DNA of 64,000 nt from Exiguobacterium acetylicum (GTDB taxonomy: Bacteria; Bacillota; Bacilli; Exiguobacteriales; Exiguobacteriaceae): the NCBI RefSeq assembly GCF_022170825.1, contig NZ_CP081879.1:62001-126000 (forward strand). Reading direction: 5' to 3'. The notes under the pieces were generated by a model. The model saw only the letters and a program-made list of their open reading frames with translations. It was not told where the DNA came from and did not search any database. Positions 1 to 64,000 of this stretch are shown here, piece after piece. The position numbers and the translations under genes are program-made. The first letter of the stretch is position 1, and every line of letters begins with the position of its first letter.

Positions 1-169
1 AGGAACGGGTACTGGGTCTATCTCTACATACAATTTTATCCTAATCAGACGAATAAGACGATTTTTTCTTGATTTACATGGGCAATATTAGAAACAATTG
101 GATGATTCTATTCTTATGATTCGAGAATTCGATGTATGAACCTTTTCAGTAAAGATTAGGATGAACGTC

Positions 170-211
170 AAAAAGCGATCCCGTGTCTTCTCGCAGGATC
201 GCTGATTTTTT
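170..211. terminator. Bidirectional hairpin terminator
   Basis: An 8-bp stem (AGCGATCC 174-181 with GGATCGCT 196-203) is followed by a T run on the + strand and preceded by an A run that gives a T run on the - strand. It lies 30 bases past the stop of the minus-strand gene at 234 and probably ends that operon. Bases 1-169 show no gene. Confidence 0.7.
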
Positions 212-233
212 AATCGTATAACATGTCTTAATT

Positions 234-752
234 TTATTTTAGATTGATACGACCATCTGGACCGTCGACCCGGACACAACATGACAGTACATGCTTATTG
301 ACCGCCATCTTCCAAGCCCCCATCCGAGAGTGCCAACTCTTCAGTTCCAAGAAGGTGGTCCAATCCATTTCGTATACTCCGGCCAACGTATAATCCTTGT
401 TCAGACTCACGAGTATCAGATGGTCGAAGAGCTGTTCCTCTTCCTTTTCCTCCCCAGGTGCATTGAGTCCATAGAACACACCGGTCGACGTACTCGTGAC
501 CGTCTTCACGCTATATCTCCGACCATCCTGGCTCGTCGCATCGAAGTGCTTCATGCTGATACGAGAGATTTCGAGGTCCGGGAACGATGGATTGTCACGA
601 TACGTCTCTACTGCATAATATTCTCCGACCTCACCTACGATGTTCCGCGTGCGGACGATCCCCCTCGTCTTCATCTCTTCATACCATGCACCGTACAATC
701 TTACCAAATCGCCATCTTCCATCCTTTTCAGACAATCAACCATGTCCTTCAT
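234..752 (-). CDS. PD-(D/E)XK-like hypothetical protein (DUF6998-like)
   Basis: This 172-residue protein has a helical N-terminus with GEVGEYYAVE (about residues 40-49). A central segment, FDATSQDGRRYSVKT, is followed by strands ending in FDHLILVSL and YTLAGVYEMDW. That order (helix with Glu, then D...(x)xK, then hydrophobic strand) resembles the DUF6998 group of restriction-endonuclease-like folds, with a non-canonical SVK in place of ExK. Family membership is recalled, not searched. AAAGGA lies 9 bases before the ATG. It is the last gene of a three-gene minus-strand operon that starts with a COG4127-like protein, which makes a nucleic-acid or restriction role plausible. Confidence 0.65.
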   Translation of the reverse strand: MKDMVDCLKRMEDGDLVRLYGAWYEEMKTRGIVRTRNIVGEVGEYYAVETYRDNPSFPDLEISRISMKHFDATSQDGRRYSVKTVTSTSTGVFYGLNAPGEEKEEEQLFDHLILVSLNKDYTLAGVYEMDWTTFLELKSWHSRMGAWKMAVNKHVLSCCVRVDGPDGRINLK

Positions 753-806
753 GAAGTCCAGTCCTTTCCATTTCGGTTATCTACTTCGAATATATGCTCG
801 ATATCG

Positions 807-1160
807 TCAATCAATTCCATGCTCCATCTTGAAGTAGGTCTTTCCTCTAGCATGTGGATATTTCCCGAAGTACCATTCCTCTGGACGGTCCATCATGACC
901 TTATATAGTATCTGCCCGTAAAACTTCGCGGCCTCAACGTTGTTCTTACGGCAGGCGATCCAAATCGGTTCATACAATGTCCCTCTCCAATCGCTACCCG
1001 GGATCCAACTCGAGGTGTGGACGTCACCACGGTCGATGACCCGGTTCAGCTCCTCGATGATGACTTGATAATCCTGCTGGTCGATGCTCTCCATCCGCTT
1101 CTTGAACTGTGTTTCGTAGGCCACGTGCGTTATCAATTCTCCGTCGATTGTCTTTAGCAT
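807..1160 (-). CDS. Hypothetical protein, 117 aa
   Basis: I do not recognise this protein. It is soluble, with a helical N-terminal half and an aromatic-rich second half (SDWRGTLYEPIWIAC, then EEWYFGKYPHARGKTYFKM). The start has GGAGG seven bases upstream. It lies 52 bases after the COG4127-like gene and 54 bases before the PD-(D/E)XK-like gene, all on the same strand, so the three are probably co-transcribed. Confidence 0.6.
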   Translation of the reverse strand: MLKTIDGELITHVAYETQFKKRMESIDQQDYQVIIEELNRVIDRGDVHTSSWIPGSDWRGTLYEPIWIACRKNNVEAAKFYGQILYKVMMDRPEEWYFGKYPHARGKTYFKMEHGID

Positions 1161-1212
1161 GTTCGCTCCTCCGCTTCCTGATTCATTAGAGTCGTGTCAC
1201 CGATTGCTTCAT

Positions 1213-1863
1213 TCAGTCCTTCGAGAGCCGCAGCACCTCGACCGCGGCCTTCATGCGTAAATCGAGGTCATCGGAATTCAACGCTTCAATCAGAACGTTT
1301 TTCGCGGCACTTACTACATCCTCGTCGAACAGCCCCTTGGACTTGTATGTCTCGATGCTTCCTTCGATGACGGTGAAAGGGTTGTTCCCATCCTCCTCGA
1401 TCAACTCCAGCAGCCCGGTATCATCCAACGTTCCGGAGAACTTCGTCATCGTCCCACGATTCTTGACGAAGTCTACGATCTTCTGCTGCATGCTAGCCTT
1501 CGCGACCGTCGCTTTCCATTCGACGCGACGACGATGACACATTCCAACCTTCTGGTCGTCATACTCTTCAAGATACTGATAAGGTCCGGCAATCCCGACA
1601 TGAACGATGGAGCCATCCGGGACGAGGATGATGTCGCCCGGCTTCACGACGTTGACGAACATGTTGACCACCCCCGTATAGGCCCCGAGTCTCTGTCCTT
1701 CGTACCGGTATTCCCGTTCGAGTTCCCGTCGTATGTCCTTCTTGTCAGCATTCTCGAGATTCCCGATTCCCGGCCATCCGATACAAACGAATCCTTCGTC
1801 GAGGAATTGCTTACCTCGATCAAATCCATGCGGCTTGTCCTTGAGCTGAAACACCTGTCTCAT
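1213..1863 (-). CDS. COG4127/EVE-like restriction-associated protein
   Basis: The 216-residue protein opens with MRQVFQLKDKPHGFDR and continues with GFVCIGWPGIGNLE, a VVNMFVNVVKPGDIILVPDG segment and CHRRRVEW. These are hallmarks of the COG4127 group (PUA/EVE-like fold, seen as the N-terminal part of Mrr-like restriction proteins). No nuclease domain follows; the C-terminus is a helical tail, so it would act as a binding or sensor component. An ATG 36 bases further upstream is open, but AAGGAG eight bases before 1863 favours the shorter form. It is the first gene of the three-gene operon. Confidence 0.65.
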   Translation of the reverse strand: MRQVFQLKDKPHGFDRGKQFLDEGFVCIGWPGIGNLENADKKDIRRELEREYRYEGQRLGAYTGVVNMFVNVVKPGDIILVPDGSIVHVGIAGPYQYLEEYDDQKVGMCHRRRVEWKATVAKASMQQKIVDFVKNRGTMTKFSGTLDDTGLLELIEEDGNNPFTVIEGSIETYKSKGLFDEDVVSAAKNVLIEALNSDDLDLRMKAAVEVLRLSKD

Positions 1864-1940
1864 CGATTCCACTCCTTCTCCTCCAGATAGGATTTCCACT
1901 TCATGAACATAGTATAACGGAATGAAAACGAAATTACAAC

Positions 1941-1978
1941 ACCCTAAAACCCTAAGGGTTAAATTAGGGTTTTAGGGT
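1941..1978. repeat. Inverted repeat of telomere-like CCCTAAA units
   Basis: ACCCTAAAACCCTAA (1941-1955) is a perfect inverted repeat of TTAGGGTTTTAGGGT (1964-1978) around an 8-base loop. It lies between the divergent starts of the COG4127-like gene (1863, -) and the HNR protein (2137, +). It could be an operator for either gene. The rest of 1864-2136 shows nothing I can name. Confidence 0.8.
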
Positions 1979-2136
1979 TTCTAAGAAGGTTCGCTTTTCA
2001 ATTTTTCGACAGTACGGGTCCTGAATGATTTATAGTATTGAGGTAGATCATCAGAAAAGGACCGAATCAATCATCCGGCCCTACTTCATATACATCATAA
2101 CGTGGCGTATCATCCGTCACGGAGGAGTCGATTCAA

Positions 2137-2751
2137 ATGGAAGTCAAATATTCACAAAAGGAACTCATCGAGCTGGTCCGTCATCTTCAACAGGATAGGA
2201 AAAGGACCATCAACGCCGCGATGTATGACAAGTTGGCTCGTCGCGATTCATATCCGCCACTTAAGGATGTCATCGACGTCTTCGGTTCGTGGACGCAACT
2301 CCTTGTCCATGCAGGAATCATCTCTCTCGATGAGCTTGATTCACATGCCATATGGCGCCTCGATCATCTTCGGATGCCGAGGGAGAAATGGACGATACAG
2401 GAGAGTCTCACCATCTGCCGTCATCTCCATGGGAAGTATCTCTCGACTTCCGACTATAACCGGATACGTAAGGAACATCCCGAGATGCCGAGCCGAGCGA
2501 CCATCGTGAACAAGCATGGCAGTTGGGCGGAAGCCTTGAGGCACCATGGCTTGACCCCACATAGCCGTTTCACGGATGACGAATGCCTTGATTTCTTGAG
2601 GACTGCCCTCTCTGCGCGCGAAGGTGCGCTGAACTCCGTCGAATACGACCGCTGGGCGATTGAGAATGGCGCACCGCGGCTCCTCGCATTGACGAAGCGG
2701 TTCGGCTCATGGCCGGGCGCGTTGGCGAAGGCACGGGCAACCTCTGATTAA
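2137..2751 (+). CDS. Homing-endonuclease-associated repeat (HNR) protein
   Basis: Three tandem units each end in a conserved (F/H)GSW..(L/A)L...G pattern: VFGSWTQLLVHAG, KHGSWAEALRHHG and RFGSWPGALAKA, at about residues 48-60, 125-137 and 190-202. This is the HNR DNA-binding repeat found beside homing endonucleases and in phage and plasmid proteins. Each unit also carries a YD.(L/W)A-type helix. No nuclease motif is present, so it is probably a stand-alone DNA-binding protein. GGAGGAG precedes the ATG. It is convergent with the 1218-residue gene, with only 8 bases between the stops. Confidence 0.75.
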   Translation: MEVKYSQKELIELVRHLQQDRKRTINAAMYDKLARRDSYPPLKDVIDVFGSWTQLLVHAGIISLDELDSHAIWRLDHLRMPREKWTIQESLTICRHLHGKYLSTSDYNRIRKEHPEMPSRATIVNKHGSWAEALRHHGLTPHSRFTDDECLDFLRTALSAREGALNSVEYDRWAIENGAPRLLALTKRFGSWPGALAKARATSD

Positions 2752-2759
2752 GAAAGGCT

Positions 2760-5700
2760 TTATTTTATCTCTACGCCTGCGTATAACTGTTCGAAGAAGT
2801 CTCTCTTGTCGAAATGGATTCGTCTTGTCTCCGGGACGTAGTGAGCACCAGTCATCCGTATCTTCTCGAGGGTCTTATTCGGATCGAGCGAGATTCCGAA
2901 CTCCTGTGTGACGAACGATAGGAGTTCGTCCACGGACATGCCGTCAATGATACAGTCTCGGACGAAGTCGGTGAGATTCCTGACATGTTCACCTCGATAG
3001 AAGATGTCGCCCGTCGCCGATGGGATATAACGTATCCCTTCATGTGCTCGACAAAGTCGTTCGTAGAAGATGTCATCGAAGCCCAGTTCAAGGATTTTAT
3101 GCGGGACTCGTTCGTGGATGTTCTTGACGGTGAAGTATCTCTCGTCGGAAAAACTTCTAGAGACGATCTTCTGGAAATCGATGAGACCTGATTTTGCGAT
3201 GCCTATCTTCTCGAGTACGGAGATGTTCATGTAGTGATTTCTCCCTATCTGTAGGAGGTCGAGTCCTGACTGGAGTTCCGATATTGTCTTCCGGAACGAC
3301 CGTGTCTTCAGTAACGGAGATTCATCCAGCACAAAGTACTGATTTCCCATGAGAAGATTTCGGTAATAGCATTCACCACTCCCTATCTCTTCTCGGACGA
3401 TAAATCCGCCACTCAACACATAACCAACGCTTTTCAACATTTTTTTGTTCAGATATAGATTTCCTGAAGATTTGAGGACGGGAAATCCATCAATCAAATC
3501 CTGAGCGATATAGATGTCGTCGACGAGGATTCTTTTAAGGAAATTCTTATGAATCGTCGCTGGTATAGCAGACACATGGATTAGTTTTCGTTCAGGCGTG
3601 ACGTATTCCGGCAAATCAGTAAGCACGCGAGTCCGCGTGGATGGTCCATGTAACCCAAAATTCTGCTCTAGATGATTGATGAAGGCGTCCAGAGTGATGG
3701 GGGATAGCTTCTTGATCAATCCGGTGAACCATTTGATTTTATCCTCGACGCCTATCGCGAACTCTGGGATGCGTCTGATTTTAATGAAATCAAGGTCTAG
3801 CATACGTTTCAATACGTTATGCAGTTCGTGATGGTCCTTTATGTCTAACGACCTGAAATAGGATTCATTCGTTTCATAGACGAAGCTCGTACTGTAGATT
3901 CCTTCAGGCAGCATGAAGAGCTTTTCAAGATTTACTTTCTCCTCGACGATTCGATCGACCTCGAAATATCGGACCTTTTGGTCATAAGAGTGAATGCAAT
4001 ACGACGATTCTGCGATGGTACTTTCGAAATTATGTAAGGAGATTCCATACTCTTCGATGACACTTTTTTTACCATGAAGTTCTTCTTCGAGGAATTCTGA
4101 ATATCGTACATGATGGTTCTTGGTGGAATCAGAATCTCGTCCATGCATGAAAAAATACTTCTTCATGAGATTCCGCTTGGTCATCTTCACTACGTCACCG
4201 TTCTCATCTTCGAAGAGCGACTCGGCATGGAGAAATCTGATGCGTTGATCCGGAAGTAGTTGATTCAGACAGTCCAACTTACTCTTCTTGACGCCATCCC
4301 TGATTCGTTCTTTATTACATTTAAGTTTTAGCAGATAAAACGTCTCTTTCTTCTCTAGGAGTACCTCCGTAAAGAATTCGTGGTCGATAGCATATTCTCG
4401 GAATATATCGATGGTCCGACGTGCTTCCTTGATGTGCGTGACCGGAACCACCTCTAAGACCTTCCCCAACACTTGGCTAATCCTCTGATGGGATACCCCT
4501 TGTACTTTCGCGATGTCGGCAGTGCTCATCCCACTCAGACGTTTCTTCAGGAAGAGTTTTCCCTGTCCATCCTCCAAAGTTTCCAGGAACTCGTCGAGAG
4601 ACCTGAATTTTTTCTTCACATCAAGGTTCGAAATGCTTACGAACTTCAATTTTTCAAGGCGACGTAAACCTTCTGACGTTTCTCTTTCAATCAATCCTGA
4701 TACCATGGACCAGGAACGGAACGAAGATACATCCTCTACCCGGTCGTATACAGAAATCAATCGACGGACGATTTTTTTTAGATTTGGTCCATCACTGGTC
4801 TTTTTCACACGTCCTACTAAAGGAATCTTGCCATTTTCTGCATCGATCTCGTGAACACGATTCGATGTACTATTGTGTTCTGACGATACCCTCACTGCAC
4901 TGCCACGCATTCTTCCCTTACGTCCTACATATGATTCATAGGCGGACATGACTCTCTCATATACCGACGACCGCTCTACCCCTCCAGTCAGTTTCTTGAA
5001 TGTCTCATAAGCCATTCCGTCGAGGTCCGTGAAGCGTATCCGTGACGGGATCAGGATATTTTTAACGATATACTCACTCATCCCTTCTTCTGCAAGGACG
5101 AGGTGGTATAGCGATGTCATGCCATTCAAAGAATCAATCTCTTGTGGATTCAAATCAGCCAGGAGAGTCTTAATCGACTTTCTGATGGTTTGATTCGGCC
5201 AAATTTCTCCTTGTACCTTCCTACGTTTGATGATTTCGAGCGTGACGCCCGACTCCATCATCTTCGCTAGCTGACGGAAGCTGACGTCACGCCCCTTCTC
5301 GATTGCTAAATCGGCAAGGCATAATACTCTCTCGTCCATCCACACATCTGTATGATGTGAGGAATCCTTAATATTTTTTCCAGACGAGTATCCAACACCT
5401 TCATCGATGTCCAACCTTCCTTGGTGCCTGATATAAGAGTCGTAGGCGGACATGAGCTTCTTGTAGATGGATAACCTCTCCGCTCTTCCCGTCCGTCTTT
5501 GGAAGTCTTCATAGGTCATTCCTTCTAAATCCGTAAAGCGTATCCGTGACGGAATCAAGATTGTATTCACGATATATTCGCTCACACCTCCCTTGACCAG
5601 TACTAGATGATATAGCGATGTCATATCGTCCAAAGAAGCAACCTCTTCCTGGCTCATGTCAGCGAGAAGTGCCTTCACGGATTTTTTGATGGTCGAGTTC

Positions 5701-6416
5701 GGCCATATTTCTTTCCGGGTCGTTTTTCGGTTTATCTCCTCGAAAAGGACCCCTGATTCCATCATCCTCGACATCGAGCGGAAACTGACATCATGTCCTT
5801 TCTCGATCGCTACGTCAACAAGACATAACAATCTTCCATCCAATCGCTTTATTGATAGTGTCTCTCGGTCCCTATCCTCGGAACTACTTATAGATTTAAT
5901 AAAACGTTCATCCAGTGACGATTTTCTATTCACATTAATACGAAGTCTTCCGTTTTGTTCGATGTACGACAGATAGGCAGACATGACCTTCTTGTATACC
6001 GAAAGTCTCTCGACCCCTCCGGTCCGGCTCTTGAAGTACTCATAGGTCATTCCCTCAAGATCCTCGAGTCGTATTCGAGACGGAATCAAGATTGTATTCA
6101 CGATATATTCGCTCACACCTCCCTTGACCAGTACTAGATGATACAACGATGTCATGTGAGCCAGCGAGTCCACCTCTTGTTGGGTCATATTGTTCAGTAG
6201 AAATTTCACCTTTTCTTTCGTTGCAAGGTTTGGCCATATTTCTTCAGGGCTCTTTCTACGGTTGATGGCCTCGAGCGTGACGCCCGACTCCATCATCTTC
6301 GACATCGAACGGAAATTAAGGTTCTGGCCTTTCTCTACTGAAAGGTCTACCAGGCAGAGGAGTCTTCCATCCGACATCCGTTTTTTTTCTATTCGTGACA
6401 ATTCTTGATCTTTCAT
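2760..6416 (-). CDS. Giant paralogue 1: triple N-terminal repeat, sigma-4-like HTH, shared C-terminal module
   Basis: The 1218-residue protein carries three tandem copies of a ~140-residue unit (about 15-155, 192-334, 360-500), each with MTSLYHLVL, a GG(V/M)SEYIV-like helix, LIPSRIR, an L(E/D)GM segment and (K/R)xMSAY. A winged-helix-like stretch follows (about 545-600), then a sigma-70 region-4.2-like helix-turn-helix at about 621-660 (LSGMSTADIAKVQGVSHQRI). The remaining ~560 residues end in a module shared with four other proteins here (GFDDIFYERL, then ...FFEQLY). There is no sigma region 2, nuclease or ATPase motif. It is likely a large DNA-binding protein of unknown role. AAGGA lies 10 bases before the start, and it follows paralogue 2 by 54 bases. 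Confidence 0.85.
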   Translation of the reverse strand: MKDQELSRIEKKRMSDGRLLCLVDLSVEKGQNLNFRSMSKMMESGVTLEAINRRKSPEEIWPNLATKEKVKFLLNNMTQQEVDSLAHMTSLYHLVLVKGGVSEYIVNTILIPSRIRLEDLEGMTYEYFKSRTGGVERLSVYKKVMSAYLSYIEQNGRLRINVNRKSSLDERFIKSISSSEDRDRETLSIKRLDGRLLCLVDVAIEKGHDVSFRSMSRMMESGVLFEEINRKTTRKEIWPNSTIKKSVKALLADMSQEEVASLDDMTSLYHLVLVKGGVSEYIVNTILIPSRIRFTDLEGMTYEDFQRRTGRAERLSIYKKLMSAYDSYIRHQGRLDIDEGVGYSSGKNIKDSSHHTDVWMDERVLCLADLAIEKGRDVSFRQLAKMMESGVTLEIIKRRKVQGEIWPNQTIRKSIKTLLADLNPQEIDSLNGMTSLYHLVLAEEGMSEYIVKNILIPSRIRFTDLDGMAYETFKKLTGGVERSSVYERVMSAYESYVGRKGRMRGSAVRVSSEHNSTSNRVHEIDAENGKIPLVGRVKKTSDGPNLKKIVRRLISVYDRVEDVSSFRSWSMVSGLIERETSEGLRRLEKLKFVSISNLDVKKKFRSLDEFLETLEDGQGKLFLKKRLSGMSTADIAKVQGVSHQRISQVLGKVLEVVPVTHIKEARRTIDIFREYAIDHEFFTEVLLEKKETFYLLKLKCNKERIRDGVKKSKLDCLNQLLPDQRIRFLHAESLFEDENGDVVKMTKRNLMKKYFFMHGRDSDSTKNHHVRYSEFLEEELHGKKSVIEEYGISLHNFESTIAESSYCIHSYDQKVRYFEVDRIVEEKVNLEKLFMLPEGIYSTSFVYETNESYFRSLDIKDHHELHNVLKRMLDLDFIKIRRIPEFAIGVEDKIKWFTGLIKKLSPITLDAFINHLEQNFGLHGPSTRTRVLTDLPEYVTPERKLIHVSAIPATIHKNFLKRILVDDIYIAQDLIDGFPVLKSSGNLYLNKKMLKSVGYVLSGGFIVREEIGSGECYYRNLLMGNQYFVLDESPLLKTRSFRKTISELQSGLDLLQIGRNHYMNISVLEKIGIAKSGLIDFQKIVSRSFSDERYFTVKNIHERVPHKILELGFDDIFYERLCRAHEGIRYIPSATGDIFYRGEHVRNLTDFVRDCIIDGMSVDELLSFVTQEFGISLDPNKTLEKIRMTGAHYVPETRRIHFDKRDFFEQLYAGVEIK

Positions 6417-6470
6417 TTAATAATCATCCTTCTTAATCAATCTGAAACCATCGACAGGAACTACAGACGT

Positions 6471-8969
6471 TTAATCCTCTGGTCCATATACCATGTCCAA
6501 GAAACTTTGCCTATTCAAGAACACTCGCTCCAGCTCTTGAACATAGTACATATCAGAGCCTCTTATTTTTTCAATTAATTTTGACAATGCGATATCGATA
6601 CCGTACATTCTACGGATGTCTGATTGTAGGACGTCGATATCCATTCCGTCATGTACGACGCATTCGATGAAGTCCACCTGTCTCTTTTTTTCTTTCGAAC
6701 AATACATCACGATGGATGTCGCGAACTGAATGAAACGTATTCGTTTGTCGTACCGACAGATACTCTCATAGAAAATACCATCGAACCCGAGACCTAGGAT
6801 GGCATGATTCAATTCTTCTTGTATGTTCTTGACGGAGAAGAACCGACCGTCAGAAAAGTGTTCAAAAACTTTTTCCCGAAAATCCAACATCTCTTTTTTA
6901 CTGACACCCGCACGTTCAAGGACCGAAATGTTCATGTACGTCTCGTCGTCCACTCGGAACAAATCAAGATTCTGCTGAAGATTGACAAGAACCTTCCAGA
7001 ATGATTGTGTATTTTGTACTGCTGAAGAGTCATCGGTCTGGAAATAATCCTTCGTCAACAAAAAGTGACGGAAGTACCTTTCAGCATTCCCAAAACCTTT
7101 CCTTATCACGAATCCACCTCGTAAATCATAGCCGATCATGCCAAGATTTCGGTTATTCAGATATAGTTGACGGAAATTCTTTACGTCGGAATGTCGATTG
7201 ATCAACTCTGGCACCGTATAGATATCGTCGACCAGAACGGTCTTGATGAATGATTCTTCCTCCGTACTCAACTCGGTAATATCATGTACAAGTTCGTTAC
7301 GTGGAGTTAGATAGACTGACAACTCCATCTGTATCAAACTTCTCGACGAAGAGGCAAGAAGACCGAATCTTTCCTCTAACATCGATACGAATGCATCGAG
7401 AGGTATTGGACCCCATTCATCGATGAGACCTATTAACCAATCTAGTTTGCTCGTCACACCGACACTGAACTCTGGCATACGTCTAGTCTGAACCGTCTCT
7501 ATGTGGAGGTTGTCTTTTACGATGTTATGGAGTTCGAAGTAGTCTCGGATATCGAGAGCGAGGAAATAGTGAGCATGGCGCTCATAAATAATACGCATGT
7601 TATAGATACCGGGATCCAGTCGAAACAACTCTCGGAATGTGTTCTCCTCCTCGAGAATAGGCTTAACATCAAAATACCGGACCCTTCTTTTCGAGGATTG
7701 CAAACAACTTTCTATCCTGTCAGCAATTCCTTCAAATGCCCTTTCCGAAATCATGTAGTGTCTAATTACTTCCTCTTGGTTTCTAAGTTCTTCTTCTAAA
7801 AAGGATAGATATCGACGATGATGCTCAGTGACATGCTTAACTTCACGTCCTTCTAGAAAAAAATACTTCTCGACAAGACCCTTCTTCGAGAGAGGTGAGG
7901 CATTTCCCAAAACGTCTTCGTAAAGCCCTTCACTGACGAGCATCCGCTGTCTCTGCTCTGATTGTAAGAAAGAATAGATTTTTCTTTTGGACGAAGTACC
8001 TTTCGAACACTTTTCAGAAAGGAAATGATAGGTTTCTTTTCGTTCGCCTAACACAGTCTCGAAGAAGACAGGATCAAGTTCGTAACTCTCAAATAGATAT
8101 CTCATCCGTCTGGCTTCTATGATGTGTGTCAGAGGGATGCCAGAGACGACTTTTTCTAGAATTTGTCTGATTCTTTCACGTGTCACATTGTTGATGTCAC
8201 CTATTTCTTGGAGCGTCATCCCTTTCAGACGCTGTTCCATGATAGTTCTGCTTGTTTCTGGTATAGATGATAGGGCTTCTTCTAGGTGTCTGGTTCGCTT
8301 GCTCACTTGTTCTTCTCTAATATGGACTAGACCGTTTTGCGCTAGACGTTCTAATCCCGCAGAGACCTCGTGTTCTTGCAATCCCGTTTTTTCCACCCAG
8401 TCTCCTGGTATGGATTGGTCTGGCATTTCGTCGTATACGCTGGTCAAATCTTTTTCGATTTGATTCACTAATCGTTTCCCTAACTTTCTCGTCTGTATGA
8501 TGCCAGTATCGTAGGACTCATCCCTGACACCACCATCGTTCTCGAATGCCTTCATTAGTTTGATGAAGATGGCTTTACGCTCACCACCACCTGTCAGCCT
8601 TCTGAATGTTTCATAATCAATCGTCGTTAGATGTTCGTATCTTATTCCCGAGGGATGCAATAAATTTCTTACGATGTTCTCACTCACACCTCCATCTACC
8701 AAGACGAGTCTGTAGAGAGACTTCTTCTCTTCCATGATTGAGAGATCTTCTTCTTTGGCATCAAGAAATAGGCCGTGAAGTTTCTCCTTCACGTTCGCCC
8801 GTATCCCTCCTACCAGTTCCTCATCCCACTCTATGAAATCTTCTAGTGTATAGCCATCTTTCATCAACTTCGCTATCGATTGCAGGCTAAGCGTCGTGTC
8901 CTTCGAGTCCGCTAAATCAAGAACCCCTAACAAGCGAACATCCCTATCCTTCATCTCATCACGCCCCAT
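6471..8969 (-). CDS. Giant paralogue 2: sigma-4-like HTH protein
   Basis: This 832-residue protein has one copy of the N-terminal unit (about 10-143, with KKSLYRLVLVDGGVSENIV). A winged-helix-like segment follows (175-215), then the clearest region-4.2-like HTH of the family (about 243-281, TLQEIGDINNVTRERIRQI), close to the sigma-70 signature. The long C-terminal part matches paralogues 1 and 3, ending GFDGIFYESI ... FLDMVYG. The ATG at 8969 is preferred over one 24 bases upstream because AGGAGG sits seven bases before it. Without sigma regions 2 and 3 it cannot be a normal sigma factor; I infer specific DNA binding. Confidence 0.85.
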   Translation of the reverse strand: MGRDEMKDRDVRLLGVLDLADSKDTTLSLQSIAKLMKDGYTLEDFIEWDEELVGGIRANVKEKLHGLFLDAKEEDLSIMEEKKSLYRLVLVDGGVSENIVRNLLHPSGIRYEHLTTIDYETFRRLTGGGERKAIFIKLMKAFENDGGVRDESYDTGIIQTRKLGKRLVNQIEKDLTSVYDEMPDQSIPGDWVEKTGLQEHEVSAGLERLAQNGLVHIREEQVSKRTRHLEEALSSIPETSRTIMEQRLKGMTLQEIGDINNVTRERIRQILEKVVSGIPLTHIIEARRMRYLFESYELDPVFFETVLGERKETYHFLSEKCSKGTSSKRKIYSFLQSEQRQRMLVSEGLYEDVLGNASPLSKKGLVEKYFFLEGREVKHVTEHHRRYLSFLEEELRNQEEVIRHYMISERAFEGIADRIESCLQSSKRRVRYFDVKPILEEENTFRELFRLDPGIYNMRIIYERHAHYFLALDIRDYFELHNIVKDNLHIETVQTRRMPEFSVGVTSKLDWLIGLIDEWGPIPLDAFVSMLEERFGLLASSSRSLIQMELSVYLTPRNELVHDITELSTEEESFIKTVLVDDIYTVPELINRHSDVKNFRQLYLNNRNLGMIGYDLRGGFVIRKGFGNAERYFRHFLLTKDYFQTDDSSAVQNTQSFWKVLVNLQQNLDLFRVDDETYMNISVLERAGVSKKEMLDFREKVFEHFSDGRFFSVKNIQEELNHAILGLGFDGIFYESICRYDKRIRFIQFATSIVMYCSKEKKRQVDFIECVVHDGMDIDVLQSDIRRMYGIDIALSKLIEKIRGSDMYYVQELERVFLNRQSFLDMVYGPED

Positions 8970-9112
8970 CTCTTCCCCTCCTTCTTCAATCATTGCAACA
9001 TAATTATTTTTAGATGTTTTTCAAATCGAACATGCGGTTCTCGATATCATCATAAGTTCAATGGTGATATCGATTGGCATGCACATCGGGAGTAAATGAA
9101 AATCAATAGTCG

Positions 9113-11671
9113 TTATTTGAAACTACGTTCATATAGTCGTTCAAAAAAAACATTCTTATCACTATGGAGACTGCCGGTCTCGATGATGTAGTGATATCCA
9201 GCTCCTTTTAACTTCTCGATTACTTTTCTGGTGTCCAACGAGACACCGTACTTCTCTTTTATCAGGCCAATTAGTTCAGAAACCTCGATTCCCTCTTCTA
9301 CTTCATCTTTTAGGAAATCAGTAAGATTTTTCTTGTTTTTCGAACGGTAGAATATGTCTCCACTTCCTAGAGGGATGTAACCGACCCCTTCTGATTCACG
9401 GCATATACGCTCATAAAAAATATCATCGAAACCTAACTCCAATAACTCGTGTTGCATCTCACCGTGAATATTTTTCATGCTGTAGTATTGTCGATTCATG
9501 AAAAAGGAAACGACTTGATTTTGAAAGTCTAAAATATCCTCTTTGGAAAAACCAATTTTTTCAAGGACGGATAACTTCATGTATAAATTTTCTTCGATTC
9601 TTAATAGTTCATAGGATTTCTGGAGATCAGACAACACTTTTAAAAACGATTGGCTGTTCTGCAGGGGAGATTTATCGACCTTAAAATAGTCTTGTTTCAG
9701 AACTAATCTTCTAAAGTATCTTTCAGCTCTCCCTATTTTTTTGCGAAGCACGAAACTACCGCTCACCACATATCCTAAATCATTCAACACCAAATTATTT
9801 AGATATTTTTGTCGGAAATTGCTGATTTCATGATGACTCTTCTCAAGTTCAGCTATGGAGTAGATATCCTCTACCATCAGCGCTTTGATGAATGCTTTTT
9901 CTTCTACGTTCAACCGTGAGATTGTACACGTCAACCTTTTTTGTGAGTCGATGTGATCGGATAGTTCCGCTAGGATGAGGCTTCGAGACGATGCAGCATG
10001 CAAGCCATAATTATTTTCTAGGTATTGCGCGAACTCAACAACGGTTATGGGCTCCAACACACTTATGAGTTTAAGCATCCATTCGAACTTATCTGAAATG
10101 TTTATAGAAAAATCAGGCATACGTCTCATTTCGATTGAATCTATCGTCAAATGGTAACGAAGCAAATTATGTAGTTCGTAATAATTACGGATATCTAACG
10201 AATTGAAGTATGACTCATTCTTTTGGAATACGAGCTTCGTGCTATAGATACCATCATCAAGCTTGAATAAATCTTCGATGACAGGTTTTTCGTCCATGAT
10301 GTGTGAAGATTGGAAATGACGAACCTTTCTCTTGTCAGATTGTATGCAGTAAGGCGCACGGGAAACTAAATTCTCAAAATTTCTAACGGAAAGTGCACAC
10401 GCATGGATTTCCTCATTCCTGTCACGAAGTTCTACCTCAAGGAATTCTAGGTAACTGGCATGATGACTCTCTATATGCTTAATTTCTCTCCCGAACAGAA
10501 TGAAGTATTTTTCCACTAGATTTTGCTTTGATAAAACCACCGGTCTCCCATTCGAATCCTCAACCAACGATTCGACATACAACAATCGCTTCTTCTGATC
10601 GGAAGTCAAGAAGTCGTATGTTTCTCGTCTCGCTCTCTCTCCTTTGAAACATTTTTCCTTTATGAAATAATAGATTCTCTCATCTTGCATTAAGATGTTT
10701 TTGAAAAAATTCAAATCCAACTTAAAGTTTTGAAAGAGATATGCATGATTCCCTACTCCACTGATGTGGGTTACAGGAATTTTCGAGAGTGCTTTATCTA
10801 ATATCTGACTCACATATTGATGAGAAATTTTATGCTCTTCCGCAAGAACCCTTATACTACGACCACTTAGACGCGCTCTTAATATGTCTCGAGTACGCAC
10901 GTTCTTTTGGCCTTCTATGAATTCATCAATACCTATGGTTCTTTTTTTAATCAAGCGACCATCTATATCTACCATGCCTTGGTGTTTCAGTCTGAATAGA
11001 GTTCTCATGGCTGAATCTTCATCGGCCTCAAGCATTTTTATCCATGAAGTGATGCTCTCTTCGTCTGACATTCGATCGAAAACAATAATCGCTTTTTCTT
11101 CAATCGATTCAGAAAAAGTATTGTTTGTTTGTATGCTCTCTTGATTCGTTTCGACAGTTAGATTAACGACTGTCTGTATGTTTTCTTGATTCGTCTCAAC
11201 CATTAGATTTACGGTATGTCCTTTGATTCGATCGACATAACTATTATGAGCGGTCATGATTTTATGAAACAAAGCAAGCTTTTCTTTCCCGCCAGTCAGT
11301 GCTTTGAATTTTATATAATCCAAGCCTTCCAAATCACTAAAGCGTAAATCCGAAGGCAATAAAAAGTTCCTGACGATGGTATCGGTCAGACCATTTTCGA
11401 TGAGAAGTAGGCGATAAAAGGACTCTTGGTTCTTCAAGAAGTCGAATTCCGCTTTGCTGATGTTGTTCAAGATATTCTGTATTTTATTATTGATGATTGA
11501 ACTGACTCCATCGATTTTGCCGAAGTTTACGAATAAATCTTCAAGTGTCTTACCAGATTTCATGATTCGAATAATCGGATTCATGCCTATCTTTATACCT
11601 TTCGTTTCTCCTAAATCTATGAGGTTCAGGATTCGTAGATCCATTTTCACGTAGCTATCATTTTGATTCAT
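9113..11671 (-). CDS. Giant paralogue 3: sigma-4-like HTH protein
   Basis: This 852-residue protein has the same plan: a single N-terminal unit with ESFYRLLLIENGLTDTIV, a linker holding a short internal duplication (two NLTVETNQE(N/S)IQT-like segments), the HTH-like segment (SGRSIRVLAEEHKISHQYV, about 255-295) and the shared C-terminal module (GFDDIFYERI ... VFFERLY). Base composition is more AT-rich than paralogues 1 and 2. An upstream ATG (11707) is open, but a TATAAT-like element overlaps its leader, so the ATG at 11671 is preferred; its AAAGGA is rather far (14 bases). The gene begins just past the vsr stop. Confidence 0.82.
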   Translation of the reverse strand: MNQNDSYVKMDLRILNLIDLGETKGIKIGMNPIIRIMKSGKTLEDLFVNFGKIDGVSSIINNKIQNILNNISKAEFDFLKNQESFYRLLLIENGLTDTIVRNFLLPSDLRFSDLEGLDYIKFKALTGGKEKLALFHKIMTAHNSYVDRIKGHTVNLMVETNQENIQTVVNLTVETNQESIQTNNTFSESIEEKAIIVFDRMSDEESITSWIKMLEADEDSAMRTLFRLKHQGMVDIDGRLIKKRTIGIDEFIEGQKNVRTRDILRARLSGRSIRVLAEEHKISHQYVSQILDKALSKIPVTHISGVGNHAYLFQNFKLDLNFFKNILMQDERIYYFIKEKCFKGERARRETYDFLTSDQKKRLLYVESLVEDSNGRPVVLSKQNLVEKYFILFGREIKHIESHHASYLEFLEVELRDRNEEIHACALSVRNFENLVSRAPYCIQSDKRKVRHFQSSHIMDEKPVIEDLFKLDDGIYSTKLVFQKNESYFNSLDIRNYYELHNLLRYHLTIDSIEMRRMPDFSINISDKFEWMLKLISVLEPITVVEFAQYLENNYGLHAASSRSLILAELSDHIDSQKRLTCTISRLNVEEKAFIKALMVEDIYSIAELEKSHHEISNFRQKYLNNLVLNDLGYVVSGSFVLRKKIGRAERYFRRLVLKQDYFKVDKSPLQNSQSFLKVLSDLQKSYELLRIEENLYMKLSVLEKIGFSKEDILDFQNQVVSFFMNRQYYSMKNIHGEMQHELLELGFDDIFYERICRESEGVGYIPLGSGDIFYRSKNKKNLTDFLKDEVEEGIEVSELIGLIKEKYGVSLDTRKVIEKLKGAGYHYIIETGSLHSDKNVFFERLYERSFK

Positions 11672-11729
11672 GTTCTGTCGATTCGTCCTTTCGGAAAATT
11701 TAACCATACCTATAAATTATATACCAATA

Positions 11730-12203
11730 TCAATCGCATGGATCATCCACGTCCACCTCTTCCTCGAGGTACGTCTCGAGTCTTGCCTCCTGGACGTCCG
11801 CCCCCGAACCGAGGAGTGCATGATACGTCTTATCGATTTCGTCAATTACCCGGTCGAAATCGTCGTTCACCTCATGCTCCCAGTAACGCAGTACGGTCCA
11901 TCCTTGACAGAGATAGTGCTCCGTCTGCTCCTTGTCCCGCTCGCGGTTCCGCTTGATTTTGTTGCGCCAGAACTCGACGTTGCTCTTCGGCTCCTTATAA
12001 TGTGCCGGACAGCCGTGCCAGAAGCACGAATCCAGGAACACGACGAGACGCTGTGCCGGGAAGGCGATGTCTGGCGTTCCGAGTAGTCGTCGATAGTTCT
12101 TACGGTATCTGAGTCCTCGATGCCATAGTGCATGTCGCACCTTGACCTCCATCTTCGTGTCCGTCCCCTTGACCTTGCTGAGGTTCTTGTTCTTGATTGC
12201 CAT
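11730..12203 (-). CDS. vsr: Very short patch repair endonuclease (Vsr)
   Basis: The 157-residue protein shows the Vsr signature: KGTDTKMEVKVRHALWHRG, YRRLLGTPDIAF, then VVFLDSCFWHGCP and RDKEQ. The Asp of GTPDI and the FWH.C segment belong to the PD-(D/E)XK-like active and zinc sites. Vsr nicks at T:G mismatches left by deamination of 5-methylcytosine, which fits the C5 methyltransferase immediately upstream. Two adjacent ATGs exist; AGGAGG lies eight bases before the second (12203). A terminator separates it from the methyltransferase gene, so it may have its own promoter. Confidence 0.95.
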   Translation of the reverse strand: MAIKNKNLSKVKGTDTKMEVKVRHALWHRGLRYRKNYRRLLGTPDIAFPAQRLVVFLDSCFWHGCPAHYKEPKSNVEFWRNKIKRNRERDKEQTEHYLCQGWTVLRYWEHEVNDDFDRVIDEIDKTYHALLGSGADVQEARLETYLEEEVDVDDPCD

Positions 12204-12261
12204 CATTTTTGCCTCCTCTAGTCATTCTCATACTCTGCTTTTCCCGTTCAGGGGTCCTCCG

Positions 12262-12301
12262 GAAACCAAAAAAGGCACCTCCATAGCGTATGGAGATGCC
12301 T
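12262..12301 (-). terminator. Rho-independent terminator after the methyltransferase gene
   Basis: AGGCACCTCCATA (12273-12285) pairs with TATGGAGATGCCT (12289-12301) with one mismatch and a 3-base loop. An A run on the + strand gives the T tract for minus-strand transcripts. It lies between the methyltransferase stop and vsr. Confidence 0.8.
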
Positions 12302-12332
12302 CGGTATGTCCGTCCGGGTCACGTACGGCGCT

Positions 12333-13601
12333 TCAGTTGTTGTTGATGTAGAAGGATTCCTGTGCAGGCACCGGTACCGGGTGTCTGTCCTCGATCTGCT
12401 CGATGCGCCAACCCATCCGTTCGATGAGACCGACGACCAGTGCGTTCCCCATGCAGAAATAGCGCATCCGGTCACTCATCGTGCTCGTCCAGTTGTCCGG
12501 GAATCCGTTCAGGCGCTCGCACTCGAGCGGCGTCAGGAATCGCCGGCGGCCATCGACCTCGACCACGTGCGAGCTACGGTTCGTCGTCCCCTCGCTCGTC
12601 AGCATCGTACGACCCGGCTTGTCGAGGTCATCGATTTCCGACATGCCACCCTCGGCGTAGATGTACTTGTGGCCGTCCGCCGACGTCCGCTCGATTTTCT
12701 TCGCGCCACGCAAGAAGTTGAACTTCTCAATCGCGGAGTCCTTGAGATAGAACTTCTCAGGCACCGTCTCCTCCGGCTGCAGGATGTCCCGCAGCGGGGT
12801 CGGCTTCTCGAAGACCGGCTCCGTATGGATGGAGTGGAAGCGACCATCATGCATGTAGCCCGAGTTGTGGAAGTTCGCAGAGAACGTGTCGGAAATCTCG
12901 ACGATGTCGTCCGGGAGCATCCCTTCGAGTCGGCGGTTCTTGATGACCTCCGGCTTGACCGGGAAGACCGGTGCGAAGAAGCCCTTCTCGAACAGGATGT
13001 CGTCCGCCGTATAGGACTCGAGTTCCTTGGAGAATCCGGAGTCGTCACGCGTCGCGAAGATGAACACGCGTCTACGACGTTGCGCCATTCCATATTCCGC
13101 GGCGTTGAGGACACGCCATTCGACCTTATATCCGAGGTCACGGAACGTCGCCAGCATGACCGCGAAGTCACGACCACGTTGTTTCGCCGGTGACTTCAGA
13201 AGACGATCGACGTTCTCGAGGAGGACATAGCGCGGTGCCGTCGCCTCGATGATGCGCTTGATTTCCCAGAAGAGGACACCCTTCTTGCCTTGTATCCCCT
13301 TCTCGCCCGACAGGCTGCGTGCGACCGAGTAGTCCTGACACGGGAACCCACCGACCACGATCTGTGCGTCCAGGTTACGGAATGCCTCGTCCGTCACGGT
13401 TGTGATGTCCTCGTTGGAGTGAATCCCTTCATCGAAGTTCGACGCATAGCACTCGAAGGCATCCTGTGCCTTGCGTGAGGGCTCCCACTGGTTCCCCCAT
13501 ACGACCTTGAAGAGGTCCTCGTTCGCCTTCTCGAGCCCGACGCGGAAGCCGCCGACCCCTGCGAATAGCTCGATTGTGTTGAGCCTTTTTCTTGTTTCCA
13601 T
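12333..13601 (-). CDS. DNA (cytosine-5) methyltransferase, M.Sau3AI-like
   Basis: The 422-residue enzyme has motif I (ELFAGVGGFRVGLE, 11-24), motif IV with the catalytic cysteine (GGFPCQDYS, Cys88), motif VI (LLENVDRLL, Glu128), motif VIII (QRRRRVFIF) and motif X (GNALVVGLI near the C-terminus). Runs such as KGVLFWEI, KSPAKQRGRDFAVML and FPDNWT are close to what I remember of M.Sau3AI, which methylates cytosine in GATC; that assignment is from memory. The ATG at 13601 has AAAGGA 11 bases upstream and is preferred over the ATG at 13613, which overlaps that site. A Sau3AI-type endonuclease lies at 45.8-47.3 kb, and vsr is next door. Confidence 0.92.
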   Translation of the reverse strand: METRKRLNTIELFAGVGGFRVGLEKANEDLFKVVWGNQWEPSRKAQDAFECYASNFDEGIHSNEDITTVTDEAFRNLDAQIVVGGFPCQDYSVARSLSGEKGIQGKKGVLFWEIKRIIEATAPRYVLLENVDRLLKSPAKQRGRDFAVMLATFRDLGYKVEWRVLNAAEYGMAQRRRRVFIFATRDDSGFSKELESYTADDILFEKGFFAPVFPVKPEVIKNRRLEGMLPDDIVEISDTFSANFHNSGYMHDGRFHSIHTEPVFEKPTPLRDILQPEETVPEKFYLKDSAIEKFNFLRGAKKIERTSADGHKYIYAEGGMSEIDDLDKPGRTMLTSEGTTNRSSHVVEVDGRRRFLTPLECERLNGFPDNWTSTMSDRMRYFCMGNALVVGLIERMGWRIEQIEDRHPVPVPAQESFYINNN

Positions 13602-13717
13602 AAATACGAACATCCTTTCGCTCTGTTTCAGTTTCTCAATTATATCAGATATCTTTAGGTTTGAACAGATCGAAATTTTCTCGATGCCAACTTCGTCCCC
13701 GCTGCCTCCCTCCCGGC

Positions 13718-13746
13718 TCGGCAGTCGCTTGGCAGCATGCTATAAT
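13718..13746 (+). promoter_or_regulatory. Sigma-A-type promoter of the coiled-coil/HNH operon
   Basis: TCGGCA (13718-13723), a 17-base spacer and a perfect TATAAT (13741-13746). Predicted transcription starts near 13753, about 40 bases before the chosen ATG at 13792. Confidence 0.7.
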
Positions 13747-13791
13747 CTAGGCATGAGCGTCAAAAATATCTATACATACGGAGAGATGTCC

Positions 13792-14565
13792 ATGGAACCG
13801 CAGAACAATGATACGAACGAGATGAAGAACAAATCCTTCCGCCTGTCGGAAGAGGTGACGCGTCGGATCGGCGAGCTGGTCCGGGAGCGTCAGGTGACGA
13901 CGAACCAACTGTTCGAGGAGTTCGTCACGTTGAGCGAGAACCGCTCGCACGATCCCTTGCTGACGGAGGAGGACGAACAGCTCTCCCTGTTGCTACGCCA
14001 AATCGGCAACCTGTTCGAGGAACGCTCCCTACGACTGAAGCGTCAGGCGACGGATCTCGCGGGCGTCAAGACACGGCACGAGGAGACCATCTCCCGGCTC
14101 GAGGACGAGGTGATCGAGGAACGAGCTCGGATCGTGGAGGAGGGACGTCTCGCCGGCGAACGGCTCGCTGAACGTGAACAGGAACTCGTCGCTTCCGCAC
14201 AAGAGGCGGAGGCGGGACGGAAGAAGGCGGAGGAGGCCCTCGCACGTCTCGAGAAGGAGCATGCCGACACGGTGAAGACGTTGCGCAAGGAACTCTTCTC
14301 GCTCGAGGAGCGGCTCCGTCGCGGCGATGAGGAGAAGGAACGACTACAGCATCAGCTCCATAGCCTGACCGCCGTCGCGGACGACTACAAGGACCGTTCC
14401 CGTAACGCCGAACGCCTGGAGGAGGAGAATCGCGAGCTGATGATGAAGGTCCGGCTGCTCGAAAACGAGAAGGAGCGACAGGATGCCGCAATCGCCGAAC
14501 GCATCGAGCTCGCCGTCCTGCGCGACCGCGAACGACGCGCCGATGAATCAGGGGACGGTCGATGA
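13792..14565 (+). CDS. Coiled-coil protein with RHH/KfrA-like N-terminus
   Basis: The 257-residue protein begins with KNKSFRLSEEVTRRIGELV and RQVTTNQLFEEFVTL (about 12-50), which resembles a ribbon-helix-helix or KfrA-type DNA-binding head. From about residue 80 it is an almost unbroken charged coiled coil rich in E, R, L and A. In-frame starts at 13753 and 13786 exist, but GGAG at 13780-13783 fits the ATG at 13792. Its stop overlaps the HNH start by four bases (ATGA), so the two are translationally coupled and probably work together. The function is unknown; a specificity or scaffold subunit for the nuclease is inference. Confidence 0.75.
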   Translation: MEPQNNDTNEMKNKSFRLSEEVTRRIGELVRERQVTTNQLFEEFVTLSENRSHDPLLTEEDEQLSLLLRQIGNLFEERSLRLKRQATDLAGVKTRHEETISRLEDEVIEERARIVEEGRLAGERLAEREQELVASAQEAEAGRKKAEEALARLEKEHADTVKTLRKELFSLEERLRRGDEEKERLQHQLHSLTAVADDYKDRSRNAERLEEENRELMMKVRLLENEKERQDAAIAERIELAVLRDRERRADESGDGR

Positions 14566-15674
14566 ACCGTATCGTCCCGCAGGACCTCATACCAGGTAAG
14601 GTCTATCCGGCAGGGACGGATTCAACCTCCCACTTCGCGAACGAACCCTTGAGCCGTCTGTTCCGTTTCGGGGACGGACTCCGCGGACTCGGCAACCAAG
14701 GGGGCATCCGTCGTTCGATGGTCGAAGGACGGGATGGTGCCCCACGGGAGGAGGCGTTCACGGTCATCCTCGACACCGGAAAACAATCCGAATGGAGGAA
14801 CGAATACGACCCCACCAGCGGCATTCTCGTCTATTATGGGGATAACCAGACCCCTGGCAAGGACTTCCGTGAAACGAAGCAACGTGGGAACGAGACCTTC
14901 CTGAAGTATTTTGACCGTGCGTATTCCGTTGAGGAGAGCCATCATGCTCCGTTCTTCTACTTCGAGCGTGTCGGTAACAACGATGTACGCTATGTCGGAA
15001 TCGCCCTGCCTTATGTGGAGGGAATGACGCGTGGCGTGGCGCTCCGTCGTCAGCAATTCCATCATCAGGGTGCAGGCGCGTCATATGAGAACCTCGTCGC
15101 ACGCTTCACCGTCCTCCCGCTCGCCGTCTCGGGCGAATGGCTCGTCGACTTGAAGACGGGAATCATCGGTGGTCCGAACGAGCCTGAAGCCTGGCGCGCG
15201 TTCCGCGACGATCGTTCCATCATATCATCGGATGACGATGCTTTGGACGACCCGGCAGTCGAAGATTTTTCCCGACCACCGCGCCTCCACGAAGGTGCGA
15301 GGACGACGATGTATCGCCTCTCCCAGTCGCGCTTCCGGGAGTCGCTCCTCAGACGCAGCTCTTGTTGTGAGCTATGCGGACTCGCGGTACGAGAGCTCCT
15401 CGTCGCGAGCCACATCCTTCCCTGGGCGCATTCGGATGACCGACAGAAGGATGATCCCGACAACGGACTCGTCCTCTGTGACATGCATGACGGCCTGTTC
15501 GATAAGGGGTTCATCTCGTTCGATGAGGAGGGGAGAATCCTCTTGACCTCAAGGCTCGACGCGAACAGTCGGCGCCTCGTCGGTATCCGGGAGGACATGA
15601 CCATCCGGATGTGGCCAGGACGCGAGGTCTACATGCGACATCATCGTGCACGCTTCGAGGACCCACTCCGATGA
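14562..15674 (+). CDS. HNH restriction endonuclease (HNH_2 type)
   Basis: The 370-residue protein has an N-terminal domain with FANEPLSRLFRFG, NQGGIRRS, then VYYGDNQTPGKDF, the pattern of the N-terminal domains of several modification-related restriction enzymes. A C-terminal HNH domain (about 265-345) contains CELCGL, ASHILPWAHSDDRQKDDPDNG and LVLCDMHDGLFDKGFISFD, with the H, N and H residues and zinc cysteines in place. It is coupled to the coiled-coil gene and diverges from the C5 methyltransferase, so it is either the partner nuclease or a modification-dependent enzyme; the sequence alone does not decide. Confidence 0.85.
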   Translation: MNRIVPQDLIPGKVYPAGTDSTSHFANEPLSRLFRFGDGLRGLGNQGGIRRSMVEGRDGAPREEAFTVILDTGKQSEWRNEYDPTSGILVYYGDNQTPGKDFRETKQRGNETFLKYFDRAYSVEESHHAPFFYFERVGNNDVRYVGIALPYVEGMTRGVALRRQQFHHQGAGASYENLVARFTVLPLAVSGEWLVDLKTGIIGGPNEPEAWRAFRDDRSIISSDDDALDDPAVEDFSRPPRLHEGARTTMYRLSQSRFRESLLRRSSCCELCGLAVRELLVASHILPWAHSDDRQKDDPDNGLVLCDMHDGLFDKGFISFDEEGRILLTSRLDANSRRLVGIREDMTIRMWPGREVYMRHHRARFEDPLR

Positions 15675-15742
15675 ATAACGACAATCATTTCGCCACCATG
15701 AGCGGATGCTGAGCGACATGCCATCATCTTCGACATCAATAC

Positions 15743-15795
15743 GAAAAAACAAGAGAAGGACACTGCCCCATAACGGTGGCGATGTCCTTCTCTTG
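15743..15795. terminator. Bidirectional terminator between convergent genes
   Basis: A 13-bp perfect stem (CAAGAGAAGGACA 15750-15762 with TGTCCTTCTCTTG 15783-15795), with an A run at 15743-15749 giving the T tract for the minus gene. It separates the HNH gene (+) from the Ig-like protein gene (-). Confidence 0.85.
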
Positions 15796-15796
15796 C

Positions 15797-18700
15797 TCAT
15801 TTACCTACGATCAACGTCTTCTCGAGCGACTTGAAGTTGTTTCGTTCGACCTTCACGACGAGTTTCGTCTTCGCCGTCTGTCTCGGGATGGATAGCTTGA
15901 ACTTCCCATCCTTCGCTACTAGGACCTTCTTCGAGATGCTCTTGCCATTCTTGAAGACTTGCACGGAGGAATTCCGTTCCGTCTTCCCCTCGACGAAGCG
16001 TGAGGAAGATGTCACGTTCTTGACCTCTAGATACTTTATCGTGCCTTTCACGGTACGCCGTTCATAAGGAGAATCGATGCCATCCTTCCCCTTCGCCTTG
16101 ACGACTATCCGAGAGCCTATCGGCCAGGCCTTGCCACTTAGGCGGTAGTTACCGCGACTATCCGCTTTCACGAGATACTTCGTGGTATTGATTTTGATTT
16201 CCACGGTGAGTCCGGGCTCCGACTTCCCGGTAATCGTCTTCGAATTATCGAAGACCGGGTCCACGGTCGGCTTCTTCGGTACGTGCTTCAAGACCACCTT
16301 TTTCTCCGAACGGTTCCCGACCATATCCGTCACGCGTAGGAGCAGTTGTTCTCGTGTACCGAACGCTCTGTTCACGACGTACTCGAACTCACCGCCTGAT
16401 GCGGTCCTCACATAGAAGATTCGCTTCGACTTCTGATATATTTCGACGGTCGCACCAGGTTCGCTCGTACCGTAGAGTCTCGTACCGATGTTCCAGTCAT
16501 CTCGCCAATCGATTCCGACGTTCGTGCTCGGTGCGATGGTGTCCGATTGCTTCGCCTGGTACACCACTTTTGAGAGAGCATTCCTACGTGAGAGGTGTAT
16601 CTTGAGCTCCGAATGATTCTTGAGAGGCTTGTCGAGATTGAACACGACCTTCTCGGCGAATCCTTGGGAGATTTTTTTACCTTCGTATTCGAGTGTGAGA
16701 TATGGATCGACCCTCGAACCTTTGATGTTCGTTTTCAGGACGACCGACTTCCTATCCTTCATCAACTCCACCGAGTTGATTCCTAATACGGAAGATGCAT
16801 CCTTTAGCGTGACCAGGTTATCGCCCTTGTCGAGTATCTCCATATCAACCTTTTCGGATGCCTTCAAGACATGAGTCTTGATGGAGAACCGTCCTGTTCC
16901 GTCAGCCCTCGCCGTGTATTCCCGACCTGAGATGCTCACCGTCACATTCGCCTGCGGTTCGGTCTTCCCTTCGATCGAATCTTCTCCTGCGTAAGGTGTG
17001 ACTAACATATCGAGACTAGGTCTTACGGTATCGATGGGAATGATTTTCTTACGACTCTCGTTCCCGTTCGGGTCCGTGCTGACGAACTCGAAATATGCTA
17101 CCCTACCGAAACTGGAATGGTGACTGTATACCACGTTATCCCAATATCGTCTCATGGCATCGACCGTCTCGGTCCCGCCGTCGTCGTAGACGATCGTGAT
17201 TCTCATCGTATCACCCGGCATGAGACTTGCTCTGATTTGGTCATCTCGATCCTGGATTGGCTCCACGTTGATTGCTGGAGGTGTCGTATCCCGATAGGTC
17301 AGTTCCACGGTCCGACGCACTTTATTCTTCTCATCATCAATCACTAGCTTATATGGACGATGCGCTGGACTGACGTCCGGAAGCTTCACGGTGAAGTTAC
17401 CTATCGCGTCACTATAAGTGGTCTCGACGTGTCCATCGTAATATATGGCAGAGACCTTGAGGTTCGGAGCCGTTCGTCCAACGATGCTATTGCTATCATC
17501 GTCCAAATCATCGATTCGCGGAGCATTAAGCTCCACATATTCTCCGGACACGGCATCGGATTTCACGTCATTATCATCCACTACTCGTAGAGTGAAACGG
17601 TCCCCGTCCAACCAATCTCCGACTCCAATCACATACTCGCCGGATTGATTACGATCGCGAAGCAGTGACTTACTGACATCGAAAGTTCCGTCGGCATGGA
17701 CCTTTGATATCTCTACCCATTTGTCGATTAACTTGTCGTTACGGACCGAGATTTTCATCGTACCGTTTTCGAAGTAGTATGATGGCTTTTCGTTCGGGCG
17801 TAGATCGATGACCTCCGTCTTCCTGCTCCTACTAACTCCTCCATCATAACGAGCCGTCACGGTGACCGTACCGTCGAACTCGTTCGGCATCAAGACAGAA
17901 TAGTGACCGTTCTCGTCGGAGGTGGTGTTCATCTGATAACTTCCCATCGCTCCAGTGAAGTCGATTCGGATGTCCATGAACCTCGGAGCAGTGCCCGTCA
18001 CTCTCGTGGAATCAGAGGTCACCTTATCCAGGAATAAATCATGACTATCAAAGTTCTTTTCGTATAATCGATGTGTTTCTTCACCGAAGTATGTCTCATC
18101 CTTTTTTTGCACCACGAACGTTATACTTGGCTCGTTCATGTTCCGGGGGATGGAGATTGAAAATCTACCTCGATTGTCGACTTCACCTAATCTTTGCAAG
18201 CTCCCTTTGTTCTTGACGTATATGGTATGTCCCGGCGTCCCGCTCCCATTGATATATTCACCCTCCTGGATGATTTCGCTGTTGATGATGAGCGGATTAT
18301 CGGAATTGATTTTCGGTCCAGTGACCGTCTGGGTGCTCTTGAATATTTCGGGCATCACATCTTCACCGACGCCATCCATTTTTATCCAATAAGTAGCCAC
18401 GCCATTATCGAAGTACGTCCAGCGGCTTAATGCTTTAGAGAAATAACCCTCTTCGTCGCTACGGAACCATGTACCATCATCCCAAACCCCATCCTCCATC
18501 TGGTTACCTAGGAAAAACTGCATCGAGGGTAACGTATTACCCGTCATGATGACCTGATCATCTTCCACCTTACTGGAAATCGTGAACGGAATTTTCTCTG
18601 GATTCGCTATGTCAAGGTTGACCACTTCGCTTTTCCGTTCGGCGTTACGTACATAGGCTCTTACACTACTGCTGTCCAGATTTTTTATCCTGAGCAGTGA

Positions 18701-19159
18701 GCCGTCACTGTAAACAACATCGCCGACGAGCACTACGACCTCGAAGCCTTGCGGACTATAGAAGAGGGATTCGCCGCTCTTGTTCTTCCCTAAATACTTG
18801 GGAGGTTGGATTGATTCCGTCATTTGTTCTGCGGAGTAGCGGGCGATTCTTCCATAGGTGCCGTCCATCTGTTTTTCACGTATCCCGATGGTCTCTCGAC
18901 CGATTTTCTGGTCGAATTTCATCTTGAACTTTCCGTCAGCATCCGACTTCGTCGCATACCATTTGTTGGCGAACAGAATCATCACATCGGTGTCCACTTC
19001 GGCGGTTCCTTCGATTTCTGAATCAATCGAAGTGAACGGCGTCAGTCCCACTTCCGCATGGACCGAGTTCTGAAGAATGAAGAACATCAAAGGCAGTACG
19101 AACATGAATGCATTGAATCGTAAAAGGTCTTTCACCCTTTTCAAGCTCACTTGAATCAT
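15797..19159 (-). CDS. Large secreted protein with bacterial Ig-like repeats
   Basis: The 1120-residue protein has a Sec signal peptide (KRVK n-region, hydrophobic FMFVLPLMFFIL, likely cleavage after VHA at about 35). At least eight beta-rich repeats follow, recognisable by (E/T/Y)G(T/K/S)xEPxxxV-type starts such as EGKTEPQANVTVS, YGTSEPGATVEIY and TGKSEPGLTVEIK. Each runs about 80-100 residues and ends in a DxxGxF(S/K) strand, as in Big_6-type bacterial Ig domains. There is no LPXTG or C-terminal membrane anchor. It is probably an extracellular adhesin or surface-associated protein. It is unlike the neighbouring DNA-metabolism genes. The second of two adjacent ATGs is better placed after AGAGG. 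Confidence 0.8.
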   Translation of the reverse strand: MIQVSLKRVKDLLRFNAFMFVLPLMFFILQNSVHAEVGLTPFTSIDSEIEGTAEVDTDVMILFANKWYATKSDADGKFKMKFDQKIGRETIGIREKQMDGTYGRIARYSAEQMTESIQPPKYLGKNKSGESLFYSPQGFEVVVLVGDVVYSDGSLLRIKNLDSSSVRAYVRNAERKSEVVNLDIANPEKIPFTISSKVEDDQVIMTGNTLPSMQFFLGNQMEDGVWDDGTWFRSDEEGYFSKALSRWTYFDNGVATYWIKMDGVGEDVMPEIFKSTQTVTGPKINSDNPLIINSEIIQEGEYINGSGTPGHTIYVKNKGSLQRLGEVDNRGRFSISIPRNMNEPSITFVVQKKDETYFGEETHRLYEKNFDSHDLFLDKVTSDSTRVTGTAPRFMDIRIDFTGAMGSYQMNTTSDENGHYSVLMPNEFDGTVTVTARYDGGVSRSRKTEVIDLRPNEKPSYYFENGTMKISVRNDKLIDKWVEISKVHADGTFDVSKSLLRDRNQSGEYVIGVGDWLDGDRFTLRVVDDNDVKSDAVSGEYVELNAPRIDDLDDDSNSIVGRTAPNLKVSAIYYDGHVETTYSDAIGNFTVKLPDVSPAHRPYKLVIDDEKNKVRRTVELTYRDTTPPAINVEPIQDRDDQIRASLMPGDTMRITIVYDDGGTETVDAMRRYWDNVVYSHHSSFGRVAYFEFVSTDPNGNESRKKIIPIDTVRPSLDMLVTPYAGEDSIEGKTEPQANVTVSISGREYTARADGTGRFSIKTHVLKASEKVDMEILDKGDNLVTLKDASSVLGINSVELMKDRKSVVLKTNIKGSRVDPYLTLEYEGKKISQGFAEKVVFNLDKPLKNHSELKIHLSRRNALSKVVYQAKQSDTIAPSTNVGIDWRDDWNIGTRLYGTSEPGATVEIYQKSKRIFYVRTASGGEFEYVVNRAFGTREQLLLRVTDMVGNRSEKKVVLKHVPKKPTVDPVFDNSKTITGKSEPGLTVEIKINTTKYLVKADSRGNYRLSGKAWPIGSRIVVKAKGKDGIDSPYERRTVKGTIKYLEVKNVTSSSRFVEGKTERNSSVQVFKNGKSISKKVLVAKDGKFKLSIPRQTAKTKLVVKVERNNFKSLEKTLIVGK

Positions 19160-19221
19160 CACCTCTTTGGTTTGATTGGTACTGCCAGATTGTTTCTAGA
19201 CGGGTTTGAACGACTCGTTCG

Positions 19222-21795
19222 TCACTCGAAAAGTGCGATGATCTCCTCATAGTCGACCGTAGGATCAGGACGGAGCTCGCCGTTCTCGATCGCGTCGAGC
19301 ATGCGTTGTTCCTTCATCTTGAGGCGGTCATAGATTTTCTCGTCGACCATCCCATGTTCCTCCGGTTGTCCTTGCATCATCATGTAGTGATAACGCGTGT
19401 ATTGTCCCTGAGGTAGACCCAGTCGATGGATGCGGTCGCGCGATTGCAGCATGTGCGTCAGGTTGAACGAATATTCTAGGTAGACCGCATCATGACAGAC
19501 GTGATGTAGCGATACCGACTCGGCGAGGGTATGCGGGTTCGTGACGATGACGTCGAGCTCGCCCGCCTGGAACGACTTGATGATGCGTTCGCGCTCCTCG
19601 AGCGGCGTACTCCCATAGATTGCCTCCGCCTTGATGCCCCGGGCGAGAAGCTCCGCCCGGAACTTGTCGATCGTATGGACGAACATGCACCAGACGACGG
19701 CCGTCTTGCCCTCATCATGCAGGTCGGAGACGAGCTCCACCCCGGCACGGAACTTCCGTGTCGTAGGGACGCGACGCAACAACTCGACCTCCGAGCGGTC
19801 GAGCGTGACGGGAGGCGTGTCCTCCTGTCCGGCGAAGGTGAGGCCGGACGCCTCCTCCTCTCCATACATCTCCTGGAAGTCGAGTGCCCGCAACAGGAGC
19901 TCCGGGCAGGTCGAGGCCTGCAGGAGGCGGATATACATGCTGAACGGGTTCCCCAGGTACTTGCGATGGACGAGGTCGATGATCGCCTGCTCGGCATCGT
20001 TCGCCTCCACGTGATACTGGATGTCCGGCTCTGCCTGCGGTACCTGGAGCTCGTGCTTCGTCGTCCGCCAGAAGAACGGCAGCATCTTAGCGTTGATCTC
20101 CTCGATCCGGGTCGAGGAAGGATTCTTCAGCTCGCTCGGCTTGAAGTTGAAGAAGCTCTTGTAGTCCTCCCCGTACAGGATGTTCAGGAAGTTATAGACG
20201 TCCTCGTAGGTGTTCGGTATCGGCGTACCGGTCAGTACGTACTTATAGGAAGTCAGCGTCGAGAGACGCTTCGCGATTTGGGCCCGTTTGCTCTTCATCC
20301 CCTTGATCTTATGGACCTCGTCGAAGACGAGCATCGTGCGTCCGTCGATGACGTCGCTGAGCACGCCCTCGAATCGTCCGAGCGACTCATAGTTGACGAG
20401 GACGAGGTCGAACGAATCCCCGCCGAGACGAAGCTGACGGATTGGCTCGTTCGAGTCATGGATGTTGAGAAGGCGCAGGTCCCGCTTCGTCCCGAAGTTC
20501 TCGACGTACTCGTCCTTCCAGGCGAGGAACGTGTTCTTCGGTCCAATCATGATGATCTTGTTCACGCGGTCGACCTCCGGGGAGGACAGATAGGCGAAGG
20601 CGCCGTATACCATCGAGGTCTTCCCGGCACCCGGCACGGAGAAGTTTGCCGCCCGGTGCATCTCCGCCATGTAGAAGGCGGACTGCATCTGCTTGTCGCG
20701 GAGTTCACGATGCAGCTCGCGGTCGACGATTGATGCGAAGTTCGCATACTTGTCCTCGATCCGGTCGTCCTGCGTCTTCAGCAGCATCGCGTAGTTCGAA
20801 CGCTCCTCGATGAGATAGGTCTGTCGCTCGAGGTGTTCGGCCAGCGCGCGCGTCACCACGACGTCGAAGTCCCGTCGTCTGCCTAGCTTCTCGAAGAGTT
20901 CGATGACCTTTCGGATTTCGACGTACGTCAGGTCCTCGCGGAAGTGAGGATATCCTGCATCCGCGTAGTAGGGCTTCAGCTTCGTCTTGATGGTGAGCTC
21001 GTTCTCCTTCATCTTGCCTGGTGTCACGTTGTCGTGGATCACGAATCGCCCGTCATCGTCCACCGTGAGGATCATCGCGTCCTCCTGTAGCATCTCCTTG
21101 TCCAATATGATCGTCCCCTTGTCGTATGTCAGTATCTTCTTGATGATGAGTTCCTCGATGTGCTTGACGTAGATGTTCTCCTCCCGCATCCGGTCCGCCC
21201 AGAGCAGGTCGAACTCGCGACGCGCGCGAGGGATCTTCTCGACGTCGAACGGGGAGGAGAGCCATGTCGTCGTGATGTCGAAGGACTCGAAGTTGTTCTG
21301 GATGGCGGCGCTCGTCTCGTTGTTCGAGCCCGTGAAGTAGATGACGTTCCCGTATCCGTCCTCGACGAGACCGAACTTCGAGTGGAACAGCCCGGACGAC
21401 TTGAAGCCGATCCGGATGTCGACGACGCCGGTCGCGATCAGATGGGCGAGGTTGCAGTAGTCCATCATCTCCTGACTATCGAGCCGTTCGTCGAGTCGTC
21501 CGAGCAGGTCGTCGACGGTCTGTTCCCGCAGGGCATAGCCTTGTCGTATCAGCCGAACGTCCTCCTCGCTCAGCTCCTCCGAGACGATGAGCCGCATCCG
21601 TCCACCGTTGCGGACCAATCCCTTGACGCCCTGACCGTAGGAGGCCAGCGCCTTCGAGCTGAAGTAGCCGCTGACCCGGTCATAGGCGACCGCCCGTCCG
21701 AGGACGGGCGTATAGAAGTCCTTGCCGATCTGATGCTCCGTCGTATAGTAGGACGGGCGCAGCACCAGGTCGCGGAAGTCAGAGTCGTGACTCAT
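19222..21795 (-). CDS. PLD-domain SNF2-family helicase
   Basis: The 857-residue protein has an N-terminal phospholipase D-like domain (about 15-180; HSKFGLV at 138-144 and TGSNNE at 155-160 form a single HxK...N/E site). An SNF2 ATPase follows: Walker A-like VPGAGKTSM (387-395), IGPKNTFLAWKDE, DEVH (492-495), LTGTPIPN, and C-terminal motifs V/VI in VTNPHTLAESVSL and QSRDRIHRLG. Such fusions occur in phage-defence and DNA-repair settings. The ATG at 21795 has AAGGA 11 bases upstream and overlaps the ParB-like gene end by 17 bases, so the two form one unit. Confidence 0.85.
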   Translation of the reverse strand: MSHDSDFRDLVLRPSYYTTEHQIGKDFYTPVLGRAVAYDRVSGYFSSKALASYGQGVKGLVRNGGRMRLIVSEELSEEDVRLIRQGYALREQTVDDLLGRLDERLDSQEMMDYCNLAHLIATGVVDIRIGFKSSGLFHSKFGLVEDGYGNVIYFTGSNNETSAAIQNNFESFDITTTWLSSPFDVEKIPRARREFDLLWADRMREENIYVKHIEELIIKKILTYDKGTIILDKEMLQEDAMILTVDDDGRFVIHDNVTPGKMKENELTIKTKLKPYYADAGYPHFREDLTYVEIRKVIELFEKLGRRRDFDVVVTRALAEHLERQTYLIEERSNYAMLLKTQDDRIEDKYANFASIVDRELHRELRDKQMQSAFYMAEMHRAANFSVPGAGKTSMVYGAFAYLSSPEVDRVNKIIMIGPKNTFLAWKDEYVENFGTKRDLRLLNIHDSNEPIRQLRLGGDSFDLVLVNYESLGRFEGVLSDVIDGRTMLVFDEVHKIKGMKSKRAQIAKRLSTLTSYKYVLTGTPIPNTYEDVYNFLNILYGEDYKSFFNFKPSELKNPSSTRIEEINAKMLPFFWRTTKHELQVPQAEPDIQYHVEANDAEQAIIDLVHRKYLGNPFSMYIRLLQASTCPELLLRALDFQEMYGEEEASGLTFAGQEDTPPVTLDRSEVELLRRVPTTRKFRAGVELVSDLHDEGKTAVVWCMFVHTIDKFRAELLARGIKAEAIYGSTPLEERERIIKSFQAGELDVIVTNPHTLAESVSLHHVCHDAVYLEYSFNLTHMLQSRDRIHRLGLPQGQYTRYHYMMMQGQPEEHGMVDEKIYDRLKMKEQRMLDAIENGELRPDPTVDYEEIIALFE

Positions 21796-22993
21796 AGGCC
21801 CCGAGTTCCTTCCGGATCTGTTCGACGAGACGGGCGAACTCCTTCTTCGAGCCGGCATCCATCCGGGCGATCTGGTCCGCGTCGACGTTGTCGAGCGTCC
21901 GGATGACCGTGTTGAGCGAATCGATCGGCTTCATCTTGACGCGCGTCAACACCGTCTCGTCAACACGCTTGCTGACGATCGAGCTCGCCTCCTCGCGCAC
22001 GTTCTTGAGGTTCTCGTTCAGCTTCTTGACCGTGTTCACGGTCACGCTCGCCTCTTCCTGATAGGCATCGTAGACGTCCTCGACGATGTCGTCGTATTCG
22101 TCGAGGAACTGATCCCGGTTGCCCGCCAGTATGATTTCCTTCCCGATGCGACGGATGTAGCGTGTCAGGTCGCCTTCCTTCGAGAGCGCCATCGCCGTGA
22201 AGAGGGCGTTCTTGACGCGTTCATGCTCCTCCTCGTCCTTCTCCTTGTTGAGGATGAACATGATCTCCTGGAGCGGTCCGTCGAGCTCCATGTCGCGTGC
22301 CACGTAGTACTTGCCCTCGGCGTTGATGAACGAGAGGAACTCGACCATGAGGTTCGCCTTCTTGAGCATCTTCTTGACGTCCCCTTCGGTCTTGTTCGTG
22401 TTCGTCGCATATTCCTTCACCGTGAAGTACTTGTTCTTCTCGATGTCGTTGTAGACCTCGACCAGGTTGTCGATGGCGTTGTAGTCGACCGGACGCTCCT
22501 CGCCGTGCTGCAGGTTGAGCTCGAGTCGCTTGATGTCGATCGCGGAGAGACCCTCCGACGGATCGAGGATGACCGCCTCGAAGAACGACGTCTTCCCTTC
22601 CCGCTTCAACTGACGGAGGCACGTATAACGTCGGTTCCCGTCGACGACCGTCCCGTCGTTGAGGACGACGCCCGGTAGACGCTGTCCGAAGAGGTCGATG
22701 TTCTGCTTCGTCTTGTTGAGCGCGGCGCTGTTCGACTCGACGATGAACTGCTCGACGAGGTCGTTGTACTCCTCCTTCGAGAGGTTCTGGATGTCCTTGC
22801 CTTCCGATTCGTAGCGGTTCATCGAGCTGATGATGCGTCCGTTCTGGCGGTTATATAAGAGGTGCTCGAGCGGGATGCGGTGTACCGGGTAGCTGCGTGT
22901 CTGGCCCTTGATTGTCAGTTTACGCGTTCCGTCCGTCAACGAGATGGTCTTACCGATTTCTTTTTGTAGGTCGATCTTATTATCGAAGTTCAT
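21779..22993 (-). CDS. ParB/Srx-like nuclease-fold protein
   Basis: The 404-residue protein contains PLEHLLYNRQNGRI and then LPGVVLNDGTVVDGNRRYTCLRQL (split here: LNDGTVVDGNRR is the key part). That is the ParB/sulfiredoxin-fold motif in which GNRR replaces the GERR of chromosomal ParB. A helical middle (FTVKEYATNTNKTEGDVKKML) resembles the ParB HTH, and the C-terminus is long and coiled. It lacks the arrangement expected for a centromere-binding Spo0J. GGAGG lies 11 bases before the ATG at 22993; an earlier ATG at 23050 lacks a good site. It is coupled to the PLD-SNF2 gene, so a two-gene defence or DNA-processing module is plausible. Confidence 0.8.
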   Translation of the reverse strand: MNFDNKIDLQKEIGKTISLTDGTRKLTIKGQTRSYPVHRIPLEHLLYNRQNGRIISSMNRYESEGKDIQNLSKEEYNDLVEQFIVESNSAALNKTKQNIDLFGQRLPGVVLNDGTVVDGNRRYTCLRQLKREGKTSFFEAVILDPSEGLSAIDIKRLELNLQHGEERPVDYNAIDNLVEVYNDIEKNKYFTVKEYATNTNKTEGDVKKMLKKANLMVEFLSFINAEGKYYVARDMELDGPLQEIMFILNKEKDEEEHERVKNALFTAMALSKEGDLTRYIRRIGKEIILAGNRDQFLDEYDDIVEDVYDAYQEEASVTVNTVKKLNENLKNVREEASSIVSKRVDETVLTRVKMKPIDSLNTVIRTLDNVDADQIARMDAGSKKEFARLVEQIRKELGAYESRL

Positions 22994-23137
22994 AGCTTGT
23001 GATTCCTCCCAAATTTCATGTGCGTTAACCAGCTGGTGACGCGACTCCATAACTAAATTTTACGCATATATAGAAAATAAAGACAGTATGTTTTCGGAAA
23101 TAGTTGTCAGAATTTCTAAACTGCCCCCCATGACAGA

Positions 23138-23171
23138 CGGGCACGCCCATCCGAGGAGATGAGCGTGCCCG
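23138..23171 (-). terminator. Strong hairpin after the partition operon
   Basis: CGGGCACGC (23138-23146) pairs with GCGTGCCCG (23163-23171). An inner CATC/GATG pair extends the stem on the minus strand, leaving a 6-base loop. No long T tract follows, so termination is likely but not certain. Confidence 0.6.
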
Positions 23172-23181
23172 ATTCATGGCT

Positions 23182-23973
23182 TCAACGACGTAGATATTGC
23201 TCGAGTGCGCGCCGGATGATGTCCTCCGGGCTGCTGCCGTCCTCTTTCGCCCGTTCCTGCAGGTTCTTCAACAACGGATCGTCATCCCCGAAGTCGATCC
23301 GCAGCTTGACCGGACGGCTGACGGACGGCTGTTCGATGACGCGACGTTCCTTGCGGTCGCTGAGCATCCGCTTGACCTCGCGGAGTTCCTCCCGCGTCAT
23401 CTCGTAGACGGTCTTCTCGCCGTCCCCGACCTGGTATGTACGTCCCTCGAGCATGACAGCCCTCGGGTCCTCCGGCCAGGACAGCAGTTCCGCGAGCTTC
23501 GACGCCGTCAGCTCCTCCTCGACCGCGCGGACGAGCAGTTCCTCGCCGAACACGTTCCAGAACGAGACGAAGCGGCTCACCTGCGACTGCGACAGGCCGA
23601 TGCGCCCGACGAACTCGAGCCATCCGCCCTCCTCCTGCCGGAAGCCGTCACGCGTCCCCTCATAGCGGAAGATGGCGTTGGCGTGCGCGAGCACGCGGCA
23701 CTTCTCGACGAAGCTCGTCGCATGGATGGCATCGATGTGGTTGTAGTACTGGACCAGTCCGTCCATGTTCTCAGGTAGCTTCTTCGTCACGACACGGGAC
23801 AACGAGGTCGCGGACAACGATTGATACGGGTTCGCGACGCTCGTCGTCGAGGAGAACTTCTTGACGGCGTCGACCTTCTCCCCTCGTGCGTCCGTGTTCG
23901 GGTTCGTCGCCTCAGGGAGCGCGCCGTTCGCCTGGAAGCTCGAGAACTTCGGTGCGTTCTTCTTACGACTCAT
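23182..23973 (-). CDS. Plasmid partition-type DNA-binding protein (ParB-like), copy 1
   Basis: This 263-residue protein has a disordered N-terminal ~55 residues, a KorB/ParB-type HTH region (about 115-165, GRIGLSQSQVSRFVSFWNVF then LTASKLAELLSWPEDP) and a C-terminal ribbon-helix-helix-like tail (KLRIDFGDDDPLLKN ... DIIRRALEQYLRR). It is distantly alike in plan to the 227-residue protein two genes upstream. It has no Spo0J-type GERR motif. The gene overlaps the parA copy by four bases and is last in the operon. Confidence 0.75.
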   Translation of the reverse strand: MSRKKNAPKFSSFQANGALPEATNPNTDARGEKVDAVKKFSSTTSVANPYQSLSATSLSRVVTKKLPENMDGLVQYYNHIDAIHATSFVEKCRVLAHANAIFRYEGTRDGFRQEEGGWLEFVGRIGLSQSQVSRFVSFWNVFGEELLVRAVEEELTASKLAELLSWPEDPRAVMLEGRTYQVGDGEKTVYEMTREELREVKRMLSDRKERRVIEQPSVSRPVKLRIDFGDDDPLLKNLQERAKEDGSSPEDIIRRALEQYLRR

Positions 23974-24746
23974 AATGCGAGCACCTCCTCCGCGAGCTTC
24001 AGGTACGCGTCCGTCGCCGGACCCTTGTGGTCGATGACCGGACGGGACTCACGCTGGAGCGATTGTACCTTCACCATGTACGGGATTGTCGTCAACACGG
24101 GGATGCCGACCTCCCGTCCGAGGTCGACGAGTTCCTCGACCGTCGTCAGGTCCCCGCGCGAGCGCGTACCGACCATCGTCGGCACGAATGCCGCGATGTG
24201 GATGTCCTCCTTGTAGCGTCTGATTTCCTCGAGCTCCTCTGGTGCCGTGTAGACGGCGTCCATCGAGAACTTCTGCATCTGCACCGGCATCACGATGATG
24301 TCCTGTGCGACCAGGGCGCAGCGGGCATAGGGGTTCAAGGCGGACGTCGATCCCGGACAGTCGATGAGGCAGACGTCGAACAGTTCCTCGACGCGTGCGA
24401 GCTCCTCCCTCAGGCGGAACTCGTAACCCATCTGGCTCGTCAGGCCGGTCGGCGAGGCGGAGCGGCGCGTCGGTACGAGATGGACCGTCCCCGTCTCGTA
24501 CTCGCAGTTGACGATGACCTGCTCGATCGGTGCATAGTACGGGTCATCCTCGTTGATCAGACAGTCGAGCAGCACCTTCCCTGGATAGTCCTCGGTCAGC
24601 CCGAGACCGTTCGAGGTCGACGCCTGGTCGTCCGCGTCGATCACGAGTACACGGAGCCCCTCCCTGGCGTAGGCATGCGCGAGGTTGATTGTCGTCGTCG
24701 ACTTCCCGACCCCACCCTTACGGTTGTATAACGCGATTTTCTTCAT
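23970..24746 (-). CDS. ParA-family ATPase, copy 1
   Basis: The 258-residue ParA/Soj-type ATPase has a deviant Walker A motif (RKGGVGKSTT, 9-18), Walker A' (VLVIDADDQAS) and Walker B (DVCLIDCPGS). It would drive segregation by ATP-dependent patterning on the nucleoid together with a centromere-binding partner. Its start overlaps the previous gene by four bases and its stop overlaps the next by four. Confidence 0.93.
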   Translation of the reverse strand: MKKIALYNRKGGVGKSTTTINLAHAYAREGLRVLVIDADDQASTSNGLGLTEDYPGKVLLDCLINEDDPYYAPIEQVIVNCEYETGTVHLVPTRRSASPTGLTSQMGYEFRLREELARVEELFDVCLIDCPGSTSALNPYARCALVAQDIIVMPVQMQKFSMDAVYTAPEELEEIRRYKEDIHIAAFVPTMVGTRSRGDLTTVEELVDLGREVGIPVLTTIPYMVKVQSLQRESRPVIDHKGPATDAYLKLAEEVLAL

Positions 24747-25426
24747 CGTCTCTCTTCCCCTTCCGTCTCATCTGAGCCCTCCACGATGCCGTGGTCGAGC
24801 GATTCCTCTATCAATCGTGACAAATATTCGCTGATGCTGAGCCCTTGTGCGCTCGCGAGCGCATGGAGGCGTTCCGATGTGTCCGTCGGCACGCGTGCCG
24901 ACAGGACCGTCGACGTCGTCTTCTTCTGACGGAAGGCGCTGACCTTCACGCCCGACGTGGCGGAACGGCTAGCCCGGAGTTCACGTACGGTCGCCTCCTC
25001 TATCGGTTTCCGCCCGCCTTCCACGGGCAGGCCGTTGAGCACCACGTCCTCCGGGTCCTCGACGTACATGAGCTCGAAGATTTTCGAGGCCGGCAGCTTC
25101 CCGAGCGACTCCTCGAACGGTTGGAGCGTGTCATAGGCCTTGACGTACCGCGAAGCGAGCGAGTTCGACATCTGGACCGTCTCGAGGAACCCTTGCCATT
25201 CCTTGCCATCGTGCATCTCCGACTTCGCTATCGAGAGACGCTTGCCGATCTCGAAGACCGATATCGTCTGGACGCGCGCGAGCTCCTTGATCTCGACCGC
25301 CAGGTTCTCGAGGTCCTTCGATACGGGGAGCTTCTGGACGACGGAGCCGATGTCCGTCAACCCGCTCCGATACGGATGTTGCTCCTGAGGCTTGATTTTA
25401 TGGATTTGCTTGTTCCGGGCCTTCAT
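24743..25426 (-). CDS. Partition-type DNA-binding protein with C-terminal RHH, copy 2
   Basis: The 227-residue protein has a helical centre with a DUF3102/KorB-like plan (FEIGKRLSIAKSEMHDGKEW, SNSLASRYVKAYDTL, LPASKIFELMYVEDPEDVVL). A C-terminal ribbon-helix-helix follows (STVLSARVPTDTSERLHALA, SISEYLSRLIEESL). It sits between two ParA genes with 4-bp ATGA overlaps on both sides. The likely role is the DNA-binding partner of the upstream ParA. Confidence 0.75.
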   Translation of the reverse strand: MKARNKQIHKIKPQEQHPYRSGLTDIGSVVQKLPVSKDLENLAVEIKELARVQTISVFEIGKRLSIAKSEMHDGKEWQGFLETVQMSNSLASRYVKAYDTLQPFEESLGKLPASKIFELMYVEDPEDVVLNGLPVEGGRKPIEEATVRELRASRSATSGVKVSAFRQKKTTSTVLSARVPTDTSERLHALASAQGLSISEYLSRLIEESLDHGIVEGSDETEGEERR

Positions 25427-26202
25427 GCGTCCTTCCCTCCTTCGACCATACGACGAGCGAGCTCCCTGAATGGTGCGGCGAGCTCTTGTCCTTCCTTCGA
25501 CTTGTACTGCAGCACGCTCTTCCCGTTGTCGGCGGCCTTCTCGATGAAGGCTGCACGTCTGACGGACGGGAGCACGGTGAGCCCCTCCTCCTCCGCGAGC
25601 CGTCCCATGGCCTCCGCATATTCACGGTCACCCTTCAGTCCGACGTCGAGCGCGACCGGCATGATGCCCGTCAGTTCGAGCGAGCCGTTATAGAACTTCT
25701 TCACCTGTCGGATCGTCCGGATGGTACTGCCGAGTTGATCGAAGACCAGCTTCTTCGGCATGAAGGGGACGATGACATGGTCCGCACAGGAGAGGACGAC
25801 CTTCGAGAGCTCATTGATCGACGGGACGGAGTCGAGGATGATCCAGTCGAACTCCTCCGCGAGCGGTGCGAGCAGGTCCTTCAATAGGAAGAGTTTGTCC
25901 TGTTCTGATATCAGGTTGATGAGTCGGGCGTTCCGTTCGTTCGAGGGGAGAAGGCTGATGTTGTGTTTCTCGTCGTCGAACAAAATCTCCTCGATGGCGA
26001 GTCCGCGCGCCTGGACGTCGAAGAGCGTCATGTATTTGATCGTATCGGACTCCTTCAGCATCAACTTGCTGAGGGAACCTTGTGGATCGAGGTCTACGAG
26101 TAAAGTGCGTTGACCGAGTTCGCCGAGTGCATGCCCCATGTTGAGGGAACAGGTCGTCTTCCCGGAACCTCCCTTTGATATGTAGAACGTCAGAATGTTC
26201 AT
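25423..26202 (-). CDS. ParA-family ATPase, copy 2
   Basis: This 259-residue ParA-type ATPase has ISKGGSGKTT (deviant Walker A, about 7-16), LLVDLDPQGSLSKLML (Walker A') and WIILDSVPS (Walker B). It is clearly diverged from the other ParA two genes downstream. The open frame extends to 26253, but AGGGGAG just before the ATGs at 26205/26202 marks the start. It is the first gene of the four-gene partition operon. Confidence 0.93.
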   Translation of the reverse strand: MNILTFYISKGGSGKTTCSLNMGHALGELGQRTLLVDLDPQGSLSKLMLKESDTIKYMTLFDVQARGLAIEEILFDDEKHNISLLPSNERNARLINLISEQDKLFLLKDLLAPLAEEFDWIILDSVPSINELSKVVLSCADHVIVPFMPKKLVFDQLGSTIRTIRQVKKFYNGSLELTGIMPVALDVGLKGDREYAEAMGRLAEEEGLTVLPSVRRAAFIEKAADNGKSVLQYKSKEGQELAAPFRELARRMVEGGKDA

Positions 26203-26295
26203 CATCTCTCCCCTTTCTGTCTCCATCATCACATACGAGAGGATTGAAGACAATCATTTTTATCGTTCGGTGTCGATTTTTTATGATATCTATAT

Positions 26296-26343
26296 GTATA
26301 CACTAGTATTAAATTGTATACGTTTCGATGTCGAAATGTATAC
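26296..26343. promoter_or_regulatory. GTATAC direct/inverted repeats: candidate operator or centromere of the partition operon
   Basis: Three GTATAC hexamers at 26296, 26316 and 26338 are spaced 20-22 bases apart. The last two bracket a perfect TTTCGA-TG-TCGAAA palindrome (26323-26336), so 26316-26343 is a 28-base near-perfect dyad. It lies about 100 bases upstream of the first parA start, where ParA or RHH autoregulators and parS-type sites usually bind. Confidence 0.65.
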
Positions 26344-26445
26344 ATGACGTTTCGTCTGTCTTCCTGAACTTCAATCACCAAAGAGGGATTCTCCTTCCAA
26401 GATGATGACATACGGGCTAACCAGATTATTTTCATTACAGACATT

Positions 26446-26832
26446 CTAGGAGATTGAAGGGATTAAAAAAGAATTAAAAAGAATTGGAAAACGTGAATCG
26501 ATCATGGAGCCCGTGAGACCAACGTTCCTTGCCGAAATCAAAGTCCGATAAAGAGACATGATGATTTGGAGAAGTTCGCCTTCATCCGGATTATGCGCTC
26601 TGATTACTCGTTTTCGTTCGATACGAGTCGTTTCTCTGCATCCATTAGCTTTTTTTATGTCCTGTATATTTGTTTTTTTTCCTGAATGGTATGACACATT
26701 CGAAAAATCGCCTGGACGGACATCCTGGATGCGGAGACCCCCTTTTTCGAGGCCGATGACGCCGATATCAGAGGTGATTTGCCTCGTTTTCATCATTTTT
26801 TTCAGAAAAGGGCATGACAAATAGACCATCAT
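26446..26832 (-). CDS. Doubtful ORF overlapping the rep stop, 128 aa
   Basis: I do not recognise the product. The ATG at 26832 overlaps the stop of the 358-residue gene (ATGATG), an arrangement typical of coupled genes, and the first half has host-like codon use. The second half is less convincing, and a long ORF also runs on the other strand. Without this ORF, 26254-26828 holds only the GTATAC sites. Confidence 0.35.
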   Translation of the reverse strand: MMVYLSCPFLKKMMKTRQITSDIGVIGLEKGGLRIQDVRPGDFSNVSYHSGKKTNIQDIKKANGCRETTRIERKRVIRAHNPDEGELLQIIMSLYRTLISARNVGLTGSMIDSRFPILFNSFLIPSIS

Positions 26833-27905
26833 GCGATGGCCAATTTTTCCGAGAGTCGTCTCAGACGCTCATTGAGATAGAGGACCGGGGACTGGAAGAA
26901 GAGACTATAGACGTCCGTCTCCTGCAGGCGTTCCCCGTAGCGGAGGAAGTCGTTCCGGATCGAACGTAAGACCTCGTCACAGGCCTCGAACCCATACGTG
27001 TCGCTGAGCGACTTGAGGGAGGACTGAGGCACCTCGAGCAGGTCGAAGTCGACGAAATCACGAGCCACCTCACGAAGGTCGAACCAACCGATGAGCGTGC
27101 TCGCGCGTTCCGCCTCGCGGATGCGTCTGCTGTCGACCTTCTCCCCGATCTTCATCTGGAACATGAGCGGACGTGTGACGGTATGTATGCGTCGCTTGAG
27201 CGAGATGTTGTCCTTGACGGCCGACAAGAAGTCCTTCGTGTCCTCGACGAGTTGCACGTCGAAGAGGCGTGAGAGCTGGTCGAGCATGCCCTTCACCGCA
27301 AGACGATGGCCACAATAGCGAGGGAGGAAGCCCTTCACCTCATCATAGGTGAGGATGGCCTTCTCCTGGGACTGGACATGGATGTCCCGTTCCACCTGTA
27401 CGAGGGCACGCAATGCCACGCGCAGGATGTTGACGTGGTCGATCTCCATGAGATGACGAATCATCCCACACCAGATGGAGGTATATCCCGTCTTCGAAGC
27501 GAAGCTGCCGGATTCTTCCGTGAGGTCACGATAGTTGGAGAGGTAGTCGACGAGCTCGATCGATAGGACGCCGGTGAAATGGAAGTCATACCGGATGAGT
27601 CCTGCCTCCTCGAACAGACGGAGGTTGTCGTGCAACGAACGGACGGAGGTCCGGGCATGGTCCGCGAGAGTCTCGCTCTCGACGAGGGACAACATGCCCT
27701 TGTCGTCACAATGCGAGAGAAGCGTGAGAAGATGACGGATCCGCGACTTCGTCCATTTCAGGGCGAGGAACGGTCCCGGGATGTTATAGTGATGCTGTTC
27801 ATACATGAAGCCTTCTTCTCGTTTCGTCCAACGCGTCAGACCGCTCATGGCAATCAACACCTTGTTCGCGACCAATACGTGTCTGTTCTGCTGATTCATC
27901 GACAT
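26829..27905 (-). CDS. Putative plasmid replication initiator, winged-helix
   Basis: This 358-residue protein has an N-terminal segment rich in aromatic residues and basic patches (LTRWTKREEGFMYEQ, LKWTKSRIRHLLTLLSHCDDKG). A winged-helix-like region follows (about 65-110, LADHARTSVRSLHDNLRLFE, EAGLIRYDFHF), with further helical domains. I do not recognise the exact family. Position is the main clue: it is transcribed away from nine iterons that begin 70 bases upstream and is followed by the ParA operon, the classic layout of an iteron-controlled plasmid replicon. GGGGAGG precedes the ATG. Confidence 0.6.
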   Translation of the reverse strand: MSMNQQNRHVLVANKVLIAMSGLTRWTKREEGFMYEQHHYNIPGPFLALKWTKSRIRHLLTLLSHCDDKGMLSLVESETLADHARTSVRSLHDNLRLFEEAGLIRYDFHFTGVLSIELVDYLSNYRDLTEESGSFASKTGYTSIWCGMIRHLMEIDHVNILRVALRALVQVERDIHVQSQEKAILTYDEVKGFLPRYCGHRLAVKGMLDQLSRLFDVQLVEDTKDFLSAVKDNISLKRRIHTVTRPLMFQMKIGEKVDSRRIREAERASTLIGWFDLREVARDFVDFDLLEVPQSSLKSLSDTYGFEACDEVLRSIRNDFLRYGERLQETDVYSLFFQSPVLYLNERLRRLSEKLAIA

Positions 27906-27974
27906 TGCCTACACCTCCCCTACTCTGGACTATTAAGCCTAGTATCCTGTCCTTGAGGAGAACTGTCAAAACGC

Positions 27975-28511
27975 GTCTCCGGTACGGTGAAAGACGACCA
28001 ACACGTCAGGAACGTTGATATGAAGCCGTTTCCATGAGTCAAAAAGATGTCATTTCGGTACGGTCGATTACGACCAAAACCGAAGGAATCCCCACATGAA
28101 GCCATCCACGGCTCCTCTTCGCCAGTATTTTTAAGGCATTCTGACTGATGGATGTCGCTCCGGTACGGTAAAAGGCGACCAGAACAAGAAAAGTGTCGTT
28201 CCAGTACGGCGCTGGACGACCAGAACAAGAAAAAGTGTCGTTCTGGTACGGTGAAAGACGACAATTCTTGCTGTTGGAGGTTCTAAAAAAAAATTGAAAA
28301 ATCTCAGAAAATCTTTGGAATGTCGTTCTAGTACGGGGATTCACGACCATTCTTTCAAAAATGTCGTTCCGGTACGGTGACAAGCGACCAAAACATGAAA
28401 GATGTCATTTCGGTACGGTCAAAAACGACAAAAGTCATCCGAAATCGATGAATGTGTGTCGTTCTGGTACGGTAATGGACGACCATAATCAAAAATTGGT
28501 CGTTTTACGAC
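27975..28511. repeat. Iteron array (nine full copies plus a partial)
   Basis: Repeats with consensus GTCGTTCYGGTACGGT, five variable bases, then ACGACC begin at 27975, 28049, 28154, 28195, 28237, 28322, 28363, 28404 and 28458. A reduced copy lies at 28499-28511 and a degenerate one near 28674-28696. Several neighbours are 41-42 bases apart, about four helical turns, which puts them on one face of the DNA. Each unit is itself a dyad (GTCGT...ACGAC). The array lies just upstream of the 358-residue gene and is probably a replication origin or copy-control/incompatibility region. Confidence 0.9.
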
Positions 28512-28887
28512 ATAATTCGACATATGCATTGATTCCAATCTGATGGACCTCTCATCAGGACTACAATGCGTAATCAGACTAAAATTCTAAATAATGAGAA
28601 CTTATGTTCTTACTTTTTTTGTCTTGATGATCATCCTAAAACTAACGATCAAGATTGTCTGTCGGAACCGGTAAGTAGAGTACGGTACGTGACGACCAAA
28701 AAGTCTATTCCCCTCCTATGGATTCTTTTCGTCTGTGAATACGACCGAAATAAGCCTCATGTCGACGAGTCCTTCAGTCTGACGAATCACCATCAAAACT
28801 GACGGAGGTTCTTCATGAAGGAAATCATCAGTTCGAATGCCATACGGATGGGAATCAGTCAATAACATGACATCTAAGGTGGAGAAG

Positions 28888-29073
28888 ATGTTCAATCTAA
28901 GCTTAGGCGTCGCGTTCTTATTGGTATCAACATTGTTCTTACTCTCCTGCGTCACCTTTCACCTCGCCTTGGTGATTGAATCGGGAAAACTATCATTGGG
29001 TCTAGAAGAAATGAGGAAATCAGAAAAGAAGCATGCGGAACCTCCAGCCATATGGACAACCTTATCAGACTGA
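28888..29073 (+). CDS. Small single-pass membrane protein, 61 aa
   Basis: A hydrophobic segment (LGVAFLLVSTLFLLSCVTF, about 6-24) is followed by a charged tail. GGTGGAG sits about five bases before the ATG at 28888, which makes it better than two earlier in-frame ATGs. The function is unknown; many plasmids carry such peptides. Confidence 0.5.
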   Translation: MFNLSLGVAFLLVSTLFLLSCVTFHLALVIESGKLSLGLEEMRKSEKKHAEPPAIWTTLSD

Positions 29074-29109
29074 AATGGCTGAGTACTGAGATGGATGGGG
29101 ACGAGAAGG

Positions 29110-29226
29110 ATGGAGTACGAGACGAAATTCAATCAGGTAGTGATCGACGAAGAGCGTGGACGTGAGGAACGGATGAATGAAGAGATTGAAGACATATTCG
29201 AAAGTTCGAGGAAAACAGATATCTAG
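29110..29226 (+). CDS. Possible small acidic/charged peptide, 38 aa
   Basis: A short ORF (MEYETKFNQVVIDEERGREE and on to TDI) with GGGGA eight bases upstream. It is composition-plausible but too short to judge. Confidence 0.3.
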   Translation: MEYETKFNQVVIDEERGREERMNEEIEDIFESSRKTDI

Positions 29227-29286
29227 GCAGTACATAAGAATCAAGTAGTGATGCGGACATAAAACGATAAGATGTTTGGAGATGGA

Positions 29287-29324
29287 AGAAGAGCGTACGG
29301 AGGAAGAAATCCGTACGCTCTTCT
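29287..29324. terminator. Perfect 15-bp stem-loop
   Basis: AGAAGAGCGTACGGA (29287-29301) pairs perfectly with TCCGTACGCTCTTCT (29310-29324) around an 8-base loop. No T tract follows on either strand, so it is either a terminator without one or a structured RNA or binding element. Nothing else stands out in 29227-29492. Confidence 0.55.
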
Positions 29325-29492
29325 ATTAAAAAATAAGACAATACCCTCATTATAGAGACAATAAAGAAAGAACTAAAGAGAGAACACGTCATCCTTTTGT
29401 AGAGAAAGAATGACGACTAGGATACATCATGTAGACGCTCGTCCCCTCGTGGACGGGTTCATGATTAGCGTTTCTAAGAATGAACCCTCATC

Positions 29493-29828
29493 TCAGAGCG
29501 AGGAGAAGTCGAAGAGAAGAGTATACCCGAATGTATTGAGAGGGTCTTCTTCTCCTGTACGGGGAACGCGCGTGACGGAAATCCCCTTCAAGCGGAAGTA
29601 TCGGATGAGTGATTCACCGAAGCTCTCATGTAATAGAGGGAACTCTTCATCGAAATCTACTGTCGTGGAGTGGATATCTCTTTCCTTTAGTCGTCTGAAG
29701 CGGAAGGTGAGTCGGTTAATGACTTGTAGTGCTGCACGGTTTTCCTGCAGTCCTTCGATCATCTGTATATCTTCTTCCGAGAGTCTCTCCTTATACGGAA
29801 GAGGAGTCAGGTGTTCTGGATTGATCAT
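29493..29828 (-). CDS. Hypothetical protein, 111 aa
   Basis: I do not recognise this protein. It is soluble and charged, with MINPEHLTPLPYKERLSEED at the start. GGAGG lies nine bases before the ATG at 29828, which favours this start over the ATG 54 bases upstream. It is on the same strand as the 477-residue gene, 82 bases after it, and probably in the same transcript. Confidence 0.6.
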   Translation of the reverse strand: MINPEHLTPLPYKERLSEEDIQMIEGLQENRAALQVINRLTFRFRRLKERDIHSTTVDFDEEFPLLHESFGESLIRYFRLKGISVTRVPRTGEEDPLNTFGYTLLFDFSSL

Positions 29829-29910
29829 GTGGGCATGCCTCCTTGAAAGATGAAGTTTTTGTTGCCCCAGAGGAGCAAACATCGTTAGCAGTCGAGCTAG
29901 GAAGAGTCAC

Positions 29911-31344
29911 TCAAAGCAAGAGCACGTTGCTCCGATCGTCGAGTTCCCATCTCTCGAGCGGATGGAAGTAGAGGAAATAGTAATCCCCTGAACGATGCCA
30001 GTCCTGGATGATGAAGTCGAGCTCCTTGATCCGATCGAGGTTCGTCTCGAGCTCCTTCAGGTTCTCGGCCTTCCGACTCTTGTTGAAGCGGATGGAATGG
30101 GTGAACTGTCGCCAGTGTCGCTTCGCCGGCATCTCCTCCTTGAGCTGGAACGAGGAGAGACGTTCCTTCTGCAGGACGAACGACAGATGATAGGCGAACG
30201 TCCCCTTCAGTCGTTCGATTTGTTCCCCGTAGATGCTGATGATCTGTTGCTTGAGCAGGTCGTCATAGACCTCCTCCGAGACGGTCACGGTGATCTGTGT
30301 GTCCCGCTGTATGGCGGACGCCCCACTTATCTTGACGGAGGAGAACAGACCGAAGATGGAAAGGTCGCCCTCCTCGTTACGGACCGCAACCCGATAGTAT
30401 CCCAGCTTGACGAGACGCTGCGTCGTAAGGGCATAGCTCTTCCCGCTATCGTTGCCATAAATCTTCTTGACGAGCTTCGAGATCGGGAACACGATCTTCC
30501 GGTTCGTCTGGAACGAGATATCGCGATAGGATAGTATCTCGTTGAATGCCTCGAAATCGCGCGAATCAAGGTCAGGTACCTTCCCGTCGAGTTCTGCCAG
30601 GAATTCATTGCTGACGAGGACGGATAGATTGTTCGGTACGCCCTGCTTGTATTTCGGTACGACGGCAGAATAGTCGTGTAGGTCGAGCGAGAGGTCCATC
30701 AAGGTCCCCTCCCCTTGGTTGAACTTCTCCGTCGTGTTCTTCATGCGATCGGCCAGACCGAAGAACGGGACGGTGATCGAGGTGGATGTCGCGACGTGCG
30801 CCTTCGGTTGCACTCGCTTCAGTCCCTTCGCGACCTCACCGATGACCATCAGGACGTCGGTCCGCATGGTGCTCGTCCGTTGGTTCTTCGTCTTCTGCCC
30901 CCAATGTGGATACGTATGGATGAGGAGGTTGTTGTTCTCGGCCCATTCCTCGAGTTCGCGAATATGTTCTTTCATGAGGTCCTCGACACTGTCGGCAGAG
31001 AACTTTCGTTGGAAGCCTTCCTTGCCTGAAATGTCCCAGAACTCGAGATACATCTTATGCAATCCCCTAAGCTCTTTCATCGGCCCCTTATTCTCGACAT
31101 AGTTTCGGATGGCGGATCTGACCCATCTTCTCTTCAGTTTCTTGAACGAGTAGTAGCGGAGCTTCGTATAGACGTCCTCCTCGTTCTGGAACTCATAACA
31201 TTCTTCATAGAGCTGATTGACGTAAGCCTCGACGTCGACGATGTCGATCGAGGCGAGTTGTTCGGTGACGTCGTTCTCAAGCAACGTCTTGGCCGCCTGA
31301 GAAACGACGAGCTGTCGGTGTTGGACGGATGAAGAACTGTCCAT
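29911..31344 (-). CDS. Putative plasmid replication or maintenance protein, 477 aa
   Basis: I do not recognise a named family with certainty. The N-terminal ~130 residues are helical and basic (RYYSFKKLKRRWVRSAIRNY). The C-terminal half holds winged-helix-like units, for example FPISKLVKKIYGND ... TQRLVKLGYYRVAVR, and one around KRHWRQFTHSIRFNKSRKAE. Two winged helices are typical of Rep initiators of theta plasmids. It lies next to a 1.5-kb non-coding region with six long palindromes and a parS site, which fits a replication or segregation role. GGGGG lies nine bases before the ATG. Confidence 0.5.
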   Translation of the reverse strand: MDSSSSVQHRQLVVSQAAKTLLENDVTEQLASIDIVDVEAYVNQLYEECYEFQNEEDVYTKLRYYSFKKLKRRWVRSAIRNYVENKGPMKELRGLHKMYLEFWDISGKEGFQRKFSADSVEDLMKEHIRELEEWAENNNLLIHTYPHWGQKTKNQRTSTMRTDVLMVIGEVAKGLKRVQPKAHVATSTSITVPFFGLADRMKNTTEKFNQGEGTLMDLSLDLHDYSAVVPKYKQGVPNNLSVLVSNEFLAELDGKVPDLDSRDFEAFNEILSYRDISFQTNRKIVFPISKLVKKIYGNDSGKSYALTTQRLVKLGYYRVAVRNEEGDLSIFGLFSSVKISGASAIQRDTQITVTVSEEVYDDLLKQQIISIYGEQIERLKGTFAYHLSFVLQKERLSSFQLKEEMPAKRHWRQFTHSIRFNKSRKAENLKELETNLDRIKELDFIIQDWHRSGDYYFLYFHPLERWELDDRSNVLLL

Positions 31345-31410
31345 GGTACATCGCCCCCTTTTTTCGATACATCTAGCATATCATGTCATGCGATGTACGG
31401 GGAAACGTGA

Positions 31411-31440
31411 CAAAAAGTATGCGCCGGCGCATACTTTTTG
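31411..31440. repeat. Palindrome copy 1
   Basis: A perfect 30-base palindrome centred on GTATGCGCCGGCGCATAC with A and T runs at its ends. It is the first of six copies between 31411 and 32864. Confidence 0.95.
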
Positions 31441-31755
31441 GTGGAAGAACTCGTCGAGGGATCAGGACTACCGCCGTCTTGTAGTCGACATTTCATTTTA
31501 GGAACGCCGGAATCGTTGATAAGACATGACCATAGGAATCGAGAATCGTGGATCCGGACGCACGTTCATCATCCCCAGATGCAAACAGTATGTGACGTGT
31601 ATCGATGATTACTATATCAGGATCGCGGTCTGTTGGATTGTGGTTCGTATTTAGAACACTAGAATACGCAGGTGTCCATCAATCATCTTGAGTCGATGAG
31701 TGGTGATGATGCGATTACTGATTACTATAGAAATGATTGTTTGTCTGCTCTTCCG

Positions 31756-31785
31756 AAAAAAGTATGCGCCGGCGCATACTTTTTT
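31756..31785. repeat. Palindrome copy 2
   Basis: A perfect 30-base palindrome with the same 18-base core; 345 bases from copy 1. Confidence 0.95.
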
Positions 31786-31973
31786 GTGGTCAGAACGACG
31801 AAACAGATGGAAGAAATCATCAGTAATGTAGAGACATCGAAATACATAAGTCGATGGGTTTAATAAGTAAGAAAATAGACAGCTTGATCGACGCCATGAA
31901 TGAATGTCGGAAAGAATTAAGACTGAAGAACGACTTCATCAAAATGGATAGGCTCCCGCATGACGAGGACGGG

Positions 31974-32001
31974 AAAAAGTATGCGCCGGCGCATACTTTT
32001 T
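31974..32001. repeat. Palindrome copy 3
   Basis: A perfect 28-base palindrome with the same core; 218 bases from copy 2. Confidence 0.95.
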
Positions 32002-32226
32002 TACAAGATCCTTCCGTATTTCTTCATATAAGACAAGTGGGCATGTATCATACCTGACCTAGATAATCATCCATCTACGAATGATGTTTGCGTCCCCCCG
32101 GAGAATCAGAGGAGGGGCTAGTCCAGCCACTGGTGGTCATGTCGTAGAACAAAGAAACTCCGAATAGGAATCATGAATTGATTCAGACAGGAATGGATGC
32201 ATGGATGAGGAGATTTAGCGACTAGT

Positions 32227-32258
32227 AGAAAAAGTATGCGCCGGCGCATACTTTTTCT
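32227..32258. repeat. Palindrome copy 4
   Basis: A perfect 32-base palindrome, the longest copy; 253 bases from copy 3. Confidence 0.95.
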
Positions 32259-32479
32259 TATTTCACGTACCATATTCATAATGAATATTCAATTAGTCAC
32301 GGGGGATTGCTCATACCTATACCAAAGGCAGAAACATGTCTTCAAACCTCTAAACGGATAGGGGGAGGCAAAGGAGGCAACAATCAATTCTGGAACTTAG
32401 TCAGATTGACAAGGCGAAGGATGTCACAGGAACGATGAAATTGAATCGAAGGATAAGGATGAGTGATCATGCCAAACGA

Positions 32480-32495
32480 TGTTTCACGTGAAACA
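32480..32495. other. Perfect chromosomal-type parS site
   Basis: TGTTTCACGTGAAACA is identical to the Bacillota chromosomal parS consensus bound by ParB/Spo0J. It lies in the gene-free stretch 31345-32868, between palindrome copies 4 and 5. No Spo0J-type ParB is encoded in the window, so I infer it would recruit the host chromosomal ParB. Confidence 0.9.
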
Positions 32496-32670
32496 AGATG
32501 ATGCACATCTTCGAGAGTCCTCGATTCGTCAGAAGCCGGGATGATGTGAGGAGGGATCTGGTAAATGGATGGGCTCATGAATCAAAATGGTCGATGGTAT
32601 GGCGTCAGAGGGTGGCATGTGAGAAGTACTAATACATATGGATTTCATACGAGACATTCTATGCTGAGTA

Positions 32671-32696
32671 AAAAGTATGCGCCGGCGCATACTTTT
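32671..32696. repeat. Palindrome copy 5
   Basis: A perfect 26-base palindrome with the same core; 444 bases from copy 4, with parS in the gap. Confidence 0.95.
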
Positions 32697-32834
32697 CGTC
32701 CATTCGCCCTGCTGAAAAGAATACTATCTTTATGACCTCGACATATCTATACGTCGCTTCATTCTTATGGTCTGGAATGGAACGGGAGAGAGCATTCAGG
32801 AACGTACATGTGAAAGTAAAAAAGATGAGGATGA

Positions 32835-32864
32835 AAAAAAGTATGCGCCGGCGCATACTTTTTT
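32835..32864. repeat. Palindrome copy 6, also a terminator for paralogue 4
   Basis: A perfect 30-base palindrome ending four bases from the stop of the minus-strand paralogue 4. Its GC stem plus T run on the minus strand would act as an intrinsic terminator. Between the six copies, 31345-32868 holds no ORF I would call a gene. Confidence 0.95.
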
Positions 32865-32868
32865 ACGT

Positions 32869-34860
32869 TCAATCCCCGTATACATGTCGGAGGAAGGAAT
32901 CCTTGTCTGAGAATAGTCGTGCCAGTTCGTCCGAGACGTAAATCCCAGTGTCCTTGAGGATCCGAAGCACTTGCTCCTCTACAGGTAGAAAACCATAGCG
33001 CTCCTCCAGGCGATGGAGGTAGTCATCGATTGGTTCTCCATCCTCGACATGAGAGGACAAAAAGCCCTCGGCCGAATGACGGATCCGTCTTCGGTTCCGA
33101 TAGTAGACGGTGCCTCCAGGAATGTACAACGTACGCAGCAAGGGACTCCTGCGCAACACGCTCTCGAAGAAGGTGGAATCAAAACCTAGTCCGTAGATCG
33201 CATGACCTCGCCCCAGGCCTGCTGCCATAGAGGAGCTGATGAACTCCTCATGAGGTAACCTCTCGAGAAGCCAGGAGACGTATCCCTCAAGTTCGGAAGA
33301 GGACAGACCGGAACCGAACAATCTGGACACACGGAGAAAGACGTCAGGCTCCACCTCTACGTACGAGACATCATCGAGGAGTAGGGAACGAAGATGGTGT
33401 TCCCAGTGCGCCCGTCGATGACCGCTCGTCGTGGCCGCCTCATCGGCCAAAACGCGGACGGATATGAACTCTGGATGAAGTCCGATCAATCCCTCGATGA
33501 ACTCACGTCTCGTCCTCATCCGTACGGCGATCTCTTCCCGAGAAAGGACGTGAAGTTCGTCGGAGGAGTGCTTCCGTCCGAGCATGTGCCTCAGCTCCAT
33601 CGGTGAATGGATGTCGAGTGAGCGTATCTCAGGGGACAATAGATCGTAGATGACCCGGGGCGTGAAGACACCACGTAATCCATCCAACTTGTCTGACAGT
33701 AGGCCGGATAGAACGTCTTCATCATAGGGAATCCTCAGACGCCGGACGTATCCCTCGGCACGAAGAAGGTGAGGAGAGACCCGTACGGCATCCTTCACCC
33801 GGTCCTTCGTGATTCCCAGGGTGTCCATGTGTCCATGTGGGTTGACGACGGTCGACATCCGCTTCGCGTCCCTCGCGATGACCGCTTCATCGATGGGGGA
33901 GTGACTATCCTCCGTCAAGGAGAGCAGGATGTTCTCGACATCGTAGTGTCGGACCGTTCCCGTGGCGGGGCAGACATAGGCATCCCGCATGCGAAGGAAA
34001 CGGGACAGTTGCCCGGCATCGAGGCCGGCGACGAAATCCTTGGAGCGCGTCTCCTGCACCCCACGTCCATGGAGGAGCTCGAGGTAACGGTCGATGCGGT
34101 CAGGGACCTCGAAGACGGTCTGGAACATGACGGGGTCCAGCGCATATGTCGCGAACACCTCTCCGAAGAGGTGGTTCTCTAAAATCTTCTCGTTCGGCCA
34201 TTCCCGTACAAGTGCGCGTAAGACATCGAGGGAGATCGTACCCGATTGTCCTCCTCCGACCAAATATCGACTCAGGACGTCGTCGCCATCGTGCCGTTGG
34301 ATGACGGAATCGAGAGGATATAGCTCGTCATCCCTCCCTTCGCCCGGGAAGGGGATGACGTTGAGCCCGTCCCGTCCATCATCCATCGAGGAAGCCCGAT
34401 TCTCATCGAACAGACCGAACTCCTGGATGGCACCGATGATGTTCCGGTAGAGGGTGGACGTCCCCTCGCCACGTGTCCGTTCACGGAACTCGAGGAACGA
34501 CATCGAGGAGAAGTCGACGAGCATGAATCCTCGTCTCCGGAGCAACGATTCGATCACGGCATACGGGATGGGATGCATCTGGGATATCGTCAGGTGATAG
34601 AGGTTCGCCCTGCGGCATAGCTCGCGGCACGTCTCCGCGCCGAGGTCGTCGACCATCCGGAAGAGGACCTTGGATTTCTCGGGGGACACGGGGATGTGGC
34701 TCCGGATGACCGGGTCCAATATGTCATCGAGCCTGACGCCGATCTCGCTCAGGGAACGGAGTACCGTATAGCCGCTGATGCCCATCGATTCCATCTCACG
34801 ATGCATCAATCCGAGTAGTTCGTACTCGCTCCATCTCTCATGGTGTCCTATGGTGTTCAT
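32869..34860 (-). CDS. Paralogue 4 of the shared-module family
   Basis: The 663-residue protein has one N-terminal unit (about 10-150; ANLYHLTISQ, IESLLRRRG, SMSFLEFRERTRGEGTSTLY) and a C-terminal module matching paralogues 1-3: YGLGFDSTFFESVLRRS, YIPGGTVYYRNRRRIRH and a terminal KDSFLRHVYGD. The sigma-4-like HTH of paralogues 1-3 is not visible; a shorter linker takes its place. It is more GC-rich than paralogue 3. AGGAGG lies six bases before the ATG at 34860, so the upstream in-frame ATG is rejected. It diverges from paralogue 5. Confidence 0.8.
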   Translation of the reverse strand: MNTIGHHERWSEYELLGLMHREMESMGISGYTVLRSLSEIGVRLDDILDPVIRSHIPVSPEKSKVLFRMVDDLGAETCRELCRRANLYHLTISQMHPIPYAVIESLLRRRGFMLVDFSSMSFLEFRERTRGEGTSTLYRNIIGAIQEFGLFDENRASSMDDGRDGLNVIPFPGEGRDDELYPLDSVIQRHDGDDVLSRYLVGGGQSGTISLDVLRALVREWPNEKILENHLFGEVFATYALDPVMFQTVFEVPDRIDRYLELLHGRGVQETRSKDFVAGLDAGQLSRFLRMRDAYVCPATGTVRHYDVENILLSLTEDSHSPIDEAVIARDAKRMSTVVNPHGHMDTLGITKDRVKDAVRVSPHLLRAEGYVRRLRIPYDEDVLSGLLSDKLDGLRGVFTPRVIYDLLSPEIRSLDIHSPMELRHMLGRKHSSDELHVLSREEIAVRMRTRREFIEGLIGLHPEFISVRVLADEAATTSGHRRAHWEHHLRSLLLDDVSYVEVEPDVFLRVSRLFGSGLSSSELEGYVSWLLERLPHEEFISSSMAAGLGRGHAIYGLGFDSTFFESVLRRSPLLRTLYIPGGTVYYRNRRRIRHSAEGFLSSHVEDGEPIDDYLHRLEERYGFLPVEEQVLRILKDTGIYVSDELARLFSDKDSFLRHVYGD

Positions 34861-34985
34861 GTGCAACCTCCTTCTCATAAAGAAGTACCTAAAGACGAAT
34901 CATCCTATACTTCGATTATAGAATGTGGACGAAAGGACGACCATATGAATTCGAATATGATGACAGGATTTTCTAGACACCAACG

Positions 34986-35013
34986 TTACTTTTCTCATAT
35001 AAAGTCATATAAT
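34986..35013 (+). promoter_or_regulatory. Possible promoter of paralogue 5
   Basis: A perfect TATAAT (35008-35013) has a weak -35 (TTACTT, 34986-34991) 16 bases upstream, in the divergent gap between paralogues 4 and 5. Confidence 0.45.
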
Positions 35014-35075
35014 GGATGTATGAGAAAGAGTAGGGAGGGGGGATTCCCTCCATCGATGAAAGGATGTAATCAGGA

Positions 35076-36599
35076 ATGAACCAGAACAAGAACGACCTGC
35101 TGTTCCACGAACTCGTAGGGATGGACCTAGAGGAGATATCGAGAGCATACGGACTGAACCCGGATCTCAACAAGAGCAAGGCACGCCTGACGAACGTGGC
35201 GAGCCGCATGGTAGAGTCGGTAAAGGACGAGGTGGAACGTATCCGGATGGAATCCGGAAAACCAGAGCTCTCCATCCGTACGATCAACCTGACAGAGAAA
35301 GGACGACCGAAGGAGCTGATGTCCCTGGACACCATCGACTTCCTGGAATGGGTCGAAAAGCCTTGGGAGGAGAGTCAGGTATATCGTCGATTCAAGGAGA
35401 CGGTGTTCGTCCTGTTGACGTTCCGGACGGACAAGCAAGGACGTACGATCTTCATCGGTGATAAGTTGTGGTCGATGTCGGAGAAGGAGCTGGAAGGTTC
35501 CGTCAAACGGTTCTGGAGACAGGTGAAGGAGACGACCGAGGAGGGCATCGTCATCACGCCGGTCCAGCAGAAGAGCAAGGTGGTCATGAAGAACAACCTT
35601 CCGAAGCAGGATGAGAACCGGATCCTCCATGCGAAGACGAAGGCATCGAACGCCGCGGACCTGTGCTCGCTACCAGACGGACGCGCCATCACGAAGCAAG
35701 GATATTGGTTCAACGCCAGCTACATCTCTGACTTGGTGAAGGACCTCCATGGGCGGAAGACAAACATCCGGACGAAGAAGGAGGGAAGTCGGATGAGCCT
35801 GGAAGCGGGACAGGTGGCAGCAATCCAGTCCGACCTGACCGAGGACGGCTATGCCATCGCGGATTTTGTGGACATCATCCGTCGGACAGTATCGTCGTAT
35901 GACAAGCAACGGCTGACGGCAGCTGACGCAGAGCTGCTCGGTTATCGGGTCGATGATCAACTCGCGGTCCGACTACGCTATCCGAACTCGACGGCGTACC
36001 TTGAGCAGCTCATCTTCGCGAACGACTATGTCCGCACCGAGCAGCATCGGGTCCTCCGCACGGACATTGCCGGACGACTGTTGAAGAACCTGGAGCGACA
36101 TGCGCGGCTGATCCTCCTCGACAAAGGATTCTACATCACGGACCGCTGTCTCTCCCGCGCCGGCGTCTCGGAGAAGGACATCTCGGATTATCGAGAGACG
36201 ATTGAATCGTATGTAGCCAATGATGAGTTCTTCACGCTCGCATCGTTGCGCAAGGACGGCTTCACTCATCCACTCGAAGAAATCGGTTTCGAGGACCTGT
36301 TCTATGAGAGCATCCTTCTACGTGTCGGCGTACTCAAGAGTCTACGCATCGGGAAGTCGAACGTGTTCATCAAGTCACTCAAGAAGCCGGATCCGGATTC
36401 GTTCATGGAATGGCTGATAGGGAAGGACGGCATCTTGTCGATAGAAGAACTTCAATCGAAAGCATCAGCGTTGCTCGCCATCGAGATGGCAGAGGATGAT
36501 TTGATCACCATCGTGAATCGCAGTAATCATCATTATTCTAGAGAGTTCGAGAAGGTCTACAGCAGTCACGATGCGTATCTGGATAGTATCTATGAGTAA
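35076..36599 (+). CDS. Paralogue 5: Sau3AI/MutH-like domain fused to the shared C-terminal module
   Basis: Residues 1-223 look like the second, non-catalytic half of Sau3AI-type endonucleases: an HELVGMDLEEISRAYGL start, then LSIRTINLTEKGRPKELMSL, WEESQVYRRF, VKRFWRQVKE, and the C-terminal ENRILHAKTKASNAADL / DGRAITKQGYWFNASYI block. The ExK site reads SIR, so it is probably inactive. Residues ~245-507 match the C-terminal module of paralogues 1-4 (SRAGVSEKDISDYRETIESY, LEEIGFEDLFYESIL, terminal HDAYLDSIYE). A DNA-recognition protein is inferred. A decayed second copy lies at 40.2-40.9 kb. Confidence 0.8.
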   Translation: MNQNKNDLLFHELVGMDLEEISRAYGLNPDLNKSKARLTNVASRMVESVKDEVERIRMESGKPELSIRTINLTEKGRPKELMSLDTIDFLEWVEKPWEESQVYRRFKETVFVLLTFRTDKQGRTIFIGDKLWSMSEKELEGSVKRFWRQVKETTEEGIVITPVQQKSKVVMKNNLPKQDENRILHAKTKASNAADLCSLPDGRAITKQGYWFNASYISDLVKDLHGRKTNIRTKKEGSRMSLEAGQVAAIQSDLTEDGYAIADFVDIIRRTVSSYDKQRLTAADAELLGYRVDDQLAVRLRYPNSTAYLEQLIFANDYVRTEQHRVLRTDIAGRLLKNLERHARLILLDKGFYITDRCLSRAGVSEKDISDYRETIESYVANDEFFTLASLRKDGFTHPLEEIGFEDLFYESILLRVGVLKSLRIGKSNVFIKSLKKPDPDSFMEWLIGKDGILSIEELQSKASALLAIEMAEDDLITIVNRSNHHYSREFEKVYSSHDAYLDSIYE

Positions 36600-36611
36600 G
36601 GAGGATTGACG

Positions 36612-36878
36612 ATGAAACAAATGATGAATTATGTCTTGTCGAGTGATGGCAATGAATTCGAGCGTGGAGAGATTGAAGCTGTCGGAGAGTCGGTCTATGT
36701 GATGACGGAATATGTAGTCGAAAAACTAGCTCCACGTTTTGGACAAGAGTTAGAGTTCGATTTCATTGATGTCTCTAATGAGTGGACATTTGCTGCAGAA
36801 GGTATAAGGGGTAAAAAATACGAAATCATATTTGCTCCCCAAGGAATACAAGCTGATAAATTTGGTTTCGATGACTAA
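36612..36878 (+). CDS. Hypothetical acidic protein, 88 aa
   Basis: I do not recognise this protein. It is acidic, ending in YEIIFAPQGIQADKFGFDD. GGAGG overlaps the stop of paralogue 5 and lies about eight bases before the ATG, so the two are probably co-translated. Base composition drops towards AT-rich from here on. Confidence 0.6.
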   Translation: MKQMMNYVLSSDGNEFERGEIEAVGESVYVMTEYVVEKLAPRFGQELEFDFIDVSNEWTFAAEGIRGKKYEIIFAPQGIQADKFGFDD

Positions 36879-36930
36879 GGAAACATAATTTATAAATTCA
36901 CTCGAACCTTTAATTTTAGGAGGAAATCCA

Positions 36931-38118
36931 TTGGAGAAATCTAAAAGTGAGATTCTGACACCGCATTTATTCATAAGTGAGGATCCGATTGCGAAAGTAA
37001 AAAGAACTAAATTATGTCTGTTTGAGAATAAATCTGACGTCGAGAATGAACCTGATGATTTTTTTGAAGGGTTAGATTCATTAACCTTTGATTTTGAAGA
37101 TTTTGAGTTTAGTAAAAAACTTGATGAATCAGAATCGATTTTAAGCATCATTCTAACGAAAAGGGATTCAGATGATGAGGAAAAGCTTAAAAAAACGAGG
37201 AGGATATCAAGAAGTAATCAAAAGTGTATACAAAATAATTCTTTAGAGTTTGCTTACGGAGATTTTTTTATAGAATTTGAAGATAAAAAATTCAAATCGA
37301 ATAAGATTCTAGAACAAATTATTCTTGATTTTAATGAAAACTCGATAACTTCCGATATTATGATTTCTGACCATTATATTGAGCTTGTATTAAAATCTAT
37401 ATTAGTAAAATGGTATAAAAATATTGATAACGTAACCATAGAGTTTGACGATGATGTATTTAGAAGATTGGATGAAGTCATTACTAAACATTCTTCTATA
37501 GCATTCATTTCAAAAAAAACAGAACCTGATTTTTTTAGTGATATAAACGGATTTTTAGCTAGTCGATCATTTGGAATTTACGATTATACTATTACTAAAA
37601 GAATAGATAGAAAAATCAATAAAGTCACCAATCATCTTGATTACTTCAATGACCATATAAAAAAAATAGAAGAAAAAACAAAAAAGAATTCATATATTTT
37701 CGAGTACAAAGAAAATATTCTATCGGATACCGAACTACTTCTTGAGACATTTTTAGTTCTACATTCATATTCTCTATACAATCTTAGTGAGTTGATCGGC
37801 AATAAGTTATGGAAAGATGAGATTGACTATAGAGACGAAGAATTATTGATGTTGCTCATTGAAAGAATTGTAGGTGGGAAAATTGAATATAGTCGGGAAG
37901 AATTATTATATTTTTTAGAAACATTGTTGCTTCTGATGTATCAATTGAATAATAAAGTTTTTAGCTTATATATAGAAAGTATCAACTATCCTGGATTTCC
38001 GTTCGAGTATTCCTCCAATAAAAATGAATCTGATGAATTATTAAAGAATCGTGTAGATAAAATTGCGAAAAATTTGTTTAACATTGTATCTACTTCTCGA
38101 TATTTTGAAAAAAATTGA
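36931..38118 (+). CDS. Hypothetical AT-rich acidic protein, 395 aa
   Basis: I do not recognise this protein. It is rich in D, E, K, I and N, with no signal peptide or membrane segment. TTG is the chosen start, with AGGAGG about seven bases before it. The strong AT bias contrasts sharply with the preceding paralogue and marks recently acquired DNA. Confidence 0.65.
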   Translation: MEKSKSEILTPHLFISEDPIAKVKRTKLCLFENKSDVENEPDDFFEGLDSLTFDFEDFEFSKKLDESESILSIILTKRDSDDEEKLKKTRRISRSNQKCIQNNSLEFAYGDFFIEFEDKKFKSNKILEQIILDFNENSITSDIMISDHYIELVLKSILVKWYKNIDNVTIEFDDDVFRRLDEVITKHSSIAFISKKTEPDFFSDINGFLASRSFGIYDYTITKRIDRKINKVTNHLDYFNDHIKKIEEKTKKNSYIFEYKENILSDTELLLETFLVLHSYSLYNLSELIGNKLWKDEIDYRDEELLMLLIERIVGGKIEYSREELLYFLETLLLLMYQLNNKVFSLYIESINYPGFPFEYSSNKNESDELLKNRVDKIAKNLFNIVSTSRYFEKN

Positions 38119-38451
38119 TAATAGCTATTTTTAATAGTACTCAAAAAAGAAGATAGTAGTGGTAGAGCCAGAGAAATTTTGATTGCCTCGTTCGTTTTTT
38201 TGTTTGGAATCTTACTCTTATTTCTTGGGACAAATCGTCATAATGATTTGTTGATGGCGATTGCGATTTTCTTTTATCTTTATCTTGTTTCGTACTGGGT
38301 TAGATCTTAAAAACCATAAGGCTGCTTGAAATGACAATTCCTCACAACGTTGTCCTTGCTGTAGAGCCAAGCACGAAAAAAAACGGGCAGAATCACTCGT
38401 TCTTACAAACTTTTCAGTTGAATAAATATTTTGATTAGGAGGAGATTTTAC
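38119..38451. other. Non-coding gap with a possible membrane-peptide remnant
   Basis: A frame beginning at a TTG near 38184 encodes a two-segment hydrophobic stretch of about 43 residues (FVFLFGILLLFLGTN, MAIAIFFYLYLV) and stops near 38310. It has no ribosome binding site and looks like a gene fragment. Confidence 0.3.
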
Positions 38452-39171
38452 ATGGATTTATATGGTGAAAATTCGTTTGTATGCCCTACTTGTTCAGTGT
38501 TAGCACAACAAGAGTGGCATCAAGTTGTTCCTAGAGAAGAACATAGAGTTAATGAATATGGTTTTGGTGAAACGGTTAATTTTTATACGGTCGATGATAA
38601 CGTGAAAGTGTATTATTTTGAAGGAGAAGTGATTAAGGAACCAAACGTGTTGGCTTTTTGTCAGTGCCAATCCTGTAAAAATTATTCTTTGTGGTATGAC
38701 CATGAACTAGTTCATCCCTTAAAAAATACTGTTGAAGAACCTAATCCATTTATGCCTTTGGAAGTTAAAGTTATTTATGATGAAGCAAGAGCAGTTCTAA
38801 ATATTTCTCCGCGTTCTTCTGCAGCGCTTTTACGATTAGGATTAGAAATGTTACTGCCTCATCTAGGTGCTAAAAAAGAAAATATTAATGAAATGATTAA
38901 GCAATTAGTTCGAGAAAGAAAAGTTATAGGTAAGTTGCAACGAGCAATGGATACACTTCGGGTTGTTGGTAATGATGCTGTTCATCCAGGGAAAATAGAT
39001 CTTGAAGGAAGAGACAATAAGGACGTAAGCTTGGCTTTATTTAAGGTAATAAATTTCATTGTGGCAGAAACTTTAGAGAGTGATGAAACGATTAGTGAAC
39101 TATATTCTTTGATTCCTGAAGGAGCAATGAAAGGAATTGAAAGTAGAGAAAAATCTAATAATACCAAATGA
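38452..39171 (+). CDS. DUF4145 domain protein
   Basis: The 239-residue protein has an N-terminal zinc-ribbon-like part (CPTC about residue 10 and CQCQSC about 75) and a C-terminal DUF4145 domain with the typical SPRSSAALLRLGLEMLLPHL and RVVGNDAVHPG motifs. DUF4145 is HEPN-related and often linked to restriction or abortive-infection genes. AGGAGGAG precedes the ATG at 38452. Confidence 0.85.
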   Translation: MDLYGENSFVCPTCSVLAQQEWHQVVPREEHRVNEYGFGETVNFYTVDDNVKVYYFEGEVIKEPNVLAFCQCQSCKNYSLWYDHELVHPLKNTVEEPNPFMPLEVKVIYDEARAVLNISPRSSAALLRLGLEMLLPHLGAKKENINEMIKQLVRERKVIGKLQRAMDTLRVVGNDAVHPGKIDLEGRDNKDVSLALFKVINFIVAETLESDETISELYSLIPEGAMKGIESREKSNNTK

Positions 39172-39356
39172 TTTTTTGAGACAATAGAGAAAAAATGATA
39201 AGAGTATAAGGGGAAACTGCTATCATTCAGCGTGCTAGCTTATACGGAGTCTAGTATTTCTCTGATAATATCAAATTCGATAAAGAATCACTAAAACGGC
39301 ACTGTGGAATGGTGTGTGCGATGTAAAAACATGTCTCATTTTGTTTTTTTAATTAG

Positions 39357-39388
39357 AAATAAAAAACACTAACCCGAAGGTCAGCGTT
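39357..39388 (-). terminator. Terminator of the secreted-protein gene
   Basis: AACACTAACC (39365-39374) pairs with GGTCAGCGTT (39379-39388), with two G-T pairs, around a CGAA/TTCG tetraloop. The A run at 39361-39366 gives the T tract for the minus strand. The stem directly abuts the stop codon. Confidence 0.8.
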
Positions 39389-40077
39389 TAGAATGGTTGA
39401 TTTGTTACGTAGTAGTTCTTTTTCCTATAGTCGTATTCAAGATAGAGTGTATATCCTTTTTTGGCGTTATAATTTTTAATGACATAACTGATTGTAGATT
39501 TCTTAGTGGGGAACATATTTTTACCTTTATCATTTAAAATCTTAAGGAAAGTTAAGTTCTCATAAGTGATGTCGCGAAACACACCTAATCCACTTCCATA
39601 TGTTATCTTATCAAGCTGATTGATATTCATTCCTACTTTTGGTTTTTTGTTTTTATGAAGCTTACTTACGGTAGGTGTTTCGGTACTGTAATTTTTGAAT
39701 CCCACGTATAGAGTCTTGCCTTTGTGTTTCGAAAACAGACCAATACTGATTCGATAAATAAATTCTTTATCGCTTTCACGTTTATCTTCAAAAAAACCAA
39801 ATTCATAATTGACTCTGTTTTCGTCTCCACCTAAATAGAGAGGCTCATGTTTAAAAGTCGTAACACCGTATTCTTTCTTTAAATATTTTTTATACTCCTT
39901 ACTATATATCAGTTTAGCTACTTGAGTTGCTGTCATACCAGACTTAATCTGCTTATAAATCTCGTACTCCTTTGATGCTGCGCTAGCCGATTTTGGTAAT
40001 GTCAATGTTACTGATAACAATAATATTAACGTTAATATTATTGTTAATACCTTCTTTTTAATAACATTAGTATTCAT
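39388..40077 (-). CDS. Secreted protein with two SmpA/BLIP-like repeats
   Basis: The 229-residue protein has a clear signal peptide (KKKVLTIILTLILLLSVTL, cleavage likely after ASA at about 33). Two similar units open with QIKSGMTATQVAKLIY and KPKVGMNINQLDKITY, the GMT-start pattern of the SmpA/BLIP-like fold. Function unknown. The gene is AT-rich cargo transcribed against its neighbours. Confidence 0.65.
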   Translation of the reverse strand: MNTNVIKKKVLTIILTLILLLSVTLTLPKSASAASKEYEIYKQIKSGMTATQVAKLIYSKEYKKYLKKEYGVTTFKHEPLYLGGDENRVNYEFGFFEDKRESDKEFIYRISIGLFSKHKGKTLYVGFKNYSTETPTVSKLHKNKKPKVGMNINQLDKITYGSGLGVFRDITYENLTFLKILNDKGKNMFPTKKSTISYVIKNYNAKKGYTLYLEYDYRKKNYYVTNQPF

Positions 40078-40232
40078 AAGTATTTGTCTCCATTACTAAC
40101 GTGTGATATGGATATTTTATCAGAACTTAATAAGGTAAATCCATATTTTGGTTATATATATAAACTAAGGATGTTGTTTTCAAAAGTGTTGAGTATTGAT
40201 TCTGTTAGATGGATTTATGCAGAATTAGTTTC

Positions 40233-40944
40233 TACCAAAAGGTTCTGGAGACAGGTAAAGTAGACAATCGGGAAAGGCATTTTCATCATGCCGGTCCAGG
40301 AGAAGAGTAAGGTAATTATGAAAAATAACAATTTGGAGTAGGATGAGAAGCGAATACTTCATGTGAAGAAGAAGGAGAATCGGACGAACTTGGAAGAGGG
40401 ATAGGTGGCAGCAATCCGACCTGATCGAGGACGGCTATGCTATCGAGAATTTTGTGGACATCATCCGTCAGAAGGTACCGTCATATGACACAAATACCGA
40501 CTGACGGATGATGATGCGGAGTTGCTCAGATCAACTAGCGGTCCGACTACGCTATTCGAATTCAACGGCATACCTCGCGCAGCATCGGGTCCTTCGCATG
40601 GACATGGCCGGACGACTGATGAAGAACATAGAGCGTTACTCGAAGCTGATACTCCTCGACAAAGTATTCTGCACTACGGATTGCTGCTTTTCTTGGGCAG
40701 GCGTGACGAAGAGGAACATCGCGGATTACCGGGAGGCCGTCGAGTCATATGTAGCGAGGGGGTATCATCTTATCGATAGAAAAACAAAAACTTCAATTGA
40801 ATGAAAGCCTCAGCGCTACTAGCAATTGAGATGGTAGAGGAAGATTTAGTCACAATCGAGAATCGTAGTAATTATCTTTATTCGAAATATTTTGAAAAAT
40901 TCTATAAAAGCCATGATACCTATTTGAATAAGATTTATGAATGA
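40233..40944 (+). pseudogene. Decayed copy of paralogue 5
   Basis: The sequence follows the 35.5-36.6 kb gene closely from the KRFWRQVK codons to the final YL(D/N)(S/K)IYE codons. It carries in-frame stops (for example early, at AAGTAGAC), several frameshifts and at least three deletions, one removing most of the Sau3AI-like C-terminal block. The first third of the gene is missing. Nucleotide identity remains high, so the duplication is not ancient. Confidence 0.9.
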
Positions 40945-41229
40945 TAAAAAAGTAGATAATCAATGACATAATTTTTTTGAATAATCGATAAAAATTAAAG
41001 TGGTGAGAAGTTAAATTAGTTCTTTAAACTAAATCCTTTTATTATAAGAAATACATTCTAGATGTCATAAATACTAAGTATTCTAAATAAATTAGAAACC
41101 CCATGTAATTTTAAAAATTTATTTGATAGCCGAAAACTCTTGAAAACAATAACTATAATAATAATCTGTGAGGGATAGTTTATTAACGACTGATATTTGA
41201 ATTGTAATGGAGAACAGGAGCTGATTTAT

Positions 41230-42198
41230 ATGAAATTTTATTTTTTAGCTAGTGTACATTTTTTAGGAATACAAACAACACTCAATCGTGGAATCAATTT
41301 AATGGAGGGCGTAAGGCTCTCAAATAACACGGAAAAACTAGATGAAATAATTGATTCGTACTTTAGTAATCAGATAGGGGGTCTAGAAAAAGGAGCACTA
41401 ATTAAAAATCCCTTTTTTTATTATCATGGTGATTTACCAGAAAATCATAATCCATTGAGTGAACGAGATAATCTAGAATTATTAGATTATTACTTAAAAA
41501 TAGTTCAATCGTATAATAATTTTTTATGGTTAGAAAAAGATAATAGTGTGGATGTTGAACTTGGTTTTTTATATATTAAGGATTCAAAAAATTTTTTGAA
41601 TAATAGCGTTACGTCTAATTCCAGATCTGTAACATTTTTAAATGCTGGACTTGAAAGAGAAACAGTTATTTTCACTCTTGAAGAATTAAGAGCAATTTCT
41701 GATTGGGCGAGTAATCATGACTATAAAAAATTATTACCAATCGATAAACAAAATGATGAAACAAAAACTCTAAAGACTAATAGATTAGATAGATTCAACT
41801 TTTTTCTTCAAGGTACTCGATCACAAGCATATTTGCCACTGAGAATTGGAATGTATTGCACACTGTTAGAAATATTGTTATCTACTGATAATACTGAAGT
41901 ATCTCATAAGATTTCTGAAAGATTATCTTTACTTCTAGGTGAAACATATGATGAAAAATTAAAAATATATAGTTTTATAAAAAAAGCTTATGCAATAAGA
42001 TCTTCCGTATATCATGGCTCTAACTTACCGAAGAAAGGTAGCGACGAAATTTCTCTGAAAAAAACATCGAGAGAATTCGATGAATATGTAAGAAGGCTTT
42101 ACCTTAAAATAATTAGCGACAGCGAAATTTTGAAGCTATATATTGATGATGATATAACAGGCATAGAAAAATTTTTTAAAGAGTTACTATTTAAATAA
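41230..42198 (+). CDS. HEPN-domain protein (Apea-type), putative abortive-infection component
   Basis: The 322-residue protein's C-terminal half (about 190-280) matches the Apea/HEPN plan: LRIGMYCTLLEILLS, SERLSLLLGETYDEKLKIY, then AIRSSVYHGSN. The RxxxxH motif of HEPN ribonucleases is present as RSSVYH. The N-terminal ~180 residues are not recognised. The ATG at 41230 has CAGGAG nine bases upstream. It is followed 29 bases later by an AbiC-like gene, suggesting a two-gene defence unit. Confidence 0.7.
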   Translation: MKFYFLASVHFLGIQTTLNRGINLMEGVRLSNNTEKLDEIIDSYFSNQIGGLEKGALIKNPFFYYHGDLPENHNPLSERDNLELLDYYLKIVQSYNNFLWLEKDNSVDVELGFLYIKDSKNFLNNSVTSNSRSVTFLNAGLERETVIFTLEELRAISDWASNHDYKKLLPIDKQNDETKTLKTNRLDRFNFFLQGTRSQAYLPLRIGMYCTLLEILLSTDNTEVSHKISERLSLLLGETYDEKLKIYSFIKKAYAIRSSVYHGSNLPKKGSDEISLKKTSREFDEYVRRLYLKIISDSEILKLYIDDDITGIEKFFKELLFK

Positions 42199-42227
42199 AT
42201 TATTGTAGTGAGGAGAAATAAAGAAAA

Positions 42228-43244
42228 ATGAAAATAAACAAAAACGCAAACAATTGGTTTTTTGGAGGTATCTTGCTTGTTTTTTTAGCATTACTTTTCC
42301 CTGTTTTGTTGGTCATTTTAACAAATTCAAAATGGTCAGTAATAGAAATTAGTAGATTAGGATCAATTGGTGATTTTTTAGGTGGTTCGACAGTAGGGCT
42401 ATTATCTTTATCAAGTATTTTTTTCGTAATACATACAATATCTATGCAGGGTAAAGAACTTGCTCTTCAGAGAAAAGAATTAGAACTGACAAGAAACGAA
42501 TTGATATTAACTAGAGAGGAATTCGGGATATCAAACTATACTGCACGACTTCAACAGATAGAAAATACTATTTTTAATATGTTAGAGCTTAACAGTAATA
42601 TAACTAGAAACTTTCTGTACACTGATAAAGACGGTAGTAGCTTTCAAGGAGATAGTGCTTTCAAAGCACTAATTAAAGATTTTAATATTCATTTTTATGG
42701 ACGACTGCATCATGATAATTCTACTACGGAAAGTAGACCGGTGAATATTAACGAAATGAGTTCTGAACAATCACTAAATTTTTATAATGGATACATGTCA
42801 ACCTTAATTGATAAAGATTTTAGTATGAAGCAGAATTATTTTGATTACTGGTTTGATAATTTTTTTAAATCTATTAAAAATAAAAATTTAATTAATCAGT
42901 ATATTGAAAATAACAACCAAATTTTACAATTTATAATTCAAAATATTATAAACGCAGATGATGAGAGTAAACATAAACTGTTTACTAATTCTAAAAATAA
43001 AAATATGGTCGTTGCCGACAGAGATTTTTATTTAAGTATTTTAAAATCACAATGGAGCTTTTATCAAAAAGACATGATCTTCATTAGTATACTTCATTCA
43101 AAATATAGTAAATTTAAAAAAAATGTACTAAAAAGTGATATTCTAGATATCAAAGAAGATTTAATAAGGATATCTAGTAATGTAGAGACGGAACGCAGAC
43201 ATATTAAATTGTATGAAAACTTAATTAGAAGTGAAAATCCTTAA
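42228..43244 (+). CDS. Putative phage abortive-infection protein (putAbiC-like)
   Basis: The 338-residue protein has two N-terminal membrane segments (about 11-31 and 54-70) around the SRLGSIGDFLGGSTVGLLSL motif. A coiled segment (QRKELELTRNELILTREEF) and LQQIENTIFNMLELN follow, the organisation of the putAbiC family of membrane-anchored phage-exclusion proteins. It is transcribed with the HEPN gene. Confidence 0.8.
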   Translation: MKINKNANNWFFGGILLVFLALLFPVLLVILTNSKWSVIEISRLGSIGDFLGGSTVGLLSLSSIFFVIHTISMQGKELALQRKELELTRNELILTREEFGISNYTARLQQIENTIFNMLELNSNITRNFLYTDKDGSSFQGDSAFKALIKDFNIHFYGRLHHDNSTTESRPVNINEMSSEQSLNFYNGYMSTLIDKDFSMKQNYFDYWFDNFFKSIKNKNLINQYIENNNQILQFIIQNIINADDESKHKLFTNSKNKNMVVADRDFYLSILKSQWSFYQKDMIFISILHSKYSKFKKNVLKSDILDIKEDLIRISSNVETERRHIKLYENLIRSENP

Positions 43245-43403
43245 GATGATTTTAATATCAAAGAGAAGCATGGCGATTGTCGAACCAATATTAAGATCTA
43301 AAAAACTAAATTCTAAGTGGGTTCTCACTTTCATTCTTTCATAATTATATGATTACATGTTTCATAACGTTTTAGAATATAATCTATAATCACTATAAAA
43401 GTA

Positions 43404-44411
43404 TTAATCGAAAGGACTTACAGTTAAATTAGCCTTTTGTATTTGTTGAAGGTACATATTAGTGGTTGAAATGGATTCATGACCCGCAAGATTCATGACT
43501 TCATATAAAGAAATACCATCAGCTAGTAGTTTTGTTATGAAAGAGCGTCGGAACCAATGGGGTGAATTGTTTGATGAAGTCAATTGTATAGAAGCTGTTT
43601 TTGCGATGAGTCTTAATGCTTCATAGGAAAGAGGAGTATCCTCAATCCTTACATTGAAACAAATATAAGGGTTTGTAATCCCTTCAATTTGCATTAACTG
43701 TTTTAGACGATGGATGAGATGGGTTGATTTCTGGGACAGCGGAACACGCCGCCATTTTTCACGCTTTCCCTTAAACTCGATATAACTGAAGAAAGGAGTA
43801 TCATGAACGTGACTAAACTGAAGTGATAGTAATTCAGAAGCGCGAATCCCTGTAGTTAATAGTAAATATCCCATCGTCTCGTTCCGCAGCTGCAATAGCT
43901 CGCGGTTCTTTTTTTGCTTCACCGTATGGCGGAAGGCCAGGGCGATCGCCTCCATCTCGTCGAAATCAATCTCGCGGCGGAGCGGCTCCGGCTTTATCTG
44001 GTCCTTCACTTGGAGCGACAGGTCGCGTACGTGATAGTCGTTGACGTGCAGGAATCGCAGGAAGCGCCGCAGCATAGCGTTGCGCCGCTTGACGGTCCGT
44101 GGGGCGTACTGGTCGTGGACGTCCTTCAGGTACTCGTGCAGGTTGAGGATCGTCAGCTGCTTGACGCCTTGGGTCTTCGTCACGAAGAAGCGCAGAATGT
44201 AGTCGAGGTCCTGCTTGTAGGCCCGCTTCGTATGTGGGCTCTTCTGGCTGTATATCGGGAACAGCTCCGTCGCCCAGAACAGCTCGAAAATCTCGAGGTC
44301 GCTCAGCGCCTCCATGTTCAGGTGGTCGTCCTCGAGCACCGCGAGCAGCCTCTCCCGGCTGTCCGCGAACGCGAGCGACGCCGCCTCCCTGATTTCGACC
44401 TCGTTCTTCAT
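43404..44411 (-). CDS. Tyrosine recombinase (integrase/Xer family), composition mosaic
   Basis: In this 335-residue protein, an N-terminal SAM-like DNA-binding domain (about 45-135, KRAYKQDLDYILRFF ... LRRFLRFLHV) precedes the catalytic domain with TTGIRASELL (Arg190), HWFRRSF (His285, Arg288), AGHES (His311) and TTNMY (Tyr320). The frame is open to 44477, but GGAGG lies five bases before the ATG at 44411. The N-terminal half is GC-rich like the plasmid backbone. From about 43,900 to the 3' end it is AT-rich like the adjoining cargo, as if the gene were recombinant. It could integrate the element or resolve multimers. Confidence 0.9.
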   Translation of the reverse strand: MKNEVEIREAASLAFADSRERLLAVLEDDHLNMEALSDLEIFELFWATELFPIYSQKSPHTKRAYKQDLDYILRFFVTKTQGVKQLTILNLHEYLKDVHDQYAPRTVKRRNAMLRRFLRFLHVNDYHVRDLSLQVKDQIKPEPLRREIDFDEMEAIALAFRHTVKQKKNRELLQLRNETMGYLLLTTGIRASELLSLQFSHVHDTPFFSYIEFKGKREKWRRVPLSQKSTHLIHRLKQLMQIEGITNPYICFNVRIEDTPLSYEALRLIAKTASIQLTSSNNSPHWFRRSFITKLLADGISLYEVMNLAGHESISTTNMYLQQIQKANLTVSPFD

Positions 44412-44616
44412 TTCTTCCTCCATCGTCCCGTCCTCCTCCATGTCTTCGCCGTCCGACGCTTCCTCTTTCGGCCGCATTTTTTCATGATATTCGCATAACC
44501 GGGTGTATATTAGTGTATTACGCTATATTACGTCTATTATATGTACATAATTAAGGATTAATAGTTAGATGAATGACGTATTACATATAATCCATGAATC
44601 CATTATAACATTAAAA

Positions 44617-44647
44617 TACTTGTGATAACAGCTAATTATCACAAGTA
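44617..44647. other. Xer/integrase-type inverted core site
   Basis: TACTTGTGATAA (44617-44628) and TTATCACAAGTA (44636-44647) are perfect 12-base inverted arms around a 7-base centre. Arms ending in ATAA and TTAT around a 6-8-base spacer are characteristic of tyrosine-recombinase crossover sites. It lies about 200 bases upstream of the recombinase start. Confidence 0.6.
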
Positions 44648-44659
44648 AATTAGAAGAGT

Positions 44660-44685
44660 ACGTTATGGTTGACATAACGTTTTTA
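44660..44685 (+). terminator. AT-rich hairpin with T run
   Basis: ACGTTATG (44660-44667) and CATAACGT (44673-44680) with a 5-base loop, followed by five T. It may be a weak terminator or part of the recombination region. The rest of 44478-44877 holds no gene. Confidence 0.4.
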
Positions 44686-44877
44686 TCCGTCGATTGACGG
44701 AAGGGGCGAGGAGCGACGGGGGAGGAGGGATGCCGATTCCTCCTCTATCCTTCTTGAAACGATTCGACGTCTCAAAAACAGTAGTATACTAATTTAAATG
44801 AGACGAAAGTTTGTAAAGTTTGTATCATAAGAAGTTTCTTGTTAGGAAAAACGTTGCCTAGATGTCTATCTAGACGG

Positions 44878-45645
44878 TTATACAGTGTTGCCGGTCTTTG
44901 GATGGACCTTTCCACTGTAGATTTTATAGATTTTTTCAATCGCAGATTCGATGATGTCCATGAGGGCCTCGAACTCCGTCATGTCCTCCGGAGGATATGA
45001 TGTGTTCTGGCGTCCGGAGGACTGGATGGAGACCTGCTGTAGGTTTAGAACCTTATTTCGAATGATGTTCTCCGTTATTAGACAATCTCGCGACGCAGTT
45101 TCTAACAGAGAAATCAGAAGAGTTCTCTCCACGCTTTCTCGTATGATTTTTTGCTTTTCATAAGCCTTTTTGCGTTCGCTGTTTAAAAGTCGGATTGCTG
45201 AAAAGACTAGGCTAAGAGGGTCTAGTGGCTGGAGCGCCGCAAGTCCAGCGATATCCGCAGCATTTAGTCGTGGTAAAAGAATTAGGTTAGGATCTTCAAT
45301 CGTGCAAACCACCGTATCGATGAAACGACTTGGGGATTGACCGCGGCTTTTCAAAGCAACTTCGGATATCGGGATGAACATATCACTATATTTGGAGGAC
45401 TGTTCCATGCGAAAAGCCCTTCTATTTTCGAGTTCCTCTAAAGATTCTCTCACTTTTAGGACTCTTTCTTCTATACGCGTCATCCCTAGATTTATATCTA
45501 ACATGTCACACGCTTGCTTGAGCGCAAATCGTAGGTTATCCCGACTGACAGAGAGAGTGATGATTGAATGAGAGAGGAATATTGAAGAGGATTTAAAGTC
45601 TTCTATAAGTTGTTCATCATTTTGCCTCTTCTGGCTTTTAGCCAT
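44878..45645 (-). CDS. Hypothetical protein, 255 aa
   Basis: I do not recognise this protein. It is mostly helical, with a charged heptad-like stretch (RIEERVLKVRESLEELENRR) and a C-terminal acidic/helical end. GGAGG lies eight bases before the ATG. It lies alone between the recombinase region and the Sau3AI-type gene. Confidence 0.6.
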   Translation of the reverse strand: MAKSQKRQNDEQLIEDFKSSSIFLSHSIITLSVSRDNLRFALKQACDMLDINLGMTRIEERVLKVRESLEELENRRAFRMEQSSKYSDMFIPISEVALKSRGQSPSRFIDTVVCTIEDPNLILLPRLNAADIAGLAALQPLDPLSLVFSAIRLLNSERKKAYEKQKIIRESVERTLLISLLETASRDCLITENIIRNKVLNLQQVSIQSSGRQNTSYPPEDMTEFEALMDIIESAIEKIYKIYSGKVHPKTGNTV

Positions 45646-45826
45646 TCTGGTAACCTCCTGTAACTTGATTGATTTGTTGATTTAATTTTCGAACTGTATT
45701 GTTATTCTATGATTTTTTTTGATAGATGACGACGCTGAAGTCACGAATTTCGAGAGAATGCAGTGGAGTTCCTCATAACTTGTTATCGATTTAATCATTT
45801 CGTCAATCAAGTGTTGCGCGAAGGAA

Positions 45827-47275
45827 TCATACCTGAGCCTCTTCGTTCAACAGGCGAGAGAGCACCTTTCCTTTAATCCAGAGATTCTGCCTGTAAAGTG
45901 ATTGGCCGTTTATACACAGCTTATCTTTGGCGTCGCGCCCGCTGCCTCTCAGGAAGAACGTGTATTGACGGGACTTCGGCAAGTTGGTCCGGGTGCGCGG
46001 GACGTTCGTACGTTTCGTGTATCTCACCATCCCATTCTTGTCGAGTTCGGTCGTCACGCATAGACGTCCTTCTGCCATGAGATCATGCACCTCCTGCCAT
46101 GTCCGCCGCAGCTCGACCTCGAACAGGTCGTCCGACAGTATCAGATGCTTGAAACCGACGAAGACGTCATCGAGCCGGTCTCCTCCCACTTGTGTCTCGA
46201 AGATGGAGAACAGGAAGTGTATCTCGCTCATCTCAGCATGGATTGCGGACTCCTCGAAACACGTCTCCTCGCCCGTTTGGACTAAATCGACCGGGAATAG
46301 TTTCGTGTCCTCGACGTTCGCTCCTTCCTCTGTCAGACGGGTCGACTTCACTACGACGTTGAGCTTCGAGAACAGGTCGACTTTACCGATGCGTCGCCCT
46401 TTCGCTCCGAACATACGGACGACGATTGATTCCGTCAGGGACTTTGAGCCGCTACTTCCCGTCAAGCCGAGGTCGGTCATCAGCTGGTGGACGGTCCTTC
46501 CCTTATAAGCACGTGTGAGGCGTCTGAGCTCGTCGTTGAACTCAGCCATGGTCGTGATGCTCCTTGGAATCGACTCGTACTGTCGTCCCATCGACTTGTT
46601 GACGATGTTCGTGAGTACCGCTCGCTTGATTCGGAAGCGCGGCTTATGCGGCCACTTCGGGGAAGTGTCGAGGAACATCAATCTTTTTCTGAGCGCGGAG
46701 GATAGAGAGGGATAGTACTCCTCTGGATTGTCGTATGTGTCCTTCAATTGCCGGATATAATCGCGGATGATCTCCCAGTCGGCCTGTAACGTCTCGACCT
46801 CCTCTTCGTCGAAGTGATGGAAATCATATCCGACCAGTGGGAAATCCCGATAGGCGGAGGCTGGCACCGTGGTCGGTGATACATACTCATAATAGACGAG
46901 GAGCAGATGCTCCACCTTTCTCCAGAAATGAGAATCCCGGAAAGTCTCATCCGTTATGGTGGCTGGACTGACAGCCGTGATCGTTAGCGGTTCCTTCGCT
47001 TCATAATGTACATCCGTACGTCGCTTTGGCCGACGAAGACCCGTCGTCTTGAGTTCGACCTCCACCCCGTCGACGATGATGTCGGGATCGCGACTTGGGT
47101 TCGAGGGGAACCCGAGCAACGACTGCTCGATGACGTCCCCTGCAATCCCCGTGATTTTTTTCGCGATCTCCGTCCGGCGAAAAACGTCTGCGGTGTCAAT
47201 CTCACCAAGCGTCTTGCCTCTCGCGTTGTTCAGAAGTTCTTCGAGCGTCGTTCTCTCGAATTCGATACGTTGCAT
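45827..47275 (-). CDS. Sau3AI-type restriction endonuclease (MutH-like), predicted GATC cutter
   Basis: The 482-residue protein has two MutH-like halves. The N-terminal catalytic half has GKTLGEI (20-26), GIAGDVIEQSLLG and the D..ExK site DPDIIVDGVEVELKTT (Asp65/69, Glu74, Lys76). The C-terminal half has VVVKSTRLTEEG in place of the catalytic site and ends with LCINGQSLYRQNLWIKG, as in the non-catalytic DNA-binding half of Sau3AI. Family members cut GATC. No methyltransferase is adjacent; the C5 methyltransferase 32 kb away is the likely partner. The 3' part resembles the N-terminal domain of paralogue 5. Confidence 0.88.
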   Translation of the reverse strand: MQRIEFERTTLEELLNNARGKTLGEIDTADVFRRTEIAKKITGIAGDVIEQSLLGFPSNPSRDPDIIVDGVEVELKTTGLRRPKRRTDVHYEAKEPLTITAVSPATITDETFRDSHFWRKVEHLLLVYYEYVSPTTVPASAYRDFPLVGYDFHHFDEEEVETLQADWEIIRDYIRQLKDTYDNPEEYYPSLSSALRKRLMFLDTSPKWPHKPRFRIKRAVLTNIVNKSMGRQYESIPRSITTMAEFNDELRRLTRAYKGRTVHQLMTDLGLTGSSGSKSLTESIVVRMFGAKGRRIGKVDLFSKLNVVVKSTRLTEEGANVEDTKLFPVDLVQTGEETCFEESAIHAEMSEIHFLFSIFETQVGGDRLDDVFVGFKHLILSDDLFEVELRRTWQEVHDLMAEGRLCVTTELDKNGMVRYTKRTNVPRTRTNLPKSRQYTFFLRGSGRDAKDKLCINGQSLYRQNLWIKGKVLSRLLNEEAQV

Positions 47276-47700
47276 CTTCCTACCTCTTTCTTTTCAAAAA
47301 TGATTTTTTGGCATACCTGAAAGATTCACCCATTGGTGCCCGATATCATATGGGTATCTGGATTCAGTTTCCCTCATCCTAATCATGTTTCCTTGAGTCG
47401 AACGTAAGAATCGAGTCGGTTCGAGCGAGAATGATAGTACTTGGGATGACACCTCTTTGGCGTCACTCTCGAGTCACGGCTGGATACACTGCTTAAGACC
47501 GATTGGAAAACTCTATCCATAACCGCTGCTTCATGAAGGTAGAGGATGATACTAGCTAGAAATGGTTAATCGTGATCAGATTTCTTTGTTAATAAGTTGT
47601 ATATAAGTAAATTATATTAAATAATACTAGTTATAAGTAATCATTTTTGGAACCAAATGTATTTTCGTGAAAATATCTGTTTTCTAGGGAGGATGAATTG
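47276..47700. other. Intergenic region between divergent genes
   Basis: No ORF or strong structure is visible. The last 120 bases are very AT-rich and probably contain the promoter of the following plus-strand pair. Confidence 0.5.
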
Positions 47701-48549
47701 ATGGCGGAACGTAATATGTTCATAAATCTCATCGAGCTGTCTCCCGGCGATAGACGGTGTGCTTTGGATTCAATCAGGTACATCATCGAGGAAGGCTCGG
47801 GAGGAAGACATCTGGATGAGATACAAAAGAAGAGCTTTAGGATGTCTATGGATGAATACTTCAATCGTCTAGTCAATCTCATCGAGGAAAAGCCCTCTCT
47901 CTGGTCACTCGTCTACGATGCGCTCGAAGAATGGTACGGGACGTTCGTCGAAGACTATCGTTCATCCTCGACCATCGAGAAGCTTCGAGCCCGGGATGCC
48001 GAGCGACCAATACACACATGGGTACATTGTCTGATTACGGGAGGTCTACATCTCCTTAGGGAAATCCGTGGCGAGGAGAAAATCCTAGTGGATGAGAATG
48101 AATGGGAAGAACTTAAAAAGCGGAGCAAAAAGACAGAATGTACAATCATCACCTCTACGAGTCAGCCGGAAGAAGAACGACTTTCGGAAAGTCTATCGCG
48201 ATTGTTGGAGCTGGATGAAGAGACCCGTATGAAGGCATGGTTCCTCGGTAAAAGAATAGCGATATTCTTGGCAGAAGAATTTGAGGAGAAAGATCTCGAA
48301 AGGTACATGGATAAATATCATCTCGATAGGATCACGCAGTACTCCACTCTCTCGGCAAGCTCGTTCAGCACGAACCATGACCTCTTCATCTATATGGGTA
48401 AACGAGCGAAGCATGAATCTTTGCATAAACTGGATAGCAAGGTGTCTAGGGATAAAATCGTACAAGTGAGCGGTCAGAACATCGATATCGTATTCGATGA
48501 AGTCATCAGTCAAATGAAGGGGCGGATCAACCATGAACAACATCGATGA
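47701..48549 (+). CDS. Hypothetical protein, 282 aa (first of a coupled pair)
   Basis: I do not recognise this protein. It is soluble and helical, with a central low-complexity acidic/Ser stretch (TSTSQPEEERLSESLSRLLE) and a C-terminal basic end. GGGAGG lies eight bases before the ATG. The next gene overlaps its end by 17 bases, so the products are probably made together. Confidence 0.65.
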   Translation: MAERNMFINLIELSPGDRRCALDSIRYIIEEGSGGRHLDEIQKKSFRMSMDEYFNRLVNLIEEKPSLWSLVYDALEEWYGTFVEDYRSSSTIEKLRARDAERPIHTWVHCLITGGLHLLREIRGEEKILVDENEWEELKKRSKKTECTIITSTSQPEEERLSESLSRLLELDEETRMKAWFLGKRIAIFLAEEFEEKDLERYMDKYHLDRITQYSTLSASSFSTNHDLFIYMGKRAKHESLHKLDSKVSRDKIVQVSGQNIDIVFDEVISQMKGRINHEQHR

Positions 48550-50182
48550 ACAGTCGGAACTAGTCGGACGAGTCGGCGGTAAGGTGATGGATATGTCAGA
48601 CAGACTGGAAGGTAAGGAGAAGAAACGTTTCCTGTACCGTGAACTCAATGAGATGCCCCTTGGAGGACCGGAGTTCGTCGACGACCTCATGACGTTGAGG
48701 TATATCTCGAGAAACCGGATGGGCGATCAGGAGGAGACACTGCAGCGTAAGTTGGCAGAACATGAGAGAAATCTCTTGAGGTTAATCCGAGAAAGTCTTG
48801 ACGAGCGCATCACATACAACAAGCAATTGATGGATGGCATCCAGGACACGTTGGTCCCCTACTATCATGGACGATTTCGTATGGAGCTATCTCGGGAGAT
48901 CAGCTTCCTTCCACTAGGAGTGCGACTTCTCGCGTATGGTGGACTTCTGGAGAGGGAGGCCCATCCCGTCGCGAAGTATCACATCCTCGATCGTATCTCG
49001 ATGACACTATATAAGAGTGGCGAAGAACGACTCGGCGAGTATTCGGTGTTCCTTCAATGCATGCTCGGTGAAAAAATCGCCCCACTTCTATTCGGGAACA
49101 AGGACTTCGAGGCGTTGTTCTCTTATCAAATAAAGGCGAATCAAAAGGTCGGGGTATTGCGAGAGGACATCCTTGGGGCTGCGGAGCTTTCGCCGGAAAT
49201 CGCTGGTCGCGAGTTCTGGTACGGTTTCAAAGGATTCAGCGACCTGAAGAACGTGAACGACGTCGGTGCAGCGAAAATCTGTCTTAGGTTGTTCACGCTC
49301 TACTTCGAGAAGAACTTCTCCATCGCGGGAGACGTCGAGACACATCTCTTGGATTACTACAGAACGAAAAATCCTAACGTGGTCAGAAGGCTTTTGCGGG
49401 AAGAGCAACTCGACGAATTGACCATCAAATCTAGATATTCGGAGGGCAGAATCGGATCGGCAGATGGACCGGAAGAGCTGGATGAACTGGGCATACAGCG
49501 ATATGAACAAAACGTGGGACGAAGAGCGGAGGTCCAAGCTACGCTTCATCAAGAACGTATGCGAATCAATAGCCAGAGAGCACGTCTCGATGAGTCGCGC
49601 CTCGTCCTGCCTGCAACGATCAGCGTTTCCGAGGTCGGTCATTCCCTGCATGTACTCGCGAATGTCATGACCAAGAATTCCTATACCCTCGATCAAATCG
49701 ATGAGTTCATCGGGAACCTCTTGAAGGGTGTGTTGAAGTCGGGAGGATGGGAGTCTACTAGGTTGAACATCCTCCTAGGGACGATGAAGGAAGTCCGGAC
49801 GATGTTATGGATGGGGAATGAGAAGGATGCGGTTAAGACGCTTCGCGTGCTGAAGGAAATCATGGAGAAACCAGAGGTCGAGTGTGAAGGTTGGCCAGTT
49901 TGCCTCGTGATCAACGATGCTGTGAAATCCTCTTCGGACTATATGTTGATCCCCGATAGCACGACTGAGCGGAACTTGTTCGCTGGAGCTGTATTCGTAC
50001 CCGTCCCTGGAACACTTCGCAACTCCCTGCGAGGTCAGTCGAATACGGTCGAGATGCAAATCGTACGTCCTTTACTTATGATGGCATCTGATTGGGATAA
50101 GACCGCCCGAAACATAGGTTTTTCTGAAAAAGAGGCTCGAACATTGAATAAAGAGTTAGGAAAACTTCGGGAGAACGCATGA
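48533..50182 (+). CDS. Hypothetical protein, 549 aa (second of a coupled pair)
   Basis: I do not recognise this protein. It is a large soluble protein, mainly helical, with an internal charged coiled stretch (QATLHQERMRINSQRARLDE) and a C-terminal part with VCLVINDAVKSSSDYMLIPD. No catalytic motif stands out. It is tightly coupled to the 282-residue gene and lies next to the Sau3AI-type nuclease, so a defence role is possible but unproven. Confidence 0.7.
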   Translation: MNNIDEQSELVGRVGGKVMDMSDRLEGKEKKRFLYRELNEMPLGGPEFVDDLMTLRYISRNRMGDQEETLQRKLAEHERNLLRLIRESLDERITYNKQLMDGIQDTLVPYYHGRFRMELSREISFLPLGVRLLAYGGLLEREAHPVAKYHILDRISMTLYKSGEERLGEYSVFLQCMLGEKIAPLLFGNKDFEALFSYQIKANQKVGVLREDILGAAELSPEIAGREFWYGFKGFSDLKNVNDVGAAKICLRLFTLYFEKNFSIAGDVETHLLDYYRTKNPNVVRRLLREEQLDELTIKSRYSEGRIGSADGPEELDELGIQRYEQNVGRRAEVQATLHQERMRINSQRARLDESRLVLPATISVSEVGHSLHVLANVMTKNSYTLDQIDEFIGNLLKGVLKSGGWESTRLNILLGTMKEVRTMLWMGNEKDAVKTLRVLKEIMEKPEVECEGWPVCLVINDAVKSSSDYMLIPDSTTERNLFAGAVFVPVPGTLRNSLRGQSNTVEMQIVRPLLMMASDWDKTARNIGFSEKEARTLNKELGKLRENA

Positions 50183-50222
50183 TTTGAACAATAATCTTAT
50201 GTCCTTATTCAAATCGATGATT

Positions 50223-50450
50223 TCATTCGATTAGGAGCATTGCTTGATGTTTATCAACTACCTCAATGTCTTCATCATTTTCGACAGAAAGATTCACTGT
50301 GTCGTCTCGAATCGAACCGCTTGATAAAAGAAAGCAACACGACCTGTAAAGGTCTGGACGACCTATGCTCTGAGAAATATCACTTTGACTAAAACCATTG
50401 GATTGCTCAAGAATATGAGATGGTGCTCGTCTACAACAAAAGTTTCTAAG
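50223..50450 (-). pseudogene. Possible C-terminal gene fragment
   Basis: A minus-strand frame reads SQSDISQSIGRPDLYRSCCF, then LSVENDEDIEVVDKHQAMLL before a stop. The composition looks coding, but it has no proper start and no upstream part, so it is probably a remnant. Confidence 0.35.
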
Positions 50451-50467
50451 GTGGTCCGAACGACGAG

Positions 50468-50660
50468 CAACTAGATGCGCTCCAGATGTTGAAGGACTAA
50501 GGGTTGCTCCACTCGGTCGTCCGACCGAAGACAATCGAATATCTGTACCGCGAACAATATCAGAAGGTGATGGCGCAGATCGACTCTGCCCTGAAAGAGG
50601 AACTCGAACGTGCCGTTTTCCGACGATTCTCCGTACCGGTCCACGTAAAACCGAGTAAAC
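50468..50660 (+). pseudogene. Truncated gene remnant with an internal stop
   Basis: The frame reads QLDALQMLKD, a TAA stop, then LLHSVVRPKTIEYLYREQYQ and ALKEELERAVFRRFSVPVHV up to the next terminator. It is host-like in codon use but lacks a start and carries a stop. The family is not recognised. Confidence 0.55.
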
Positions 50661-50688
50661 AAAAAAAGGAGAGGTTTGCCCTCTCCTT
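50661..50688. terminator. Terminator of the TTG-start gene
   Basis: AAAGGAGAGG (50665-50674) and CCTCTCCTTT (50679-50688) around a 4-base loop, with an A run at 50661-50667 giving the minus-strand T tract. Confidence 0.85.
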
Positions 50689-50696
50689 TCCCGTAC

Positions 50697-51248
50697 TCAC
50701 CAGGCATCGAATATCGCATTACAAAACTCTACGGCTTGCTCGTACTGCAGTTTGCCGACCTCGAACTCCATCTCTTTCGCGGGTTCGTACATTTTGTCCC
50801 AGCGCACTTCGAGATAAGCGGCTTTCGTCTCGTCCATGTGCTCCGCGCCATGGAGGTTCTCCGAGACATACTTCATAGCTTCGATGTATTCTTCATAATA
50901 CTTCGCGACCTGTTGGAGTGATTTCGACTCCGGATCATCTTTGTAGTATTGGAACTTGGTAGCAATCATTTCCATCGTCTCGATCTTTTGCTTCAATGTT
51001 TCCGCGTCGAGTGTCTGGATATAGGAACCTGTCGTGAATGGGATCGCGTCCTTGATGTATTGCATCGACTTTTCGATGTAATAGATTCGATTGACCTTGT
51101 TGACGGTTGGTGCATCCATCATTTCTTCATACACTTTTTCGGCATGCGGCTTCGTGTTCGGGATCATACCCATGTAGTAGACGTAGGCACTGACACACGC
51201 GACGATGACGAGCGCAATGCTCGTGAAATACAATTTGTTGTTTTTCAA
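50697..51248 (-). CDS. Membrane-anchored hypothetical protein, 183 aa
   Basis: An N-terminal membrane anchor (YFTSIALVIVACVSAYVYYM, about 7-26) is followed by a helical extracellular domain. The family is unknown. The start is TTG, with GAGGGG about five bases upstream. It ends at a strong terminator. Confidence 0.65.
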   Translation of the reverse strand: MKNNKLYFTSIALVIVACVSAYVYYMGMIPNTKPHAEKVYEEMMDAPTVNKVNRIYYIEKSMQYIKDAIPFTTGSYIQTLDAETLKQKIETMEMIATKFQYYKDDPESKSLQQVAKYYEEYIEAMKYVSENLHGAEHMDETKAAYLEVRWDKMYEPAKEMEFEVGKLQYEQAVEFCNAIFDAW

Positions 51249-51657
51249 GAAAACCCCTCACAATTCCAAAGATACTTGAATTATATCAAAATATAGTAAA
51301 AAATGTCATATATCGATGTTTTCATTCCAGAGAAAAGCACCAACATGTCTAACGAACGGTATAAACGCGGTGACTGACTCCAAGGTGTGGTCATCGAAGA
51401 AAAAGAAGAAATCATCACTTAGAAAGTTTATGCGGATACTTCTTAGATTAAAATGAGACGTTACTATCGTATTTGGTATTTAAGGATGCTTTTAGTAACG
51501 ACATAAAGACCAGTTTCCAGCATATTTTTTAATCAATACTACGTAAGATTTTCATGCACAAAGCGTCTCGACACGGTGGGATGGGTGTGCCATCAAATTA
51601 TTTATGCCATTCGAGCACAAACCATATTAATTTAAGAGTTTAGAAGGAGAATTACAA
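51249..51657. other. Intergenic region with decayed coding fragments
   Basis: A short frame (MSNERYKRGD, stop, LQGVVIEEKEEIIT) near 51345-51420 looks like a decayed gene. Otherwise nothing is recognisable. Confidence 0.35.
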
Positions 51658-52299
51658 ATGTATAAAAAGATTTTGGTTTCCATGTTCGTCCTCGCCATCC
51701 TCATGATTGGTGGTGGGACGTATTTGATTTATTACGGCATAAATCAGATAGATAATAAGAACGAGGCGAAAAAAGAGGAGAAGAAGGGATATGTACGTGA
51801 TCCTGATCTTGGTAAAGAGACAGACTTCACGCAAGAATTCATCGATAAACAACCAGCTGAAGCGCGAGGTCGTCTCGCATTCTTAGAAGAAAATTATCAA
51901 TCAGAAATTCCAGATGAGAATTCATTTTCGAGTCGTGTCGATTTAGTTGAAAAGTATACAGCAATATATTTTGAACTTTTAGCAGAATCGCGTGAAATGC
52001 AAAAGAACAGCTATGGTCAAGACTTCATTGAGGTACCGGCTTATGACGTCAACGTCGTCATGGAAGGTGTCGGCGCATATCGCTTGGAAGAAGAAAACAC
52101 GATGAAAATGCTACAGCGTAACTTCAACATCGCTGATCAACAACAAAAATTATACAATGAAAAAATGGAAGAATACGCTAATGCCGGTCCAGGGCCGCGA
52201 GTAGATATTCAGGTTGAATTGGATACAATCGAACGTCGTTTCCCTGAAATCGAAAAGTCGAACGCTGACCTGTTCGAAAATTTTTTCCCTTATCTCTAA
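51658..52299 (+). CDS. Membrane-anchored hypothetical protein, 213 aa
   Basis: An N-terminal anchor (LVSMFVLAILMIGGGTYLIY, about 6-25) is followed by a lysine- and glutamate-rich linker and a helical extracellular domain. It is similar in plan to the 183-residue protein at 50.7 kb. AAGGAG lies eight bases before the ATG. Function unknown. Confidence 0.65.
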   Translation: MYKKILVSMFVLAILMIGGGTYLIYYGINQIDNKNEAKKEEKKGYVRDPDLGKETDFTQEFIDKQPAEARGRLAFLEENYQSEIPDENSFSSRVDLVEKYTAIYFELLAESREMQKNSYGQDFIEVPAYDVNVVMEGVGAYRLEEENTMKMLQRNFNIADQQQKLYNEKMEEYANAGPGPRVDIQVELDTIERRFPEIEKSNADLFENFFPYL

Positions 52300-52364
52300 T
52301 TATAGTGTTTATAGTATGAGAACAAGAATGGATGTAGAAGGCCAAGGTGTTGGGAGGGATATCA

Positions 52365-52955
52365 GTGAGAAGACAATCAATCAGAGCACCAATCATTCGG
52401 TATACCGAGTTAGAAGAAACGGATCTCATCGAAAAGCTCGATGAAGGAGACGATCTGCTCCGTTTGCTGCAAGAGAGAGGGTTCATCCGCGTCGAAGGAA
52501 AGGCTAACCGTACCCCGTTTCGTCTCATGTTGGAACTCGAGCAGGAAGGCATCGAGTATCAAATGAAATCGTTCGGCTGCGATGGTTTACATCCGACTCC
52601 GCATAGCGAGTTCAGTTTGCCGCATTTCATAGACGACCGTGTCATGAACGAGGAGGGAGTTCGCGTCGGACGCCAAATCAAGCCGCCTCATCTCATTCCA
52701 CGCAATCCGTTGGAGATCACCTTCAGTGAAGCCGCAGAGATGGCACCGTTCCTGACGAAGGACAACCGAAATGGCGTCCTGCAGATGATTCGAACGTTCG
52801 GATTCGTCGGCACGGAAGAGTTGTCATATCGTTTGGTCCAACACCTGAGCCTCAAGAAAGTGGATTTCATGATGCGCAGCTACGTCGACGAAGAGAAAGT
52901 CACGTACGAGTTCCAGTTGCATGGATTCATCGATGACCGCGAGGATGCGGATTGA
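52365..52955 (+). CDS. Hypothetical protein, 196 aa
   Basis: I do not recognise this protein. It is soluble, with HPTPHSEFSLPHFIDDR in the middle and a helical C-terminus. GGGAGG (52352-52357) fits the GTG at 52365. It ends just before a TTCG-loop terminator. Confidence 0.6.
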   Translation: MRRQSIRAPIIRYTELEETDLIEKLDEGDDLLRLLQERGFIRVEGKANRTPFRLMLELEQEGIEYQMKSFGCDGLHPTPHSEFSLPHFIDDRVMNEEGVRVGRQIKPPHLIPRNPLEITFSEAAEMAPFLTKDNRNGVLQMIRTFGFVGTEELSYRLVQHLSLKKVDFMMRSYVDEEKVTYEFQLHGFIDDREDAD

Positions 52956-52958
52956 ATG

Positions 52959-52984
52959 AAGGGACTTCGGTCTCTTCTTTTTTT
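52959..52984 (+). terminator. TTCG-tetraloop terminator
   Basis: GAAGGGAC and GTCTCTTC close a TTCG loop and are followed by a run of T. Confidence 0.88.
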
Positions 52985-53015
52985 CGTGCTGTTCAACAGG
53001 TGCCGATAAGTTCAA

Positions 53016-53055
53016 AGGACTGAAGCGTATGGTGATTACCCTACGCTTCAGTCCT
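53016..53055. terminator. Long hairpin between convergent genes
   Basis: A 14-bp perfect stem (AGGACTGAAGCGTA 53016-53029 with TACGCTTCAGTCCT 53042-53055) and a 12-base loop. It probably terminates transcription arriving from the minus-strand glucosidase operon. Confidence 0.7.
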
Positions 53056-53168
53056 CTTCATTCTGGGGCTATCGCTTCTTTATGTTCTGATGGTCAAACG
53101 ATGTTCTATGCTATCTTCCATCAGGACCATGGTGGACTATGTTCGGAATTTGGTAAGGCGAAGAATGC

Positions 53169-54782
53169 TTAGGATACATCCTTCGTCTTATAGATTCGAG
53201 CTTCATAAGGTCGCAACGTATCCGTGTCATTCGGTACGCTTTGTAAGGCCATGTTTCGAATGTCTAGGGATAACGGAAGTACCACATCCTCGTCCGAATG
53301 ATTCAAGACGATCACGAACCTATCTTCGTCGAGGCGACGCTCATATGCATGGACGACAGGGTGTTCTGGCAACAAATCTTTAAAGTCTCCATATACCATT
53401 GCATCGTTAGATTTCCTAAGTCGAATCAGCTTTTGATAATAGCGGAACACGGAGTCCTCTCGACGTAAGTCCTTCTCGACGTTCAGCTCAACATGATTCG
53501 GATTGACGGTCATCCATGGAACCCCATCCGTGAATCCGGACTCAGCCTGATCGCTCCATTGCATCGGCGTCCTTGAATTGTCCCGGCTAAGAAGTCGTAA
53601 GCTCGTCAACACCTCATCTGCCGCTCGTCCTTTCGCGACTTCCTCGCGATAGCGGTTCCTCATGGCGATATCTTGATAATCATCAATGGAGTCGAAGCTG
53701 ACACCCGTCATGCCGATTTCCTCCCCTTGATAGATGTACGGCATCCCGGGAAGCGTATGGGTGAGTGTCGCGAGCATCTTCGCGGATGCTATCCGATGTT
53801 CCTTATCATTGCCGTAACGCGTCACCTGGCGCGTATGATCGTGATTGTTCAGGAACTGCGAGTTCCATCCGCGTCCCTTCAATCCTTCATACCATTCTCG
53901 TTGGATTTCTTTGAAGCGAAGCATGTCCCACGTCGGCATCTCGTCGGCGATCTGGAAATGGAACAAGGTGTCGAGTTCGTGACGTGCCTCGTCGACATAG
54001 AGTGCCCCCTCGGCTGGCGTCACGAAAGGGATCTCACCGACCGTCATGCAGTCATAGTGACGGAGTACCTGCTCGTGCATCTCTTGAAGATAACCATGGA
54101 TGCCAGGATTGTTCGCCAGGTAACTGAGGTCGTACGGATTCTCGACGTCCGATAAGTCTTTTCGTTTCGCTAGCAGGTTGATGACATCCATCCGGAAACC
54201 ATCGATGCCCTTATCAAGCCAGAATCGCATCATCGCATAGATTTCGTTCCGTAAGTCCTCGTTCTCCCAGTTGAGATCGGGTTGCTCGACGGCGAACGAA
54301 TGATAATAATACTGTCCACTCTCTTCCTCGTACTCCCAACAGGAAGGTGCGAAGTAGGATCGCCAATTGTTCGGTTCCTTATCATTGATTGGGTCGTGCC
54401 AGATATAATAATCCCGTTTCGGGGAGTCCGCCGAGGTTTTCGACTCTAAGAACCAGGGATGTTGGTCCGACGTGTGGTTGACGACGAGGTCCAGGATTAT
54501 CTTGAGTCCGACTGCATGGGCTTCTTCTAGCAACCGCTCGAAATCCTCCATTGTCCCTGCCTTATCCATGATGCTGTAATAGTCAGCGATGTCATATCCA
54601 TTATCCTTGTCTGGCGATACATAGAACGGATTGAGCCATATCACGTCAGCTCCGAGCTCCTTGATATAAGGCAACTTCCGACGGACACCTTCTAAATCAC
54701 CATACCCATCGCCATTCGTATCCAAGAAACTTCGCCAGTACACTTGATACACGACGGCTTCTTTCCACCATGTGCGCTTCAT
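53169..54782 (-). CDS. malL: Oligo-1,6-glucosidase (GH13)
   Basis: The 537-residue cytoplasmic GH13 enzyme has WWKEAVVYQVYWRSF at the start, catalytic nucleophile Asp199 in DGFRMDV, acid/base Glu250 in VGEIPFV and transition-state Asp315 in NNHDHTR. Val200 after the nucleophile is typical of oligo-1,6-glucosidases (Thr in alpha-1,4 enzymes), so isomaltose-type substrates are likely. GGAGG lies eight bases before the ATG. It is last in the mdx-like minus-strand operon, behind beta-phosphoglucomutase, with a terminator-like hairpin between them. Confidence 0.92.
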   Translation of the reverse strand: MKRTWWKEAVVYQVYWRSFLDTNGDGYGDLEGVRRKLPYIKELGADVIWLNPFYVSPDKDNGYDIADYYSIMDKAGTMEDFERLLEEAHAVGLKIILDLVVNHTSDQHPWFLESKTSADSPKRDYYIWHDPINDKEPNNWRSYFAPSCWEYEEESGQYYYHSFAVEQPDLNWENEDLRNEIYAMMRFWLDKGIDGFRMDVINLLAKRKDLSDVENPYDLSYLANNPGIHGYLQEMHEQVLRHYDCMTVGEIPFVTPAEGALYVDEARHELDTLFHFQIADEMPTWDMLRFKEIQREWYEGLKGRGWNSQFLNNHDHTRQVTRYGNDKEHRIASAKMLATLTHTLPGMPYIYQGEEIGMTGVSFDSIDDYQDIAMRNRYREEVAKGRAADEVLTSLRLLSRDNSRTPMQWSDQAESGFTDGVPWMTVNPNHVELNVEKDLRREDSVFRYYQKLIRLRKSNDAMVYGDFKDLLPEHPVVHAYERRLDEDRFVIVLNHSDEDVVLPLSLDIRNMALQSVPNDTDTLRPYEARIYKTKDVS

Positions 54783-54796
54783 TCAATCTTCCTCCT

Positions 54797-54831
54797 CATG
54801 AAATAAAGCCTCGAGCTTTATCACCCGAGGC
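54797..54831 (-). terminator. Hairpin between pgmB and malL
   Basis: GCCTCG (54808-54813) and CGAGGC (54826-54831) with a 12-base loop, and a T-rich tract on the minus strand. It could partly terminate and so lower expression of malL. Confidence 0.6.
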
Positions 54832-54839
54832 GTCTATTC

Positions 54840-55481
54840 TTAAATCCGTGTTAAGACATTTTCGAGCGTAAGGTCTCTTGTATCTGTGAACACGATATCC
54901 GCTCCAGTCAATACACTCCGCTCCCCGATCCCTACCGCGAACATTCCTGCTGCACGGATGGCTTCGATACCGGCGACCGCATCCTCGACGCCGATACAGT
55001 CCTTCGGATCGACAGCCAACGCTTCGGCCGCCTTCAGGAACACTTCTGGATGTGGCTTTGAATCCGTGACCGCCGCTGCATCGACGATATGATCGAACGC
55101 GTGGAGGAGACCGAGTTGGCGCGTCACCATCTGAGCATTCTTCGAGGCGGATGCCATCCCAATCTTATAACCTGACTCCCGTAGCTCTGACAAAAACGTC
55201 TCGATGCCAGGTAGGATGTCTGCACTCGTGATCTTCGCGATGAGTGATACATAATGCGTATTCTTTTTCGTAGCGAGTTCTTCTAAAGAGAAATCATTCT
55301 CGCAATGTCCGAGGCGGAGGATGCGTTCGAGCGACTCAGTCCGACTGACGCCCTTGAGCGTCTCGTTGAACTCTCGATCAAGCGGTATGCCGAGCTCTTC
55401 CCCGAGCGCTTTCCACGCCAAGTAATGATATTCTGCGCTATCCGTGATGACACCATCCAAGTCAAAAATGAAAGCTTTCAT
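54840..55481 (-). CDS. pgmB: Beta-phosphoglucomutase (HAD family)
   Basis: The 213-residue HAD phosphatase-fold enzyme has FDLDGVITD (catalytic Asp8 and Asp10), SASKNA, DSKPHPEVF and GVEDAVAGIEA. It turns beta-glucose-1-phosphate, the product of the GH65 phosphorylase encoded nearby, into glucose-6-phosphate. The ATG at 55481 has AGGAG six bases upstream; an in-frame ATG 24 bases earlier is rejected. Confidence 0.95.
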   Translation of the reverse strand: MKAFIFDLDGVITDSAEYHYLAWKALGEELGIPLDREFNETLKGVSRTESLERILRLGHCENDFSLEELATKKNTHYVSLIAKITSADILPGIETFLSELRESGYKIGMASASKNAQMVTRQLGLLHAFDHIVDAAAVTDSKPHPEVFLKAAEALAVDPKDCIGVEDAVAGIEAIRAAGMFAVGIGERSVLTGADIVFTDTRDLTLENVLTRI

Positions 55482-55491
55482 GATAATCTCC

Positions 55492-56316
55492 TTATTTGTC
55501 CCCACCGATCCGTAATCCCTGCATGAAGTACTTGTTCAGCATGATGTACAGGATGATGATAGGTATGATGCTGACGACCGAGGCCGCCATGATGTAGTTC
55601 CATTGTGTCGCGTTCTGACTTTGGAACGACTGTAGTCCGAGCGTCAATGTATATTTCTCGGGTGACGTGATGTAGAGCAATGGTTTCAAGAACTCGTTCC
55701 AGAACCCGAGGAAGACGAAAACTGCTTGCGTCGCGACCGAGGCGCGTGCCATCGGGAAGACGATCCGCCAGAACGTCTGGAACCGGTTGAGTCCATCGAC
55801 TTGTGCAGCCTCCTCGACCTCGCGCGGGAAGTTGATGAAGAACTGTCGCATCAAGAAGATGTACGAGAAGTTGATCGCCCCAGGGATGATCAAGGCGGAA
55901 TACGTATCAAGGATTCCGAGCGAACGCATGATCAGATAGTTCGGGATGAGCAGAATCTGTCCCGGCACCATCATGACCGCGAGAATCAACAGGAACAGGT
56001 AGTTTCTTCCCGGAAAGCGGAGACGAGCGAGTGAATAGCCAGCCATCGTGTTGAAGATGACGTTCACAATCGTCCCGATCGTCGCGATCAAGAACGAGTT
56101 CATGATCCATCGTGGGAACAGTGGATCCTTCGTGAAGATATGTTCGAAGTTCGCGAGTGTCGGGTTCTCTGGCCATAGTGATAGTCCACCAGCCACGATC
56201 TCGCTATAGGGTTTGAACGATGCGAGCACTGCCCATAGGAATGGATACAGTGTGACGAGCGCATAGGAGATGAGGATGACATACAACACGATACGCGGCC
56301 ATTTTTTCTTTTTCAT
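55492..56316 (-). CDS. mdxG: Sugar ABC transporter permease (MdxG/MalG type)
   Basis: The 274-residue permease has six predicted membrane segments and the EAA motif (EEAAQVDGLNRFQTFWRIVF, about 175-195) that docks the ATPase. AGGAGG fits the ATG at 56316. No ATP-binding gene is present, so a shared ATPase (MsmX-like) encoded elsewhere would be needed. It is between the MdxF-type permease and pgmB. Confidence 0.93.
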   Translation of the reverse strand: MKKKKWPRIVLYVILISYALVTLYPFLWAVLASFKPYSEIVAGGLSLWPENPTLANFEHIFTKDPLFPRWIMNSFLIATIGTIVNVIFNTMAGYSLARLRFPGRNYLFLLILAVMMVPGQILLIPNYLIMRSLGILDTYSALIIPGAINFSYIFLMRQFFINFPREVEEAAQVDGLNRFQTFWRIVFPMARASVATQAVFVFLGFWNEFLKPLLYITSPEKYTLTLGLQSFQSQNATQWNYIMAASVVSIIPIIILYIMLNKYFMQGLRIGGDK

Positions 56317-56328
56317 ATCCATTCCTCC

Positions 56329-57294
56329 TTAATAGTTGGACTCTTCTTTGTTCAACTTCCGTGCGAGCATCGACACCGTGAAGATGACAATCGTCAGGAT
56401 GATGGCGAGTGCCGATGCATAGCCCATCGTCCCGATCGTTTTGAACGCGTACTGATAGATGATGAGTGAGAACGTCAGCGTCGCATTGTTCGGTCCACCG
56501 GTCCCGCCGGAAATGATGTATGCCTGGTCGAACAATTGGAAACAGCCGATGATCCCCATCAACAGGACGTAGTTCGTGACCGGTGTCAGGTTAGGGACCG
56601 TGATCTTCGTCAACTTCTGCCAAGCGTTCGCCCCGTCGAGCGATGCTGCTTCGTAGAGGGATGCCGGGATGTCTTGCAACCCGGCAAGATAGATCGTCAT
56701 GAAGAAAGGGACCGTCGACCAGATGTTCATCACCATGATGGTCGTGAGTGCGAAGTCCGTCTCGTTGATGAAGTTGATCGGTGCATCAAGAAACCCGAGA
56801 GATACTAACACATTGTTGATCGGTCCATTCAAGCTGAACAAGAACATGAATATCATCGTAAGTGCCGAACTCGATGTGAGTGTCGGTAAGAAATAAATCG
56901 TCCGGAACGTATTTTGGAACCGGATGCCTGAATTGAGGACCGCAGCCATCAAGAGAGCAATCGCTGTCTGAAGTGGTACGACAAATAGTGCATAACGGGC
57001 TGTATTTTTCAGTGCGGTCCAGACCCGGTCGTCATTCCAGGCATTCACGTAGTTCTCGACACCGACCCATTGGAAGTCGATACCGCCGAAAAGGTTGACT
57101 CGTGTGAATGACAAGAAGAGAGAATACGCGATCGGGAGCAACGTGAACGTCACCAGGATGATCAGCGTCGGTAGCATGAAGGTGATGCCTTGCATCGACT
57201 CGCGTCTGTTGCGGCTGCTCTCTTTTCTCTTCTTGGGCGGCGGTGCTTGTGATGCTGCATCAGTACGCTGATTGATTTCAAGTTGTGTGCCCAT
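56329..57294 (-). CDS. mdxF: Sugar ABC transporter permease (MdxF/MalF type)
   Basis: The 321-residue permease has an EAA loop (YEAASLDGANAWQKLTKITV), membrane segments and a lysine-rich cytoplasmic N-terminus (PPPKKRKESSRNRRES). AAGG lies just upstream of the ATG at 57294. It is part of the importer with the lipoprotein and the MdxG-type permease. Confidence 0.93.
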   Translation of the reverse strand: MGTQLEINQRTDAASQAPPPKKRKESSRNRRESMQGITFMLPTLIILVTFTLLPIAYSLFLSFTRVNLFGGIDFQWVGVENYVNAWNDDRVWTALKNTARYALFVVPLQTAIALLMAAVLNSGIRFQNTFRTIYFLPTLTSSSALTMIFMFLFSLNGPINNVLVSLGFLDAPINFINETDFALTTIMVMNIWSTVPFFMTIYLAGLQDIPASLYEAASLDGANAWQKLTKITVPNLTPVTNYVLLMGIIGCFQLFDQAYIISGGTGGPNNATLTFSLIIYQYAFKTIGTMGYASALAIILTIVIFTVSMLARKLNKEESNY

Positions 57295-57321
57295 TTGACC
57301 CTTCCTTTCAGAACACAACGA

Positions 57322-57342
57322 GGCTCACGGATCGCGCGAGCC
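57322..57342 (-). other. Intercistronic stem-loop
   Basis: GGCTC (57322-57326) and GAGCC (57338-57342) form a stem without a T tract, between the binding-protein and permease genes. This location is common in sugar ABC operons, where it raises the amount of binding-protein mRNA relative to the permeases. Confidence 0.5.
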
Positions 57343-57353
57343 CCATCGCCTCT

Positions 57354-58634
57354 TTATTTCAATTGCGTTTTGATGTCCTTGTTAGCGGTTTTCTCTGCTT
57401 TTTTCATGGCTTCTTCAAGCGTCATGTCACCTTTCAGGGCAGCTGGTAACAGGTTGTTGTATTCTCGAGCGACGATCGAGAGAGAGTCTCCTTTTTGCCA
57501 TGGTGTCGCATATGCTCCCGCTGCGACGAATGGTGCTTTCAACTCATCGTCTTGCAGCTTCAGCTCCGTTGCGATCGACTTGAGCGACGGTAAGACTCCC
57601 GCTCCCTCTGACCAGGTCTTCATGCCATCCTTCGAAGTCGCATAATCGATGAATGCCCAGCCGGCGGACTTCTCTTTCGATTCGCTGTTGAGCGAATAAG
57701 ACACGGTGAACATCATCGACTTATTCTTCCCTCCGATCGTCGGGACTTCTTTCGTCCCCATCTCGACCTTCGGGAAGTTCTGCTTGATATGTGAGATTGC
57801 CCAGTTCCCCTCGATCATGATGGCAGCCTTCTCGGCTCCGAATGAGTCCCCAGCCCAGCCTTGACCAAGGTCTGCCGGACGTTGGACGAGCTTATCTTGG
57901 TAAGCATCTACGAGTGGTTGAAGGGCGGCGATCTGGTCCGGTTTTGCCCAAACGGCATTGCCTTCTTTATCGACGATGTCCGTACCGCCTGACTGGAGGA
58001 CGAACATGTGTCGTGCGAGTTCAGAGGTCGTGATGGCTGGTGTCACACCAGATGGCAGTTCTCCCTTCAATTCTTTTAAGAATCCAGGCAGCTTTTCCAT
58101 CTCGGTCGGGATGTCATCCGCCGTGAATCCGGCATCCTCGATCAGCTTCTTGTTATAATAGAGACCGAGTGTCGAATAGTCCTTCGGTAGTCCGAACAAT
58201 TTATCGTCGGACTTGAAGGCGTTGATCGCCGGATCATAGAAATCGCCCAAGTTTTTCTTGGCTTCTTTGATGTATGGATCGAGTGGCTCGAGCACTCCTT
58301 GCTTCGAGAGTTCGGGAGCGAGGAACGCATCGACATAGAACACGTCAGGTGCGGTGCCACCTACAAGGTCGGTCTGGAGTTGTGTCTGATAGTCGTTGTA
58401 GACCTTCTTTTTGACTTTGACGCCCGTCTCGTCTGAGAAGTTCTTCAACAATTCATCGAACGCTTTGACTTCGGCGTCCGTCCCTTTCCACGTCCCGACG
58501 GTGATCTCCTTACCCTTGAGCTTAGATGGATCAGAAGCGACCTGCGCCTCCTCTTCTCCGCCGCCGCACGCGGCCGTAAGGACAAGTCCGGATAGCATGA
58601 GAACAGATAATGGTTTAGATAATTTCACATTCAT
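57354..58634 (-). CDS. mdxE: Maltodextrin-type solute-binding lipoprotein
   Basis: The 426-residue lipoprotein has signal sequence VLMLSGLVLTAAC with lipobox LTAAC (Cys about 23). The family-1 sugar-binding fold follows, with ITVGTWKGTDAEV, GTAPDVFYVDAFLAPEL and GWAFIDYATS. It captures sugars outside the cell and delivers them to the permeases. It is the first gene of the operon, directly behind the operator-containing promoter. Confidence 0.93.
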   Translation of the reverse strand: MNVKLSKPLSVLMLSGLVLTAACGGGEEEAQVASDPSKLKGKEITVGTWKGTDAEVKAFDELLKNFSDETGVKVKKKVYNDYQTQLQTDLVGGTAPDVFYVDAFLAPELSKQGVLEPLDPYIKEAKKNLGDFYDPAINAFKSDDKLFGLPKDYSTLGLYYNKKLIEDAGFTADDIPTEMEKLPGFLKELKGELPSGVTPAITTSELARHMFVLQSGGTDIVDKEGNAVWAKPDQIAALQPLVDAYQDKLVQRPADLGQGWAGDSFGAEKAAIMIEGNWAISHIKQNFPKVEMGTKEVPTIGGKNKSMMFTVSYSLNSESKEKSAGWAFIDYATSKDGMKTWSEGAGVLPSLKSIATELKLQDDELKAPFVAAGAYATPWQKGDSLSIVAREYNNLLPAALKGDMTLEEAMKKAEKTANKDIKTQLK

Positions 58635-58673
58635 CGATAATTTCCTCCCTATGGATGATAAAACTCGAAATCA

Positions 58674-58687
58674 AGTAACCGCTTTCA
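58674..58687. promoter_or_regulatory. cre-like CcpA site downstream of the mdx promoter
   Basis: On the minus strand TGAAAGCGGTTACT is close to the catabolite-responsive element consensus. It lies just downstream of the predicted transcription start, where CcpA would block transcription. Confidence 0.55.
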
Positions 58688-58701
58688 ACTCGCAATTCGA
58701 T

Positions 58702-58729
58702 TTTATACCCGAAACGTTTCGGAAATCAA
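58702..58729 (-). promoter_or_regulatory. mdxEFG promoter with LacI-type operator between -35 and -10
   Basis: On the minus strand TTGATT (58729-58724) and TATAAA (58707-58702) are 16 bases apart, and the 14-base palindrome CCGAAACGTTTCGG (58709-58722) fills the spacer. The identical palindrome occurs in the GH65 promoter. The adjacent LacI-type regulator is the obvious ligand-controlled repressor. Confidence 0.85.
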
Positions 58730-58770
58730 GAACTTTTTTGAATATGACTGAAAACACTACCATTTCGTTG

Positions 58771-58800
58771 TTTACAAGTGATTCAGTTACAGAATAGAAT
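58771..58800 (+). promoter_or_regulatory. Possible promoter of the LacI-type gene
   Basis: TTTACA (58771-58776), an 18-base spacer and TAGAAT (58795-58800). The leader contains degenerate AACGTTTT elements (about 58834-58841) that may allow autoregulation. Confidence 0.5.
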
Positions 58801-58863
58801 ATACATACTTACACATGTGAAGACGTTTTTCCGTAACGTTTTCATAAAAAGGAGTGTACCATC

Positions 58864-59880
58864 ATGGCAACATTAAAAGACGTCTCCAAGGCATCCGGCT
58901 TCTCTGTTACGACCGTATCCCGTGCTCTGAACGGATATGACGACGTGAATAAGGAGACGCGAGACAAGATCATGAGTGTGGCAAAGGAGCTCGGATACAG
59001 CCCGAACATCCTCGCCCGTAGCCTAGTCAAGAAACAGTCGAAGACCATCGGATTTCTCGTCACCGACCTGAAACGAGAGAGTGTCAAAGATAATTTCATG
59101 TTCGAGACGCTTTGTGGTGTGTCGGACGAACTATCCGACCTCGATTATGAATTCGTCCTCCTGTCGACGACGACCTCGAAACAAAAGAACAAGACCTACG
59201 GACAGATGTGCGCCGAACGTCAACTCGACGGCGTCGTGATCCAGGGTCTGAAACGGGACGACCCGTACTTACTTGAGGCGATCGAAAGCACGGTTCCTTG
59301 CGTCCTCGTCGACATTCCGGTAGAAGGCGTGAACACGGGTTATGTGACCTCGAACCAATTAGAGAGCGCGAAGCAGGCCGTCCGTTACCTGATCCGACTC
59401 GGGCATCGACATATCGCTTTCATGAATGGAGCCACTCACGCCTACGTCTCCATGGTGCGACATGATGCCTATCGTCAAGTCCTACAGGAGAGCGAGATTG
59501 ACTTCCGGGAGGACTACGTGCTGAATGGAGACTTCGAAGAACTCGCATCAAAGGATGTCGCGCTTCCCTTCTTGTTGAACCACCCTGAGGTGACTGCGAT
59601 TTTCTGCGCTTCCGACGTCATGGCGTTAGGAGTGATACAAGCCACGCGGGAACTAGGGCTCAACGTCCCCGAAGACTTATCGATCATCGGTTTCGATAAC
59701 ATCTTGCTGTCCCAATACGTCTCCCCCCCACTGACGACGGTCGGACAACAACCCTACGAGATGGGACGTAAGGCCGCGTCGATGATCGTCCAGATCGTCG
59801 AAGGACAGGAAGCTCCGCATGAAGCATTCGTGAATAATCAGCTGATCCTACGGGAGTCAGTCGCAAAAAATCGGCGATGA
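58864..59880 (+). CDS. LacI-family transcriptional regulator of the maltodextrin cluster
   Basis: The 338-residue regulator has an N-terminal LacI HTH (ATLKDVSKASGFSVTTVSRA, 2-21, with NGYDDVNKETRDKI) and hinge helix NILARSL. A periplasmic-binding-like effector domain follows (IGFLVTDL, VVIQGLKR, FCASDVMALGVIQATRELGL). It is equivalent in position and type to B. subtilis YvdE (MdxR). Two identical CCGAAACGTTTCGG operators nearby are its likely targets. AAGGAG lies nine bases before the ATG. Confidence 0.93.
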   Translation: MATLKDVSKASGFSVTTVSRALNGYDDVNKETRDKIMSVAKELGYSPNILARSLVKKQSKTIGFLVTDLKRESVKDNFMFETLCGVSDELSDLDYEFVLLSTTTSKQKNKTYGQMCAERQLDGVVIQGLKRDDPYLLEAIESTVPCVLVDIPVEGVNTGYVTSNQLESAKQAVRYLIRLGHRHIAFMNGATHAYVSMVRHDAYRQVLQESEIDFREDYVLNGDFEELASKDVALPFLLNHPEVTAIFCASDVMALGVIQATRELGLNVPEDLSIIGFDNILLSQYVSPPLTTVGQQPYEMGRKAASMIVQIVEGQEAPHEAFVNNQLILRESVAKNRR

Positions 59881-59899
59881 TCACTCATCGCCGATTTTT
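59866..59899. terminator. Bidirectional terminator within both gene ends
   Basis: A 15-bp perfect stem (AAAAATCGGCGATGA with TCATCGCCGATTTTT) and a 4-base loop. It overlaps the stop codons of both the LacI-type gene (+) and the DUF1189 gene (-), so its arms are coding. Confidence 0.9.
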
Positions 59900-60594
59900 C
59901 GTATCGTCATGAAGGCGAAGATGCCGACAGTCGCCCAGTATAAGACGGATAGCATGGGGACGGTGATCGGTAGCAACGTGATGGCCGTGCGCACGACCAA
60001 TGGTGCCGTGATGCCATATGCCGTTATCGTCCATGCTTCTTTGTATCGAATCGGGACGAATCGACGGAAGCTAAGACCGGCGAGTGCTAGAAGCGAGATG
60101 ACGACAAGGTGGATCACGATGTCGATCATAATGGCACCGTAGATATAAAGCGGATAGAACCACTTCAAATCTTCAAGGATCGTCGCTACATCTCGATTCG
60201 TCAATTCAGATTTCCCCAGAAAACGAAGCAAGCTACTATATTCTCTCGATTCCGTCGAAACCCCACTCCTCTTCAACTCCCATCCCGCATCAGCGAGCAA
60301 GAGGGTTTGCGAAGCGTTCGTCTTCCGTTCCTTCCCTACCATCACCGTCAGGTCCAATGTCTCCAAGTCAAAGCTGAACGGCTTTTCGTAACGGATTCCT
60401 TGCTTCGTCACTGCGAATGCAGGTAAGTCTGTTACGGATATGCTCGATTGGTTGACCCATTTCAGGCCGAATACGAGTGCGTTTGCCACTAATACCGCGA
60501 TAAGCACGTAGAAAATGGATTTCCAAATCGATTGTCGTCTCCATGCTTGGACTTTTTCGAATTGAAACCCTAGACTAGCCATCATTTGCTCCAT
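59881..60594 (-). CDS. DUF1189 membrane protein (YvdJ/MalA-like)
   Basis: The 237-residue protein has an N-terminal membrane segment (IFYVLIAVLVANALVFGL) and three further segments near the C-terminus (YGAIMIDIVIHLVVISLLAL, LVVRTAITLLPITVP, SVLYWATVGIFAFM), the DUF1189 pattern. Members sit in maltose clusters of Bacillota, including yvdJ of B. subtilis; the biochemical role is unknown. AGAGG lies six bases before the ATG. A degenerate operator (60609-60622) is just upstream. Confidence 0.85.
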   Translation of the reverse strand: MEQMMASLGFQFEKVQAWRRQSIWKSIFYVLIAVLVANALVFGLKWVNQSSISVTDLPAFAVTKQGIRYEKPFSFDLETLDLTVMVGKERKTNASQTLLLADAGWELKRSGVSTESREYSSLLRFLGKSELTNRDVATILEDLKWFYPLYIYGAIMIDIVIHLVVISLLALAGLSFRRFVPIRYKEAWTITAYGITAPLVVRTAITLLPITVPMLSVLYWATVGIFAFMTIRKIGDE

Positions 60595-60608
60595 ATCAGA
60601 CCTCTTTC

Positions 60609-60622
60609 CTAAAACGTTTCTG
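60609..60622. promoter_or_regulatory. Degenerate LacI-type operator near the DUF1189 start
   Basis: CTAAAACGTTTCTG matches 11 of 14 positions of the cluster operator and lies 15 bases upstream of the DUF1189 start. Confidence 0.45.
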
Positions 60623-60677
60623 ATACCATTTAATCACGTTTTTTGAGGTGTGGAAAGAAAATTCGAGAAAAATGGTG

Positions 60678-60706
60678 TTGAATAACCGAAACGTTTCGGA
60701 TAGAAT
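60678..60706 (+). promoter_or_regulatory. GH65/GH32 promoter with operator between -35 and -10
   Basis: TTGAAT (60678-60683), a 17-base spacer and TAGAAT (60701-60706). The spacer contains the perfect palindrome CCGAAACGTTTCGG (60686-60699), identical to the one in the mdxEFG promoter. Confidence 0.88.
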
Positions 60707-60718
60707 GGGGTCGAATAA

Positions 60719-60732
60719 AGAAAGCGCTTTAT
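60719..60732. promoter_or_regulatory. cre-like CcpA site in the GH65 leader
   Basis: AGAAAGCGCTTTAT is a near-consensus cre palindrome just downstream of the predicted transcription start. Confidence 0.65.
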
Positions 60733-60750
60733 CACACGGGAGGGTACAAG

Positions 60751-63105
60751 GTGACGAATACATTGATGAACTATACGACTGGTACTGGAGAGCTACAGGA
60801 ATGGCTCGTCGCAGAAGAGGGGTTCCGCACGAGTTGGCTTGGTAAGGGGGAGACGGTTTTCTCGCTCGGAAACGGCTACATGGGACTTCGTTCAGTGACG
60901 GAGGAACACTATGCCAATGAGCAGCGGAATCTTTTTGTTGCGGGTACGTTCAATAAGTTCGCCCAGAATGAAGTGACAGAACTTCCGAATGCGGCGGATA
61001 TATTGTGGATGGAGTTCACGTTGGACGGCGTTCGATTCGACCTGACACAAGGGACTATCCTCGCGTACGGCCGTACATTGAACTTGAAACATGCCGAACT
61101 CGTACGGGAAGTGACATGGCAGAGTCCTGACGGGAAGGTCTATGATCTGGTTTTCCGTCGCTTCGTATCGATGGCTGACCTACATGTCATCGTCCAACGT
61201 GTCAGCATCACCCCTAGACAAGACAGCACATTGGCGATGACATCCGGCATCAACGGACAGATGACGAACAGTGGTGTCCAACACTTCTTGGAAGGTGATA
61301 AGCGTCTCTATGACGGACGACTCATGCAACAGTTACAGACGACGACGGAATCTGGTATCGATTTTGCGTTCCATAGCGTCCATCGTTTCAGTCAAGATGG
61401 CCAGTTCGAACCGAAATCCATCATCAAGATGGATCGTCGTCAAATCTTCTTCGATTATTCGGACATCCGTATCCCGACCGAGAAGACCCTGACGATCGAG
61501 AAATATTCGACCGTCTTCACTTCTCGCGATAACGATGTAATGATTGAGACGAGAGAAGAACTGGCTAACCTCGCACTGAACGCGACACGTGAGATCGAAG
61601 CTAGAGGATATGAAGAGTTGTTCGACGATCATGTCAAGGCATGGGACGAACTGGTCTGGTCGCATGCGCCGATCACGGTCGAGTCCGAATCCATGTTCGA
61701 TCAGCTGGCCGTCCGTTTCGCACAGTATCATCTAGCCGTCATGACGCCGAAACACGATAACCGGATGAACGTCGCGGCAAAAGGATTGTCAGGTGAAGGC
61801 TACAAGGGCCATACGTTCTGGGATACAGAAATCTTCATCCTGCCTTATTACACGTATACGAATCCGAAAATCGCACGTAGCCTACTCGAATATCGTTACC
61901 TGTCCTTGCCAGGAGCACACCAGAAGGCGAAGGAGAACGGATACGAGGGAGCCATGTTCCCGTGGGAATCGGCATGGCTCGATGACGGCGAAGTGACACC
62001 TGTCTGGGGAGCTGCTGACATCGTGACGGGTGAAGCGACCAAGATTTGGTCAGGGTTCATCGAACAGCACATCACGTCCGATATCGCATTCGCAGCATGG
62101 CAATATTATCACGTCACGGGCGACCAAGATTTCATGGATCGCTTCGGATACGAATTGCTCATCGATACAGCAAAGTTCTGGGCGAGTCGACTCGAATGGA
62201 ATGAAGAAAACGGACGGTATGAGATCAATCAGGTCGTCGGCCCGGATGAGTACAAGGAACACGTCGATAACAATGCGTTCACGAACTACACGGCGCATTG
62301 GAACATCCAGACGGCGATCCAATATATAGAGTTACTCCGTAGCGAGAAGCCTGAACTGTATGGGCAGTTGGACGAGAAGCTTGAACTAGATAAGGCTCAG
62401 GAGCGTTTCCGCCACGTGCTCGAGTTGATCTACTTGCCACAAGTCCGTGAGGATGGCGTCTTGCCACAGGACGATACGTATCTGGAGAAAGAGATCATCG
62501 ACCTGACGAAGTATAAGAATCAGCAGAACGTCGGTTCGATGTTCTATGACTACAACCTGGAACAAGTGAACGAGATCCAAGTCTCGAAACAGGCAGACGT
62601 CATGATTTTGATGTATTTGCTCGAGGACCTGTTCACGGCTGACGTCAAGCGTGCCAACTGGGAGTATTATGAGCCGAAGACCTTACACGATTCGTCACTC
62701 TCCCTTTCGACGCACAGCGTGCTTGCATCGGATCTCGGTAATCAAGAACTTGCGTACGACTTGTTCCGCCGCGCATCGGAGATCGACCTCGGACCGAACA
62801 TGAAGACGTCGGACGCCGGGATCCACGCGGCATCGCTTGGCGGCATCTGGCAAGCAGTCGTCAATGGTTTCGGTGGTGTCCGGATGACCGGTGGCAAGTT
62901 GCGTATCTCACCGATGTTACCGAAGGCATGGAGTAGTCTCAACTTTTCGATAAACTGGAAGAATGAGACGCTCGACGTCCATGCATCCCGAAATCAAGTC
63001 ATCATCACGCGACGGACACCTACGCTCGAGCCACTCGTCGTCGAGGTCTACGGAGAATCCCGTGAAATCGAAGAGACGTTCACGAGTGAAGTCTTGTCCG
63101 TATGA
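60751..63105 (+). CDS. GH65 glycoside phosphorylase, probably maltose phosphorylase
   Basis: The 784-residue enzyme has the N-terminal GH65 domain (GNGYMGLRS about 40-48) and an (alpha/alpha)6 barrel with GHTFWDTEIFILPYY, GAMFPWESAW and the catalytic-acid motif VVGPDEYKEHVDNN (Glu500). Phosphorolysis of maltose yields glucose and beta-glucose-1-phosphate, which the nearby beta-phosphoglucomutase consumes; kojibiose or trehalose specificity cannot be excluded by eye. The start is GTG, with GGGAGG about seven bases before it. It corresponds to yvdK of B. subtilis. Confidence 0.92.
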   Translation: MTNTLMNYTTGTGELQEWLVAEEGFRTSWLGKGETVFSLGNGYMGLRSVTEEHYANEQRNLFVAGTFNKFAQNEVTELPNAADILWMEFTLDGVRFDLTQGTILAYGRTLNLKHAELVREVTWQSPDGKVYDLVFRRFVSMADLHVIVQRVSITPRQDSTLAMTSGINGQMTNSGVQHFLEGDKRLYDGRLMQQLQTTTESGIDFAFHSVHRFSQDGQFEPKSIIKMDRRQIFFDYSDIRIPTEKTLTIEKYSTVFTSRDNDVMIETREELANLALNATREIEARGYEELFDDHVKAWDELVWSHAPITVESESMFDQLAVRFAQYHLAVMTPKHDNRMNVAAKGLSGEGYKGHTFWDTEIFILPYYTYTNPKIARSLLEYRYLSLPGAHQKAKENGYEGAMFPWESAWLDDGEVTPVWGAADIVTGEATKIWSGFIEQHITSDIAFAAWQYYHVTGDQDFMDRFGYELLIDTAKFWASRLEWNEENGRYEINQVVGPDEYKEHVDNNAFTNYTAHWNIQTAIQYIELLRSEKPELYGQLDEKLELDKAQERFRHVLELIYLPQVREDGVLPQDDTYLEKEIIDLTKYKNQQNVGSMFYDYNLEQVNEIQVSKQADVMILMYLLEDLFTADVKRANWEYYEPKTLHDSSLSLSTHSVLASDLGNQELAYDLFRRASEIDLGPNMKTSDAGIHAASLGGIWQAVVNGFGGVRMTGGKLRISPMLPKAWSSLNFSINWKNETLDVHASRNQVIITRRTPTLEPLVVEVYGESREIEETFTSEVLSV

Positions 63106-64000
63106 GCTACCGTCCGCACTATCATTTCGCCCCGCCATTCGGTTGGATGAACGATCCGAATGGGCTATGTCAATTGGACGGCGTCTATCATATGTTCTAT
63201 CAGTATCATCCGTTCGGTGTCGAATGGGATGACATGCACTGGGGACATGCTACATCGACCGACCTCATCCATTGGGAGAACAAACCGATCGCTTTGCGTC
63301 CGGATCAGGACTATGACCGCGACGGTGTCTTCTCCGGTAGTGCGTTGGTGAAGGACGGTGTCCTACATCTCTTCTATACAGGCAACACTTGGCTTGATGA
63401 GAAGAAAGAGGCGCTACATCAAGTGCAGTGCCTCGCGACATCCGTGGATGGAAAGGTGTTCAAAAAAGATGATAGGAATCCTCTCATCTCCGAAATCCCA
63501 CGACACGGGAGTGCGCATGTCCGGGATCCGAAGGTATGGGAGAAGGATGGACGCTTCTATATGATACTCGGCACACGGGATGAAGCTGACGGAAAGGTCG
63601 TCCTGTACGCGTCCGATGATGCCCTACACTGGACCGAACGCGGCGTCATCGCCGGCGAGACTGGACGTCACGGTTGGATGTGGGAGTGTCCTGACATATT
63701 CTCGCTCGACGGTCAAGATATCTTGTTGCTCTCACCGCAAGGCATGGAGCCTGACGATGACCGATATCATAACCTTCATCAATGTGGATATTTCATAGGG
63801 ACGCTTGATCTCGATGCACCTAGTTTCAATCATGGCGCATTCACTGAGCTCGACTATGGACATGATTTCTATGCTGCGCAGACATTTTGTGATGAGCGCG
63901 GACGACGGATTTTGATAGGATGGAACGCGATGTGGGAAAGCGACTGCCCAGAGAAAACCGAAGGATGGGCAAACCAAATGACACTCCCACGCGAACTATC
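63102..64000 (+). CDS. GH32 sucrose(-6-phosphate) hydrolase, partial at window end
   Basis: The first ~300 residues are present and the frame is open to the last base. WMNDPNG (nucleophile Asp about 17), HVRDPK (transition-state Asp) and MWECPDIF (acid/base Glu) are the three GH32 signatures. FSGSALV and GRRILIGWNAMW are also typical. There is no signal peptide, so it acts in the cytoplasm on sucrose or sucrose-6-phosphate. The ATG overlaps the GH65 stop (ATGA), so the two are translationally coupled; no PTS gene is seen. Confidence 0.93.
   Translation, partial: MSYRPHYHFAPPFGWMNDPNGLCQLDGVYHMFYQYHPFGVEWDDMHWGHATSTDLIHWENKPIALRPDQDYDRDGVFSGSALVKDGVLHLFYTGNTWLDEKKEALHQVQCLATSVDGKVFKKDDRNPLISEIPRHGSAHVRDPKVWEKDGRFYMILGTRDEADGKVVLYASDDALHWTERGVIAGETGRHGWMWECPDIFSLDGQDILLLSPQGMEPDDDRYHNLHQCGYFIGTLDLDAPSFNHGAFTELDYGHDFYAAQTFCDERGRRILIGWNAMWESDCPEKTEGWANQMTLPREL

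Follow-up and report, generated by a model that had tools for sequence, protein, structure and literature searches.

In a 64,000-nucleotide stretch of Exiguobacterium acetylicum DNA (hereafter the window), five large proteins that end in a common C-terminal module, here called A to E, are best explained, with a probability of about 0.55, as the DNA-reader or adaptor components of a restriction-type defence that is ATP-dependent and sits on top of a GATC restriction-modification (R-M) system of the Sau3AI type. An earlier note had described these proteins as a family of paralogues with diversifying recognition, an interpretation that is partly supported; the ParB-like, SNF2-PLD and M.Sau3AI-like partners described below probably recast the family as the reader subunits of a multi-gene system. 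The genes concerned are listed in Table 1.

Table 1. Genes for module proteins and for their putative partners, in window coordinates.
Feature	Position	Strand	Remarks
Module protein A, 1218 aa	2760..6416	minus	three repeats of ~140 aa in the head; sigma-region-4-like HTH at residues ~605-655; then a middle region and the C-terminal module
Module protein B, 840 aa (832 from second in-frame Met)	6471..8993	minus	one head repeat, sigma-70-like HTH, C-terminal module
Module protein C, 864 aa (852 from internal Met)	9113..11707	minus	one head repeat, diverged HTH, C-terminal module
Vsr mismatch endonuclease	11730..12206	minus	Pfam PF03852, 76.7 bits; same strand as methylase, C, B and A
DNA cytosine-5 methyltransferase (DCM), M.Sau3AI-like	12333..13613	minus	first gene of probable operon
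SNF2 ATPase carrying a PLD nuclease domain (HSK...D...GSNN) at its N-terminus	19222..21858	minus	proposed engine
ParB-like protein	21779..23050	minus	overlaps SNF2-PLD gene; sole match of its family in the genome
Module protein D, 669 aa	32869..34878	minus	head repeat weak, HTH not matched, C-terminal module shortened; gene divergent from E
Module protein E, 507 aa	35076..36599	plus	head is Sau3AI C-terminal half without catalytic residues; C-terminal module
Decayed module gene piece	40412..40765	plus	internal stop; profile match; E-like by eye
Sau3AI-family protein, full length	45827..47275	minus	D...ELK present; 161 bits, below family cut-off of 300

The claim that A to E have their C-terminal module in common is borne out by all-versus-all BLASTP comparisons (database size set to 100,000), in which the similarity lies far above chance. 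The match of E covers the C-terminal ~260 residues of A, B and C, at 6e-23 to 1e-22 for B, 2e-18 to 3e-18 for C and 3e-11 to 8e-11 for A, in agreement with the module length initially proposed, but D carries only about the last 200 residues (profile positions 75-275), its C-terminus matching B at 1e-12 to 2e-12, C at 1e-10, A at 2e-6 to 4e-6 and E at 2e-6 to 3e-6. The signature GF(D/E)D.FYE likewise holds in general, but reads GFDSTFFES in D. A, B and C, which lie in tandem (D and E are found at 32.9-36.6 kb), are mutually 37-38% identical across ~840 residues, and this homology indicates that their common part exceeds a tail. The five copies counted at first are indeed intact, but the family is larger: a whole-genome profile search of the window genome (G000) gave seven module matches, all on contig C2 (184,468 bp), namely A to E, a sixth intact protein of 852 aa outside the window (module at G000:C2:20603-21412), and the decayed piece. 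Contig C2 is probably a plasmid, since Helios, a complete Exiguobacterium plasmid record of 110,633 bp, has the same ParA genes and two neighbours, Rep477 and Rep358.

The heads that precede the module differ among the five proteins. Of the repeats and helix-turn-helix (HTH) that had been described for them, three repeats are found in A (residues ~16-154, 189-327 and 361-498) and one each in B and C, that of D being weak (E about 1e-3), while the HTH exceeds the Pfam cut-off in A (27.8 vs 25.7 bits) and in B (33.0 vs 24.1 bits) but falls under it in C (13.9 bits). The PDB matches listed at the HTH are sigma factors, and the recognition helix of B, VTRERIRQI, is the same as that of SigA in solved structures. 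The pattern [ST]RER[IV]RQ, which we take to comprise the -35-reading residues of sigma-70, is retained in 14 of 27 aligned sigma-type proteins, B included, and altered in the other 13, among which are A (SHQRISQ), C (SHQYVSQ) and the sixth copy. For sigma regions 2 and 3, which are involved in core binding and -10 recognition, Pfam listed nothing in A-C at E up to 1, a range in which the HMMER filters discard most matches beyond about 0.1.

No HTH was matched in E, yet its module is the one found in A-C. The Sau3AI-like domain attributed to it is confirmed as to family, but corresponds to the C-terminal half only, the match to the Sau3AI model NF040973 covering positions 249-474 of 475 (148.8 bits). 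The C-terminal MutH-like domain is thereby present, as is also seen from the PDB matches of this head (2reu, 5.8e-14; 7xm0; 4pxg); the N-terminal, catalytic MutH-like domain is absent from E heads, which align to the second half alone, and the D...ELK catalytic residues, present in five full Sau3AI-family proteins, are missing in all nine E proteins aligned. In Sau3AI, the C-terminal half binds GATC as an allosteric domain. The difference between sigma-like HTH and Sau3AI-type heads, together with that between the recognition helices of A, B and C, fits the reading of different DNA sites.

That the earlier note knew of no described system with this composition agrees with the database searches on the module, in which no curated family was reached: matches were sub-threshold in Pfam (best E 0.012, in C) and in NCBIfam (E 0.023, in E), none was obtained for the module region in PADLOC or in PHROGs (A, B, D and E scanned), and no relative appeared among PDB sequences (best E 0.88). 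An alignment of 24 modules shows the strongest conservation at positions that are mostly aromatic, Gly or aliphatic, a pattern that favours a structural or docking role; the exceptions among positions conserved at 70% or more are one Glu (23/24), a Ser/Thr and a Lys (17/24), and an enzymatic module is not favoured. An interpretation of the module as repeated winged helices is not claimed, one of 28 segment pairs having exceeded 50% probability (53%). A phage origin is unsupported: tblastn with B found nothing among 50,697 phage records, the module profile confirmed none of the 31 viral stretches, and the PHROGs matches of A, B, D and E are confined to the HTH region, in A and B; membership of a known phage structural or replication family, given in the earlier note as an example of what would refute its reading, found no support in any of these three sources.

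The minus-strand order DCM, Vsr, C, B, A, with gaps of 126, 22, 119 and 54 bases, points to a probable operon. The methylase is named M.Sau3AI-like because it aligns with the enzymes found at Sau3AI loci. Nine sequences were aligned, five of which share their locus with a full Sau3AI gene; in the variable stretch, seven have [FY]L[RK]G[AP]K[KR]IER in common and the two clostridial ones read LKGAKDILRK. The specificity for GATC that is predicted for the window enzyme derives from its Sau3AI-like neighbours, and the clostridial difference speaks against it. The proposed engine has intact motifs: Walker A, DExH and motif VI are present in 22/22 SNF2 proteins tested and the PLD motif in 15/22, the seven without it being three enterococcal and four remote proteins, while in the ParB-like family DGNRR is invariant in 13/13 aligned sequences. 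An AspBHI-N/HNH protein, a PADLOC methyl-directed REase match and a PDC-S02 match are also found in the window; the other restriction-type genes nearby count for the defence reading.

The gene set and the linkage of its members can be seen directly in other genomes. Profile searches covered 38 genomes of the window's own family, 299 of its class, 398 of its phylum and 250 of the family of G219, sets that overlap in part, and the module was found in 17 genomes, a count that includes G334, where the match is partial (positions 13-213 of 271), and leaves out G280, where it is a fragment (E 8e-4). The ParB-like family is encoded in 16 of these 17, G334 being the exception. Within the 299-genome class draw, intact modules occur in nine genomes (four genera, with the window's family contributing six), and a ParB-like protein at E at most 1.7e-138 was found in all nine and in none of the 290 others (Fisher 2e-17; this and the following p-value ignore the relatedness of the genomes). 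In the genome collection, the module profile identified six loci, five of which have the ParB-like and SNF2-PLD genes inside the stretch; for the sixth (L014, in s193, same contig as G034) these genes lie ~15 kb away, in L054. A tblastn search with B in 72,556 plasmid records matched 51, of which 48 are from Enterococcus, two from Priestia and one from Exiguobacterium.

Neighbourhoods were read in 26 genomes or plasmids, and in 17 of them the ParB-like gene is immediately preceded by a module gene on the same strand, with a gap under 50 bases or an overlap, and is followed by the SNF2 gene. The other nine comprise four of the window's genus, where the genes stand apart on one contig, two Priestia plasmids in which E is convergent to SNF2-PLD/ParB, G312 and G294, whose contigs end there, and G334; in G294, the ParB-like and SNF2 proteins are fused (1024 aa). 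At module loci, SNF2 is fused to the PLD nuclease except in the enterococcal version, which consists of a module protein, a ParB-like protein and SNF2, the PLD motif being absent in 3/3 of the SNF2 proteins tested. Six intact module proteins are found against one ParB-like match both in G000 and in G034. In five further genomes of the 299-genome draw, the ParB-like match is remote (E 7e-10 to 5e-76) and no module was matched; an SNF2 gene adjoins the ParB-like match in four, and in the fifth the match is at the beginning of a contig. A C5-methylase and NOV_C accompany three of the four loci (two of these with Vsr), and one locus is located beside a type III R-M pair.

Co-occurrence with the methylase is likewise directly observed. 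An M.Sau3AI-like cytosine methylase is encoded in 13/17 module genomes, and in the 299-genome draw it was found (E at most 1e-100) in 24 genomes, which include eight of the nine with a module and 16 of the 290 others (Fisher 4e-9); the methylase is thus commoner than the module, and the module is mostly accompanied by the methylase. The survey for neighbouring Sau3AI-type genes that had been suggested gave a Sau3AI-family match in the same 13 genomes when E heads are included in the count; the match consists of an E head alone in G028, G033, G121 and G219, and includes the catalytic half in nine of the 17, five of these over the family cut-off. Neither an M.Sau3AI-like methylase nor a Sau3AI-family match is present in G294, G312, G334 and G900, which, like the missing ParB-like gene of G334, counts against the restriction-type reading. 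Methylase, full-length Sau3AI-type protein, module protein, ParB-like protein and SNF2-PLD occur together in 7/26 stretches (16-21 kb), those of Sporosarcina, Priestia BP01R2, two Clostridia, G636, G803 and G854; the methylase is a partial frame in one of the Clostridia and, in G854, runs off the end of the stretch. No M.Sau3AI-like methylase was found in the enterococcal stretches read (L010 and L013 by search, L011 and L121 by annotation); L013 carries a type I R-M set and a SinI-family enzyme.

From these associations we infer a defence in which each reader would employ its own DNA-binding head, the sigma-region-4-like HTH in A-C and the dead, GATC-binding Sau3AI half in E, and in which the common C-terminal module would dock on one engine, composed of the ParB-like protein and SNF2-PLD. 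The cytosine methylase would mark plasmid and host, with GATC as the probable site of both the methylase and E, and Vsr would repair deaminated 5mC, so that motor and nuclease would target DNA that does not carry the methylase mark. A reader bound to DNA judged foreign could then load the SNF2 motor, following which the PLD domain would cut, or the complex would block the DNA. A more specific version of this proposal can be put forward tentatively, its odds being well short of even: readers with different heads would be interchangeable, docking via the common module on a single ParB/SNF2-PLD engine, and the plasmid would gain specificities through reader duplication and mutation, one reader being sigma-70-like and directed to promoter (-35-like) DNA, and another a captured, dead sensor half of a restriction enzyme. 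The enterococcal loci, without the PLD motif and without an M.Sau3AI-like methylase, indicate that the core can dispense with this cutter and this marker, and the existence of a version without the nuclease weakens a pure 'cutter' reading. The enterococcal core perhaps acts otherwise, by blocking, as reported for PbeABCD (PMC6459918).

Other explanations can be weighed against the restriction-type reading. The module proteins and ParB/SNF2 could represent a control or safety module of a Sau3AI-type R-M system, which would leave foreign DNA alone and serve to hold back, repair or time the restriction enzyme, for instance where own sites lack methylation, with PLD involved in processing. Such a role, which we consider unlikely, is suggested by the methylase-Vsr pair, which reflects a concern for self-DNA, and by the full-length Sau3AI-type protein that shares the core's stretch in the seven cases named above, beside which a second cutter is not obviously needed; the need for that second cutter, where a full Sau3AI nuclease stands beside the module, is left unexplained by the restriction-type reading. 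The core is nevertheless found with neither Sau3AI-type methylase nor nuclease in G900 (whole genome) and in the BA3 and enterococcal stretches read, and the PLD motif has been kept in 15/15 non-enterococcal SNF2 proteins of module genomes tested, both of which speak against a mere control function.

A role linked to transcription, in which the sigma-4-like HTH would bind -35-like promoter DNA or RNA polymerase and SNF2 would act in a RapA-like manner, regulating plasmid or phage transcription while leaving the DNA uncut, is slightly more doubtful still. It would account for the sigma-70-type helix in B and 13 other readers, for the sigma factors matched at the HTH and for the enterococcal SNF2 proteins that lack the PLD motif, but it must contend with the lack of matches to sigma regions 2 and 3 in A-C, the alteration of the recognition helix in A, C and 11 others, and the occurrence of the same module in E, which has no HTH match; in addition, it leaves the association with R-M genes unexplained. 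Least probable of the three is a plasmid maintenance or anti-restriction module that protects its carrier element, an idea that stems from the resemblance, presumed here, of the ParB-like and SNF2 proteins to phage P1 ddrB/DarB-type functions. Many copies are plasmid-borne, the SNF2 part matches the phage helicase family phrog_62 (202 bits), and two relatives of the ParB-like protein have weak matches to Pfam ddrB-ParB (18.5 and 17.0 bits, below the cut-off of 27.6), a model that has no match in the window protein itself. Several loci, however, are located on contigs of 0.9-4.7 Mb (BA3, G003, G854, G900), and the failure of B to match any of the phage records, as well as the link to the methylase, count further against this possibility.

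Among characterized systems, CglI and NgoAVII encode a methylase, an R protein that is a PLD nuclease, and a DEAD-family N protein; the nuclease subunit carries a B3-type DNA-binding domain, and a vsr gene accompanies NgoAVII. Methylase, ATPase and PLD nuclease are likewise present in the window. Unlike in CglI/NgoAVII, PLD and ATPase reside in one protein, a ParB-like protein is added, and recognition seemingly lies in separate large readers, several per engine; no match to the B3 domain was found in the SNF2-PLD protein (E up to 0.01) or in the readers. A second system for comparison is the phosphorothioate-linked defence DndCDEA-PbeABCD, whose PbeA, as modelled in PADLOC, is matched by SNF2-PLD with 226.5 bits over three stretches (best residues 28-251). 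Ten window proteins scanned with PADLOC gave no match to PbeC, PbeD or the dnd modification genes, and PbeB was matched only in the head of A (E 0.0037, 15.5 bits). The report on Pbe describes an action that accompanies modification at GATC, suggests a pairing with methylation for other genomes, and states that viral DNA is not cut (PMC6459918). CglI and NgoAVII are reported to be R-M systems in which a separate ATPase is needed for cutting (PMC4267653), and it is to these ATP-dependent systems that the window system is proposed to work closest, with a PbeA-like SNF2-PLD, while being assigned to neither.

The Sau3AI R-M system itself is represented by the head of E, which is the C-terminal half of the enzyme, and by a related methylase, but E is devoid of the catalytic half, and the ParB, SNF2-PLD and module proteins are extra components that appear in no description found. 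MzaA, of the MZA anti-phage system, likewise combines large size and a sigma-region-4-like HTH with a defence context, but in this comparison, made via MzaA alone, the match of B is limited to the HTH (29.6 bits vs a cut-off of 800) and A and C were not listed. Remote kin of the ParB-SNF2-NOV_C-methylase type (L076, L077 and L078) have related ParB-like and SNF2 genes near a C5-methylase (3/3) and Vsr (2/3); unlike the window, they show no module protein match, have no PLD motif in SNF2, and encode a separate NOV_C protein after SNF2. A 2026 survey of BREX in NAR reports sigma-HTH domains and ParB/Srx proteins in defence systems, its accessible part containing no such gene set (PMC12839542). 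No description of the gene set was found in the literature searched, the scope of which excluded preprints and most subscription journals, so that its novelty is unproven.

If the restriction-type reading is true, a new multi-gene, ATP-driven layer would be added to one of the best-known restriction systems (Sau3AI/GATC), and the splitting of recognition into swappable readers would represent a natural design by which specificity is changed without rebuilding the enzyme. It would also provide a function for proteins named 'sigma factor-like helix-turn-helix DNA-binding protein' or 'hypothetical', as in the 48 Enterococcus plasmid records, and would point to a core, made up of ParB-like and SNF2 proteins, whose nuclease and methylase partners vary.

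The module proteins are under purifying selection and evolve faster than the proposed engine, dN/dS between the window and its s193 orthologues being 0.11-0.20 for A-E and 0.03-0.05 for DCM, Vsr, SNF2-PLD and the ParB-like protein. In the same comparison the value stays at or below 0.76 in every 100-codon stretch of A, B and C, and no positive selection on the module proteins was found by dN/dS. The diversifying recognition proposed earlier is thus in keeping with the intact copies, with the differing heads and recognition helices of A, B and C, and with a dN/dS above that of the neighbours, but strict diversifying selection was not seen. Relative to Helios, SNF2-PLD, the ParB-like protein and DCM are 85-93% identical, and B only 53%. 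In a tree of the modules, a weakly supported branch (86/56) separates the 12 E proteins from the rest, so that the Sau3AI-C fusion may have arisen once, while the grouping of A, B and C with a Helios protein (88/82) suggests that they were duplicated within the genus. The 694-aa proteins of G013 and G003 fall among the sigma-type readers in this tree. Finally, signs of decay, which count against the restriction-type reading, can be recognized in SNF2-PLD of G900, which is split into two frames, in a B-like gene of G028, which is broken, and in the second E of G803, also broken.

The gene encoding the module, the C-terminal domain of about 260 residues common to window proteins A to E (only about its last 200 in D), is split in two clostridial genomes (loci L016 and L018) by a +1 frame change, which occurs at the conserved AAATTACGG. 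When eight genes were counted per locus, the codon CGG was encountered once among 3968 codons and once among 4680, and in each count this sole CGG falls exactly at the site of the frame change. The split looks like programmed +1 frameshifting, a process that would determine if the module is joined on or not.

In the enterococcal version (loci L010, L011, L013 and L121), the PLD motif is absent from the SNF2 ATPase in all three proteins tested, and the stretches read of these four loci hold no M.Sau3AI-like methylase. In L013 a type I R-M set adjoins these genes. Remote ParB-like/SNF2 pairs are accompanied by a NOV_C protein and a C5-methylase at three further loci (L076, L077 and L078), with Vsr present in the first and the last; this set is a related and possibly separate system. 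Other arrangements of the pair are included among the features listed below.

Coordinates of frame change sites, ParB-like/SNF2 arrangements and further genes of the window
Feature	Locus	Position	Remark
+1 frame change site	L016	about 8040-8060	
+1 frame change site	L018	about 9991-10011	
Type III Mod and Res genes, then directly ParB-like/SNF2 pair	L075	4773-12832	
ParB-like and SNF2 fused	L074	1817-4891	single 1024-aa frame
Restriction-type gene	window	234-752	PADLOC methyl-directed REase match
Restriction-type gene	window	1213-1899	PDC-S02 match
HNH_repeat (homing-endonuclease-associated repeat) protein	window	2137-2751	adjoins module gene A
Restriction-type gene	window	14562-15674	AspBHI-N + HNH protein
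1121-aa protein	window	15797-19162	between methylase operon and SNF2-PLD gene
Decayed piece of module gene	window	40412-40765	E-like by eye

Within the window, no HNH nuclease match was obtained in the HNH_repeat protein. The 1121-aa protein looks to be secreted, and a relative of it occupies the equivalent place in the Exiguobacterium plasmid Helios.
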